Shown: positions 1 through 64,000 of the stretch, one piece after another | Layout of the letters: each line of letters opens with the position of its first letter | Numbering within the stretch: position 1 is the first letter of the stretch | NCBI GenBank assembly: GCA_000310025.1 | Contig: FN648481.1 | Location: 18,405-82,404 of the forward strand | Direction of reading: 5' to 3' | Length of the DNA: 64,000 nt | DNA from: Ectocarpus siliculosus | Lineage: Eukaryota > Sar > Phaeophyceae > Ectocarpales > Ectocarpaceae | Notes under the pieces: generated by a model | Database searches by the model: none | Seen by the model: the letters and a program-made list of their open reading frames with translations, nothing else | What the model was told of the DNA's origin: nothing | Made by a program: the position numbers and the translations under genes

Positions 1-970
1 TCTGCTGGTGTGTCAGGATTCGCCACGATGACGCCGCCGGGGGAGTCTCGCCCTGATTCCACCCGTCTCGACTCCCTTCTACGCCTGCTCTTGCCTCTAC
101 TGCTCCGGTCCTGGTGCACCCCTTTGGCCTCTTGTCTGTGGCCGCTTGTCTGTGGTCGTTTCTCAAACACAAAAGCGAGAAAGGGGCGTTTGCCCGGCGA
201 TTAGGTACCGCACCGATCTCCCGTGGTCTCCTGTTTGGTCCGACCCGCGAAGTGGTTATCTAGGTGTAGCATGAGTCTCCCTCTCCCTGCTGGCAGATGC
301 CTGGACCCAGTTGATCGCCATTGCAAATGAGGTTGCACTCACAGCAGTAGCCCAATTCTTTTTTATCCCACTGTGAAATTGCCCGCCTTTTTTTTTTAGC
401 CCGCCATAGGGTTCAGAACCAGAACCTATTTTTCACCACAACGCTTCATCCCTCATCCCGCGCCTTAGCATGCTAGTGATGGACTCGACCCCCGGAGCAT
501 ACAGCCACATGCAACATCAGCACGGCAGAAGCACAACCCTTGCAGACGAGGTTCAAGCAAAGGGCGGGCCACCGTTATGAGTGCAGCACCGGTGGGAAAC
601 CGCTCGAAACATCAGGCGCCACTCGGCGAGAACGAGAAGTCGGGGTTCCGCCGCGTCTTTCATCGGGGGACAGCTGCGATAGCGACAGTGATGGTAAGCA
701 CTCTAAAGCCACATATACTTGTGGGCATTCAATCTCAGCGTAGGTAGACAACCAGTCCATTGTTCCGCTTCGTTGGTTGAAGACCTGGTAGGAGTTGACT
801 TGATACCCACACCATATCGCATATCCAACGAAACAAACTCGAACTAGGTATAATAGGAGCTACAGGCAGGTACTGATATACTGTAGACAGACACGTAACA
901 CCACGTGCACGACCCCGATAGCTCCGATGCTCTAGTGGTTACCGTCGTAATCCTGCTACCAGCAGGTTCA

Positions 971-1012
971 ACGCTCTCTCTCTCTCTCCCCCCCCCACCC
1001 CCCCTCCCTCTC
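971..1012. repeat. CT microsatellite and C-rich tract (copy A)
   Basis: A short CT dinucleotide run is followed by runs of C. The equivalent tract in copy B (9361-9407) has a much longer CT run, which is ordinary microsatellite slippage between the duplicated blocks. Confidence 0.9.
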
Positions 1013-1449
1013 CGGAGTGGAAGAATTTTCTTTTGGCCGCGGAAAACGTAGTACTTCCAGTAAAGAGTTGTTGAACACTTGTCCCGGTCTCCGTTCGTGC
1101 ACCGTCTCCGTTTGTGGACCAATTGCACGTCCAATAAATACTTCGAGCTCACGTTCGACGAGGGAAAACAGACGGCAAAATCCTTCTCGCGATGCAAAAT
1201 AAGGCAAGAACCGCAGGAGGAAAAAACGTTGAATGAATCGGCAGCAGACCCATCGTAGAAACTTCCAACAGCAGATCGTCTCCCACCAATCACACATCGG
1301 CTTTGTAAGACATTTTGTAAGACAGAGACAGATGATTAGGCGAATGGCACGACGCTCGGGGAGAATCCCCCAAATCCTCTTAAAAAACAGACGCAGCACA
1401 GCAGCAGCACACGTAGACAGCATACGAGACAACCAGCACAGCAGCATAC

Positions 1450-1900
1450 AAGACTGCTGTAGGCCAAGGGCGGCCAAAGGCACAAATCATAGGGAGCGTT
1501 GGGTGTGACTCTTAGAGCTCGTTGCCTGCTGTTGGCAGCACAAGCGACGAGGCAAGTCAACCTGCGGTCTGTCTTCATCACCTGCCGATCTTTGGAGCTT
1601 CCCACACAGAGGCACCCCCACGACACAGACAACGAGATGTGCACACTGCTGTAGGCCAAGGGCAGCCAAAGGCACACACATGGCAGGCATCGGAAACGAT
1701 TGTATGGCCCGAGACACAAGTCCAGTCTATCTGTGGTCTGTCTTCGTCTGCAGGCTAATTTTTGCTTGCACAACAGACGCACCCCCGACACAGAGACAAG
1801 TGAGACGTACACTGCAGGCGGAGGCCAAATACACGCATCGTAGGAGGCGTCGGGAGCGATTTTTAGAGCCCGTTGCTCGCTGTACCAGCGTAAGCGAGGA
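1450..1900. repeat. Degenerate tandem repeat, about 175-200 bp unit (copy A)
   Basis: Successive units start with a motif like TGCTGTAGGCCAAGGGCGG near 1453, 1650 and 1824. Each continues with a variant of GGAGCGATTTTTAGAGCCCGTTGC and an AAGCGAGG motif. The unit recurs in copy B (about 9845-10310) and, more diverged, at 6330-6900. ORFs on the minus strand across it are Cys-rich and repetitive, and I regard them as non-coding. Confidence 0.75.
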
Positions 1901-3143
1901 AAGCAAGTGCACAGCCACGCACAGCAGCAGCAGCTGCTGCTGCTGCAGCTACGTGTAGTAGCTGATGATGAGAGCTCTCCCATACCAGCGCTCTCATTCA
2001 TCCCCGGGCTGTTAGACAGCAGACATCTGACTGACTGGGGGGCTCGGGTGAGGTGTGAGGGTGTCCAGTCGTGGCCTCTGTGATGGCGTAGGCTCCATCC
2101 ACATCTATCTGCGCTTGCTTTGATGTCTCTCTCCGCCACTTCTTTTCGCGCTAGGCACACATAGAACGAAGAAGCCGAGGCGATGGACTTGGTACATCAG
2201 TCCGATGCTGATACCCGTGCAGAAACAATTCACACGGTACAGGGGGGGGGCTTAGCCGTCCGGAGTGGCGCTTGCAATATACTGAGGTAGAGGTACACAC
2301 CGCGCGACGCGCCTACGCATTCTACCCCTTTTGTTTAGCTCCCTTCGTTTTGCTCTCGGTATGTGTTACAACATGGAAACGTTAGCACATGGCCAGTATG
2401 AGTCAATGTTCACGGTGCCCCTATCTCCGCCGTGGTGGTTCGACGGGCTCCGCTGAGTACAAGTCTTGCCCGTAAAGGTACTCCCCCCCTTTCCTTTATC
2501 TGAGCCAGGTCCGGTGAGAACCCGGCGTGCTCCGCCCCGGCTTTGTAGGGATGCAGGTCAATGATTTAACGACTATAATACGGTATGCACGACTACGAGT
2601 ACACCCCCACCCCTCCAAGCAGCGAAAGTCATCCTGGGAAGCCCCAAGCGCGCAAATAATGCAGCCGTCAGGGCAGAACTGGGGATCCAATCGTTACGAT
2701 CGGGAAGAGATGCAAAGAAGCTGACATGCAGTACCGCATGTGCGATACGGGAGAGAAGAGGTTGCCGAGAATAGTCTGGGAGGCGACGTGGGCAAATAAA
2801 AAGAGGGGTAGACAACCCACGGAGTGGGTCAAGGTTGTAGAGGACGTATTGAAGGGGTTCGTTATTTTTTTCTCTATGCGTCGTCATGTTTTTTCTTGAT
2901 TTAACCTGACCTCGGCGTATCTGTGGTGTTTGAAGTGTATCTTAGATTCGCCTTGGCACGCTGTACGGCTTCTTTAATACGATGAAAAATTAATTTTCTC
3001 GCTTTTAACGCTATCCACTTTGGCTTACTTCGTGTGATGCTTGTGTCTCATGTACGCAATCCAGGAAACAGACCACTTTTTTTCTTCGCCACCTCCCACC
3101 GTTTGCAGCCATGTTCCGGTGATTACCGAAGGAGCATGCCGCC

Positions 3144-3892
3144 ATGTCGAAGAGGCGGCTGTTTTCCCTCCTGGCGAGCGTCAGGGGCGCCGTAGCATGG
3201 CGAGGGAGGGGGTAGGAAGGCTCGGCGGGCCGCGGTGCTGGACGTTAAGAGGTGTGCTTCCCAAGTTGGGGGTCCACTGTGCGTTAGTCAATGGCAAAGG
3301 AAGGCTCGTGATGAGGGGTCTTTGGGAAGGTAGCGGTGGGATGCGGTTCCTTCTTGAAGCCCACCGATTTCCAGTGTTGCTCGTTGACTTATCGAGGACC
3401 GATCAGGCGGCGCAGATGACAGCCCCGTTTGACATCTCCGCGCTCGCCGCGCACACGAGGTAGGTTAAGGGCGGTGATATATATTTAAATATATATATTT
3501 TCCGAGGTGGTCTCGTCTCTGTGTGTCCGTTTATTGACATGGTAGATGATAATTTTGTTGCTGCCGCTGCTGTTGTTGCTGCTCCTGCTGCTTCTGGTGG
3601 TGATGGTATGTTCAGGAGCGGAGCGTCCAGCCTGGATTTCAGGAGCTCGGCAGTACACGGACCGGAGCAGGATGCCGCCGCCACCGACGCCGCCAGTGCT
3701 GCTGATAGCGGCAGCGCCGGCGAAGGAAACGAGGGCGATAGCGGCGTAGGGCAGGTGAGACTGGTTGGGCAGAATGTATCTGAAAGTTTAGTTGTCTGGC
3801 GGCGGGGCACGGAGAAGCATATTTGGCCACACACCGTCAAGACATGCTGTCCATCTTTGAGCCAGACCCTGAGTGAGCAGACTCTGAATTAG
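3144..3892 (+). other. Possible small gene inside the 6-kb repeat (unproven)
   Basis: Three segments behave like exons when the two repeat copies are compared. The first is an ATG at 3144 in a strong context (GCCGCCATG) opening a 22-residue Arg-rich, acid-free N-terminus. The second is an open frame at about 3250-3459 ending at a GTAGGT donor. The third is the open frame 3521-3892, identical in protein sequence in copy B (11914-12285). The base changes I checked in these frames are synonymous (CGG/CGA near 3350, GAG/GAA near 3812). A 1-base deletion in copy B falls between segments one and two, and an AT-rich stretch between segments two and three has diverged. The implied first intron of 38 bp is too short, and the phase between segments two and three does not fit. 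No domain is recognised. Confidence 0.2.
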
Positions 3893-5394
3893 CGAGCGCT
3901 TGCGATTCGACACCAGCACCGGATGGGTGCTACTCCATCGATGATTATCTCGGCTCTCTCATCGTGCAAAAACCTCCACCCTTGATCGTCATCATGCCCT
4001 CCCCTCCCCACATCAATCAGTCCAAGTCGAAGGGGCGTCGCAACGGCGGCGGGGGAGGTTCTCTTGGGTGCTGCTATCGTCAACGGAGGGGGGAGGCGGT
4101 GCGAGTTCCCCTGTTTTTTCTGAGAGGCACCAACTACGGTGAGGAAAATTATTTGCAGAGCGTGTTGTGGAATTCATTTTCTTTTGTATGCGTGCACTAT
4201 CCCTCTGTGTTTCTTCCTCTGTTCTTGCGACCTTATCCGTCCCGCAGACGTAGCTGCTTGTGTAAACACCTAGAGTCCAGCCAGCATTGCATGCACGCTG
4301 CGCCGAGAGGTATCGTTTGGTTCATGTTCACCTGTTTTATGTGCTGTGTGATCCCCGCTGAGTCATCCTGAAAAATATCCCGAACAGTGTACCGGTTGGA
4401 TGAGGCAGATACACACAAAAACACAGACACGACAACGCGTGTCCTCACGATTGTTAACCCTGCTTCAAGATTCCGCGGCGTCTTTTGATTGGGCAGCCGG
4501 CCGGTTAGCGCGGTCGATGCTTGCTATGGAAACCCGCACACACGTGTACCACAGCATGTTGGAGTGTTTGTCGGCAACTCTTGCTGTTTGTATTTCTGGT
4601 GTGTTTCGTTCTTCGGTCGTGCGTGTCTTCCAGCTGGGTCGACGCCGTGTTTTATGAATGAATTACTGATGCACGACGCCGTTCGTGACGCTCGTGCCCC
4701 CTGTCCCTGCCTGTCCTTCTCGCACACACCCCTCAACGACATGGGTACCTCCCCTACTCCAAGTACGTGTCGCCGCCGATCCTTCTCGAGCACCCCGACC
4801 TTCATCTATGCCACTCGGAACCGCCGTCGTGCCCCCCCCGCCCCTGCCAGGAGCGAGGGCTGGCGCTCCATCCCCGACGCCGTTCCCCCGGGGCACCTGG
4901 AAGGAGAAGCGGCACGTTCACCTTCGGCAACGGTGATAGGTTGGCGGCGGCTATCGACGAAGGCTCGCGGGGAGAGGCTAGTGGCAGGACAAGTTGGTCG
5001 CCTGGAGCTGGATCGCAAATCAGTCTGGTTGGGGGAGGGAGCGGATCAACCTGGATCGTTGCACCTCCGGTGCGTCCGTCGTCCGCTCTCTTTCTGGGAG
5101 AGAGTTCGCCCAGCGAAAAGATGCCGCCAGCGCTCGATCTGCTGCGATCTCTTGTTTGTTCCGAGCCGCGAGTTTTGTCTATCAGTATGTATGCTGTAGA
5201 ACTGGCGGGAGCCTCGCTCTCCGTGCTGGCGGACAGCTGCCTGTGTTTCGTGGTACAAGATACTCGCACTGTTCTGGACACACAGTCCTTTGTTGACGGG
5301 TTTTGGTTTCCCAGGAACTACTGATGTAGTACGTCGTGGAAGGTGCTAGAGATCACTTACCCGCCTTGCGAGGCACGGCAAAAATGCATGATTC

Positions 5395-6062
5395 GAGGTG
5401 GCCATTCGGCAATTTTTCACCCTGGGCAACGTCCTTCTACGGTCCAGAAATCGCAGACCTTGGACAAAGTTCGCCTTTGAGGTGACGTTGGGGCCATTTT
5501 ACCTTGCCCAGGGTGGGTGCAAGGTTACAGTTCCGCTTGACCTTACACAAGCTTCGACCCTGTGTGACCCTGGGGCGTTGTCCACCTTGCGCAAAGGTCC
5601 TTGGAAGGTCGAGAAGTCATCGACCTTAGAAACCGTTCGACCTATTGTGATCTTGGTGCTTTTTCCACGTTGTCCAAGGTCCTTTCAAGGTCAAGAAATC
5701 GTAGACCTTGGGCATGGCTCGCCTTCGTGGTGACCTTGGTTTTTTTTTACCTTGCGCAAGGTACTTCCAAGGCCCAGAAATGGCAGGCCTTAGACATGGT
5801 TCGGCTGTGAGGTGACCTTGGGGGCAGTTGTACCTTGCCCAGTGTGCGTGCAAGGTTGCGGTTCCGCCGGACCTTGCCCAACGTTTGACCTTGCACTACC
5901 TTGGGGCCTTACTTACTTTGCGCAAGGTGCTTCCAAGGCCCAGACATAGTAGACCTTGGACATGGGCACCCTTGTGGTGACCTTGGGGGCATTTTTACCT
6001 TGCCCAGGGTGCGTGCAAGGTCTGTCCAAGGTACCGGTGGTGGGTCAACCTTGTGTAAGGGG
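5395..6062. repeat. Degenerate tandem array, about 83 bp unit (copy A)
   Basis: Units built on GTGACCTTGGGGGCATTTTTA, CCTTGCCCAGGGTGCGTG and CAAGGT recur near 5475, 5640, 5723, 5808, 5893 and 5970. That gives a period of roughly 80-85 bp and about eight units. CCTTG/CAAGG appears many times on both strands, so the array could form many short hairpins. It ends a few bases before the right edge of the 6-kb block. Confidence 0.8.
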
Positions 6063-6084
6063 GGAGTAGCGTCCACCTGTGTAG

Positions 6085-6216
6085 CGGTCCGCGATTTTCC
6101 AAACGATCCTTCTATCATCGAGTTCGGTGAGCTACAAGCTAGATTTTTGAAGCTGCTGTGCGGTCCATTTTTGAAACGCTTCAAGCACCTTTGCCTAAAG
6201 GCTAGACATGCATATA
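6085..6216. other. Unique flank between repeat copy A and the assembly gap
   Basis: This 132-base stretch follows the point where copy A stops matching copy B. It contains two related short motifs (GCGGTCC followed by a TTTTxxAAACG word). No gene or known element was recognised. Confidence 0.6.
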
Positions 6217-6316
6217 NNNNNNNNNNNNNNNNNNNNNNNNNNNNNNNNNNNNNNNNNNNNNNNNNNNNNNNNNNNNNNNNNNNNNNNNNNNNNNNNNNNN
6301 NNNNNNNNNNNNNNNN
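6217..6316. other. Assembly gap (100 N)
   Basis: Exactly 100 undetermined bases, the usual placeholder for a gap of unknown size. It sits between the two 6-kb repeat copies, where assemblers commonly fail. Confidence 0.99.
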
Positions 6317-6329
6317 TAATAGGAGGTCG

Positions 6330-6408
6330 GGTTCGACTGTTAGAGCCGGTTGGCTGCTGTGTCGGCAGCACCACAAGCGAAGGAGGCGACACAGGTCAAA
6401 TCTGCTGC

Positions 6409-6441
<33 letters not shown>

Positions 6442-7075
6442 AGGTCGATCTTTTGAGCTTACTACACAGAAGTGGTGCATCCCTAACCCAATGAGACGTA
6501 CAAACTGCTGCAGGCCAAGGCGGCCAAAGGAACACATCATACATACGATGCATCGAGAGCGATTTGTGAAGCCCGTTGCCTGCTGCTAGAGCGTATAAGC
6601 GAGTGAAGCAAGTGCACACAAGTCAATCAATCTGCGGCTATCTTCGCCGGGCGGATCTATCTTCTCTCCATCCACAACAGACCCGCGCAAAACAGAGAGA
6701 CAATGAGATGTACACACGCTGCAGGCCAAGGCGACCAAATACATACACACATAGAGGGCGTCGGGGGCGATTTTAAGGGCCCGTTGCCGCTGCTACGAGC
6801 GGAAGTGGTGCACATCATCCACACAGCGACAGCAGCAGCAGAGCAGCAGCAGCAGCTGATGATGATGATTCATGAAAGCTTCGTCCACACCACACAACAC
6901 TTTCACTCTTCCCCGCGCTGCTAAACAGCAGCAGTCTGCGTACACGGCTGACTGGTGGTGTTGGGTGAGGTGTGAGCGTGTGCAGTAGCAGTCGTGTGGC
7001 CTCTCTGTGAGGCTCCATCCATATCTATTGCGCCTGCGTCTCTTTCTCCGCCCGTTCTTTTTCGCGCTTCGCGCG
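6330..7075. repeat. Diverged third copy of repeat segment 1450-2150
   Basis: The sequence parallels 1450-2150 in order: two or more GGCCAAGGCGGCCAAAG-type units (near 6504 and 6717), then a GATGATGATG stretch, then a tail like GGTGAGGTGTGAG, GGCTCCATCCA and TCTCCGCC. It is clearly more diverged than copies A and B are from each other, so it marks an older duplication of the same unit. A GCT trinucleotide run (6402-6441) interrupts it. Confidence 0.7.
6402..6441. repeat. GCT trinucleotide microsatellite
   Basis: About a dozen GCT triplets with one ACT interruption. Related short GCT/CAG runs recur at 1921-1950, 6830-6860, 7395-7450 and 7690-7700, all within the same repeat neighbourhood. Confidence 0.95.
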
Positions 7076-8422
7076 AAATAATTTAATTATTTTTTGTTGT
7101 ACCCCTATGTATGGGATCTGAGCCGCGGGTTTGCGGGTAAGATCGAGACCGGAATGGCGATTTTTTACTGTCGGAGCCTCCCGTCGGTAGCGGGACACAT
7201 GTTTTTTGTACTAGAAATAGACTGGTACTTTGGCTGCCGTCGGTGACGGGACACGTTTGAAAAGGGGCACAGGAGGGGCACACATCACCTGCGATCTTGG
7301 CAACACACAGCAGACACAGCATACCCAGCACACAGCACATAGCACACAGAGAAGGCGGAGGAGTGTGTGGGACACGAAAGCAACACGGCCTCGCTGCTGC
7401 TGCTGCTCCTGCTTTGCCGCAAGCACACAGACAGCTACTGCTGCTGCTGTAGCTGTAGGAAAGAAGCGGCTTGATGATGCATGATGGCCAGACGCAAACA
7501 AACAATGTATGCAAACGGTTGGCGCACTGACGCAGTGGCACCATAGTACACTCTAGCAACTGCTGCTGTTCTTCTGTGTATGGTGGTCTGGCGTGGTGCC
7601 GAACAACTGGGTGAGACAGAGATCAGGCAGATCAGAGATGGTATCTGATGCTCGATTTTTACCGTTGAGAATTCATTCATGTGGACAGCAGCAGCAGCAG
7701 CAGAGTTTAAACAGGCGGGATATTTCACTGCACACATCATCACAAGCGCGGATCTCAAGGCGGCACCACCTCTCTCGACATGTTGGTTGCTCGAATCACC
7801 GCTGTGGTGCTACCGCTCGCCTCCTGTTGAGAACGATGTCGTGCTTTGTGTTGAAACGCTACAGCAGTGATAGATAGACTAGATAGATAGGCACATGAAG
7901 ATGATTTTTTTGACAAGTGCTGCTTGTGCGCTGCAAAACAGCACCGAGAGTGGACAAAAGGGGACAGTCATTCAGAGCGCAGACACATCCAGGTCATTTC
8001 CTGCTTATTCTGCATCATGTGCGGCAACCCACTTGTGAATCGACGTCGTGGTCGTCGAGAGAAAGGCCTAGACTTTCTTCCTATTTTTTTTCTTTTTTTT
8101 CCAGGCGCCGCCAGTAAAAAATCGCCACCGGAATCAATCATTAATACCATGTACGAGTAACAACGTTTTAGTCTAGCTGTTGGTTAACCGACTTTTCAGG
8201 TGACTTGGGAAACAGAAAGTGGACTTCATGGCCCCCAGAGTAGTAAAGGGCCCTCCTCGCTCACTACTGCTATCGTGCTACAAGGCCTGTGGACATTTTG
8301 TCCGGTTCTGATCCTTGGCCATTGAAGCACGCCGCCGCAGGTTCAAGATCGAGATCGATTGTGCGTTTTACAACTCACGTTCGGCGTACATCCGTCCCTG
8401 GCAAAGACGACACGACCTTGCT
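7076..8422. other. Spacer between repeat copies, no gene recognised
   Basis: About 1.35 kb with CAG/GCT-rich patches, a CACACAGCA-rich stretch (7300-7345) and T-runs near 8080. The open frames are short and low in complexity. I see no splice-supported coding sequence, RNA gene or element ends. Confidence 0.5.
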
Positions 8423-9360
8423 TCTGCTGGTGTGTCAGGATTCGCCACGATGACGCCGCCGGGGGAGTCTCGCCCTGATTCCACCCGCCTCGACTCCCTT
8501 CTACGCCCGCTCTTGCCTCTACTGCTCCGGTCCTGCTGCACCCCTCTGGCCTCTTGTCTGTGGCCGCTTGTCTGTGGTCGTTTCTCAAACACAAAAGCGA
8601 GAAAAGGGCGTTTGCCCGGCGAAGAGGTACCGCACCGATCTCCCGTGGTCTCCTGTTTGGTCCGACCCGCGAAGTGGTTATCTAGGTGTAGTCTCCCTCT
8701 CCCTGCTGGCAGATGCCTGGACCCGGTTGTTCGCCATTGCAAATGAGGTTGCACTCTCACTCTCAGCAGTAGCCCTCCTATTTTTTTTAGCCCGCCATAG
8801 GGTTCAGAACCAGAACCTATTTTTCACCACAACGCTTCATCCCTCATCCCGCGCCTTAGCATGCTAGTGATGGACTCGACCCCCGGAGCATACAGCCACA
8901 TGCAACATCAGCACGGCAGAAGCACAACCCTTGCAGACGAGGTTCAAGCAAAGGGCGGGCCACCGTTATGAGTGCAGCACCGGTGGGAGACCGCTCGAAA
9001 CATCAGGCGCCACTCGGCGAGAACGAGAAGTCGGGGTTCCGCCGCGTCTTTCATCGGGGGACAGCTGCGGGAGCGACAGTGATGGTAAGCACTCTAAAGC
9101 CACATATACTTGTGGGCATTCAATCTCAGCGTAGGTAGACAACCAGTCCATTGTTCCGCTTCGTTGGTTACAGACCTGGTAGGAGTTGACTTGATACCCA
9201 CACCATATCGCATATCCAACGAAACAAACTCGAACTAGGTAGGAGCTACAGGCAGGTACTGATATACTGCTGTAGACAGACACGTAACACCACGTGCACG
9301 ACCCCGGTAGCTCCGATGCTCTAGTGGTTACCGTCGTAATCCTGCTACCAGCAGGTTCAA

Positions 9361-9407
9361 CGCTCTCTCTCTCTCTCTCTCTCTCTCCCCCCCCCTCTCT
9401 CTCTCTG
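9361..9407. repeat. CT microsatellite and C-rich tract (copy B)
   Basis: Counterpart of 971-1012 with a longer CT dinucleotide run and a shorter C run. Confidence 0.9.
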
Positions 9408-12400
9408 GAGTGGAAGAATTTTCATTTGGCCGCGGAAAACGTAGTACTTCGAGTAGAAAGTTGTTGAACACTCGTCCCGGTCTCCGTTCGTGCACCGTCT
9501 CCGTTTGTGGACCAATTGCACTTCCAATAAATACTTCGAGCTCACGTTCGACGAGGGAAAACAGACGGCAAAATCCTTCTCGCGATGAAAAATAAGGCAA
9601 GAACCGCAGGAGGAAAAAACGTTGAATGAATCGGCAGCAGACCCATCGTAGAAACTTCCAACAGCAGATCGTCTCCCACCAATCACACATCGGCTTTGTA
9701 AGACATTTTGTAAGACAGAGACAGATGATTAGGCGAATGGCACGACGCTCGGGGAGAATCCCCCAAACCCTCTTAAAAAACAGACGCAGCACAGCAGCAG
9801 CACACGTAGACAGCATACGAGACAACCAGCACAGCAGCATACAAGACTGCGGTAGGCCAAGGGCGGCCAAAGGCACAAATCATATGGAGCGTTGGGTGTG
9901 ACTCTTAGAGCTCGTTGCCTGCTGTTGGCAGCACAAGCGACGAGGCAAGTCAACCTGCGGTCTGTCTTTATCACCTGCCGATCTTTGGAGCTTCCCACAC
10001 AGAGGCACCCCCACGACACAGACAACGAGATGTGCACACTGCTGTAGGCCAAGGGCAGCCAAAGGCACACACATGGCAGGCATCGGAAACGATTGTATGG
10101 CCCGAGACACAAGTCCAGTCTATCTGTGGTATGTCTTCGTCTGCAGGCTAATCTTTGCTTGCACAACAGACGCACCCCCAACACAGAGACAAGTGAGACG
10201 TACACTGCAGGCGGAGGCCAAATACACGCGTCGTAGGAGGCGTCGGGAGCGATTTTTAGAGCCCGTTGCTCGCTGTACCAGCGTAAGCGAGGAAAGCAAG
10301 TGCACAGCCACGCACAGCAGCAGCAGCTGCTGCTGCTGCAGCTACGTGTAGTAGCTGATGATGAGAGCTCTCCCATACCAGCGCTCTCATTCATCCCCGG
10401 GCTGCTAGACAGCAGACATCTGACTGACTGGGGGGGTCGGGTGAGGTGTGAGGGTGTCCAGTCGTGGCCTCTGTGATGGCGTAGGCTCCATCCACATCTA
10501 TCTGCGCTTGCTTTGATGTCTCTCTCCGCCACTTCTTTTCGCGCTAGGCACACATAGAACGAAGAAGCCGAGACGATGGACTTGGTACATCAGTCCGATG
10601 CTGATACCCGTGCAGAAAAATTCACACGGTACAGGGGGTGGCCTTAGCCGTCCGGAGTGGCGCTTGCAATATACTGAGGTAGAGGTACACACCGCGCGAC
10701 GCGCCTACGCATTCTACCCCTTTTGTTTAGCTCCCTTCGTTTTGCTCTCGGTATGTGTTACAATATGGAAACGTTAGCACATGGCCAGTATGAGTCAATG
10801 TTCACGGTGCCCCTATCTCCACCGTGGTGGTTCGACGGGCTCCGCTGAGTACAAGTCTTGCCCGTAAAGGTACTCCCCCCCTTCCTTTATCTGAGCCAGG
10901 TCCGGTGAGAACCCGGCGTGCTCCGCCCCGGCTTTGTAGGGATGCAGGTCAATGATTTAACGACTATAATACGGTATGCACGACTACGAGTACACCCCCC
11001 ACCCCTCCAAGCAGCGAAAGTCATCCTGGGAAGCCCCAAGCGCGCAAATAATGCAGCCGTCAGGGCAGAACTGGGGATCCAATCGTTACGATCGGGAAGA
11101 GATGCAAGGAAGCTGACATGCAGTACCGCATGTGCGATACGGGAGAGAAGAGGTTGCCGAGAATAGTCTGGGAGGCGACGTGGGCAAATAAAAAGAGGGG
11201 TAGACAACCCACGGAGTGGGTCAAGGTTGTAGAGGACGTATTGAAGGGGTTCGTTATTTTTTTCTCTATGCGTCGTCATGTTTTTTCTTGATTTAACCTG
11301 ACCTCGGCGTATCTGTGGTGTTTGAAGTGTATCTTAGATTCGCCTTGGCACGCTGTACGGCTTCTTTAATACGATGAAAAATTAATTTTCTCGCTTTTAA
11401 CGCTATCCACTTTGGCTTACTTCGTGTGATGCTTGTGTCTCATGTACGCAATCCAGGAAACAGACCACTTTTTTTCTTCGCCACCTCCCACCGTTTGCAG
11501 CCATGTTCCGGTGATTACCGAAGGAGCATGCCGCCATGTCGAAGAGGCGGCTGTTTTCCCTCCTGGCGAGCGTCAGGGGCGCCGTAGCATGGCGAGGGAG
11601 GGGGTAGGAGGCTCGGCGGGCCGCGGTGCTGGACGTTAAGAGGTGTGCTTCCCAAGTTGGGGGTCCACTGTGCGTTAGTCAATGGCAAAGGAAGGCTCGT
11701 GATGAGGGGTCTTTGGGAAGGTAGCGGTGGGATGCGATTCCTTCTTGAAGCCCACCGATTTCCAGTGTTGCTCGTTGACTTATCGAGGACCGATCAGGCG
11801 GCGCAGATGACAGCCCCGTTTGACATCTCCGCGCTCGCCGCGCACACGAGGTAGGTTAAGGGCAGTGATATATATTTATATATTTTTTTTTTTTCCGAGG
11901 TGGTCTCGTCTCTGTGTGTCCGTTTATTGACATGGTAGATGATAATTTTGTTGCTGCCGCTGCTGTTGTTGCTGCTCCTGCTGCTTCTGGTGGTGATGGT
12001 ATGTTCAGGAGCGGAGCGTCCAGCCTGGATTTCAGGAGCTCGGCAGTACACGGACCGGAGCAGGATGCCGCCGCCACCGACGCCGCCAGTGCTGCTGATA
12101 GCGGCAGCGCCGGCGAAGGAAACGAGGGCGATAGCGGCGTAGGGCAGGTGAGACTGGTTGGGCAGAATGTATCTGAAAGTTTAGTTGTCTGGCGGCGGGG
12201 CACGGAAAAGCATATTTGGCCACACACCGTCAAGACATGCTGTCCATCTTTGAGCCAGACCCTGAGTGAGCAGACTCTGAATTAGCGAGCGCTTGCGATT
12301 CGACACCAGCACCGGATGCGTGCTACTCCATCGATGATTATCTCGGCTCTCTCATCGTGTAAAAACCTCCACCCTTGATCGTCATCATGCCCTCCCCTCC

Positions 12401-13788
12401 CCACATCAATCAGTCCAAGTCGAAGGGGCGTCGCAACGGCGGCGGGGGAGGTTCTCTTGGGTGCTGCTATCGTCAACGGAGGGGGGAGGCGGTGCGAGTT
12501 CCCCTGTTTTTTCTGAGAGGCACCAACTACGGTGAGGAAAAATATTTGCAGAGCGTGTTGTGGAATTCATTTTCTTTTGGTATGCGTGCACTATCCCTCT
12601 GTGTTTCTTCCTCTGTTCTTGCGACCTTATCCGTCCCGCAGACGTAGCTGCTTGTGTAAACACCTAGAGTCCAGCCAGCATTGCATGCACGCTGCGCCGA
12701 GAGGTATCGTTTGGTTCATGTTCACCTGTTTCATGTGCTGTGTGATCCCCGCTGAGGCATCCTGAAAAATATCCCGAACAGTGTACCGGTTGGATGAGGC
12801 AGATACACACAAAAACACAGACACGACAACGCGTGTCCTCACGATTGTTAACCCTGCTTCAAGATTCCGCGGCGTCTTTTGATTGGGCAGCCGGCCGGTT
12901 AGCGCGGTCGATGCTTGCTATGGAAACCCGCACACACGTGTACCACAGCATGTTGGAGTGTTTGTCGGCAACTCTTGCTGTTTGTATTTCTGGTGTGTTT
13001 CGTTCTTCGGTCGTGCGTGTCTTCCAGCTGGGTCGACGCCGTGTTTTATGAATGAATTACTGATGCACGACGCCGTTCGTGACGCTCGTGCCTCCTGTCC
13101 CTGCCTGTCCTTCTCGCACACACCCCTCAACGACATGGGTACCTCCCCTACTCCAAGTACGTGTCGCCGCCGATCCTTCTCGAGCACCCCGACCTTCATC
13201 TATGCCACTCGGAACCGCCGTCGTGCCCCCCCCGCCCCTGCCAGGAGCGAGGGCTGGCGCTCCATCCCCGACGCCGTTCCCCCGGGGCACCTGGAAGGAG
13301 AAGCGGCACGTTCACCTTCGGCAACGGTGATAGGTTGGCGGCGGCTATCGACGAAGGCTCGCGGGGAGAGGCTAGTGGCAGGACAAGTTGGTCGCCTGGA
13401 GCTGGATCGCAAATCGTCTGGTTGGGGGAGGGAGCGGATCAACCTGGATCGTTGCACCTCCGGTGCGTCCGTCGTCCGCTCTCTTTCTGGGAGAGAGTTC
13501 GCCCAGCGAAAAGATGCCGCCAGCGCTCGATCTGCTGCGATCTCTTGTTTGCTCCGAGCCGCGAGTTTTGTCTATCAGTATGTATGCTGTAGAACTGGCG
13601 GGAGCCTCGCTCTCCGTGCTGGCGGACAGCTGCCTGTGTTTCGTGGTACAAGATACTCGCACTGTTCTGGACACACAGTCCTTTGTTGACGGGTTTTGGT
13701 TTCCCAGGAACTACTGATGTAGTACGTCGTGGAAGGTGCTAGAGATCACTTACCCGCCTTGCGAGGCACGGCAAAAATGCATGATTCG

Positions 13789-14455
13789 AGGTGGCCGTTC
13801 GGCAATTTTTCACCCTGGGCAACGTTCTTCTACGGTCCAGAAATCGCGGACCTTGGACAAAGTTCGCCTTTGAGGTGACGTTGGGGCCATTTTACCTTGC
13901 CCAGGGTGGGTGCAAGGTTACAGATCCGCTTGACCTTACACAAGCTTCGACCCTGTGTGACCCTGGGGCGTTGTCCACCTTGCGCAAAGGTCCTTGGAAG
14001 GTCGAGAAGTCATCGACCTTAGAAACCGTTCGACCTATTGTGATCTTGGTGCTTTTTCCACGTTGTCCAAGGTCCTTTCAAGGTCAAGAAATCGTAGGCC
14101 TTGGGCATGGCTCGCCTTCGTGGTGACCTTGGGGCTTTTTTACCTTGCGCAAGGTGCTTCCAAGGCCCAGAAATGGCAGGCCTTAGACATGGTCCGGCTG
14201 TGAGGTGACCTTGGGGGCATTTGTACCTTGCCCAGTGTGCGTGCAAGGTTACGGTTCCGCCGGACCTTGCCCAACGTTTGACCTTGCACTACCTTGGGGC
14301 CTTACTTACTTTGCGCAAGGTGCTTCCAAGGCCCAGACATAGTAGACCTTGGACATGGGCACCCTTGTGGTGACCTTGGGGGCATTTTTACCTTGCCCAG
14401 GGTGCGTGCAAGGTCTGTCCAAGGTACCGGTGGTGGGTCAACCTTGTGTAAGGGG
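13789..14455. repeat. Degenerate tandem array, about 83 bp unit (copy B)
   Basis: Same CCTTG/CAAGG-based array as 5395-6062, unit for unit, with scattered substitutions. It lies immediately left of the helicase fragment. Confidence 0.8.
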
Positions 14456-14477
14456 GGGGTAGCGTCCACCTGTGTAG

Positions 14478-15663
14478 ACGCGCCTGCTGGGACGGGTAAG
14501 ACACACACGGAGAGCGTACTATGCGCCCACCTACGATCACTCAATAAATTAGCCCTTTGTGTTGCCAGTACGGGCATCGCAGGTCTCCAACTACCTGGTG
14601 GGTGGACTGCGCACTCCATGTTCAAACTACCACTGGATGAAAAGAATCAGCGGTGCAACGTGCAATATCTCCGCTGAGTCGCAACGAGCAGAAGTATTAC
14701 GTAAGTGTGACCTTATTGTTTGGGACGAAATCCCAATGAGCCATCGTTTTTCTGTCGAAGCTCTTAATCTTACACTCCAAGATCTTATTATGGGCAATAA
14801 CATGATCATGGGAGGAAAGAATATCTTGCTAAGCGGTGATCTACGCCAGATAGGGCCTGTCGTCAAACATGGCGGGCCCGCGGAAACAATTGATGCGTCC
14901 ATCATTTCTAGTCCGCTTTGGAAACATGTACAACGTATGCGTCTTACCATATCGCAGCGCGATCGAGAGGACGCAGCGTACGCGGCGTTCGTCCGAAATA
15001 TCGGTGTTGGTACCCAACCGCATGTTACAACAGACGACGGCGTCGATGCCGTGCCATTGGCATACGTTCATAGCATGCCAAACATAGCCTCTGACCGATT
15101 CGTCCTTGACAACACAGACTCTTTTGAAGAATTGATCAATTTCGTGTATCCGGACATTCCTGACGCCGACCCGACTGAGTTCAAGGCTAGAGCCATCCTT
15201 TCGTCAACCAACGCTACCATAGACACCATTAACGCACACGTTCTTGAAATCCTTCCAGGAGACCTTCTCACAGCATACAGTTGTGACACCGTCGATCCTG
15301 ACGCGACTGACGACGGTTTGGGTTTCGTTGCCGCAGCTGACCTCCACGCTACTGACGTCTCTGGTGTACCGCCTCATGCATTGGATTTGAAACTGAACTG
15401 CATTGATTGTCATGATCACACGAAACCTATAAACTTCAAGCAGGGCTTGGTTAATGGTCAGAAGGCTATCGTTCGTTGATACTCAAACACGAATTGTGCA
15501 TGTAGAACTACTAGACGGTCTCTCAACGCTCGTTCTCATCCCACGCATTCGCTTCAAGACTAAAGTCGGCAGCAATGGTATTGCTTTCTCACGATTGCAG
15601 CTTCCTCTGCGCGTGAGCTACGCGCTAGCCATCGTTTTGTCGGAGTTGCAAATTGCGCACTAG
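14478..15663 (+). pseudogene. Helitron-type PIF1 helicase fragment (frameshifted, truncated)
   Basis: The SF1/PIF1-like helicase domain of Helitron Rep-Hel proteins unwinds DNA during rolling-circle transposition. Visible motifs in order are Walker A (DAPAGTGKT, from 14478), TGIAG, Walker B (LIVWDEIPM, about 14717), LLSGDLRQIGPV (about 14826), the RNIGVG motif, AILSSTNATID (about 15193), LPGD, LVNGQKAIVR and the downstream LIPRIRFK and LPLRVSYALAI segments. The frame is broken twice: once near 14650, between the segment before Walker B and Walker B itself, and once near 15470 after NGQKAIVR. The last helicase motif (KSQGQTL type) is missing beyond 15640, and the Rep nuclease half is absent upstream. 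It is therefore a dead fragment. Its first codon coincides with the right edge of repeat copy B. Confidence 0.88.
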
Positions 15664-16734
15664 CGTGCGTTGTTACACGCCTGCTGTCCTTTGTTGCTTA
15701 GGACGCGTGGGAGTTTATCGTTCCTTTGGACCTAAGCGTGTCGCCTTCGCGTAATCGGCACCATGAACGAAGTGCATGTGCCTGCGTGCTACCGTAGGTA
15801 CACGCCTGCTGTGTGAATGACCTTTGTTGCGTCGGACGCGTGGGAGTTCGTCCCTTCCTTAGTCGTACGCGTATCATTGGGTGCGGTCGTTGTCACTTAT
15901 TGGTGGTCGAGACTATAGGCTGCGTGTCGCCATATAGGACTGTCCTGGGTGTAGGTGTGTCGATTGCCTTTTGCGGGGCGAGTTTGTCTGCGTGCCAGAG
16001 TGTCGTCTGCGTGTCGCAATTTAGGATTAGCGTGTGTCTGCGCGTGGCCATTGGATTCTGCAACAATACACTTGCACTTCACCCCTATGTTTACATGCCA
16101 TCGTCTACATGTTATCACGCCATAGACATGCGCACCATCCGGGCATCTACGACACATAACGTCGAGTTAACCTTCCACGATCCACACACGACCGCCCCTA
16201 TGTACCGTGGGACTCGCTCCATTGGGCGTGGCGGCGTAAGCCGCCAAAATACTTGTAGCTCTTGTGCGTGTACATTTATTTTTCCATAATCCTGGAACCA
16301 CACCATTTCGCACACGCCGTTCTGCTTCTTGTTGTGGCAATCACAGCAGCTGTGCGTTCCTCAGCCGGCTAAGTACACGTCTCGGTACTTATCAGGAAAC
16401 GTTCGTCCTGTCGAGATACTAGTGTCGGTGAGGAAGAGACCAATGAACACCCGAACAATGAAAAACGGCTTCGCGACGCGGGAGAACACCTCAGCTTCTA
16501 CAATGCCAGAGGCTGCATCATCATCAGCAGCAGCAGCAATGCCGGAGCTGACTTGGACCGTTCTACCCTCCAATGGGCAGGTATTGTATTTTAACAGCCT
16601 TTTTTTATGCCCGCGCCTTGAGTGCGAGGGACCGAGACGTACTTGTTTATGATCGTGGTCTCATTTGAAGAGCATCAAACTGCTGGCTGCTTGTTGCATG
16701 CCGTCCTGGGGATTAGAGTAGAAAGGGGTAAGCT
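15664..16734. other. No gene recognised; weak direct repeat
   Basis: A word of about 65 bp around GGACGCGTGGGAGTT (15702 and 15835), preceded by ACACGCCTGCTGT and CTTTGTTGC, is present twice in diverged form. The ORF at 16329-16652 (107 codons) has no recognisable domain. This is probably decayed transposon sequence downstream of the helicase relic. Confidence 0.4.
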
Positions 16735-16815
16735 GGTCGCCCAGGTGGTCTAGTAGTACCCTCGTAACCCGCTGGTCGCAGAGGTCGTGAGGTCGAATCC
16801 CCACGGGGTGAAAAC
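16735..16815 (+). mobile_element. tRNA-related SINE-like sequence 1
   Basis: An RNA polymerase III type A-box-like word (TGGTCTAGTAG, 16747-16757) is followed 35 bases later by a B-box-like word (GGTCGAATCC, 16792-16801). The T-arm can pair GTGAGG with CCCCAC with one mismatch. The first 20 or so bases are almost the same as those at 25770. The other cloverleaf stems do not pair well, so this is a tRNA-derived repeat or tRNA relic and not a working tRNA gene. Confidence 0.55.
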
Positions 16816-16901
16816 TTCACAAATTTGCGGGTGAAAGCGAAATATAGCTGAAAAGCTCTCGTGAGTACGAAACTTCAACGTTATATATAGGTAGGTACAG
16901 A

Positions 16902-17307
16902 TGTTGGGAAGGTGCAGCAGAAGGTGTTGGGTACTGTTGGGTAGTCGGGCGTTTCGTGTGTGGCACCATGTTAGTCATAGGGCATGCAATATCTCTAAGT
17001 TTTCAAACTTTTTTCAGTGTGGTACGCATATATATGTACGGAGTATGCATATGTGCGGACACATTTCGGAGTATGTCGTTGTTGTTGTTGTTGTCTTCAC
17101 ATTATACCGTTCCGATCTCTCTCTACCCAGTACCTTCGTATGTCCGTACTGATCCAACACTCGACGCGGTCGATTCTCGTGGTCACAGGTTAACTTACCC
17201 TAAAAAGGTACACTCAAATAAACTGGCCCCGAGGGGTCCGCAAGTCAATAGAAATCAACGACAGATATTCTGGAGTCCTGCCGCTGCACCTTTTATTTTT
17301 TCTAACA
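16902..17307 (+). mobile_element. Long terminal repeat (5' LTR) of an LTR retrotransposon
   Basis: A 406 bp segment opens with TGTTGG and closes with CTAACA, the short inverted TG...CA ends typical of LTRs. A primer-binding-site-like sequence (TGGTGCCCCCGCC) follows immediately at 17308. The first half is repeated in diverged form at 23336-23371 plus 24168-24310, in the same orientation. No matching downstream LTR was found for this copy, so it is either a broken element or one split by later insertions. Confidence 0.65.
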
Positions 17308-17320
17308 TGGTGCCCCCGCC
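17308..17320 (+). promoter_or_regulatory. Primer-binding-site-like sequence
   Basis: TGGTGCCCCCGCC starts directly after the CA end of the LTR. A site complementary to a tRNA 3' end beginning TGG is expected here for priming reverse transcription. The tRNA species was not identified. Confidence 0.5.
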
Positions 17321-17328
17321 CCCCCCCC

Positions 17329-17727
17329 ATGCTTTCCTCATCGCATGAACGTGCTGCTACGGCTGATGCCTTGCTTCGTCTTGAAAACGCAGAGCGCCGT
17401 AACCGCCACCTCTACGACATACTTCGCCGTGCTGCGATGGTGGCCACGACTCCTACCGTTACGCCCGAGACGACGTCTTCTGCTGGGCTGTCGACTCGAG
17501 AGCTTCGGGCTTCAACCACCGGTGGCGGAGCGGGGTCCGCAGTCACCGGCGGGCCGGCCGAGCCTGTCCCGATGGTTCTACCCCCCGTGGCGTCTGCGAC
17601 TTCGGCCACCACCGCTGCTTCGGCGGCACCCTCGGCTTCGGCCACCACCACTGCTTCGGCGGCGCCCTCTGTTCGTGATAGTTGCTGCTGTGTGTGTCGA
17701 CAGAGTAACGTAGCACAATTTGATTGA
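17329..17727 (+). CDS. Gag-like ORF fragment downstream of the LTR
   Basis: An open frame of 132 codons starts at the first ATG after the LTR and primer-binding site. The N-terminal 40 residues are a charged, probably helical segment (LLRLENAERRNRHLYDILRR). The rest is a Ser/Ala/Thr/Pro-rich low-complexity tail encoded by a minisatellite. A late CCCVCRQ cluster is Cys-rich but does not form a standard zinc knuckle. Position and composition suggest the start of a gag protein. No protease, integrase or reverse transcriptase follows. Confidence 0.4.
   Translation: MLSSSHERAATADALLRLENAERRNRHLYDILRRAAMVATTPTVTPETTSSAGLSTRELRASTTGGGAGSAVTGGPAEPVPMVLPPVASATSATTAASAAPSASATTTASAAPSVRDSCCCVCRQSNVAQFD
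17586..17670. repeat. GCTTCGGC minisatellite
   Basis: Two main copies, about 36-45 bp apart, of a GCTTCGGCCACCACC plus GCTTCGGCGGC unit, encoding Ser-Ala-Thr repeats. A related shorter array is at 19856-19896. Confidence 0.7.
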
Positions 17728-17874
17728 GCAGTTTGAATCTCGGGACTGTCAAGCTGCAGCGTCGCTGTGTAGCCACATATTATGAGAATATTGTGGAATG
17801 TTCTTGGTCCTTTTTCTCCTTGGCTGTAGGAATGTTCTTCGTGGATAGTACATTAGCCCGAGGATTTGTGATAC

Positions 17875-19603
17875 GTAGGTGGCCCGATATACTGTAGTGG
17901 CATATGGGGGCAAGAAGACCAAATGATGCCACTATTCGGGGCAGTGCCACTATTCGATATAGTGGCACTATTGCCACAATGTCAACAGTGGCAATAGTGC
18001 CACTATAGGGTATCCACTATGGATTGACGCGGAATTTTGACCTTTGAGGATTGACGCCAACATAAAGTGACGGTTGAGGGTTTTGACGGGAAAAATTCGC
18101 ACCGCGTGTGCCCGTTGACACGTGAGAGGTGAAAAAAAAAAAAATGGTGGAGGTAGAGTTCAAGGTTGGTTCGGGCTGCCACCCAGGGTCGACATTCCGA
18201 AGCGAAGACTCACACCCCCAGGCTCCCAGGAGACTAGGTGTACCCCTTCGCCTCATCCCGCCGACCTTCCCTCCTTTGCCGCGGCGACTTTTCCCAGGCG
18301 TCAAACTGCGACTTCCCAGGCGTCAAACTGCCGTTCGTTGCTGATGAGTAAGGCAGCTGCTCGCTGCACTGCTGTGTATATACCGATGTCACTGCGGCAG
18401 CAGAGCACCGAACCCCGTGAGGGGGCGGGCGAAATGCACCTACTGACTGGCAAAGTCCGTGTACCCTCCCTTACTCCTCTCCATGTGCTCCCTTCGAGGG
18501 CGAGACTCCCCCAATCACTCCCCTGCCTATGCCCCTTTTTGCTGCTGAAAGCCCGTGCGCAATCGCGACGGCGCATCTACCGAACGCGCGCGCCGAACAC
18601 GCGCGTCTGGCCACTTGGCCGCCGTGAGAACTGCCGAGACGCGTGGGTGCAGGACCGCTAGGAGCAATCAGTATAGGCATGGTCAATGTGTTCGCTGCTG
18701 ACCGCGCACAGCAGACCGCAGCAGAGCAAGCGTGTGTGAGCCACAGTCTGGCGATGTTTGAAGCGTCAATCTTTTCGCGTCGGTTTAATGGGTGAAATTT
18801 AATTTTGACGCTTCCTCACAAAAATTTCGCCGTCAGAGTTTGCCCCCAAAAAAGCGGCGCAACCTCTTCACGTCAAAACTTCCTGAAATGTCAATCTTTC
18901 ACGTCATTTCAACAACACGTGGATTCCCTCATCACAGCCTCTCATTCTATTTTTCATTTTTCAGTGCAGGCAGACCACCGAAACCACGCCCAAACGTACT
19001 ACTGTAGGAGGCACATCATATATGTTTTGTCCGGCGGGCTATGTAACATGGGGTTCAACACACTTAAAAGAAATGACAACTGAAGCAACAAAGCTTCTTC
19101 TTTTTCGCGGCGGCGCCATCTCCGACAAGTCCCGAGTTGGGGGAGGCACGCTTAGGCTGATTCGAGGAGTCGGGTGTCTTTTGCTTCTTGGCGATGCACG
19201 GGTTGCAGACGCGGTGTATTTCTCTGCCGCCCTCCTCCTCTGGTTCACCACATATACCATGAAGCCGGCCACCGCAGCCGAGGCGACATGTGTTCCCGTC
19301 TTCTCTCCCAGTGGTCGGTGCGGGAGTTTACACAGTTCTAGGTCCTCCGCGCAGGCTGGCATGATACGTGTGGCGCCCAATGCTGAGGGTGGTGTGGGCA
19401 GGCGTGGTCCAGCAGTAGTGGGGGGCCGCTGTTTGGAATTGCCACTATTGGGTGTGTGAGATGGCCAATATGCCACTATTGAGGGCCCCGTCCTCAATAG
19501 TGGGAAAGTGCCACTATATCGGGTTGAGATTTTGCCAGGAGATTTTCATGCCACTATATCGGGCATTTCACTATTCAGGTTGCCACTATATCGGGCCACC
19601 TAC
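17875..19603. mobile_element. Non-autonomous inverted-repeat DNA element, 1.73 kb
   Basis: The first 17 bases (GTAGGTGGCCCGATATA, 17875-17891) are an exact inverted copy of the last bases (19587-19603). The match continues imperfectly into GTGGCA on both sides. The subterminal 150 bp on both ends are packed with direct and inverted copies of TGCCACTAT, often followed by ATCGGG (17928-18010 left, 19440-19595 right). Such subterminal arrays are typical transposase-binding regions of DNA transposons. The interior has no transposase, but it carries many TTGACGC/GCGTCAA words and a 20 bp tandem duplication at 18293-18331. No clear target-site duplication was identified. Confidence 0.65.
19440..19603. 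repeat. TGCCACTATATCGGG subterminal repeat cluster
   Basis: At least five copies of TGCCACTAT plus ATCGGG or TTGGG/TGAGGG variants, in one dominant orientation with one inverted CAATAGTGGG. The mirror-image cluster lies at 17928-18010. Confidence 0.8.
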
Positions 19604-20200
19604 TGTAGTACGTAGGAAAGTGCATTGGTCCGTTCCATGTATGTATTGGTCCGCGTTCGGTGTATATATATGCGTGATCGGACAGATGCCCAAGCGTGAT
19701 GCTGCTGGGTTGCTGTGCACCCACCACCCAGCCCACTCCACCTTTTGACCTGTTCTCCTGGTCCAAGGTCTCATCAATACAACATATTTTCCCCAGAAGC
19801 CACGAGTTTACCAACACCCTCGGCTTCGGCCGCCACCCCTTCTTCGGCAGTACCCCCGGCTTCGGCCACGGCTTCGGCCACGGCTTCGGCCACGGCTGCA
19901 CCTCTCTCCTGCCCGCTGTGGCTCTTCCAGGCTCTGTGGAACGTCATGTCCGCGGCGGCGCGTTCGACCGCATGCACGGACGCCGTTCGCATGAAGCGTC
20001 ACTCACACTGTACTTTAGGTTCGTTCGTGGTTGTTTATTGGGGCCAAAAAACTCAACCAAACCACCAACGCTTGAAAATCAAAACGTGTACGCTATTATA
20101 GTACTGGCCATATTTTTGTTGAAGAGTCTCGCGACAACAATTGTATGTGTGTGTTGTTGGTCTGTACACACATTGATTGGTATCATCGTGAATTAATGGA
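19604..20200. other. Decayed repeat sequence with GGCTTCGGCCAC minisatellite
   Basis: The stretch contains a run of four related GGCTTCGGCCAC units (19856-19896). The open frame over it encodes the same Ser/Ala/Thr/Pro-rich character as the gag-like ORF at 17329. It is probably another relic of the same retrotransposon family, but no LTR or domain supports that firmly. Confidence 0.35.
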
Positions 20201-21589
20201 TGAACAGCAGTTGTTTCCCATCCAGGTGGGCCAGAATGCCAGAATATTACCGTAGATGGGACGAAGAACAAGCAAGCATCATCGGGTTGGTCGATGCGTC
20301 AAGTCGAGTGTACACACTTCAACTTTGTTGTGTTGTTTCCAAACAAACGTGAATTGCGATGGATTCATGGGCACAAAAAAACGACTTGACGGTCGACAAG
20401 GGAAGGGAAAGGCTGAATCTTTCTCGTGAAAAGAAGGAAGACGAAGAAAGAAAGAAAAAACTCCTGTTTGTGTGGCCTTCTCGTCTATGACGCTGGCTAG
20501 TGCACCGAAAAATAGGTGCAACAAAACATGACGTCCGGTCAAGTACAGTACGTCCATAGTAAATTGGGTGATAACAGCAGTACGCCTTCAACTGCATCAG
20601 TACAACGATTAGTAGAGTAAACCCGTACCCAGAGTATACCCGTACCCTCAGCTATAAATGTTACCCAGTTGATGGGTAGGGTATGCGGTGTACACAAGTT
20701 ACCAAACCCTCGGGTAGGGTATGGGATAATGTACAAAAGATTCCGAAACCTGAATGTCCTCAGGGTTTGGTGTGTTTTCATACCGCCCTCGCTCCCACAG
20801 CCGGTACTCGTCATGCTGATCCTCGTCTAGTGTAACGTGGAGAGTAGAGGGGTCGAACTGAGATAAATGTTTGTTTACCCCAATTTCGGCCATTGCTCCG
20901 GCCGAATGCAGATTGGCTCCTATGTTGGCCACCATCATGAGTAGTACCTCACATGCGGTGGGACTATCACCACCGATATCTCGTCATCTGTGGCGATCTC
21001 AAGCTCTGCTTCTTCAGGCATTTCATGCCCCCGCACACACGGGACAACGAGCTCACATACGTTGGTTCAGGTGTATCGTGCACCGGTAGTACGTGGTCGG
21101 CATCAAGCTTGTCTATCATCACTGCTGCTGCAGGCACAATCGGCACCTGCTACTGCTTGTAGACGTCAACAACATCACCTGGCAGGGTTGGTGCAGGCGC
21201 AATTGGCACCTGCTCGCCGTCGTTCACATGCTCATCTGGTAAGTGATGGCATATTGATCATTATGAATCCCAAACTCGAGAGGGTACGTTTCTTATTTGC
21301 TCTCATCGTGCCGCACGTCTTTCCTATCGACAACATCTTCTTTGGAAACAAAAGATTCAGCGCTCAGTATTTGGCTCAATGCTGCAGAATCAGTGCACAC
21401 GGTCGTGTTCCAAACAGATCGTGAGTTCACCTCTTCTTCCTTGACTGGAAAAGCGTTGTTGAATGCAACATGTATGTTGCAGCACCGAGTGCATCTCCAC
21501 CTGAATGTCAGTGGAGGCGAGTTCATCTTCCATAGCTACCCCAGGCGCATTGCACCTGCACGTCACCAGCAGCGCGCTCCTTCCTCCGG
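20201..21589. other. No gene recognised
   Basis: A mixed region. Near 20620-20735 it holds CCCGTACCC-type words followed by GGGTAGGGTATG-type words in opposite orientation, giving a weak inverted repeat. Minus-strand open frames here are short and unrecognised. They may be decayed downstream sequence of the antisense copia element whose gag lies at 21590-22830. Confidence 0.35.
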
Positions 21590-22830
21590 CTACGTTGCAG
21601 GAGGTATCTTCACTACTTTAACGTCACAAGCAGCAGCGCGCTCCTCAGGTTCCGCTGCAGCAGGCATCTTCGGCTCTGCGCGTTGTCTCCGACAACGACG
21701 TTGAAGTCTTCCAACTCGCTGCTGTCTTCCTAGACTCAATCCAGTAAACCACGCCTCAGACGTAGTTGTTAGTTGCTTGCCCGGTGTGTGCCTCATCTTC
21801 TCGGGCATCTTCAGCTTCATGCGACAGACGAAGCGGGCAGTTGGGCCAACCGTGCTCTGTGGAATTATGGCAGTAACGACACCTATACCCTGGTGGCTTC
21901 GGCCATTGTCCTGGCCGCTTCCTCGACCTCGACGTGTGGATGATTGATTGGCTGCCGCGACCTCTCCCGCGTGTGCGCCTTGGCCATCGCTGTTCGACGA
22001 TAAATTGCTACGGTTCGAGTTCCCGACGCTATTCCCGCGTCGATCTCCTTGTCCACGTTCACCTTGCCGGCGGAATCCACGTCTCCCACCATGCACGCTC
22101 GTGCTGAGCGCACGGCCGTGGCTGCCTGAACCATCATCGTTGTTCGAAGAAATCTTTCCGCGGAGTTGCGAAGCATGAAATAAAGTTGCGCGACTGGCCA
22201 CATCATCAAAGTCCAAGGCGACACGACCACCACTCGGCCTCTCGCACAGCAGCACGGTCTTGAATAAACCGTAGTGTGTATCGGGGAGCGATTTTAGAAA
22301 GGCGTGTGTCTTCCTAGCCGGAACTACGTTGTCGCCAAGAGCGTCCAGCTCGATGCAGATGCGGCGTAACTCGTGAATCACGCGTGCGGGATCAAAGTTG
22401 TCGGCAGCGGACACCTCGAGAGACCCGAACTTGTCGTACAACTCATTCTTCTTGCATGCGTGCGGTAGACATCATCGACACGGAGCTCCGCTTCCAGTGC
22501 AACGATAGCGCTGCGCCCGTCGCCGAATTCCTTGATCCCGATCGGGGCATACGTTTGCACTACTACTGCTGTACACCTGGGATTCCACGCTGGCGTAGCT
22601 GTCGGCACAATGATCGGACGTCGCCAATGTCGATTTCCTCGACCAGACTCTGGTGTGCGGCGAATTCGTGCGCGCAAGCAGTGATGGTGTCAAGAGCAGC
22701 TGCTGCATCAGTCTCCGCTCCAGACACGACGACCTTTCCCAAGCCAGCTTCGTGCATCAGGGAGAGGAAGAGAGACTTCCAACCATGGAAATGCGCCGGA
22801 TCTCCGTCAAACGGCGCATACTCTCACCTC
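21590..22830 (-). pseudogene. Ty1/copia-type gag relic
   Basis: The Gag of copia elements packages the RNA genome. Reading leftward, an N-terminal segment (FDGDPAHFHGWKSLF, near 22800) leads to an Ala/Asp-rich helical region, and the frame then breaks near 22560. The main 283-codon frame from 22441 holds a UBN2/gag-like stretch (LYDKFG, FLKSLPDTHYGLF) and a Gly/Arg/Ser-rich basic linker. A zinc-knuckle-like motif CRYCHNSTEHGWPNC lies near 21875, in a different frame from the linker. Spacing is C-X2-C-X5-H-X4-C, one residue longer than the usual CCHC. At least two frameshifts make it non-functional. No pol domains follow. Confidence 0.65.
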
Positions 22831-22884
22831 ACCGTTGCACCCTTGCCGTTACACAATTGTCTGTACTACTACTGTAACCCATGC

Positions 22885-23295
22885 AGCAAATCTAGAGTCG
22901 TTCTTTTTTTTTCTTCTTAAAAATGCACAACGAATCCTATCATACATACAAAAAAAAAAAGTCTGTGTGGAGGTCAGGATATGGAGATTCAGGGAGCACA
23001 GATACACGTACATCAAGAGTAGGATCTGAGAGGATATGTGATAATAGATTACCATTCTTCGAGGGTCTATGACTCTTACGATTCCCAACGGCTGCGAAGA
23101 GTTGATGAATCTTTAGGAGAATGGGAAAAGGGTCCACGAAGGCTCGCCCACTCTCCTCGCCACCCTAGCTTGACTGAGTTATCTGAGACAGATTATTAGC
23201 AATGAGAATTCATAGCGTCAGAAAGTATACCTGTATGTCTACGATTTCCCAGACATATAGGGACATCTCATCCCCTGTGGGTAACAGGCTCAACA
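22885..23295 (-). mobile_element. Candidate LTR upstream of the copia gag relic
   Basis: Read on the minus strand, this 411 bp segment opens TGTTGAGCC, a common copia LTR start, and ends TTTGCTGCA. TGGGTTACAG follows directly, in the place of a primer-binding site, and the gag relic follows that. Length is close to the other LTR (406 bp). No second copy was found, so the call rests on the ends and position only. Confidence 0.4.
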
Positions 23296-23335
23296 AGACA
23301 GTTTGGTAGCTGTCTTGTGTGTCTCGTATATGTTA

Positions 23336-24310
23336 TGTTGGGAAGGTGCAGAAGAAATGTGTTAGGTATACTGACGTGTTTGCGCATACAGCGCAATTTG
23401 CCATACTGATGCCATGTAATTTCTGTTAAAAATAAAGTCTTTCCACCGTGCGCAAAAAAAAAACCCGGAAGACGAAGACAGATGATCCGCATTTGGCCGT
23501 GTAATCTCGCCGCGCACATACATACATACATGCAGCCGTGGAGTTCGAAGGGGCCAGGAAAGATGTGCACATACATGTGCACCTACATTTGAAAATGAAG
23601 CGATAGTCACACCACGCCCAGTCCTCCGAGATGTCGGCGATGCACAAATCCCTCCCCCTCACTGTCCTGATGACCGTGCGATCTACCCGTACTGTCTCCA
23701 CCTGCAGCGCTATGAGCGCAGCGCACAACTCGAGCTCTTCCGTTTCGTGCTCATCTTCTTCCTCGCTGTGCCAACCAACAGCAGGACAGCTGCGCACAAG
23801 AGGCAAAGCTGCTCATGCATCAGTTCTCCGGGGCTCATGGCGCCGTAGCGGCGCTTAAGGTTGACATCCCGGATCGGCCTCCTGGTTCTATCCATGACTT
23901 GTGTATAGGGGCATGGGGCGGGCACTGGCTGCGCGTCTCGTAGCCCGCTGCCGTCTCGTGCCGTCTCGTGCCACAACGGCGCAGCAAGCGGCCCAAACTG
24001 ACGTGGACCAACCAGCGCGCGTGGTCGTTCGGGCGGCAAATTTGGCTTGCAAATTTCTCTAAATAGCGAAATCTCAAGACATATTTAGGCAGAAGTCGCG
24101 TCGGAGGAACTTTAGATACCCCGAACTGGTCGTTACGGGCCAAATTTTGTTCTGCGCAAATACGTCACTGTTGGGTAGTCTGGCGTTTTGTGTGTGGCAC
24201 CCTTTTAGTCGCAGAGCATGCAAACTCCCTCAATTTTCAAACAAACGTGTTTTCAGTGTTGTACTGCTAAAGCAGATCCAACACTTAACACACACCAGAC
24301 TGACATCCTT
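23336..24310 (+). mobile_element. Second LTR copy, split by an inserted element
   Basis: 23336-23371 matches the first 36 bases of the LTR at 16902 (TGTTGGGAAGGTGCAG...). The homology then resumes at 24168 (CTGTTGGGTAGT...) and runs in diverged form to about 24310. The interruption is the inverted-repeat element 23372-24167. It has the same orientation as the LTR at 16902. Confidence 0.6.
23372..24167. mobile_element. Inverted-repeat DNA element (796 bp) inside an LTR
   Basis: The left end TGACGTGTTTGCGCA and the inverted right end TGACGTATTTGCGCA match at 14 of 15 bases. A further partial match (ATTTGCC versus ATTTGGCC) lies inside. It interrupts an otherwise contiguous LTR sequence, which gives an empty-site comparison at 16935. 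The interior has open frames on both strands but no recognised transposase domain, so it is probably non-autonomous. Confidence 0.65.
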
Positions 24311-25500
24311 TCACCGCCCATCCGGGTAGCACGGTCGATGCTACCTACTACATAGAGATAGCGTGTTCGCGTTGATGTCTTATTATATTACGGTTTATAT
24401 GCGCACGACAAAAGCAGTAGTAGCGTGTTTTCGTCTTTTGTCAGCGAGCGTTTCCGGCGATGTGTGGTGTTTTTCCGTCGGTAGCACGGGACTGTCACGA
24501 TTACCATTGGTTTGGGGAGGGCCCTTTACTACCCAACAGACTGCTGGGTTTGGGCGCTCTCTCTCCCTCTCACGACTCCCGGCCCACCGACAGCCTGAAA
24601 CGACGAGGAGGGTAGCAGCCGGGTTGGTATGGACAGCAGTCGAAAGGTTCACGACGATGGTGTGCACGAGATCTTCGTTCCCGGCCGGGTGGGTGCTATA
24701 TGCTTGTTGTCTACGGTGTAGTGCGTATGTACGTGAGCACGTGAGCACACCTGCTGAAGGCTCGATTGCCTGCTGCCGTAGGTGACGTAAGATACCACCT
24801 CCTGGCACGATTTTCCAAAGGTCACTTGCTCCACGATGAAGAGGTTGTACGCATACAAATCAAACAATCTACGAATCAAACGACACGGTAACGGAAAGCT
24901 CTCGACGAGACGATTCCAACGCCGGCATTGTGGGCACCGCCACTCTCTGTGCTGCGGAGTAATTGAGCTTCGAACATGGGGTATGATAAATATTACGTCA
25001 CCAACGGTTGCCCAGAGAGACACACTGCTGTAGGTAATGTACGCCTCGCGGTTTGTTCGTTTTTGAAGCTCGACATCTCGACAACATGAGAGGTTCGCCA
25101 GCACACACCATCCCGGCACCATAGTGTCGTCATGCCGATCCGTGACACCTACCCTACGTATTTTAGGAGGTGAAGTAAAGAGTCTGCAGCCCGGCGAATG
25201 CCGCTCGTGTACACTGAAGTATGTAGCAGCACATCATTTTGTCTTACGTACGCCTCGCGACCCTCCTCTGGAGGTCTGCTTCTTCGGCCACCTGGCAATA
25301 CGCATCATGGCTAGCCTCTCCTAGCACGAATGCACATGCTCTGACAGGCACGTGCGGCCGTCACAGTAGTAGTCTTCACACGCCCTTTTGGCAACCCAAA
25401 TATACCAGGTAAAGACCGAAAACTACTACTGGTAGCCTTTTTCTTTTATTGCAGCCTATTGTTCTCTTTCCCACGTTGTTCAGGGTGTGGGTTGGGGTTG
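24311..25500. other. No gene recognised
   Basis: A minus-strand open frame of 157 codons (24649-25122) contains a CPQC pair. It has no family resemblance I recognise and no splice-site support. The remainder shows no structure. Confidence 0.3.
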
Positions 25501-25506
25501 TTAAGG

Positions 25507-25524
25507 TTAGGGTTAGGGTTAGGG
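25507..25524 (+). repeat. Interstitial telomere-like repeat (TTAGGG)3
   Basis: Three perfect TTAGGG units, flanked by TTAAGG on the left and by TCGGG, TTTGG and TTGGG variants on the right. Too short to be a telomere; typical of an interstitial site. Confidence 0.85.
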
Positions 25525-25769
25525 TCGGGTTTGGTTGGGTCAACACCTACCCAACCTTTTTCTGCAGCATATCTCGCCCATCACCGTAGCGTTGTAGAGC
25601 CTCGAGGCCGAACAGAGCAGTTTCTCCGGTCGTCCTGCCCGCAAGTGGAGAACCTGCTCTGCCTGACAGCTTTCTGAGGCGCGCGTTGTCGTTGCTGATG
25701 TTTACTGTCTTCACGTCTAACAACCGTTCCGATCTCTGATAAGAAGATTTCTAATACCATCCATAGGCC

Positions 25770-26050
25770 GGTCGCCCCGGTGGTCTAGTTGGCATCCTCC
25801 AAACCTTCTAGAGGTCAGGTCAGGGGCTCGAATCCCGGCGTAAGCGAGCTTTTCTTGCAAAGTGAGTTTTTCTCTCGCTTCCGCTCCTGGCCTAGTGGAT
25901 AGCGCTAGTTGGTGTGTACACAGAGGGAAGAGAGTGCTGAACTCTTCTCGCATTAAAAATCGAAGGCAAAGTACCGCAGGAGGGGAGGGGGTCGAGGGGT
26001 TCTTCTGTGTGACCACGGGTTGGAATAAAATTGCACTAATAGTGCTGTGA
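25770..26050 (+). mobile_element. tRNA-related SINE-like sequence 2
   Basis: The first 20 or so bases (GGTCGCCCCGG then TGGTCTAGTTGG) match the sequence at 16738 and hold an A box (25781-25792). A B-box-like GGCTCGAATCC follows at 25825-25835. A second A-box-like word, TGGCCTAGTGG, lies at 25888-25898, so the element may be a tandem of two tRNA-derived heads, followed by an A/G-rich tail region to about 26050. The cloverleaf stems are imperfect. It sits just upstream of the first recognised exon of the kinase gene. Confidence 0.55.
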
Positions 26051-26165
26051 GCGCTGATTTGAAGTGAAGACAAGAAAAATACAAAATAAAAATATTACTG
26101 GTCCAACTGACGCTGTACGAACGAAATTCGTCGAACCCCCCCCCCCCCCGAACAAACGAACAAAG

Positions 26166-28366
26166 TTGTGCGTATTAGGCGAGCACACCGACTGGGCGGC
26201 GGGCTACCGCGACCGAAATCGCGCCGTTCTTCCTGGTTTCACTGTCGTGGCCACGACAAGGGAGGGCCTGCACGCTAGGGTCCAAGCCAGGGCGGACGGG
26301 AGGCTAACATTCAAGGCCGCGTGCCCAGACGCATGTACGGCGGGCGAGGGCGGCGGCGACGGCATTACTGGCGGAGGGCAAACCGCCGCTGCTGCTGCAT
26401 CTGGGGGTGCTGTTGATGGAGTCTCGACCTTGGATGTAGCCTTGACGGAGGAGGTAACAGCTTACGTACATGTGTCGTGAATGTTTGATCGTGCCCTCCG
26501 TACATTCGTGCAAGTTTCGAGGCCTCGCCTTACTCTGCATAGGAAATGCGCCTGCGATTTGCTACATGATGTCATGTGCTAAAAAAATTCGAAACCTAGG
26601 GCGACTCTGACATATACACGCACAACCAGCATCAGCTTGCCTGTGTTGCGGCACTTCCGTAGATTCCGTCGAGCGTAGGGCGCGACGGTGTATGAGATGA
26701 TATTCGACCCCCCCCCAACAACCCCGAAACCTTTTATTTTTGTGTCTTCCAAGCCCACGACGCTTTTTCTTTCTTGTTGAGCCACATACAGCCGAAACGT
26801 GCAGAACTGCGCTGCCGGTAGCAACGGTAGCAAATTTTGCGTCGGCGTCTTGCGCATCACGTAAACGCAGTCAACCAACCCGCCAACTAAAAACCACACA
26901 TGCAGAAACCCGCCCACCTACCCACCCATCAATGAATATGTATATTCCCCGGCCGTAACACGTACTTGTGTGACGAGCAGACTCTGAAGGGCGTGATCGA
27001 GGCCAAGGGATTTTTTATGTACGTCGCGGGAACGGCGCTCGTCGTTTGCTCCAGGTTCGGCCTCTTCTCCCCGCCGCTCTCGTCAGCCGCTGTGAGTATG
27101 TATAGGCGGGGTCTGCGAAGTTGTGGGGAAGAGGAGGAACGCCGCGCGTCCTCTCTGTATCAACGGCGTTGGTTGGAATACATACCCTCGCCCCCCCCCC
27201 CCCCCCCCCCTTGGAGTGTTCGCGCCATGTTTTTTGTTCTTCTCCGGCCGTGGCATGAGAAGTAAATGATTGCAGAGGGGAGTGGTCGTGCTCTGTGTCG
27301 GCTTTTTAAGGGTGCGCAACGATTTTCGTAACGACCGACTGCTCCAAATACACACACACCCGTTCTCGTTCCTCGCCACCGTCGGTTTTTGAGAGTATGT
27401 GCGGGAGAAAAGGAAGATGTCCGAAGAAAGAGGCGTTCTGGAAGAACGCTTGCGGGGGAGTGTGCACCCCGCCTTGAGAACGGAGCTTCGAGTCATCCCG
27501 TCGCCAAGGTCCCCACCACCACCCGCTTTTAAACTCTCTCTGGCGTTATATCGCTCTCTCTCTCCGCCAAGCACGGGGGGGGAATAGTCCAAACTGGCTG
27601 TAGCAAAATGACGAAAACTGGTTCGTGCCTCACCGTAGCCCCCTCCCCATCCCTCTTCTGGAAAGGGCGGAGATCCCAACGCTGGTGGCGTGACGATCGA
27701 CAACTACATGACCACCCTGCCGCTCAAGAAAGGGCTCAGCAGCAGCGCGGCCGTGTGCGTTCTGGTCGTGCGTGCGCTGTGCCTCGCGTACGGTCTAGAG
27801 CTGACCGTTCCCCAGGTAAGTTTCCCACTTACCAATAGGGGTCCCGCAGTAGTGCGTTCTTGGGGGGGTACCGATGTAGCGTGCTGTCGAGTTGCCCTTG
27901 GACAGGTATTGATGACCGTATGAAGGCCTGTATTCCCGGGTTACACAGAAGAATTGTCTCTCTATGTACCGTTATTTTTCATACATTGGTGATTTGAATC
28001 GGCCGAGGCAAATTCTGCCTTCACCCAGCGACATATTCTACTGTTGTTGGCAGTCCACCCCCCCTCCTTCAATTCTTGACGGTTACAAAGCACGTCCTCT
28101 GGCTCTTGTCGCCTCCGAGTATTTTCCACGCGCAAATCACATTTTCAAAAAGTGGAGCTTACTTTGGAATATTAATTTTCTCAAGTGGTTGCTTCGCCAA
28201 CAACGGTGTATGCGGATACCACCGCAGGTGATGGAGCTCGCGCACCTGGGCGAGGCCCGCGCGGGCAGCAAGTGCGGGCGTATGGACCAGTGCTGCGCAC
28301 TTGGCACTAACCACGTGGCGGCCATGTTCTTCGACGGGGAAGACGTGCGCATCTACGAGGTCAGGC

Positions 28367-28415
<49 letters not shown>

Positions 28416-31400
28416 GTGCGGTCTGATTGCATTTTGTTATTTTCCCGCAAAGAAGGAGGGCTGGGCTCGTTGTTTTGGCAAGCACTACTCAGTTTTTCCC
28501 GGATGGCCATGAACAAAAAGTATTTCCTCCTCGAAGGTTTTCGTAGCATACAGAACCTGATCCTGGGAATCGTTCCTCACCTCCATTGTGCAGCCGAGCT
28601 GCGAGGCGATTGGTAAGACTAATGTTCTGTTTAGACAAATGATACCGTCCGCGGGTATGGCGGCGTGGGACAGCTTCTGAGCTGGTCCATCGCCGCGAAC
28701 GACACGTGGGCGAGGCCGCCGTCTCTACGCTGGCGACATGTAAGGTGTGACCACAACACACGCAAGAAGTTACATGTCATCGGGCCCTATGTTTTCTTGG
28801 CATCGCGCGTCATCTCGCGGTGCGGGTTTTCGCGATCGCTGCATGCACGAAAGGTGATTCGGGCATCTTGCGCACCCGCGGGCGACACGGCCTTCTTGAA
28901 TCTGTTTGTGAAAACAATCGTGTTTTTTTCACACATTGCTGTTCAAGTTCAGATTTCCCCTGGGGCAGGCTACCGCTCCCTTCCTCTCGACGCAAGCACG
29001 GCAATTGTCGTGCACGATGGTCCCCCAAGTTTTTCCCGCCTCCCTCTCGACAAAGCAGGTGGCTCCGCCGGAGAGCGGGATATTTTTAGTGGTGGCCGAC
29101 CTCAATGGCTCCAAGGACACCATCAAGATACTGGCGTCCCTCAACCAGTGCTTCCCCCGCTCGAAGGTGAACAGAGGGGGCGGGTACAAGTGCGGGCAAG
29201 CAACGCCCTGCTTCCGACAGTAGGATTCGTTCACCCTGCAGCTTTGTCTCCTCAGCTTTGAATGAACGGTAGGCTGAAGACGTCCCTTCGGTCGCCCAGA
29301 GCACTCGATCCTTCATTTTCGAAGCGCCCACCCCGTTGGCGTCATAAGTTGCATAGGTGTAAAACGTGCTGGGCTTTGTCTTAGCGCCAAGTCTAGAGAG
29401 CGCAGCAGGCGCGCGCTCACTCACCCTGCGTGAGATGGCCCGCTGGGGTGCTGCCCACGCGCACGTTCTGGTAATGCTGGTATCTCTCGTCATCACTTCA
29501 CCCCTCGCGCACGCGTCTTTTGGCCTTGGGGGTACGTTTGTTTCTAGGACGACGCCGAGGATAGAGTGCATCGTTATATCAGGGACAACGCCCAGCTGGC
29601 CTGGAGGGCGGTATCCGCGATAGAGCAAGGGGATGCTCAGGAGCTTGGCAGAGCCATGACAGCGGCGCAGGTGAGATGTGAGATGGTGAAATACATACAG
29701 GGGGCTATTGCTGTGAACTGCTCATTTCATGGAAGGAGAAATGTTTTTTTCAAGTCTCGACCCTAGTGGCAGGTGTTGTATTTTGTTTTTCTCTAGTACC
29801 AACACCCACAGATTTCCCCGTTATTCACCTCTCATCAAGGGTCAACCTTTTCCCCCATGTGCCCTTGCCCGCTTTGTTTCTTCGTGAAACAATCAAAACC
29901 GCGCCGGCGTTCTCGAGAACAGTCGAGCTTCGACGAGGCCGCGATACCTATCTGCCCTTCCGAGTTCTCCAGCCCTTTGCTGCACAGGGTCATGTCAGAC
30001 CAGAGGTAAGCCCGCCGCTGCTTCGTCGTATCTGCGCGGTGCCACACTGCGTTCGCTGCAGGGTTCTCCGACAAGCACACGTTGTCTGACGAGCACACGG
30101 TGTGCACCAAGGAACGAGCGGCAAAGTGCCGCCGAACCAGCCCTGTTGGGACCTCTTTGCCCAGACGTACTGGCACGCTTTCGGTTACAAATGTCACGGC
30201 AATGACGGTTGCGCTGTCGTTCGCTCGGCCTCTAGGTCTAATGCCGCTTGCTAGCGCCCATCGCGCCGGCGCCCCTACCGAAACCCTTATCCCTGATCTC
30301 AAACCTTACCGGCGACCTCCGCCCTAAAGCCTCACACTGGAAGCCTGTCAGCCTCGTCACTTATTTCAGCGTTGGCCCCGCGTGCGTCCTCGACGCGCAC
30401 CTTACCCTCGGAATCCGACCCTCCGCCCCCCAGCTAATCAAAACTGCCTTTGCGAATTGCCGTAGCGCCCTCAAGATCCTCCTTTTCTTTGTACGTTGAT
30501 TCAGAGTCAAGTCGCTGACGTGGGGGATCAAAGGCGTCGGTGCCCAGGGGGACGGGAGTGTTCAGATGCTGGCAAGAGGGCGGCGGGAGCAGGAGGAGCT
30601 TACGCTAGTGCTCCGGGAAATGGGTGAGGAGATTAAGGAGAGCTCCCACCTTGCCGGCAAGAATCACTCCGACGGTACCCAGCAATGATTCCATAGAAAC
30701 TTCTGAGTTATAGAAATGGTTGGCTGATAGAATTATGGCGGGGAACGGGCGAGCAGAAATGAAAGGCTTGGAGCCATGGTTGGCGGCGGCGGCGGCGCGT
30801 TGCCGGCCGGCGAACATATGCAATTTTCCGCGACGAACAACAAGGACACACGACTACCCATGCGCGACTCACACGCAGGGATGACCGGCGTCCTGCCCGT
30901 GACGGTGATACGACCGACGTCGCCAAGCGGAGACGGGAGCGAGACTGCAACCGGGGTGGGCCATCCAACCACCACGCCGCCGCCGCCGCCACCGCTACAA
31001 ACTTCGAGCCTAGCACCGCCGCGCATGCTGCACCCTCGCAGGGTCACGTCGGCGGTTATCGTGGCGGCGGGACTCAGCACGCGCATGTTCCCGGCGTCCG
31101 CGGTGGTTAAAAAAGAGCTCTTTCCGATCGTCGACCATGACGGAGTCTGCAAGCCGGTGATCCTGGCCATCATGGAGGGGCTTGTGGAGTCAGGCATCGA
31201 GAGGTTTGTCGTGGTTGTGCAGGAGAAGGACATAGCGGTGTTCGACGACTTCTTCTCGATGAAGGCCGTGGAGAAGCACAAGCACAGGTGAGTTGTGGTT
31301 CGCGGGCTTTCTCTGATCGGCGGCTTGCGAAACTGCTGTGTTTGTATGTGTGCTGATTCTTCTCCAAGCGGAAAAAAACTCCATCTTCCTACACCGAGTT

Positions 31401-34400
31401 AGTCTCGTTCGGGCTGTTCGGAAACGAAGTCCTGCTTGGTAGTGCAACCCTCCCGACTTCCTATCCAATCCCATTAGACAACGCGTGTGCGCTGCACGAC
31501 CTATCCCGGTGTCTTCTACTGGTCAGGTTGAAGCCCCCGCAACGAGCCTACTGCGCCAGGATAGAGGCGCTCCGCCCGAGGATAACGTACTCCGTCCAGG
31601 AGCAGCAGGAGGTGCGTGCGATGAATCTGCCGCGATAGCTTGGGTGTGTCTACTGTCTCGACACGGTAGGACAAAAACCGCATTCATCCAAAGTCTTTGG
31701 CACCGAGACGCGTGTTTGCCGACCTTCGTTGTGCTCCCGCTGGTCCGTGCGGCCCCATCGCCCCGCCAAATACAAAGTGCGGGACAAGCGGAAAGATCTT
31801 GTGTGCTAGTATTCATGTCGGGGGGGAGGGAGGGGTGTACTCATAGCCTTGCATGCCGCAGGCGTTTAGACCATTGACCTCGCAGGGGAGGGGAGGTAGG
31901 GGCATTTTCGGGGAAGAACGACAACGGTTGTACCGAAGATTTGGGGTACTACAAGCCCAGAGGACACACGCTCGTGACCCCTTTAACTGCATCCCTCCGA
32001 CCACGACTACCGCCACTCATCAAAAACACCCCTTCGGAATAGGGCTTCGGACACGCCGTATTCTGTGCGCGCCACGCCGTCCTCGGGACCGAACACGCCG
32101 GCTCGGGCGCGGCAGAGGCCGCCCTCGAAAACGGACGCCTCACCGGCGGCAGCAGCAGCAGCAACAGCAGCAGCGGGGAAGACCCGGATTCGTCATTCCT
32201 GCTGGTTTTGGGCGACCACCTGTACCGGAGAGGGGCGGGCACGACGGAGGCCTGCGCCAGCCAGCTCGTGCACGCCTTCCTGGAGCACGGGGAGGCGGGG
32301 AAGCCGGCGATCGGGCTCAAGGTGAGTGAGCGGTTAGCTGGTTTCCGTAGTTTACGACGTCGACGTGTTTTTTGACGCGCCAAGGAGTGAGGGTCGCCAG
32401 AGCTTCGCTCGTAGAAGCTGGACAAGATTTATTGTCGTTGCCGTTGTCACGTTCTACAGCCGTTCTGATATTTTTGTTGTTGCCTCCTACTCCGTGCCCT
32501 TCAGCAAATAGACACATATTTGTGGTCACAGACGAACCCTACCGAGGGGGTACACAGACGAGAATGAAAGAACCTAAATAACCCACCCTAGAAACGACTG
32601 TTCTCGAAATGACGTATTCCAGCATAGCGAAAAGATCGAGGTGACGCAGCTATGCCCAACAGGAGGGGAGAGCCTGTCGCTGAGACTCGGACCTGAGTAA
32701 GAAACAAGACACGCATGTAACAAAAAAAAGTCACCTTTGCGAGGTCGAAAAGGACGCGAAGAAGCTATCCTCAAGGATAGCTCTGTTAATGTTGCCTTCA
32801 TTCTCCTCCCTTCAGCAGTAGCACCACCTCTTCTTGCATAGCTCAAGCGTTGCTCCCTCCGTCTGACACTTTTGCGGCGCCCGCCGTCGCGACGTCGTCG
32901 TTTGGAATTCATACGCGTGCAGGTCATGGGAGAGAGCTCGGTGTCTCCGTACGGCGTGGCGGCGGGACACTGCGTCGGGCACCCTCCCCAGCACATCGTG
33001 GAGCGCTGGCACCGGGCCGCGGCCGCACCAACAAGGCTGGCGGGCGGGGCAGGCGGAAACGGCGCTCCGACGACATCACCATCGGCAGCAGCAGCAGCAG
33101 CAGCAGCAGACACTGAAGCCCAAAGACCGCCGCTTCCGCTTGCCGGGCGCGTGTACCGTCTTACGAAGTTCGCCGAGAAGCCAACGGCGGAATTTGCGCG
33201 CGAAAACCTCGTCACGCCGGGCCTCGGGCCTGCAGGCGGTCAAGGCGGCGAGGGGAGACACCTGGTTGTGTTCGGACAGGTGACACCGAACGCGCTCGAT
33301 TCATCATTGGAGTGGCGGCGTCGCGCGAGTTTTTTCAGCTGTAGGCCTTTCCACCTCGATTATTTCGCGTTTCCGACACACCAACTCCGAACCCCCCTCC
33401 CCCTCCCCCCATTACACCAGTACATCTTGCCAGCCCGGCGCACGTTCAACATCTTGGCGGAGGATATTAGGCTAGACCGCCGGGAAAGGTAAGCAAAACC
33501 GTGGTCGATGCTTACACCTGTCTCGCGGTTTTACAGGGTCTATTGAATCGTAATGTCTCCGTTCAATATGGTGCGCTACAAAGCGTGGCAGGGAGTGCGC
33601 CTTGATGGAGAAGCGAATATCGTGCCAATAATAGGATGAGGTTCACGGACGTATCTAGACTCGGTGTTTTACGGCAGGGAAGTGGGGGTGCAATGACCAC
33701 CACAGTTTTCCCCCGCGGTGTTGGTGTTTCCACTGTTTTGCGTCTCACGTGCTGCCGCTTTTTGTTGCGTATGCCTTGAGTACACGAGTCTCTGTCGGAC
33801 TGGAAGCCACTTCTTCGTCTCTTGTGACAATGGTGGACCGCAAGTAAGGTCGACGGGAAACCAAGACTACTGTTGATAGTCGGCCACCAAAGTATTTTGC
33901 TCTTGCACGCCGGTTTCGTTGCTTATTTTCGCTAGCAAAGCTGTTCCTTGCAACGCATCCCAGGTTGCCTACTCCACACCTTAGTTCTGTGTTTTGTTTC
34001 CATCTCGCAATCATTGCGAATTGGACGCTCCTCTTGACTGCATGTATCCGTATACAATTCTTTGTTTTTTTCTCCGCCGCACGACGACCACACGCGCAAC
34101 CACGCAAACAGTGCGGACCTGTTTGGAATAAACCCCCTTGCTTGCTTCGGGGCAACCAGCAGGCCACTACCCTATTGTAGGTGTTCCTTGCGAGTTTCGG
34201 GATATTTAGTCGATGACAACACACCTGGCACCAGTACAGCCCTGCACTAACAACGTTATCAGAATTTCTGAAGAGTCTTATTAAGGTCTTGGTTTTCAAC
34301 CACCGGGCTGTGACTTTACTACGAACTTCGTGTGGTCCTCTTGCCCTCGATGACACCCTGCAACAGGGGAGAGTTTCAGCTGACGTCCGTGTTGGACCGC

Positions 34401-34526
34401 ATGAGGGAACAAGACGACGGCATGCTGGGCTGCATCATTCATGGAGACGCGTTGGACATGGGAATCCCAAACCCGTACGTGAACACCATGGGCGCATTCG
34501 CCAAGCCGCACAGCAGCAGTGCTTGA
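26166..34526 (+). CDS. Fused GHMP sugar kinase / GalU-like nucleotidyltransferase (5' end missing)
   Basis: Fourteen phase-consistent exons: 26166-26453, 26981-27091, 27666-27815, 28228-28359, 29059-29166, 29548-29670, 29923-30005, 30505-30623, 30879-31287, 31527-31611, 32043-32321, 32923-33279, 33421-33488, 34367-34526. Together they give 823 residues and a stop. Residues 1-350 or so form a GHMP kinase: LGEHTDWAAGY, the ATP loop LPLKKGLSSSAAV, the CGRMDQ segment with the likely catalytic Asp, and the C-terminal GVGAQGDGSVQ loop. After a Pro/Ala linker, residues from about 420 form a sugar-phosphate nucleotidyltransferase: AAGLSTRMFPAS, VKKELFPIVD, GFGHAVFCAR, LVLGDHLYR with a metal-binding Asp, KFAEKP, VFGQYILP, GEFQLTSVLDRM and MGIPNPYVNTMGAF. 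It would phosphorylate a monosaccharide at C1 and then transfer NMP to make the NDP-sugar. The sugar and nucleotide are not predictable here. The N-terminal exon with the start codon was not found; the first acceptor used is AAAG at 26162-26165 after a poly-C tract. Confidence 0.88.
28367..28414. repeat. CTTG tetranucleotide microsatellite
   Basis: About 12 uninterrupted CTTG units, starting just inside the intron that follows the exon ending at 28359. Confidence 0.97.
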
Positions 34527-36438
34527 GACTCACGCACCACGGTTGAATCGCGGGGGGGGGGGGGGCCCAAAGGAGATGGAGAGGAATTTTCTTTCTCGAC
34601 GGGGGGGTCTTGCCACCGAGTATACATGACTTGTGGCGGTGCTTCCGCGTTTTTGGTGTCATACGGTGTGGTGCGGCGAGATAAACGCCTCTAGGATATA
34701 TGACATTTGTAACCTTTTAAACAGTTATTTTCCGGGTGGTCTTGCCCCTCTGTCGGAAGAGCTCCGACCCGCGGCCCAACATCACTTTTCCTCTGCAGTG
34801 CATGCCTTCATTATTATCGCGAGGAGGGGTCAGTAGTCCCACACCTCCGGTACACTCGCGAACAAGCACTTTCCTATGTGGAAGGTGCGAGATGCAGGGA
34901 AAAGCGCATGTTTTCAGAGATTGTTAGTGTTCCTTCGGAGATGAATAGCAATACGTCAGGCATGGTTAGTTAGTGGGAATGCCATGTGATACCTATCGGT
35001 TGCCTTGATCTGTTCCGTTTGAGCGAAGTGATTGCTTTTCCGGACAAGCGACGCCGACGAGGCTCCAGCTACCCAGTTGGCGTTGTCCCCCCCGCACCCC
35101 CCCCTTTCGAGTACATTGGCAGCCCTCGGTCAAGACGGCTATCTATTCAGAGATGGTTTACATGTTCTACACGTCAAGTTGGAGGTGTTGAGCGCGAAGT
35201 GGCATATGCACACGAAGTATCTTGGAATGCCGCCTAGTGGTAACAGCTGCGAGACTGTGTTTCTGTTTGTTTGTTTTTCTTTTTTATGGGTTTCGCGATA
35301 GCATTGTTTCGATTTCACCTGTGTTTTCCAGCTTAATACCTGGGACGTTGTAAAATCTATTGTCGGCTCTCGCTGCATGTGTTGGAGAACCGAGGAGGGA
35401 AAATATGTGTGCTGCGTTGTGGCCACCGAACACAATCGGCCGCCACGCTAGGAGCGTAAGCGCTGGCATGTCCATGACTGCCACTAGGCTGCACGCTGTA
35501 GCTTGAAGGCAAGGTTCTCTTGGAGAGTTGTCGACACACCGCCAATACGTTATGTTGGGAATGTCGCGTATCTCCACGAGAGCGAGTAAATTTAGCGGGA
35601 AATGCGCCATCATCGCGGTCTGGGAAGGATGAGAACCGGTGGATTTTCGTCTGTTTAACCTGTTTAACCTCGGAAACTACAGTCAAACTTGGGGGTGCCA
35701 TAAAAAGATGAGGAGGTTGCGTCGGAGAAGAGGCAGGCCAACGCGCAGGGGTGGACGCCTCAGTTGGGGCGGCTTCGTGGAAAAGGGTGCAATCACCATA
35801 ACCCCCTGTGGTATCATATTTTATCAAGTACCCTGTCGGCATCCTCTTTTACGAATCCCGGTGAGGATGTGGGGTCAATGTCCGCAACTGCGTTTAAAAC
35901 TGCTCTCGGCGGCTGTTTTGGGAGATCAATCTGATCACTCTCCATGTTGTGGTCGAGGCACAACCCGTCATAACAGCACCGCAACGTAGAAGACGTGATT
36001 GGATCGCATGTACTTCTTGCCATCCTGTGGACGAGGATACAGCTGCAGATGGGATAGACAATCGGCAACACATACGACTTCCATCATGATTATCGCTAAT
36101 TCACAATTGAATGTTGGAGCACCCCTTCCGCTCCACAACAACCACAACTTTTTCCAAGGACGATGTTCCGGAAGAACATCGGTCGTAGTCGACGACGAAG
36201 TGCCTGTGTGTTGATAAAAGGCCTCTCACCACATACAATACCCTCCAGGAACATCCCAATTGCGCCCTACGTAACGGTTACTTCCGAATCACACCAAACA
36301 CCCGGTTTGCTGCCACTATACAGTGCATTGGTAGCTCTCTCCGGCGGCGCGAAACGCCCTTGACCGACGACGACGACAATTGGAACTTCCCCGTTAGATA
36401 CCACACTTGTTGGTTAGGCTTCCACCACCAGCGGCCCC
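34527..36438. other. Intergenic region between convergent genes
   Basis: About 1.9 kb between the stop of the kinase gene and the stop of the minus-strand LRR gene. It contains a poly-G run (34551-34565). Both 3' UTRs must lie here. No open frame with splice or motif support was seen. Confidence 0.6.
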
Positions 36439-39400
36439 TCATAGTCCCTCTTCGTCCAAGTGTGTCGACAACTGCTGAGTAGGGAGCACCAGGGGATCCG
36501 TCATCGCTTCTCCTCCACCGTTTGCGCCTGGGTCGGAACCACCCTCGGACGGCAATATTTTTTTGTTTCTGCGGGCGCGTCTCCGTCTATTGTTGTTGCC
36601 GCCGCCTTCTTCTCTGGTGCTCTTGTCCCCACCGTTACCTTTGCTGCCTCTGAATATTCTCCACGTGGCGCTACTGGGGCGACTGCGGCTATTATCACCG
36701 GCAGTGGCATCGCCCTCGGCCGCATGTTCTTCCGGTTGGTGGTGCTGACCACCATCGTCACCGGTTGGTGATTTTCTCGTTGTTACTGTTGTCACCGCCG
36801 CCGCCGTCCGGCCATTGTTCGTCGCTGTGCTCTCATTTTCTGCAGCTTTGTGACCGTTGCTGTCGCCGGCGTTGGTATTGCTCATTGAGAGCGTGTTGCT
36901 GCCCCTTGATTCGGCGGAGCCCCTCTTGCTCCAGGGTGGTGATTTGCCCCGACCAATGTCCCCTGAAGTTACCGACCTACCAGGGCTTCGGGTGCTGGCC
37001 ACCCTGACAGCACTCAACGCATTGGCCTTTTGGGTCGCTTCTTTCTGGGCTTCAGGGGATATGTGTTCGTCCTGCGACAGAATAGAGGAGGGAGGGGGGG
37101 GGGACATACTCATGTTTTGGATTCCTTTCTTATAGGCCATTGACCACGTGAGGGGGGGGGGGGGGTATGCGGGCATCGGAGAGTGGGGGGGCGCGCTGTG
37201 TATCCTGCGGGCAGAGGAGAAAGTGGTGACCAGGGAAGAAGATAACGACACCTTTGTTCTCTTCTATAGTTTGACCGTACATCCTTTGACCTTTTGGAGT
37301 GGAAACACCAGCCGGGGGAGGCGGAGAATATATCAACAGAGCCCAGCAGCTTTCTTGGAAATAGGGTTCAAGAGTAATTTGGGGTAAACTGTTCGAGGCA
37401 GTTCAAGACGAATTTTAAGGTCCACTGTATTAGACAAGTAGACAGACCGGAATTCCTCTCCAACACAGCGGCACACACGATTCAACCAACCACAGTGGGA
37501 TGCGATGAAGTCTCACGTATTTTCGTATACTTTGCGGTGCACGCTTTGTCTGGTGGTTCGTGTTTTGCGTTGTACCGACCTCAATTTATCTGGTCGTTGT
37601 ATCTAAACGACAATGCCAGCATAATACCAACGGTATCTAGCGCACCGGCTGGAATAATAGGTAGCGTTTGACGATGGCATGTGAAATACGTATGGTAGTA
37701 GTAGTTCTTCGACAATTCTTGCGAGTACCATGCCGTGCCGCGGTGCCTTGGACCAACAGCTCGGTCAGCAGGGACACCGCTCTCGTCACCACCACATTGA
37801 TGAACCTCACCTCACACTGCTGACACGCCCAGGAGAAGCGCCTCCCCCTGGCTGCCTTCTTGTTGAGCATTGTGTCCGTGTCCATCCTGGCCTCCAGGTT
37901 CCACTTCCGAATCTGGAGCCTCGCGTGCTTCTCCAGGAGTGTCATCTTATACCCCAGGACAAATATCGACATCACGAAGCTCATCTGACGGACGCCGGGT
38001 GTAAAGATTCATGGCAGCGTATCATGTTGCAAGTGAGTACCCAGGCACCCACTGAGCGCCTGTAGAAACTATCACGCACGGTTGCTCGCACTGTCCAAAA
38101 CTGGATACACACGCGAACACTTTGCGGACATCAATATACACGTTGATTTAAAGGTACACCATGCACGTTGTGCGGAATTGAAGCGCAAGACGGGACGTTG
38201 TCTATGTTCAAGAGCAGTAGATGGTTGTCATGTCACGACTACCAATCATACCACCGTGGTGGAATGAAAAATACTGATAGGATCGATTGAGCTTTCTCAG
38301 AGGTCAAGACAGTTTCTTCAAGGTCGATCCAAAAAACTAAAATGATTGAAGCGGTCCGAGCCACTCAATCTTCTGCCCCTGCCCCTGAAGACGTTGAACG
38401 AACATCGCCACTGCAAACAAATACAGCTTTTTTCTTTGCCCCAGGTCGCCACCAACCGATCACCGTACGTTCATCTGTACTCACAAATAAACAAATGAAA
38501 CAGAGACTACTCCAACCTAACCTCCCCCGTCCCCTTCGCCGTTAGAGGTGACACCGATGCGCGAGAAAATGAACCAAGGCGGTGTCAATAGGGAACGCAC
38601 CATGAAGACGAGATTGCTGGCGAGGTCGGGCTGCGTCACGAGGAGGTACATGTTGAGACCCAGGAAGGGCACGTCCTCGAAAATGGCGATGATGATCCTC
38701 ATGGAGTTTAGACTTATCAGGCGCTGGACGCCGATGTGATGGCTCAAGTACTGCATGCAGGGTTCATGAACACGGTGGTGGTGTTCGCGTACAATCCGAC
38801 AGTGGCACGGCAGCATTGGCCCGACAAAGCGCGACAGTACATTAAAGAGAACGTAAGGACCAACGTTACATCAGCAAACCCCGGCAGAACCTGAACGCTT
38901 TAACTAGAGACAGCGGCAACAGACCGTGACAATCAATGGAGGAGCGTTGGTCAGCATTTCTGTGCCTTGTGTGCTTCATACGCGCCATTTTCATCGAAAA
39001 CATGCATGGTTGGTTTCGCCTTGTCAAACGATCACGAAGAAGCTTGACGGTATTCCCAACTGGTAAAACGAAGTACAACGTCGGGTACAACGACGTCGAC
39101 GAAACTACGTCAAGGCCTGAAGTGGACCAAAAAACGCGTTGCTGGAGCATTTCTTCACCGGTAGGTGCGCACCTTCTGAGCCCCTTCGCTGGTCTAGGAT
39201 TGCTCATTAAATACGCCATGTAGACGCTAGACCAATAGTCAACGCCTGCTTGAAGTCTTGGGCGTGCTTACAAAACGATCGCTGATGCTAAACTCCTACG
39301 TAGCATCACCCCCACCTTGTTGCCACGGTCGAACGGCACGTGGATACGGCAAGTCCGTTTCTGACTCATGATCTGCAATATTGTGAATTGCTTCTCGTAG

Positions 39401-42400
39401 TACAGCATGTTGTTTCCGGTGATCGCTAGCCCGTGCATTCGCTCCTGGTTTTAAGTCGCCGGTCATGCACAAGAGGTGGGGGGGGGAGAGACGGGACCTT
39501 AAGGGGGAGGGCTTGGTCAAGCTTAGGATGATGGTGTTGGGAGGGGTGAGATGGATCTTTGGGCGGTTTTTGAACGGTCTATCTATCTTTAGGCTCATCC
39601 TGGTCTGAAGCTCTCCGCCTATTTAGCCACAAGTTTGCCAACTGCCTCGTTAAACAGAAGGCCTACCACCTCTCTCTACGAACAAGTAGCGTAGCGTCAA
39701 ATGCATGGTTCTGCGTACCTCCTGCATGTCGAGGATGATCATGGCCCGGGTGTGAACTCCGTGGAGCGAGGCCACCAGCGCAAAGGCCACGACGATGGTG
39801 TAGACCACTTTCATAGCGCCGGTGAGCGCGGCTGTGTAGAGCAGCGATGCGTACGCTCCGAGGTCCGACATGAGGTCCATGATCTCCACGCCGCTGAAGA
39901 GACTGTCAAGGTGGTGATGAGTTTGGCGCAGATGCACGCGGCATTCCCAAGTTAGTACGGCTGCAGCTGCAGCTGCTGTTGCTGATGCGAATCAACAGTT
40001 TGGTAGGCAAGTTGATCAACAACTTTTGGCTTGGTTCGGGATACGTGGATTTCGTCATGAGGTCCATGCCAACCCTAAAGCGACTGTCACGGCATGCTTT
40101 TCAGAAGTTATTCCGACGAAGTGCTACCGTTGACGGATACTCCTACAGGTCTAGACGAACCAATGGGTATTTAATGGTGCAAAGTGGGGGTATGGTGAGG
40201 GTCACTCAAGGTTTGGGCGTCTTGGTCTCTCCTCACCCCACTAAAGACACTGTGACTCCTTTGGTCTCGGAACTGTATGTAATCTCGCCGTAAACCGGGC
40301 TAGGGACAAGTGTACGCGACGGCGTTGTTGGAACCTTGCGATAACATGGAGCGAATGCCATTGCTTCCTCCCTCCATGAATCAATAAACGTTTGGGTTGA
40401 CGGAATTGGGTTCCAGCTCTCCTGCTTTTTAAACTAGCATCTTTTTTTAAACTAGAATCTCGACTGACCTTATCCAGAACTGTTGCCCATATATGAAGCT
40501 TTTCATCTCCTCGTTCAGCTTCATGTGCACCTTCTCCTTTACCGGTATCTGTTGCATTCGTACAAGATGTCGATCGCGGCCGTGCTCTGTTAGTGATGGG
40601 TAGGAGGCGGTGGAAGCAACTCTTTCTGTTTAACCGCGAGATGGGGCGAATACTGAGACACAAAAGAGCCACCTGAGCTTGACCCTCTGTGAAGAACTGA
40701 GAGCTTCATGCGCAAGCAAACCGGGTGACGAAAGCGGCTGTGAAGTTGATCGGGATGCACTCAACTGGTAGATTGATGACGACGCCATTCTGCCAAAACC
40801 CGTACTGGTTCGGAGGAGAGACACTAGTTTCTGTAAAGACGCTTTCGTGTGTACAACAGTTTATTTCTTTTTTGTGCGTAGTTGAGCGCAGGATCAGGAA
40901 GGGACTGGGGCCTAGAGCAAGAATCACCGTGGCACGGTTGCAGACACGACTGCGCCACATCGTTGCGATACGTGAACATCTCGAGAAAAAAAAAAAAGAT
41001 TCGGCACACGATGTAAGCCACACAACTACCGTAATAATGATACAAACGTGTGCGTGCTTACACGCGTCTCCTGGTGCAGCGGCTACACATACAGATACAG
41101 GTATACATACAGCGTTAGGGAGCGCTGAATACCTCGATGTTGTCGTCTCGACTCACCGCATCCCCGCAGTGCTTCTGCAAGAACACCCCCACGAGGGTGA
41201 ACACCACCAAGATTATCCCTGCGATCAGGAGGTACAGCCCGATAAGCGTGCCGTCCTCGGAAAACTCATCCGTGCACTCAGCTGATCCTTCGTTGGCCAC
41301 CTTTTTGGGTTGCCAAGGGGAGCGGTCAAGCGTTCACGAGGAACACCAAGGTGGGGAGAAGACAACACGGGTGTGAGAAGTCCGCCGCACGGGCCAGCGA
41401 AGAGGCGGTTTCCTCGCCCCCACCTTTCCTCGAGAGTGAGCGATTCCCTGCTCGGATAGGTTGGTCGACTGGATGAAAAAAAGTGCGGTCACACCTGAGA
41501 AGACGTATCGGGGGGAGACCACGAAGCACCACTTCGTCACTGCAACGCAGCAAGCAGCACGAGATCGACTCCGCCAAGCTGCCAAACAGAAAATGCGTAG
41601 TAAACAAACCCTGCTTGTTCCAGCGCTCGCTTGCCGTCCCTCTCTCACCTCACCTTGTAGGGCTACGCACGCACATAGCTTCCAGGAGTTTTCATGGTGA
41701 CACCAACGCACAGTCTCAGCCAGCGTAGCCACGGTAAGGGAAGATCTTCACGAGCACGGTCTCACCTGGTTGTCATCGCAGGGAATGCAGTCTAAGAGCG
41801 ACGACGCCCCGGCTATCGGCTGCGAATGGTTCGAAGGGCACTCGATGCAGGTCTCGTAGCTGCTCGCTCCCACGCTTCCCGAGTAGTACCCGGGCCAGCA
41901 GTCGGTGCACATGCTCTCCGAGGAGAGGCCTGAAGAAGCGCAAAAAAGGGTTAAGCCTCGCCGTAGAACCATCTGCGAGAGAAGGACCTCCGGAGAACAG
42001 GGAATATGCAACATCTGAAAGGGAATGCGAGGTGACTTCTCGAGCGAAAGAACCCCTTGCCACGCTGACATAGTTCGGCAAGTACAAGAACTCGCCACTC
42101 GCTGTTTCTGTCCCTAGGAAACACCAGAGCGATCCAACACGTCGCCTTTTCGCGTCCACGGGGCGTATTTGTGGCAACCCCGACGATGTCTTCGCCCGGT
42201 AATGTGGGCCATCATGATCGGTTTACGATGGAACCGGTTCTGCAGTACTTTGTCTGCCTCCCATCTAACGATATGCTCAAGCAGACACACCGCTTGGACG
42301 TGGGTGTTCTGTTACCAGAAATATATATTTCTCCCCGTCCCCCCAAACACACGATGGCGGCATCGTCCCCCCCCCCGCCCTTCGGATGTCATCCAAATGG

Positions 42401-45400
42401 CCGCAACCGTCTCCCACCTTGTACGGCCCCGAACGTCCCAGCTGGACACTCCACGCATCCCGTCACCGAAGACAAGCCGTACGATCCTCCGTAGAACCCC
42501 AGAGGACACTCCTCGCAATCGTACTGAGACGTGGCCCCGACCGTGTCGGAGTATGTCCCAGCCGAACACGGGAGGCACAGCCCGACATGATTTCCGTACG
42601 CAGGTTTGTAGGTGCCGGCGACGCAGCTCTTTTTCATGATGGCGGGGTGTTGGGCCGTTGTCGAGCAGCAGGGGGGCAGGGGCAGCAACGGAGGCGTTTT
42701 GTACTCACGGAAAGCCGTCGCCGGGGGGAGGGTGTGAACGCAGCGGGAACGTGCGCGGCGTAGTGATGTTCTACCACAGATCGGTCCTGACAGTAAGGAC
42801 CATCGGGGACCACTCGCTGTGCTTGGGATTAACTCCGGGGAAAGACTGGACTATATCATGTACATACGCCAGACGAGATTCAACAAGGTCCAACACGTCG
42901 TAGGGGATGATGACAACCATTCAGGCCAATCCACGGGTTTAGGAGCCTGCTTGCCAGTTCTGTGCACAAGCAGTACTCAATCACAAACAAGCTGTGCCTG
43001 TCCGGCTTCCGCTACTCCAGAACCTGAACCTTCAACGTTTGTCGGAGCCGCGAATCGCAAACCAAGGCACATGGCGATCGATGATTCGTACAAACATTAC
43101 ACATTGCGGTGGGAAAAGAAACGAGACCGTACACGCTAAGTTTTCTACAGCAGTTGACGCTGAATTCTACCTCGCAAGCTCTACTCGTGGTGTTGAAGAT
43201 GCGCCCTGGTTCACATTCACAGGACGCGATATTCACGGCTCCGGCCGTCAGCGTTCTCGACCCCGAGGGACACGCCAAGCAAGACGGCTCGGAGTCAGCT
43301 CCTCCCTGAAACAATGTAGGAAGCGAGCAAAAGACGATCGCCAGTAGTAGAAGGAAGTGGGGGGTGGAGGGGGCGTCACCCGCTGCGATGGATAGTTCTT
43401 GTTAACTGGACCGTCCGAGGTGATAGGGGTAGACCCGGTCCTATGCATTCCAGGAGTCAGTCGCATGTTCCAATCGGTTTTGCGGATGGGCACCCGGAGC
43501 GTAACTTCAACATGATAGGTACTGACAAAGAGGCCACGCATTGAGGGACTAACGATAGGCACCAGTATCGCGGGAGATCAGCGTGCGACACCCCAATGCA
43601 CTGTCGTCTCCGTATGTTCCCACAAGTAGCTCAAAAGCAGGAGGTGAACTCTTTCTCCTAGCAAGGGGGGAATGGAAGGTTACTCCAATAGCAGTTGCTG
43701 GTTCCTGCACATTTTCTCGTTTTGCACCCTCACACCTGCTCGTCGTAAAAGTTGATCGCGCAAACACACTGACTCTTGAGCCAGCTGCCGTTCTGCATCG
43801 TGGTCGAATTCGACGGGCACGGCGAACACACGCCTTCTGCGAGGGGGTCGTCCTCTTTTTCCAAGTTGCGGTACGATCCCAGCGGGCACTCCGAGCACTC
43901 CGAGTCACCGCCCGATCCTTGAAGTCTACGCGGACAAATCGTCGGACGGAGGCAGGATGAAGGGGCGCACGCGGGGCAGAGAACGGGGAGTGCAGTACTT
44001 ACGTGTCCCATGACATGTGTTTAGCAGTAGTAAGGGCAAATAGGAAGGCTTACAAGAACGTAGCAATCGCTCCTGTTGGTTGTTCCAGCAGCCCCAACGC
44101 CGATTCGAAAGCGAACCAACCTGGCAACATTATCTACCATGTTTAGGCGTCATTCTTAGCTCAGTTGGGGATGTCTCACCCGTCGTTGCAAGTGCAGACC
44201 GAGTACCCGTCATAGGCATGATCCAGCGTGACAGCTGCGACATTCTCATCAGCTGACGGCTTGAAAGCCGGGCACACAAAGAGGTCATGCACGGTCGATT
44301 TCTCATTCCATGCACCGGCTGCCGTAGTGGTGGTGGCGTCGATAAAATCTGGCAAGTCTAAGCCTGAAAGGCCGGTGTTTTCCGCGAAGAGAATGAGCAG
44401 CTCCGAGTAGGAAGCCGGGACCTCTCCGACAAAGTTACCGTTGTCGGAAACGTCAAGGAGGTCTATCCGCCTGTTGTCCGTATCTACCACTCGTGGCGGC
44501 GACCCTTGTTAATAAGTTGCACAGCGCAGATGAAAAGCACAAAGAGAGTGGTTTGAGCGAAACATTTTTGAACCGTGGACATGGAGGATGAAACATGACC
44601 TCTTCAGCGCTATGGTTGTAGTCAGCGACGATGACAGCACAGTGCTTTAGTTTTGTTCTACGAAACACGATGCTTGTGTGAGCACGTAGACGGACCAACT
44701 CAGGCAATCCCATACCATTCGTTTCCTTCTTGCAAATCACTAGCATCCCATGTTTTCGCCCTCTCCCAGGTTTTTCTCAATCTTGTGGGCATCTCCGGAT
44801 CTACGAGTGCCTATTTTCGACTTCTCCATGTTTCACCTATTAAGTCGTTCCCGCCCACATTTAACACTCGCAATAGAGGTGCCGCAACGCTCGATACATT
44901 CCCTCCGCACCCCGAGCTTCCAGACCCATCGCAATAGTAGTACAGAGCAAGAGCGTCGTCCACGGATCCGGTCAGGGCGTTGTCGCTCAAGTCCAGAGTC
45001 TGGAGCGATCTCCAGTTGGCCACTGCCTGCAGCGCAACGTATCCTGTGGCATTCATATTGTTTCCTCCGAGCAGCAGGCTCCGGAGTTCCGGTAGCCATG
45101 GTGATGAAGGCTGAAGGTGAACCAGTGGGTAGGAAGAACTGTCGGTCACGTTTAGCCAGGCAGCTGGAAACGAGCTGGGTGCGTGTCGTCCGGGAATGTG
45201 CATTCAAAAGAGAGGGCTCGGTAAGACACGTTTTGAGTACCTCGCAGTATCACATACACACGTCGAGAAGGCATTCGATCGTGAAGTCGACATTGGCCAA
45301 AAGGTTGGCTGTTGCGTTTAGAGTAATTTCTTGTGTTGACCATAGCCCCTAATGCTGATAGTAAGTACTAGTCATATCGCATGCTTCTACAACGTACGGC

Positions 45401-45976
45401 AATTGTTCCTAAAATTTCAAATGCACGTGTGTGTGTCGAATGCTCTCACCCGGATATTCTGTTGTTCTGCAGCGATAAGTGCCGTAGCATCGATGCACCA
45501 CTTCCCCATGCGGCCGGGAAGTATGACAGCTCGTTACCAGAAAGATCGAGTGTCTCCATGTTAGGCATCATCCCAAGATTCAACGGCACCGGGCCAGATA
45601 GTTGGTTGTCGGATAGATCCATTTCTTCGAGCGAGATGACATTGGTGAGGTCGGTCGCCTCGGATACGTCGCCCACCAACAGGTTGTTGGACAGCGAAAT
45701 GCCCGTCACGTTACCACCTTCGCTATCGCACGTGACTCCGTACCAGCTGCAGACGCCAAGCGAGTCATCTGACCACCCCGTCGAGTTGGCCCAATCCTGC
45801 CCATTGGTTGCGTAGTACAGGGCCTCGAGCCCCGCTATTTGAACTTCTTCGGTGTATGCCGAGGCGAATGCTGTCGGACACAAATACCCCGCTGTCGCCA
45901 CCGCTGCCCATAACGCTCTGACAAGACCGCTCGGCCAAGGCAGGAACAGCATATGGCAAAGCGGAAAGGGTGTCAT
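36439..45976 (-). CDS. LRR / Cys-rich (GCC2-GCC3-like) multi-span membrane protein, paralog 1
   Basis: Exons, in order: 45976-45450, 45174-44837, 44504-44180, 43925-43736, 43305-43171, 42628-42418, 41929-41766, 41300-41157, 40548-40469, 39902-39719, 38750-38601, 37984 to about 37816, and 37071-36439. All junctions down to 38601 agree in phase. A signal peptide is followed by a plant-type LRR N-cap (GLEALYYATNGQDW, CSWYGVTC) and about six LRRs (DLSDNQLSGPVP). Next come five or more Cys-rich modules of the ephrin-receptor-like type (CSAGTYSDTVGATS, CWPGYYSGSVGASS). The first membrane span is LYLLIAGIILVVFTLVGVF. Further spans are in 39902-39719 and 38750-38601 (FEDVPFLGLNMYLL), then a basic coiled segment (LLEKHARLQIRKW). 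The 211-codon last exon is a disordered Ser/Gly/Arg tail. No kinase domain is visible. The junction between 37816 and 37071 is unresolved and may hide another exon. Likely a cell-surface recognition protein; its ligand and signalling output are unknown. Confidence 0.85.
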
Positions 45977-46372
45977 CCAAAATCCTATGGCGTGCACGTC
46001 TCATACCCTCCCCGTGTTACTCGATGCATGCTGGAGAGTGTTTGGCACGGGCAAGACCGGATTGTATGATTTGTATGACGACGGTCCCCGAAACGACGTC
46101 AATTCCGCCGCACCCAGCGTTCTGAGCGGTGTACTCTGTACTCTGTAGATCACAGCCGCCGCCGTGGTACGATGTGTTGTCGGCCAAAGCATCCAGTTTA
46201 GCGACAAGATATAGACAAGCATTCTGCTTCACAACCACTTGAACTTGCAAACATCTACAAGTAGCAGTAGAGAGGGCAGGCTATGACACAGACTGCTGTG
46301 GTCGTGTTTCGCTTGTGACGCGGCGAAGCTGATGAAATTAACTAGGGCATTCTCCATGCGCCCGAACGAAGA
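45977..46372. promoter_or_regulatory. Shared intergenic region of the divergent LRR genes
   Basis: Only 396 bp separate the two start codons, so both 5' UTRs and both promoters must fit here. I see no clear TATA box or palindromic operator-like site. It is a bidirectional-promoter candidate by position only. Confidence 0.5.
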
Positions 46373-49300
46373 ATGCAGACATTGCCGATCTTGGGCTTTG
46401 CGGCAGCAGCACTATTAGCAGCACAATGGATTCGAGGTGCCGGTGGTGTATCGTCCTCGTACTTGGAGACCCAGCAAGTTGGCCTGGAGGCCCTGTACAA
46501 CGCGACCGGTGGCGAGCAATGGGCTTCTTCCAGCGGGTGGAGGGATGCCACGCTCGGAGTGTGCGACTGGTACGGGGTGGTGTGCGATAGTGATGGGCGG
46601 AACGTGACGGGCCTAGCCCTCGCAGGCAACGGCCTCGCGGGAAACCTCTCCGAAGCGGTAGAACTGTTCGACGTGCTGTCATTGATAAGCATAGACCTGT
46701 CAGACAACGAGCTGGTCGGTCCTGTCGCGCTTGGCTTCGGGTTGATGCCAGACCTGGAGGTGCTGGATCTCTCGCGAAATGACCTGTCTTATTTTCCCAC
46801 GAGCTGGGGGACCGAGGCCTCGTCACTGCGGCATCTGTCGCTCCAGCAAAACGAGATATCCGGGTAAGCCGACACCCCTACCTCGTTTTCCTGCGGTACA
46901 AATGGATCAGGCCCTCACACTTTCGGTTGGGCTTACCGTGCTGCATGTATTCGATATTATTGCAGGCAACACAGTACGGTACTTTTGCATCCACTAACGG
47001 CGGCGATCGTACATGATGCTGAAAGGAATACAAGTACAACGCCCGAACACCAGTTAATCTTTGGATTGGGTAGCACACGGGGCCCCCGACCCGAGGCCGG
47101 TGCTAAGCCAAGTACAATGGCCGCCCCCACACTAAAACCAGTACAATAGTAGCCCCCATACTGTCCAGATGTACATGTATTGCTAGCGAGGAGGCGTGCA
47201 GATTAGACATCAAGTTGTCCTTTAATGGCGGTTGGATTTGTACTGTTGCCCACTTGCTGTATGTATCCGATGACGCTGACATGTCGACTTTCCTCCTTCG
47301 CTGGACGCACGCGCAGAACGCTACCCTCCGCGTGGCTTGAAGTCATCAGCAGCACATCCTACCCTCTTGTTCATTCAAGGGGGGTGTCCGTGTGGCTACC
47401 CGAGCTCCGAACCCTGGCACTCGGTGGCAATGCTATCACCATGCCAGTTTACCACGCGCTTCAGTCGGTGATTGGCTTTGCGTCCCTGCAAGTCCTCGAC
47501 CTCAGCAATAACTACCTCGACGGCATCGTTGGCCAGTGTTTCGAGCTGCACTCTTGCGCGGGGGAGAGCTTAGACGCTTGCGACTCGATAACGGTCAAGA
47601 CCGGCGCTTCGAATCTCGCGATATTGCTGCTGTCCTCGAACAGTATCGAGGGGGAGCTCGAGACACACTCGTTTCCGAGATCGTTGTCCGCCTTGACGGT
47701 GTCCGACAACCTGCTCACCGGACCCGTTCCAGAGGACTGCGCTCAGTTGTCGGTATTTTTGGCTGGTGAGAACAAGTGGATGGAAGAGGAGTAGGACCGG
47801 GGGACGGAGACAGGGTAGGGGTTGGAGCGGGAAGGATGGGGGTGTCGATGGAGGTACAAGTTGAATCATGTCGTAGTCCATTAGAAATGTATGGATAAAC
47901 CTAAATGGTGTACAAGATCGTGGCTTTTGGCCTTCAAACACAGCCCTCCCTCCCAATGCAAACGCCGCCAGCCACAGTCAACTTGTAGCCTTTAGCATTA
48001 TCGGCAACAACCCGCCCTAGGCTCAACGTGTGGGTGTTACAAGCGATATCGAAAGCAGAAAAACGTACAAACCCTGCCTCTCATTATCAAGCCTTCTGAC
48101 CTACTCCGTAAACCTTGTGCACGCACTTGGCGCAGATGGAAACGAGGGATTGAACGATACGTCTCTTCCTAGTTTCGCGTCGTACGCCAACAGCAGCGAT
48201 GTCGTCACAAGGCACAACAACATGTCGTGCCCTGTGATCTCGGGCCAGGACACAGCGGGGCGCGGTGTGCACTTGAGCCTCGACCCCTCGTACCTCGGCT
48301 ATTCACACTGTGTGTGTATCAAAGGCATGCAGGTATGTTCATTCAAAGGGTGCAGACCATACCGGGAGGGTTTGGTTGGGGAAGAAAAATGCCCCACTGC
48401 GTAGTAGGCAGACCTACCACTTCTTTGGCGGTGGCATACCACGTTTGAAAGTGTGCAAGACGACCTAAAGACGTTTGAAAGTTTGCAACTCTACTTCTGT
48501 TGCACGGCATAAACGTTTTTATTCTTTCGTCGTCGCTGTGGAGACCGCTTGCCATGTTTTCGCGCCGACCTTTCTTGTGAACATCCACATGGGGCGGCTT
48601 TCGTCCTGTGTTGGTAGGGGAACGCTGAGGACGGGTGCCAGGCCTGTCCGGAAGGAACCTACAGGGGAGCTGCTGACCTGTTTGCCACGCGTTCTTGCAA
48701 GGCGTGCCCCACCCACACTTGGATCTTGACCACTGTAAGTGAATCGCACCATACATGCATGCATGGCTCTCAGAATAGACACCCTAAGGAATGACCGAAG
48801 CACGAATACCGGTAGATGAATACCCTCTGTTGCAAAATATGTCTGCGGATAACATGCTTCGACAGATAAGGTTGGTCCACCCACATTGTTCCGCAAACAA
48901 TCTCACACCACGGTCTCGAGGCTGCTCTCTTCGAGAATTCTTTCCAAGTGGCGCGTAGTCGGTAGCTTAGTGTTGTCCTTGCTCATCCCCGACTAGGATC
49001 TTCGCCTCCCACGGCCACAACGCGTTCTCCAACACCGCGACCACAACCGCACAGGGGTCAGAAACCGTCTCCCAGTGCAAGTGCGAGCCAGGCTTTTACG
49101 ACACTCTCGGAGGGGTCGGAGACGGTGTACCCTCGTGCTCCGCGTGTCCGAGCGGCAGCGTCGCGTCGGACAGCGTCGGGGCGATCAGCGTGGCGGCCTG
49201 CTCTTGCCCCGCGGGTCGGTACCTCGACGAACCCGCGGAGACCTGCACAGACTGCCAGGCTGGAACCTACAAGGTGCCATTGCTTAGTTATTTAGTTGGA

Positions 49301-50420
49301 GGCGGCCCGTTTGCGAGCCAACCCCGTCCCCGAACCCGCCCGGAGAAAGAAAAATGCTGGCGCGGAAAACCCGGGACAACCTAAAACTGGCACAACAGTG
49401 GCAGCAGAGCTGACCTTACCCTGAACCCGACCCCACGGCGTGGGCACGAGTACTGGGCCGATTCCTCTTGGGCAGTCCGGCTAAGTTGCCCGCCCGCCGC
49501 CGTTCTAAAGTATGTCGTAGGCAGCCATCCTCGGCACTTGGAGCGTACCCCAACTTAGGCGCGGCGGTCAGGCCCTGCTTCCGACCACCAGTACAGCGAC
49601 GGGGCAGGGTATTGACCTCTGAGAATAGGGGTAAAACGTACCGCTGCCCCTTGTTGCTCCTCCCGAAGCCTTTGGGCTGACGGCTAAACGCGAGTGAAAC
49701 AACACCCTTGCCTTCTCCTAACCCCTTGCGCGACATCCCACGCCCCACTTCCACTCTGATGCCCTGTGGCGCGAACAACGCTGACCTTCGATTCTGCGGG
49801 GCACCGGACATACTGTGCGCCAACCATGATCGTTGCGGATTGGCGACGGTACCCTTCAATTTTCAGACCACGGTTGGGAATGACGTCAGCCTTTGCGTGC
49901 CGTGTCCTGAAGGGACCTACTCACCGCAAACCGGAGGCACCAGCTCCGACACATGCATCGTAAGTTTTCCTTCTTCAAACGCGCAATCGTTTCACCTGTC
50001 GTTTCTGAAACGCCAACGCTCAACGAAAGCCGGTTGTCACACCCCACGGCGAATAGATCCCACGTCAGTCTTTAGTGTCATGGATGAGAGGCTCCGCTTG
50101 TTCGGACAGGGTACACCAGTGTACCGCAGCATGCGGGCTGCTCAGAGCAAGCAGCATGACAATCCTTGATATTTCTGAGGATAGATGGTTTTGAGCCGCT
50201 TCTTCAGTTTTTTTGTCAAGGGTATGCTGAATGGTCCTTTCATAGGGGGGAATGATTGACGTCATGTTTGCGGCGCGAGCTGCAGCTATTTTGCCCTCGT
50301 CGTCCACTGTTCACGAAGGTTCAGATAACTGGATTTCGCGTTGGACTCGCCGATCACCCCTCCTGAATAGTCTCACAATCGTTCAAGAGAGCCGGAGGCG
50401 TATATACTGTACCCGAAAAT

Positions 50421-50488
<68 letters not shown>

Positions 50489-53400
50489 TGTGTGTGAGTG
50501 TGTGAGTGTGTGTGTGTGTGTGTCTCCTGCAACACACAGAGATAGACAGGCTGGACATTGTTGCTGCCCTCTGTTTTAGCCTTTAGCCCCTGAACTATAG
50601 CCTGTTGCTTAGACCACTCGATCACGCCCCCCCCCCGCCTCGGTGTCCGCGGGCTTTGCAACCGACATCACAACCTGACGGAACTTGTGGGCGGGCCCCC
50701 ATCACGTTCTCAACCCCGTTGCAAATACGCTTTTCCCAACAACAATCGTTGGTAGCCCTGTGAGGCCGGCACGTACTCGGAAACGAGCGGGGCGGGATCA
50801 TCGTCGACCTGTCTGCCATGCCCGAGCGGAACGTTCTCCGCCAAGACGGGGCTGTTCGAGGCGGAACTGTGCGGGAGTTGTCCGGCAGGATACTACTCAG
50901 AAGACGAAGGTACGTTTGGAGAACGGGTTGTAGCGGGTATCAATCTTTTTCACCGCCCCCGCCCAGCAGGTTCTAATAGTACTCCGCTTGACAGCCCCCG
51001 CCGAGCCAGCTACAGCGTCTTTGGCGCCTGTGTCCCGAACCCTCAACAATCCGCGCATTATTTATTTTTATTCCGCCTAACGATACGCCTCTGATTCGCC
51101 ATGTTGCGATCCCACTGATTGGACTGGGCCTTCCTCCTCTCCCTCCTCGTCTCTACCTGCGGTGAGACGAGCAGGGGCCACGAGTGTGGACGTGTGCCTG
51201 CCCTGTTCTTCGGGAAAATACTCGTCGGAGCCTGGTGAGATGCGAGCCGATTCTTTGACACCCTTCCGTGTAGATGCCCAACACATAGACTGAGTCTGCC
51301 GCCCACGATCGGCTTGCCTCATAGAGACGTCGTTTCGTGGTGCAAGCTCCCGTGCGAGACGGGTAAGGTAGCGGAGAGTACGCAAGTGCCTGCTGTGTGG
51401 TACTAAGTAGCCAATGTTTTCACCCTGCGGCTGTACTCCGTTTCGTTTGATATGCGTGGCGAAAGTTCTGGAGACACACCAAGGACAAGCATTGAATGAG
51501 TACGCACACACCCTCCGCCCCCGCCGTTGCCGCTGCCGCGTGCGTCTCTTCTCATTCGAGACGCGTGGTCCATGGTCCAAACAAAGACCAGAACAAGGAG
51601 CAAAGGAACAACACCCCCCCACCTCCCCCCCTCTGCCTACTGAATAAGTCAATCGTGCGTCTTTCTTCGCCCTCCTCACCCCCAACCAGGCGCGTCATCC
51701 AGCAGGGCGTGCGAGCCCTGCCCCGACGGGTTCTCGTCACTCGGAGGCAGCCACGAGTGCGAAACGCTCCTGGCGAACTCGCGGAAGTGGCTGGCGATCT
51801 ACCTCGCCGTCGGAGCCTCCACCCTGGCTGGGATCTGCATCGTCTACTACACTTGGCAGAAGAAAGGTATAGTCCATACCGGGCACATTGGTGTTGATGT
51901 TGTGGCGCTTTACCTGCGCAACGGGTTCAAGTGCCGAGAGTTTGTCGAGGACGGGCGTTGTTGGGTCTCTCCTGTGTTACAGTAGTGATGGACGTTTCCT
52001 CCGACATTCCTCCGGGAAGCGTGTCAAGTGGCATCGTTAGAACGGGGCTACGGAGATCATGCGGCGAGAATCAAATTACCGAGCGTACTTGCACACGTCT
52101 AACAGGTATCGGGACGCTGCACCGCACGCGCAACGAGGCCAATAAAAAAAGCCATAACAAAAGCCAGAGCGTGTACCCCACATCGCGCCTCTCTCGCTCG
52201 TATCAGCCTGAAGTGGTACCAGCTCTGTTGCGCTTATGCCCACATCACTCGCCGCACGCCATGCGCCTCCCTCCACGACCAACCCCCCACCCCGCCGCGG
52301 CTCGATAACTTGTGTTTCTGCTACGTAAGCACCCGAAGCATGCCCCTCTTTTCACGCGTCTCGATTCCAACGAACCGCACGATCCGCACGCAGTGCACAA
52401 GAAGAAGAAGCTAAAGGTCGATAGTCGGACGGAGACGCCGCTCAAGATGACCGGGGCCAAGAGGAAGGCGCACATGTGGGCAGTGTTTTTCCACACGTTG
52501 GAGACGATCGATGTCATCACGGTGAGCGAGGGGACAGTTAGATAAAGGCCGTGTGCTTTCGACGGGGAAGTGCAGTTAGCCCGGGGGGGTTGGGGGCGTG
52601 CTCATGTTTTGCAAGACCTGGCGGTTAGACCATTGACCACGCGGTCTCGAGAGGACGGAGCATTGTTCCCGGGCGGGGGGGTTGAGTTGATGGGATGAGC
52701 GCGCTCAGGTACTGCTTCGCCTGATTGTTTGACAATTGACCACCGCATGTGGCCTGGGCTGCCTGCGGGCCATTTGTTCGCTTCTCGCCTTTTCGTTGGG
52801 TCGAGGCGTGGCCTGATCGCACGAAACCTGCCTAATCCTAAGTCCTCATTTGTTTCGTTCGGATGTCCGGGCCGCTCGGCACCCAGGGCAACGCCCTCTT
52901 CGCGTACCTGCTGGACATCGGCGCTATCCAGGGCGTGATGCAGTTCATCTACTGGCTCGCCGTGTCTCTCGGAGTGGCGCTAAACGTGTTCCGTTTGTAC
53001 ATGGTGAGCAAAGGATGTGCTTGTTCTCTCGCCTGCGCAGGATTTTGGGGCCGTTTTTGTTTTGGGGGGGATTTCCGAGGATTGTTACCCGTTGGACACG
53101 CACGAAGAACGTGCCTTGCACCCCCGTCAACGGCGCTTAGAAGGATAACTACTTTTATCATGACCACAGACTATTTTTGGAGGCCTGAAAATTCGCCCGA
53201 GGTTGTAAGCGAAGCAGTCGTGTTGTACACGGAGCACAGCAGCAGTTGCCGTTGCACGAGCGCATCCGTTAAATGGGGCAGGCACCTCAGAAGACGGGCC
53301 TGGGTGGAGAAGCCGCGACCTGATATCACCGACATGCCTAAAGTCTTTAGTTTGAGGACGACAGTAAAGTCCACTCTTTACATTAGCTTCCACAATACCC

Positions 53401-55420
53401 ATAATGCATCCCGCATGGACCGCGTTCGCAGCAGCTACATAAATAGCTCCGGGTAAGAACAAAAAGTGTCACATACCGCCTGTTTACCCCCCCGCCGTTG
53501 CGACCAAAAGATAATCTGGATGAAGTGGATGCTAGTGAACGTTTCGGTGGCGGAGAGGGTTGACAAGGAAGGGAAGAAGGTCCTCGTGGTGTACATGCCG
53601 GCCAACCAGTACTTGCCCGGGAGGAGGCGGTCGGACCGGCGGATCATGACCCCCGACGACGCCAAGATGGTGCTGGAGCTCGTGAAGGTCCGCCCCGCGT
53701 GTTCTTTCTTGCCTTGCCGCTTGCCACCCAGCTGCGACGAGGAACCAGAGGTCTTGGAAAATAGTTTTGGCCCCGGGAAGGTGTGGTGTGGACCACGTGG
53801 AGCTCTCTGGTACTGAAACACATTGGATCGTCGTTTTGATGATTGTTTTGGCAATGGCTGTGCCACTAATACGGCGCCCACCGTTGGAGCTCCTAAGCCT
53901 TGAGGCCCGACCCTCGGTGTTTCTCCGGTGTGTCGAGACACCGATGCCGGTTGGGGAGATCTGGGAAAGTAAGCTAGATCATGTATCTCACACGCCTCCC
54001 TGCCCAAGTCCGTCATGACTGACCACCACCCCCTACTTGTACGCGCGTCTTTTTTGTTGCGGCCGGTGCAGATCCTGAAGCACCTCCAAATCAACAAGTT
54101 TAAGGTGCAGCTGGCCGTCGTCATGGACTTGCCCCTGACCATCCTCAACCTCTGGCTCTTGTGGATGGTGGATCCGGAGCTGATAAAGAGCGCCCTGTTT
54201 CTGACCAGCCTCATCATTGCCGTCTTCAGCGCTGGCAAGATCAGCACGCTAATAGAGTATCACCTGGAGCTGCGTCAGCGCAAGCGCAAGCTCGAGCGAC
54301 TCTTGCTTGTGAGTTATCCGTCGTCGTCGCTACGACGATAAAAAAACTGGTTCTTGTTGCGCGTGTGAAACTTTTGTTCTCTGCCCTCTACTTGTTGACT
54401 TCACTTTCCACACGCATCTCACCGGTAAGAGACGAACACCGGGCGGACAAGTCCATACCCCCCTCTAAGTAGAGCGCAAGACCGCCCCCCCGCCCCAACA
54501 CAAACACCAGGCGTCGTCATCCTACCCATGGTTGCATCGAGCGTGCATTGGCATGAGCGCGATCAGTGGTCATTGTCGAAGGGGCCACGACAACAGCTTT
54601 TGTGTGGTGGTGATCTGATGGTAACTCCCGTAGCCAACCCGTCCCGCCGTCATTCCATGCTTGACCGTTTCACCCCCAACAAGAAGAAGAGCAAACTAGG
54701 TTGTCTTTGATGTCGCCGAAGCTCGTGCCATCCCGTGTGCTTCGAAACAACGCGGCGGAGCACGCACATCATCCTATCTCCGGCCGCTCGCACGCTCACG
54801 TTTGATCGACCGTTGTTGATTTCGTTGTGGTCGATGCCTGCGCGGGTGGTGCTGTGCCGGTGAACTGCAGCTAGAGCTGAGGAGCTCCCGAAACGGGTAC
54901 GACGACGACGTGATAGTGGAGGACAACAGTCGCAACGACACCCAGGAGGCAAGCACCGTAGCCCTACCATATCGCGCCGTTTCGTGTGCTTACGCCGTCC
55001 TTCATGGCACATGTGTGTGCATGTCCGTTGTACGATGTTCAGAGTCAGTCCACCATGGCGCAGCTACACTCACTCGTGCCCCGCACGTAGCACCACGTGG
55101 TTGCCATTCCGCGAGCCATGAAGTGTTGAAGAGAGGTTCTAAACAACAGCGAATCAATAGTGTAGTCGATCAACGCTTATTATTGATGCGACATCAAGAG
55201 CGATCAACCCACTCTCTCTTTGGGTTGGATGCGCACGACAGGGAGAACGACGACCCCCCCTCCCCCCCCTCCTCCAAACGCCGCCCGCCCGTTGCACTCA
55301 AACTACTCGCTGATGGTGTGTGACGCTCAGGGAGATGAATGCTACGAACAAGGCTACCCCGAGACGCTTCTCGAGGCCCACGGGGATTTGATGCGCAACA
55401 TTGCCACCACGGAAACCGAG
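46373..55420 (+). CDS. LRR / Cys-rich (GCC2-GCC3-like) multi-span membrane protein, paralog 2
   Basis: Fifteen phase-consistent exons: 46373-46863, 47317-47765, 48136-48332, 48618-48734, 49055-49273, 49867-49959, 50756-50909, 51175-51234, 51690-51866, 52394-52521, 52887-53003, 53511-53687, 54072-54308, 54871-54948, 55331-55420. They total about 928 residues. The ATG at 46373 opens a signal peptide (LPILGFAAAALLAAQW). An LRR N-cap (GLEALYNATGGEQW, CDWYGVVC) and LRRs follow, then Cys-rich modules (CPEGTYSPQTGGTS, CPSGTFSAKTG). The first membrane span is WLAIYLAVGASTLAGICIVYY with a Lys-rich cytosolic flank. More spans are in 52887-53003, and in 54072-54308 (VVMDLPLTILNLWLLWM and LFLTSLIIAVFSAG). 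An acidic segment follows. The C-terminus is uncertain: the frame may run to a stop at 55540, or splice to 55990-56107 and a basic tail ending at 56438. It is homologous to paralog 1 in domain order and in most intron phases. Confidence 0.87.
50424..50523. repeat. TC then TG dinucleotide microsatellite
   Basis: A TC run (50424-50470) changes directly to a TG run (50471-50523). It lies in the intron between exons ending at 49959 and starting at 50756. Confidence 0.97.
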
Positions 55421-55989
55421 GTATCAGCGAAAGGGAAAAGCACGTGCCGTTTCCTGAATGACCCCGAGGTTGCTTCCCAAAAAACAGAAAGTATTCAGCT
55501 GGTGTGGAGGTGGCCTTCAAACAAGACCCCATCTCTGTAACGTTTGTCGAGCATGATTCCTTCTTTTCACAAAATTAAACCAAAAACAGCACGCATGATT
55601 TTTGTATTGGGTGATGTCTCTTTAGACTTACCCTTGTAGACACAGGCGGGTGTAGTGTTCAGGCAAAATCGTAGGGTGTGTGTGCAGTTACAGTAGTTGT
55701 AGCATAGAGGTGTGGTGTGTCAATCCGCTCGGAAAAAGATTTGGGAAAGTGAAAACTCATCATCGCGGAAAGAACATACCTTCGGTGAGTGCCCACATCA
55801 TACTCTGTACGCCCGGCCTCAACTGTGTCTCTTCGGAACTTTGCGCCGGCAGCAGCAGGCAAGCATGTGCGAATTTCAGAAGTAAGAGATGGGATCCACA
55901 CGAGTCGGTTGCCATGGAATGTCAAACCTCGGGGATCCACAAGGAGCAATGGCTGTTGTGCATGTGTAACTTCCATCCCTTGTTATTAG

Positions 55990-56438
55990 GTGGCATCTCT
56001 CTTCAGAGCCGCGCAATTTTCCACGACGACGACAATCGAACTCACACACGGCAACAAACGGTGCACGCGAAGCTGTTGTTCCCCACAAGAGGACCGATGG
56101 CACCACGGTAAACGCCGTTCATTCCCCGCAAGCAGGTAACCTTGGAGACGTAACACCCCCTCCCCAACCCCGTGCCACCCCCCACCCCCAACCCTTGTGA
56201 TCTTTAGGGTTCGCCGATTCCTCGTCGGAAAAAGCGAAGGTATCTGATGAAGCTTTCACCCACCCGGCGTTCCCCCAAGAACCGGGTGACCAGGAGGCCG
56301 CCGGGGCGAGAGAACGGGAGCGGCGGCGAGGGGCGCAGCACGTCCCCGTTGCATCGGCTCGTCATGGCTGTCTCGCCCAAGCGAAGCCGGGTTGCTGCGG
56401 GCTACGCCACGCTACCCCAGGAGGAGGAACCGCACTAG
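55990..56438 (+). other. Tentative 3' exons of LRR paralog 2
   Basis: A candidate exon 55990-56107 lies between a TTATTAG acceptor and a GTAAAC donor. A candidate terminal segment follows the acceptor TCTTTAG near 56206. The most protein-like frame of the latter is a basic tail (SPTRRSPKNRVTRRPPG) ending at the stop near 56438, but this needs entry in a phase the preceding candidate exon does not supply. Transcript evidence is needed to decide between this and termination at 55540. Confidence 0.35.
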
Positions 56439-57600
56439 TCTAGCAAAGCCTCCTGTATCTCGTATGCATAGATGCGACCACCCAATGATTTGTAGCGTCC
56501 GTAAGACCCCGGCCAACCGTTGATTCGGAGGATCTGGATGCGGTTTTCCTATTTGTGGACTAAATGCCTTGTGTGTGTTTTGAACTAGACATAATACGGA
56601 TACTAATCGAGTGCGAAGAAAAAATCGACCTGCGGAATAAACGAAGAAAGGTGTTGCAGCAATAAAAAATAACGCTCGCACCACAGAAAACAGTGCGCGA
56701 GTTTGAAGCCTGGTGCCGGTGTGGCGGGATTATCATTCGCCTCAAGAGGGGGGGTGTCTTCGGACCCCGTCACCTGCCTCAGGCACAACGCGTTGTCACA
56801 CGATCTACCTGTCAGGACCCTTGGCGATGATTACGTATGTAACTCCAGCAAATAGGCATACTACCCCGACATAACCTTTCTCCTTTCGCGCCAAAACCAA
56901 AGCACGCCTGAACTGCCGCAGCACAGGAAACACTTAGGTGTCCAACAACAATCCCCCCGAAAAACGCAAAGACACACTTACTCCACGTTTCATGTAGACA
57001 AACTTGGATGGAACGTGGCCAACGGAACCCGATATGGCATTTACACAAGCACGTTCTTTGGGCACGGACTAAAACAATGTACAAAGTATAATAACGCGCC
57101 CGCCCTCCCCGTCCCGTCCAACGGGATGGATCGATCACACCGCGTACATTCTTCGGCCTAAAAGCCCCAAATGAACAGAAAAAAAAAGAGACTATTGGCG
57201 CACGTTCGACTGATCGTTGCACAAAGAGATGAGGTGTTCCCACCGACAACAATAATAGCAACAACAGACTGCTGCAAAACCAACAAAGAAGGCAAAAGAG
57301 TGTCAAGATGTCGATTTCTTCCACACGCAATTCCGCGCCAGTCGAACGGCAACACCAAGCTCCAACAAACGGGGCAACCTTCACCTCGGAAGCTTACATG
57401 CTACTCATGAAGCAAAAAAAGACAAGAGAAATACCGCAGAAAAAACAAAGAAGGTCGAGGTACCGCATGCACCACAGCAGTATCACCGCGAGTCCTACTC
57501 GCCGTTGGGACCACAACAACATTTACGGCTGCACACACCCTTCGGTGAGCAGATGAATGGATGGATGCATCACCACTCAGATGGGTGGGGATATCATCAC
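56439..57600. other. Intergenic region between convergent genes
   Basis: About 1.16 kb between the LRR paralog 2 tail and the stop codon of the CAP-G gene on the opposite strand. It contains purine-rich patches and no supported open frame. Confidence 0.55.
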
Positions 57601-60600
57601 TCAGGCACGCAGCCTCCTGCCCCGACCGGGGCTGTTGCTGATCTCGGCCAGCGGGCTCGCCTTCGCCCTGCTCGACCTGCGTCGGGTGCTGCTGCGCTTT
57701 TCCCTCGCGGGCGATGATACCTTGGTGGCGGCGCTCTCGTAGCCTGGGGCAGCAGCAGCATCAGCGTGTTCAATCGCACGCGTTTAAGATACGTTTACAC
57801 AACCAACCGAGGAAGGAAGATGGGAGGGGTCGTCAGAAGCGACTACATTGCCGGCGAGAGGGGTGACGCGAATAGCAACAAATATTCTACGTACCGAGGT
57901 TTGAAGCCAAGCGAGGGGGGAGTGGTTTCGGACGCTGCAACCCAACGGATAGAGACGGGCGACACAGGCAAGAGCAAAACCCCTACAAAAACACCGCCAC
58001 GCCACAAGCGTCGGCGGGAAACCTAAAAAAAAAAGATTCGGTCTTGCGAAATCTGAAGCCTACGAGATGACGACCCACTTCCTAACATCATCCTGCAAGC
58101 TGCTTACCATCATCCTCGTCGTCGTCCTCCGACTCAACGGCATTGTCGTCATCGTCGACGGTTTCACCACGGCCATCTTCGGCCTCCGCTTGCCCATGCT
58201 CCGTGCCATCATCTTCGCCGTCGCTTTCCTCCTCGTCCTCGTCTTCCGAAGTGTCTCGATCCTCCTCCTCAGCAGCAGCAGCAGCAGCAGCGGCGGCGGC
58301 CGCGGCCGCCACCGCCTCCGCCTCCGCGTGCGCCATGCGCTCGCGCGCGGCCACCTTGCTCTGGCGGGAAGGTCGGCGGGACGGCGGCTGCAGGCTGGCA
58401 GACGAAGAAGAAGAGGACGTGTTGCTGCTCCGCTTCTGCGGGAGACACGGAAACAGCAACAATGCCACCGGAGGAGGGGGTTGAAAGAACGGAGTGAGGG
58501 AGGAGCTCCAAAAATATCGATATCGATAAAACATCGGTAGGTTTCTCGGAGATCGGCGCCAGAGAAAAAGACAAAGGGAAGACAACGGGACGAGATCGGG
58601 TGCAAAAGAACTTTGCTTCTCCTTCGTTTGCGTCGATCAAAACCAACACTCGGACGGGAAGCACCGAAACTACAATCATTTTGTTGTGGGTGAAGTAGAA
58701 AACACGAGTTGCGGTGACGTAGAAAATACAAAAGAGGGGGACCGATGAGGCCACCACCATTCCCACCGCCTACAACAACGTAAACAGCATCCCCACCAAC
58801 AACAACGGCACAAGCACGAACCTTGCGCATTGGGGCCTTCTGTTCCTCCTCCGCTTCGTCCCCGGACTTGTCCGCGGCGCGTGTGTGCTCGTCGCTGTCG
58901 CCGCCGTCGCTGTTGCCGTTGTCGTCGCTGTCGCTATCGTCGGGGGTGAGGTCGGCGGCGAAGAGAACCTTCTCCCGTCACACACCAGTCCACAAACAGA
59001 AAAAGCACAAAACAGCGTCAGTTCTCCATCACACACCAGAGATCGGAAATGATTCTAACGAGAAGACAACAACAACAACAACGACAACAACAACAACAAC
59101 AACAAATCACAGGCAGGAAAGAAAAAGAGTGTCACACTCCGCTCGCTGCCTTGATTTGAGGCAAACTACAACACTAGTGGCAAAACTTGCGGATCTCTGT
59201 CGCAGTTCTAGCGTTTGCCCTGCGGTCGCTAAGACTACCGGCACTGCAATATGACCCGAACGCACAACCCATGCGGCAGCCAGCCACGGAGAAACATGGT
59301 ACCCCCACCCGAAGGGAAGGAGTTGGTTGCCTCGCTGCAACAGAAGACGCTACGAAGGCGATGTACAAGCACTCCTGAGATACGCGACGCGAATCGTACC
59401 GCGCTACAGTTACAGATATACCCCCGCGCATGGCAGCAGCCAAGTGCTTCGCGCACGCGGAGGGTAGGTAGGTACCGTCCGTGTGCACACCCACCACCCC
59501 GTGCGTGTTCAAGCCCTGCGGCCGATTTCCCAACCACAGAGGAACTGCACTTTCTCCAAAGCAACTGCCCCCCGGAGGCACTGCCATAAGTATTGTCAGA
59601 CTACGTACGCACCTCGGCATACTTGGCAATGACCCTCGAAACCTTGGCGCCCAGGCGGCTATCGCCTAGAGACTCCAGCCTGTCCACGTTCTTGCGTAGG
59701 CGCTTCAGGGTCACCTACAGGACATCGGGAAGATCAGGTCCGGACCGCGGAGGGGAGGGGTGGAAATTGGGGGACGGGGGGGGGGGGCACTCAGTCCTCG
59801 CTTGATGTCTCGGTTGACTCTTGATCGCGCCATCCGATGAACGTGCTGCTCCAATCCAACCACCTTGCTCCTCTGCATTTGTGAGGGGGTAGGGAAGGGT
59901 CAGAAAACTGCTGGAAAAAATAGTGTATCTCTTCATAAAACTTCCTTGATGCGTCTTCACACGGGCTACTCTACTGTCGACTTTCTTAGCCTTCGCGCGT
60001 GCCTCTTCGGGACATCCATAGACAAATGAAACATGTGTGAGCATCACCCCTGTATGACCAGACTGCCGCTGCCCTCAACGTCCCTAGAATACAAGAACGG
60101 ATGTTCGATCTCGTCCATAGCCCCCACCTTGCACCACAAAGACGTCACAGACACTGGCGACAGCATACAAAGCGCACCCCAACACACGCCACCAGCGCGC
60201 AACAGAGGATATCGAAGCACACCTGGTCGTCTTCCGGAAGAGGCAGAGACGTGAGCACTTTGGCCAACGACGCTGCGAGCTCGGAGACGCCGTCGATGCC
60301 GCTCAGAGTCCAGAGCTCTTCGGTGATGCAGAGCGCGACGTGCCCAGTCGCATCCACTCCTCCAGCCGCGCCTGCCGTGCCCGCGCTGCTGCTACTGCTC
60401 TTCTCAGCCTCGGCCTTGGAAGAATCGATGGATGGGGCCCCGTGATGGTCAGGGTTACATTGATACGGGGGGTGGGGGGGAGGTTCCGGCGAGGGTAGTA
60501 TCTACGACGTGTTGGGCAGGCAGGTAGGTAAGCCAAAGGATAGATATCTGTTGTGTCACTTGCGTGGTATGTTTGTTGCGTGACAGTTAAAACGGAGCAC

Positions 60601-63600
60601 CGTTTCTGCTCCTGGTAAGGGCACATCTAACCTTTTGAGTTCGGTCTTGATTGCCATGTCTTTCGTGATGTCGATTCACTTTGAGGGGGGAGTGGGAGGG
60701 CAGATCATCACAGGAAACGACAGTGACACACACCACCGTCAACTTTCCATCAGTCGGATCAGGAAACGTTGGAACGTCGGAGCCAACACCCGCACAAGGC
60801 ACCGCAGGTATTACATCAGATAGGACGAATATTGTAGCAACAACTTTGCGCTGCGCGAAAATTGCTCCCCTCCCTCCCAACCGACGAGCGTGCCAAACAC
60901 AGCCTAGCCGTAACAAAGAAGATAGAGGCACAACGGACGCTGAAAAAGCAAAACGTTTTATATAAGTGCAATACATACCGGTTCGTACTCTACCACTCAC
61001 AACATCGAGCAAAAAAAAATGTGGGAGTTGCACACCTTTTCCGGCGTGTCTTTGCCGTCTTCTTTTTCTTCCTGGCCCTCTTCTTCGACCTCTTTCTTCG
61101 TCAACGAAGGTTCCTCCGCCGCCTCCGCCTCGCGCAAGGCGCTCTCCTCCTGCTGCACCATCAGAAGCTCCCTCACAAACTTCACCACGTCCTGGAAAGG
61201 GACTTCGATCTTCGCCACGGTCTTGTTCGCGTCGTTCTCGTTGTTTTTCTGGTGCAAAAAAAAGAAAAAAAGGGGACAAAAACAACGGAGAAAAAAGGAA
61301 GACAAAAAGAGACAATCATTACCACCGTTGTTTCATGGTGGGGCTTGGACTGCTATTACGTATCGCGTTCCCGGCGTCCTCGCTGTTTCTCTGGTGAAAA
61401 AAACAGAAAAGGGAGCCAACAAATGCCGCCGTTGTTGTATGGCGGGGTTTGGACTGCTACACATCGCGTTCATCGACCGAAAATATACAAGAAAAACGCG
61501 ACATTTTCCACCTCATCACTGACGTAGGAGCCACAACCGGAAGCGATTACTTTTGTACACGGAGATGGATTGCCCATATCAAGAAAATCCAAATATTGCT
61601 GTAGTCAGCCGGAACAGAGTTGCGACTACCTGGAGAAGCGAAGCGGTCAAGCCGAATATCCTCTATCGTAACCAGTACGTAGCATCAGCAAAGGCAGGTA
61701 GGGTGTAAGGAAATCACGGATTGCACACGCAACACAACTCACACCTTTCGGACCCATTCTACAATCTCGATTCCTCCACGATCAAGAGGATGCCACAGCA
61801 GCAGGGAAAGGGCGCATTTTCGGCACCGTCACTGCTGCTATGGCCGCAGTGTAATCGAGCTTTGACAATCGGTCCAGGGGTGTAGTATCTTACGTGTGAA
61901 ACGTACGGTGCGTCCGTCTTGTTAGTTCGCCGTGAGCAAAAGAAAACCAGAACAGCAGCAACACTAGTACGCTATTAGCTCGTGCGCAATATGTAGAAAA
62001 TCACAACAGCAACAACAACAATTTTCGCTGTTAGTTCGTCTGCAACAGAAAATCACAACAACAAAACGACGTGTTTTGTACCTCGGCAGCAACGTTGAGC
62101 TCGGCGATGCCCCTGAGGACGCCCATGACGTATCGCACGGACTCGGAGAGCATGTCGCGCACCCTCGGACCAGCGGAGGGCAGAGACCGGAAGTACACAC
62201 CCAGAATCTACGCACGTCACCATGGCGGATTGCAGATGATCAGCGTACATACATGGGGGGAGAGGGGGGAGGGAGGGAGGAGGTTCGCCGCTAAGCCCTG
62301 ACTTCCTATGCGAGCCACCAAGGCGGCCATCCTGGTTTGCAGGGTAAGCAGAGACACGATAACTGTGAAGGCGTCAATAGTAGCCGACACCACCCAGTAA
62401 CCAAGAAGCAGTTCTGGAAAAGTGTGGGAAGAGGAAACATAATACACAGACAACAATCAACAATCTAAATGGTACACAGCACAGAGCGATTGCAACACGC
62501 CCGCTTGTGAAGACATACCTGGCTGAGTCGCACGCTGCTCCCAACGGCCTTGGCGTCCTCCTCCAAATCTTCCTCTTCCCCGTCCTCGTCCCCACGGGAC
62601 CCCGCGGAGGGGTCGGCGGCGGAACCCTTCTCGAAATACAAGACGACAAGCCTCGCCAATAGCTCGGGGTCGTGGGACAGCTCGAAGAACAGGAGGCGAG
62701 AGATAGCCTCGGCGGCCACAGCTGTCATGCCCTGGTAGAAAGAAACAAAAATTGAGGTTGGTTTTGGGAGGATGCGTTTAGTAGGGTAGTACTAAACGCT
62801 TATACAGAGGTTTTAGAGTAAGCGTAACTCAAACCCGGTCCGTTGGTATTGGTTGAGTATATGTAAAATGCTTAGACGAGCGAAGCGGGGGCGTTGGATA
62901 GGACAGCCTGTTGGCCCAAACACGTCGCAAAACCACCAGGGCCAGTTCTGTCAACACGCTCGCGTACCACAAGGCATGCCACACTCGAAGGAAAGAGATC
63001 AACAGGAACCTCCAAAATCGCTCAAGTGTGTGTGACCGATCATCTCCGGCGGGAATACGGTAACTGGGTTTCAAGAATGCTGGCGAGGGCCGGCGGCATT
63101 CTACCCGCCGTCTCCACAGACGAAAAAAAACTAACAGACCAACGCGTTCTGAGGATGCGGCTGATTCGCTCAAACACGTCAATCACACATACGTAAGGTT
63201 TGGGTTCCAGGACCACTCTCGCGCGCGCGAACAGGCTAAAAAATTACGTGCTTCCGCCACACACAGCTAGGCCCGCACTTAAGAACCTCTGTAATGTTAT
63301 AGTTTAGGTCGAGGCTGGGGCTCTTACAGTAGTCCCTAGGGCAATGCTACGAATGGCTGCTATATAGGTTCTAGTTGTAGACCGAGCTCACCAACGATGC
63401 TCTAGTTCTTAGGTTTTGAGTTTTCAAACGCTCAATCTATAAACTTGCCACGTTCCTCAAGCAGGGTGTTGACTGTATAACAACGGTAGCAGTAGGCTGC
63501 TCTCTCCCGTCCGGGATTGTGGTACTCCTTTTAGGCAGCGCTTACCCGATTCGCAGATCTGTCCTTGAGAATGTCTGCGAACATGTTCAACACGTCACCC

Positions 63601-63650
63601 GTCGATCCGAGGACAGCGCTCCTGAAGATCAGGGACAGGTCGCTCAGGGC
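57601..63650 (-). CDS. CAP-G: Condensin complex subunit 3 (CAP-G), C-terminal part; 5' end beyond the window
   Basis: Nine exons in consistent phase: 63650-63546, 62731-62519, 62207-62082, 61248-61036, 60414-60223, 59714-59613, 58971-58822, 58435-58108, 57743-57601. They give 523 residues and a stop. CAP-G is the HEAT-repeat kleisin-binding subunit of condensin, which compacts mitotic chromosomes. The order of conserved segments follows the C-terminal Cnd3 domain: DVLNMFADIL, AAEAISRLLF, ELLARLVVLYFEKG, RLSQILGVYFRSLPSAGPRV, VVKFVRELL, VALCITEELW and TLKRLRKNVDRLE. An acidic region (TPDDSDSDDNGN), a Ser-rich basic patch, an Ala run with an acidic tract, and a basic end (EKRSSTRRRSSRAKASPLAE) follow, as expected for CAP-G tails. 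Family members are usually around 1000 residues, so roughly the N-terminal half lies to the right. The acceptor of the 58971 exon could also be three bases downstream. Confidence 0.85.
59067..59104. repeat. AAC trinucleotide microsatellite
   Basis: About a dozen AAC triplets with one GAC interruption, in the CAP-G intron between the exons at 59613 and 58971. A smaller related patch lies near 62005-62060. Confidence 0.95.
62760..63540. other. CAP-G intron
   Basis: The long intron between exons 63650-63546 and 62731-62519. The open frames in it are short and I see no nested gene. Confidence 0.6.
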
Positions 63651-63953
63651 CTGCAATTTTTAACATGATTCGCGAGGGGTTACAATACGCAAGACGTGAG
63701 GAAGCACGTCAGAGACAGCGACTTAGCGAGCGTAGAGTAACAAGACGCGAAGAGCGAAGGCCATAAAAAAGCGACAAGAAGGATCGGAGGACAAAATAAA
63801 TTCACCGTTATCACCCAGTCCACCCCACGCTCGGTTGACCAACAGTGCATGCCATCCTTTCCTCCTCGATTCACCTCTCTGCCTAGGTTACACCAACAAC
63901 AGCCGGCTACCTAACAGCGAATATTACCAAGCCTCCCGACACGTAACACACGC

Positions 63954-64000
63954 CCCCCCCCCCCCCCCCCCCCCCCTTTTTTTTTTTTTTTTTCCCCCCC
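63954..64000. repeat. Homopolymer block at the window edge
   Basis: A long C run, then a T run, then C again. Such pure blocks often mark a contig end or sequencing slippage, so the last few tens of bases are unreliable. Confidence 0.8.

Follow-up and report, generated by a model that had tools for sequence, protein, structure and literature searches.

The 64,000-nucleotide stretch of Ectocarpus siliculosus DNA analyzed here (contig FN648481.1, positions 18,405 to 82,404; hereafter the window, with a GC content of 0.50-0.59) carries two genes that diverge from a short gap. Gene A comprises 14 exons on the minus strand (45976 to 36439) and encodes 1117 amino acids; gene B comprises 16 exons on the plus strand (46373 to 56438) and encodes 1003. 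The start codons at 45976 (-) and 46373 (+) enclose 396 bp (45977-46372), presumably the site of both promoters, and the gap length given in the initial annotation is exact when measured from start codon to start codon. The outer limits that it gave for the pair, 36439 and 56438, are the stop-codon-inclusive ends of our two models.

We assembled the models manually, guided by reading frames, GT-AG splice sites and phase. All junctions are GT-AG and in phase, there are no internal stops, and the introns are 254-796 bp long; one intron of gene B contains a (TC)n repeat followed directly by (TG)n over ~100 bp (50425-50523). Less certain are the start of B exon 5, for which an alternative acceptor at 48997 is out of phase with the chosen donor, A exon 9, which is short, and the exons of the two tails (A14 and B14-B16). 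All 30 exons were scored for codon usage, and every one exceeds 98.5% or more of the intron pieces that lack stops, with the scored exon left out of training and A14 and B14-B16 never included in it; the null consists of introns of the same hand-built models and the test is therefore not fully independent. Per-codon scores are negative for A14 and B16, yet above the null, and the signal of A14 is weak, being reached by 1% of the null.

The two proteins are collinear over the LRR region, a cysteine-rich stalk and a membrane module, in agreement with their description as a paralogous head-to-head pair. Identities between A and B number 163 of 335 in the LRR region, 99 of 230 in the stalk and 43 of 176 (24%) in the module after the first span; with three different shuffle windows, none of 500 shuffles per window reached these alignment scores. 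The first span adds nothing to the local alignment score (43/176 with or without it), and the tails show no similarity beyond chance, their score being reached by 43-80 of 500 shuffles. The ungapped match of the first coding exons from GLEALY to ISG had been counted by hand as 81 identities over 128 residues, and this count is exact. As had been claimed, phase-consistent exons join the LRR, cysteine-rich and membrane parts in a single reading frame in both sequence-based models. The concern that these parts might belong to separate genes is answered directly at the stalk/first-span junction of B, where exon 9 (51690-51866) holds both.

Both proteins begin with an N-terminal hydrophobic stretch, followed by an LRR cap and eight LRRs. 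These features, together with the first two stalk cysteines, are encoded by A exons 1-3 (45976-45450, 45174-44837 and 44483-44180) and B exons 1-3 (46373-46863, 47317-47765 and 48136-48332), with several LRRs per exon in each gene. A signal peptide had been proposed for both proteins; the N-terminus of B is hydrophobic on both hydropathy scales, which is consistent with this proposal, while that of A is so on only one of the two. The LRRs score over the Pfam cut-off in A and B, and a relaxed motif counts eight in each (seven in A by a stricter motif). Pfam, motif and sequence matches all bear out the assignment to plant-type LRRs with an N-cap; among the best 60 of 169 matches, the LRR part matches plant LRR receptor ectodomains such as GSO1 (E 1.6e-39) and FLS2 (2.1e-38). 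The dN/dS of the first exon (~0.12) is the lowest of all parts, a rough value with dS near saturation, and suggests in rough terms that the LRR cap and first repeats have been kept.

The stalk is encoded by A exons 4-8 (43925-43736, 43305-43171, 42628-42418, 41929-41766 and 41300-41157), which carry 25 of the 27 shared cysteines and, in exon 8, the first span, and by B exons 4-9 (48630-48734, 49055-49273, 49867-49959, 50756-50909, 51175-51234 and the abovementioned exon 9, with the last cysteine module). The 27 cysteines of A pair one to one with 27 of B, with none to spare. Their spacings are identical in 22 of 26 cases, including all of the last 16, and the ladder consists of CxxC or CxC pairs that lie 20 residues apart in the second half. 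The introns cut the stalk at different positions in A and B; because all 27 cysteines align despite this, wrongly joined exons are unlikely. The GCC2/GCC3-like modules of the initial annotation correspond to the Pfam family Ephrin_rec_like (formerly GCC2/GCC3), which in whole-protein searches scores 87.7 bits in A (E 4.2e-25) and 79.9 bits in B (E 1.1e-22), over a cut-off of 23.1. On the same protein region it outscores NCD3G, which is over its cut-off of 38.9 in B (45.6 bits, E 6.2e-12) and under it in A (21.0).

After the stalk, each protein has several hydrophobic segments, as had been noted: four in A and five in B on the Kyte-Doolittle scale, whose cut span 2 of A misses, and four in each on the GES scale, which additionally flags some ectodomain stretches. 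We infer four to five spans: a first span is followed by a charged stretch, then by two more hairpins ~75 residues apart, and lastly by a tail. By hydropathy and homology to the other protein, the remainder of the module after the first span is encoded by A exons 9-13 (40548-40469, 39893-39719, 39444-39316, 38750-38601 and 37984-37811), with a loop of ~75 residues, and by B exons 10-13 (52394-52521, 52887-53003, 53511-53687 and 54072-54308). Counted as K+R minus D+E, the loops that follow spans 1, 3 and 5 carry net charges of +10, +9 and +2 in B and +1, +4 and +7 in A, and ahead of the first span the value is -1 and -8 in the two proteins. A cytosolic position of these loops would agree with such charges, well for four of the six and only weakly for the two that are nearly neutral. 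Exon 13 of B, with the last hairpin, is predicted from its single sequence as two long helices with a two-residue turn (best model pLDDT 79.9, pTM 0.39; mean pLDDT 67.8-79.9 over five models), and is too small for a fold search. A exon 14 (37071-36439) encodes a hydrophilic tail of 210 residues, rich in Ser/Thr/Gly and Arg, up to and including the stop, and has no Pfam match. The shorter, unrelated tail of B, including the stop, is assigned to exons 14-16 (54871-54957, 55331-55420 and 56208-56438) by phase and codon usage only, and is the least certain part of the models.

The initial annotation could not place the polytopic part in a described family, and our searches likewise found no convincing one. 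Pfam searches with the membrane modules alone gave weak matches far under the cut-off (best E 0.052); these searches asked for E <= 10, and the program discards most matches above ~0.1, where weak ones may be lost. No PDB sequence matched at E <= 10, with either a single sequence or a two-sequence profile. In pattern-limited scans, 29 stretches of viral contigs and 116 of prokaryote genomes fitted a peptide pattern and none was confirmed as a relative; each scan started from two short peptide patterns, the scanned sets include few eukaryote sequences, and distant relatives could escape. Among the titles and abstract openings of open-access PMC papers, none that we found names this architecture, and an unnamed database entry may well exist. 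The membrane module, known from two sequences, thus appears to be the new element, joined to ectodomain parts that are known.

Residues common to A and B within the spans are acidic and polar: ExxD in span 2 and DxPxxxLN in span 4. They would suit a module that is itself a conduit, an ion channel or a lipid scramblase-like protein gated by the ectodomain, and the D-x-P pattern in span 4, which strikes us as reminiscent of XK-related proteins, counts in the same direction. The XK-related family is absent from the Pfam matches of the modules alone, among which filters above ~0.1 may drop weak ones, and the PDB search described above matched nothing; we consider a conduit quite improbable.

The arrangement of the pair had been read as an inverted duplication. 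Adjacent, inverted paralogues are indeed present, and if the pair arose in this way it did so long ago: synonymous sites are almost saturated (pS 0.72-0.73 for LRR region and stalk), and the duplication is therefore old. Values for the membrane module (pS 0.56, pN 0.54) were set aside, its identity being just 24%. At the DNA level A and B match over 132 bp of the first exon and nowhere else, and a single intron position is exactly common to both. The near-saturated synonymous sites rule out a recent inverted duplication. The gap with 100 bp on each side yields no significant inverted match (best E 0.52), and a symmetric promoter was rejected on this result.

Co-regulation had also been proposed from the head-to-head gap, and does not follow from it. 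According to the accessible text of one study, 61.7% of Ectocarpus genes flanking TSS-adjacent intergenic regions sit in divergent pairs, the median gap of such pairs is 409 bp, and gaps under ~600 bp have a nucleosome-depleted region common to both genes, while transcript abundance is uncorrelated (0.054) for pairs under 600 bp (PMC7784034). With an ordinary gap size and uncorrelated pairs in this genome, co-regulation is not implied. Shared chromatin at the A/B gap is likely, and the head-to-head layout is the ordinary part of the observation; in such genomes a 396-bp gap gives no clue to shared regulation.

Relatives of the pair were sought in the genome assembly (189.5 Mb, 492 contigs). 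Searches with a single protein proceed exon by exon, which makes the counts lower bounds that distant members could escape. The membrane modules of A and B gave 6 and 4 matches, respectively (E <= 0.1), of which nine lie in A and B themselves and the tenth at C2:7392248-7392403. This C2 copy (L037:2583-4877) consists of seven blocks with 75-82% DNA identity to the 3' end of A and ~1 kb beyond it (window 35467-37984). It has stops within the tail-like part, and A exons 9-12 were not found in the 9.9 kb around it; it is, to judge from these blocks, a decayed fragment of the 3' end of gene A. With the A stalk and first span as query, 4 of the 22 scored candidates reached E <= 1e-5, all of them in A or B. 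The LRR search gave 26 matches at E <= 0.001 among 67 scored, the best after A and B being 36% identical, and the stretch around this relative (L038) has nothing except LRR matches at E < 0.01. A search with Ephrin_rec_like gave 14 matches among 57 scored, three of them in A and none in B; it misses true members because introns cut the modules, as in B. In the six 9.9-kb stretches that hold the other 11 matches the membrane module is absent, tblastn alignments (E <= 0.01) stopping at A 637 and B 626, and so is the LRR motif in reading frames of at least 70 residues.

No larger family was found in this genome: within the reach of these searches the module occurs in both genes and, in part, in the decayed C2 copy. 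On this count the pair is a two-gene family, unlike the LRR-ROCO genes of brown algae, whose repertoire is expanded (PMC11378527). The EsV-1-7 family is another that is expanded in brown algae (PMC7457493), and at least 150 EsV-1-7 motifs pass the cut-off in this genome (150 of 880 candidates scored). Together with the GC content, the intron lengths and the divergent layout, this fits a brown-algal genome.

Elsewhere in the window, a direct duplication of 6.1 kb (1-6084 and 8423-14477, 97.9% identical), which may be recent or an assembly artefact, has an assembly gap of 100 N between its copies (6217-6316). Each copy holds one array of diverged 82-83-bp tandem units (5539-5821 and 13806-14415). 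Just past the second copy, a frame at 14553-15476 (+) matches PIF1-like helicases (E 8.6e-28), and we take a Helitron-type element to be possible there. In a scan of 52 of the 55 frames of at least 150 residues outside 36400-56500, leaving out three from the duplicated stretch, the matches were this PIF1 frame, one NTP_transferase (E 3.4e-6) and one Zn_ribbon_LapB (E 4.5e-4).

Taken together, these results describe a real, well-supported and unusual architecture, in which familiar ectodomain parts are joined to a membrane module of no assigned class. We see about an even chance that A and B, anciently duplicated neighbours in inverted orientation, encode polytopic, kinase-less LRR cell-surface receptors with a membrane output module. 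The N-terminal LRR arch would lie outside the cell and bind a ligand (a peptide, a wall glycan or a partner protein), and a rod built from CxxC units, most of them spaced by 20 residues, would carry it through the wall; both steps are proposed because such domains act in this way elsewhere. The chain would then cross the membrane once and form two more helical hairpins, with the longer loops and the C-terminus in the cytosol. Since there is no kinase, the signal may pass via the membrane module, by partner assembly or the opening of a conduit, or via the two differing tails; signalling by the module is our guess, prompted by the lack of any enzyme found and by the conserved acidic and polar positions within spans 2 and 4. 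The LRR matches to plant receptor ectodomains, the low first-exon dN/dS, conservation of the stalk and module, the in-span residues and the loop charges all count for the receptor reading. Counting against it are a first span that contributes nothing to the alignment score, a module known from two sequences, two nearly neutral loops and a number of segments that differs between hydropathy scales.

LRRs with cysteine modules occur in adhesion and matrix proteins too, which also counts against a receptor. A and B could be adhesion or wall-integrity proteins, whose LRRs and stalk bind the wall or neighbouring cells and whose multi-span part is a firm anchor that does not signal. No catalytic family was found in Pfam for either protein and the tails are unrelated, both of which would suit this role, and brown algae have other described wall-facing membrane proteins (PMC8307928). 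One span would suffice as an anchor, however, and the in-span acidic residues, seen in two sequences only, point to something further; we regard adhesion as rather unlikely.

If A and B are receptors, their alike ectodomains and different tails could mean that they receive related ligands and differ in output, or that they form a heteromer. A broader proposal, which we put forward tentatively, is of a brown-algal receptor class that combines a plant-like LRR sensor, a GCC2/GCC3 rod and a so far undescribed output module of five spans. In this genome the class would consist of one diverged pair with similar ectodomains and different cytosolic tails. Multicellularity evolved independently in brown algae. 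A survey of Ectocarpus counted no more than two LRR receptor kinases (PMC3268121). With their LRRs, polytopic module and lack of a kinase, A and B offer a defined gene pair for studying how brown algae sense ligands outside the cell.

Several known systems share features with the pair. An LRR N-cap and plant-type LRRs are common to A, B and the ectodomains of plant LRR receptor-like proteins and kinases (FLS2, GSO1, MIK2). By contrast, in A and B eight LRRs are followed by a cysteine ladder and by four to five hydrophobic segments, not one. As the initial annotation had stated, no kinase family is found among the Pfam matches of full A and B (E <= 0.5), which separates them from LRR receptor kinases; with more than one hydrophobic segment after the stalk, each also departs from the single span and short tail of kinase-less LRR receptor-like proteins. 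Class C GPCRs have a cysteine domain, NCD3G, beside their spans, and its scores in the pair are divided: over the cut-off in B, under it in A, and exceeded by Ephrin_rec_like on the same region. Class C GPCRs have seven spans, against four to five hydrophobic segments in A and B, and no 7TM family is among the Pfam matches of the pair. The LRR-ROCO proteins are likewise LRR candidate receptors of brown algae, with an LRR-ROC-COR layout and mostly one LRR per 72-bp exon (PMC11378527), as opposed to the several per exon of A and B, for which no ROC or COR match is listed in Pfam searches of the full proteins. Other GCC2/GCC3 loci of this genome, in the six stretches described above, are without A/B-type LRRs or the membrane module. 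Compared by description, the diatom proteins MRP2 and MRM2 resemble A and B: they too are membrane LRR proteins of a stramenopile and have no recognisable kinase domain. They are expressed by mating type, and their authors suggest pheromone reception or adhesion (PMC6261938). This shared broad layout would suit a role of A and B in gamete or mating recognition, as proposed for MRP2 and MRM2, but the matches that the diatom study found outside Pseudo-nitzschia and Fragilariopsis are confined to the LRR, and the accessible text mentions neither a cysteine-rich stalk nor a multi-span module (PMC6261938); such a role seems to us very doubtful. For the receptor reading, in which A and B would serve in surface recognition, MRP2 and MRM2 are by layout probably the closest described counterparts.
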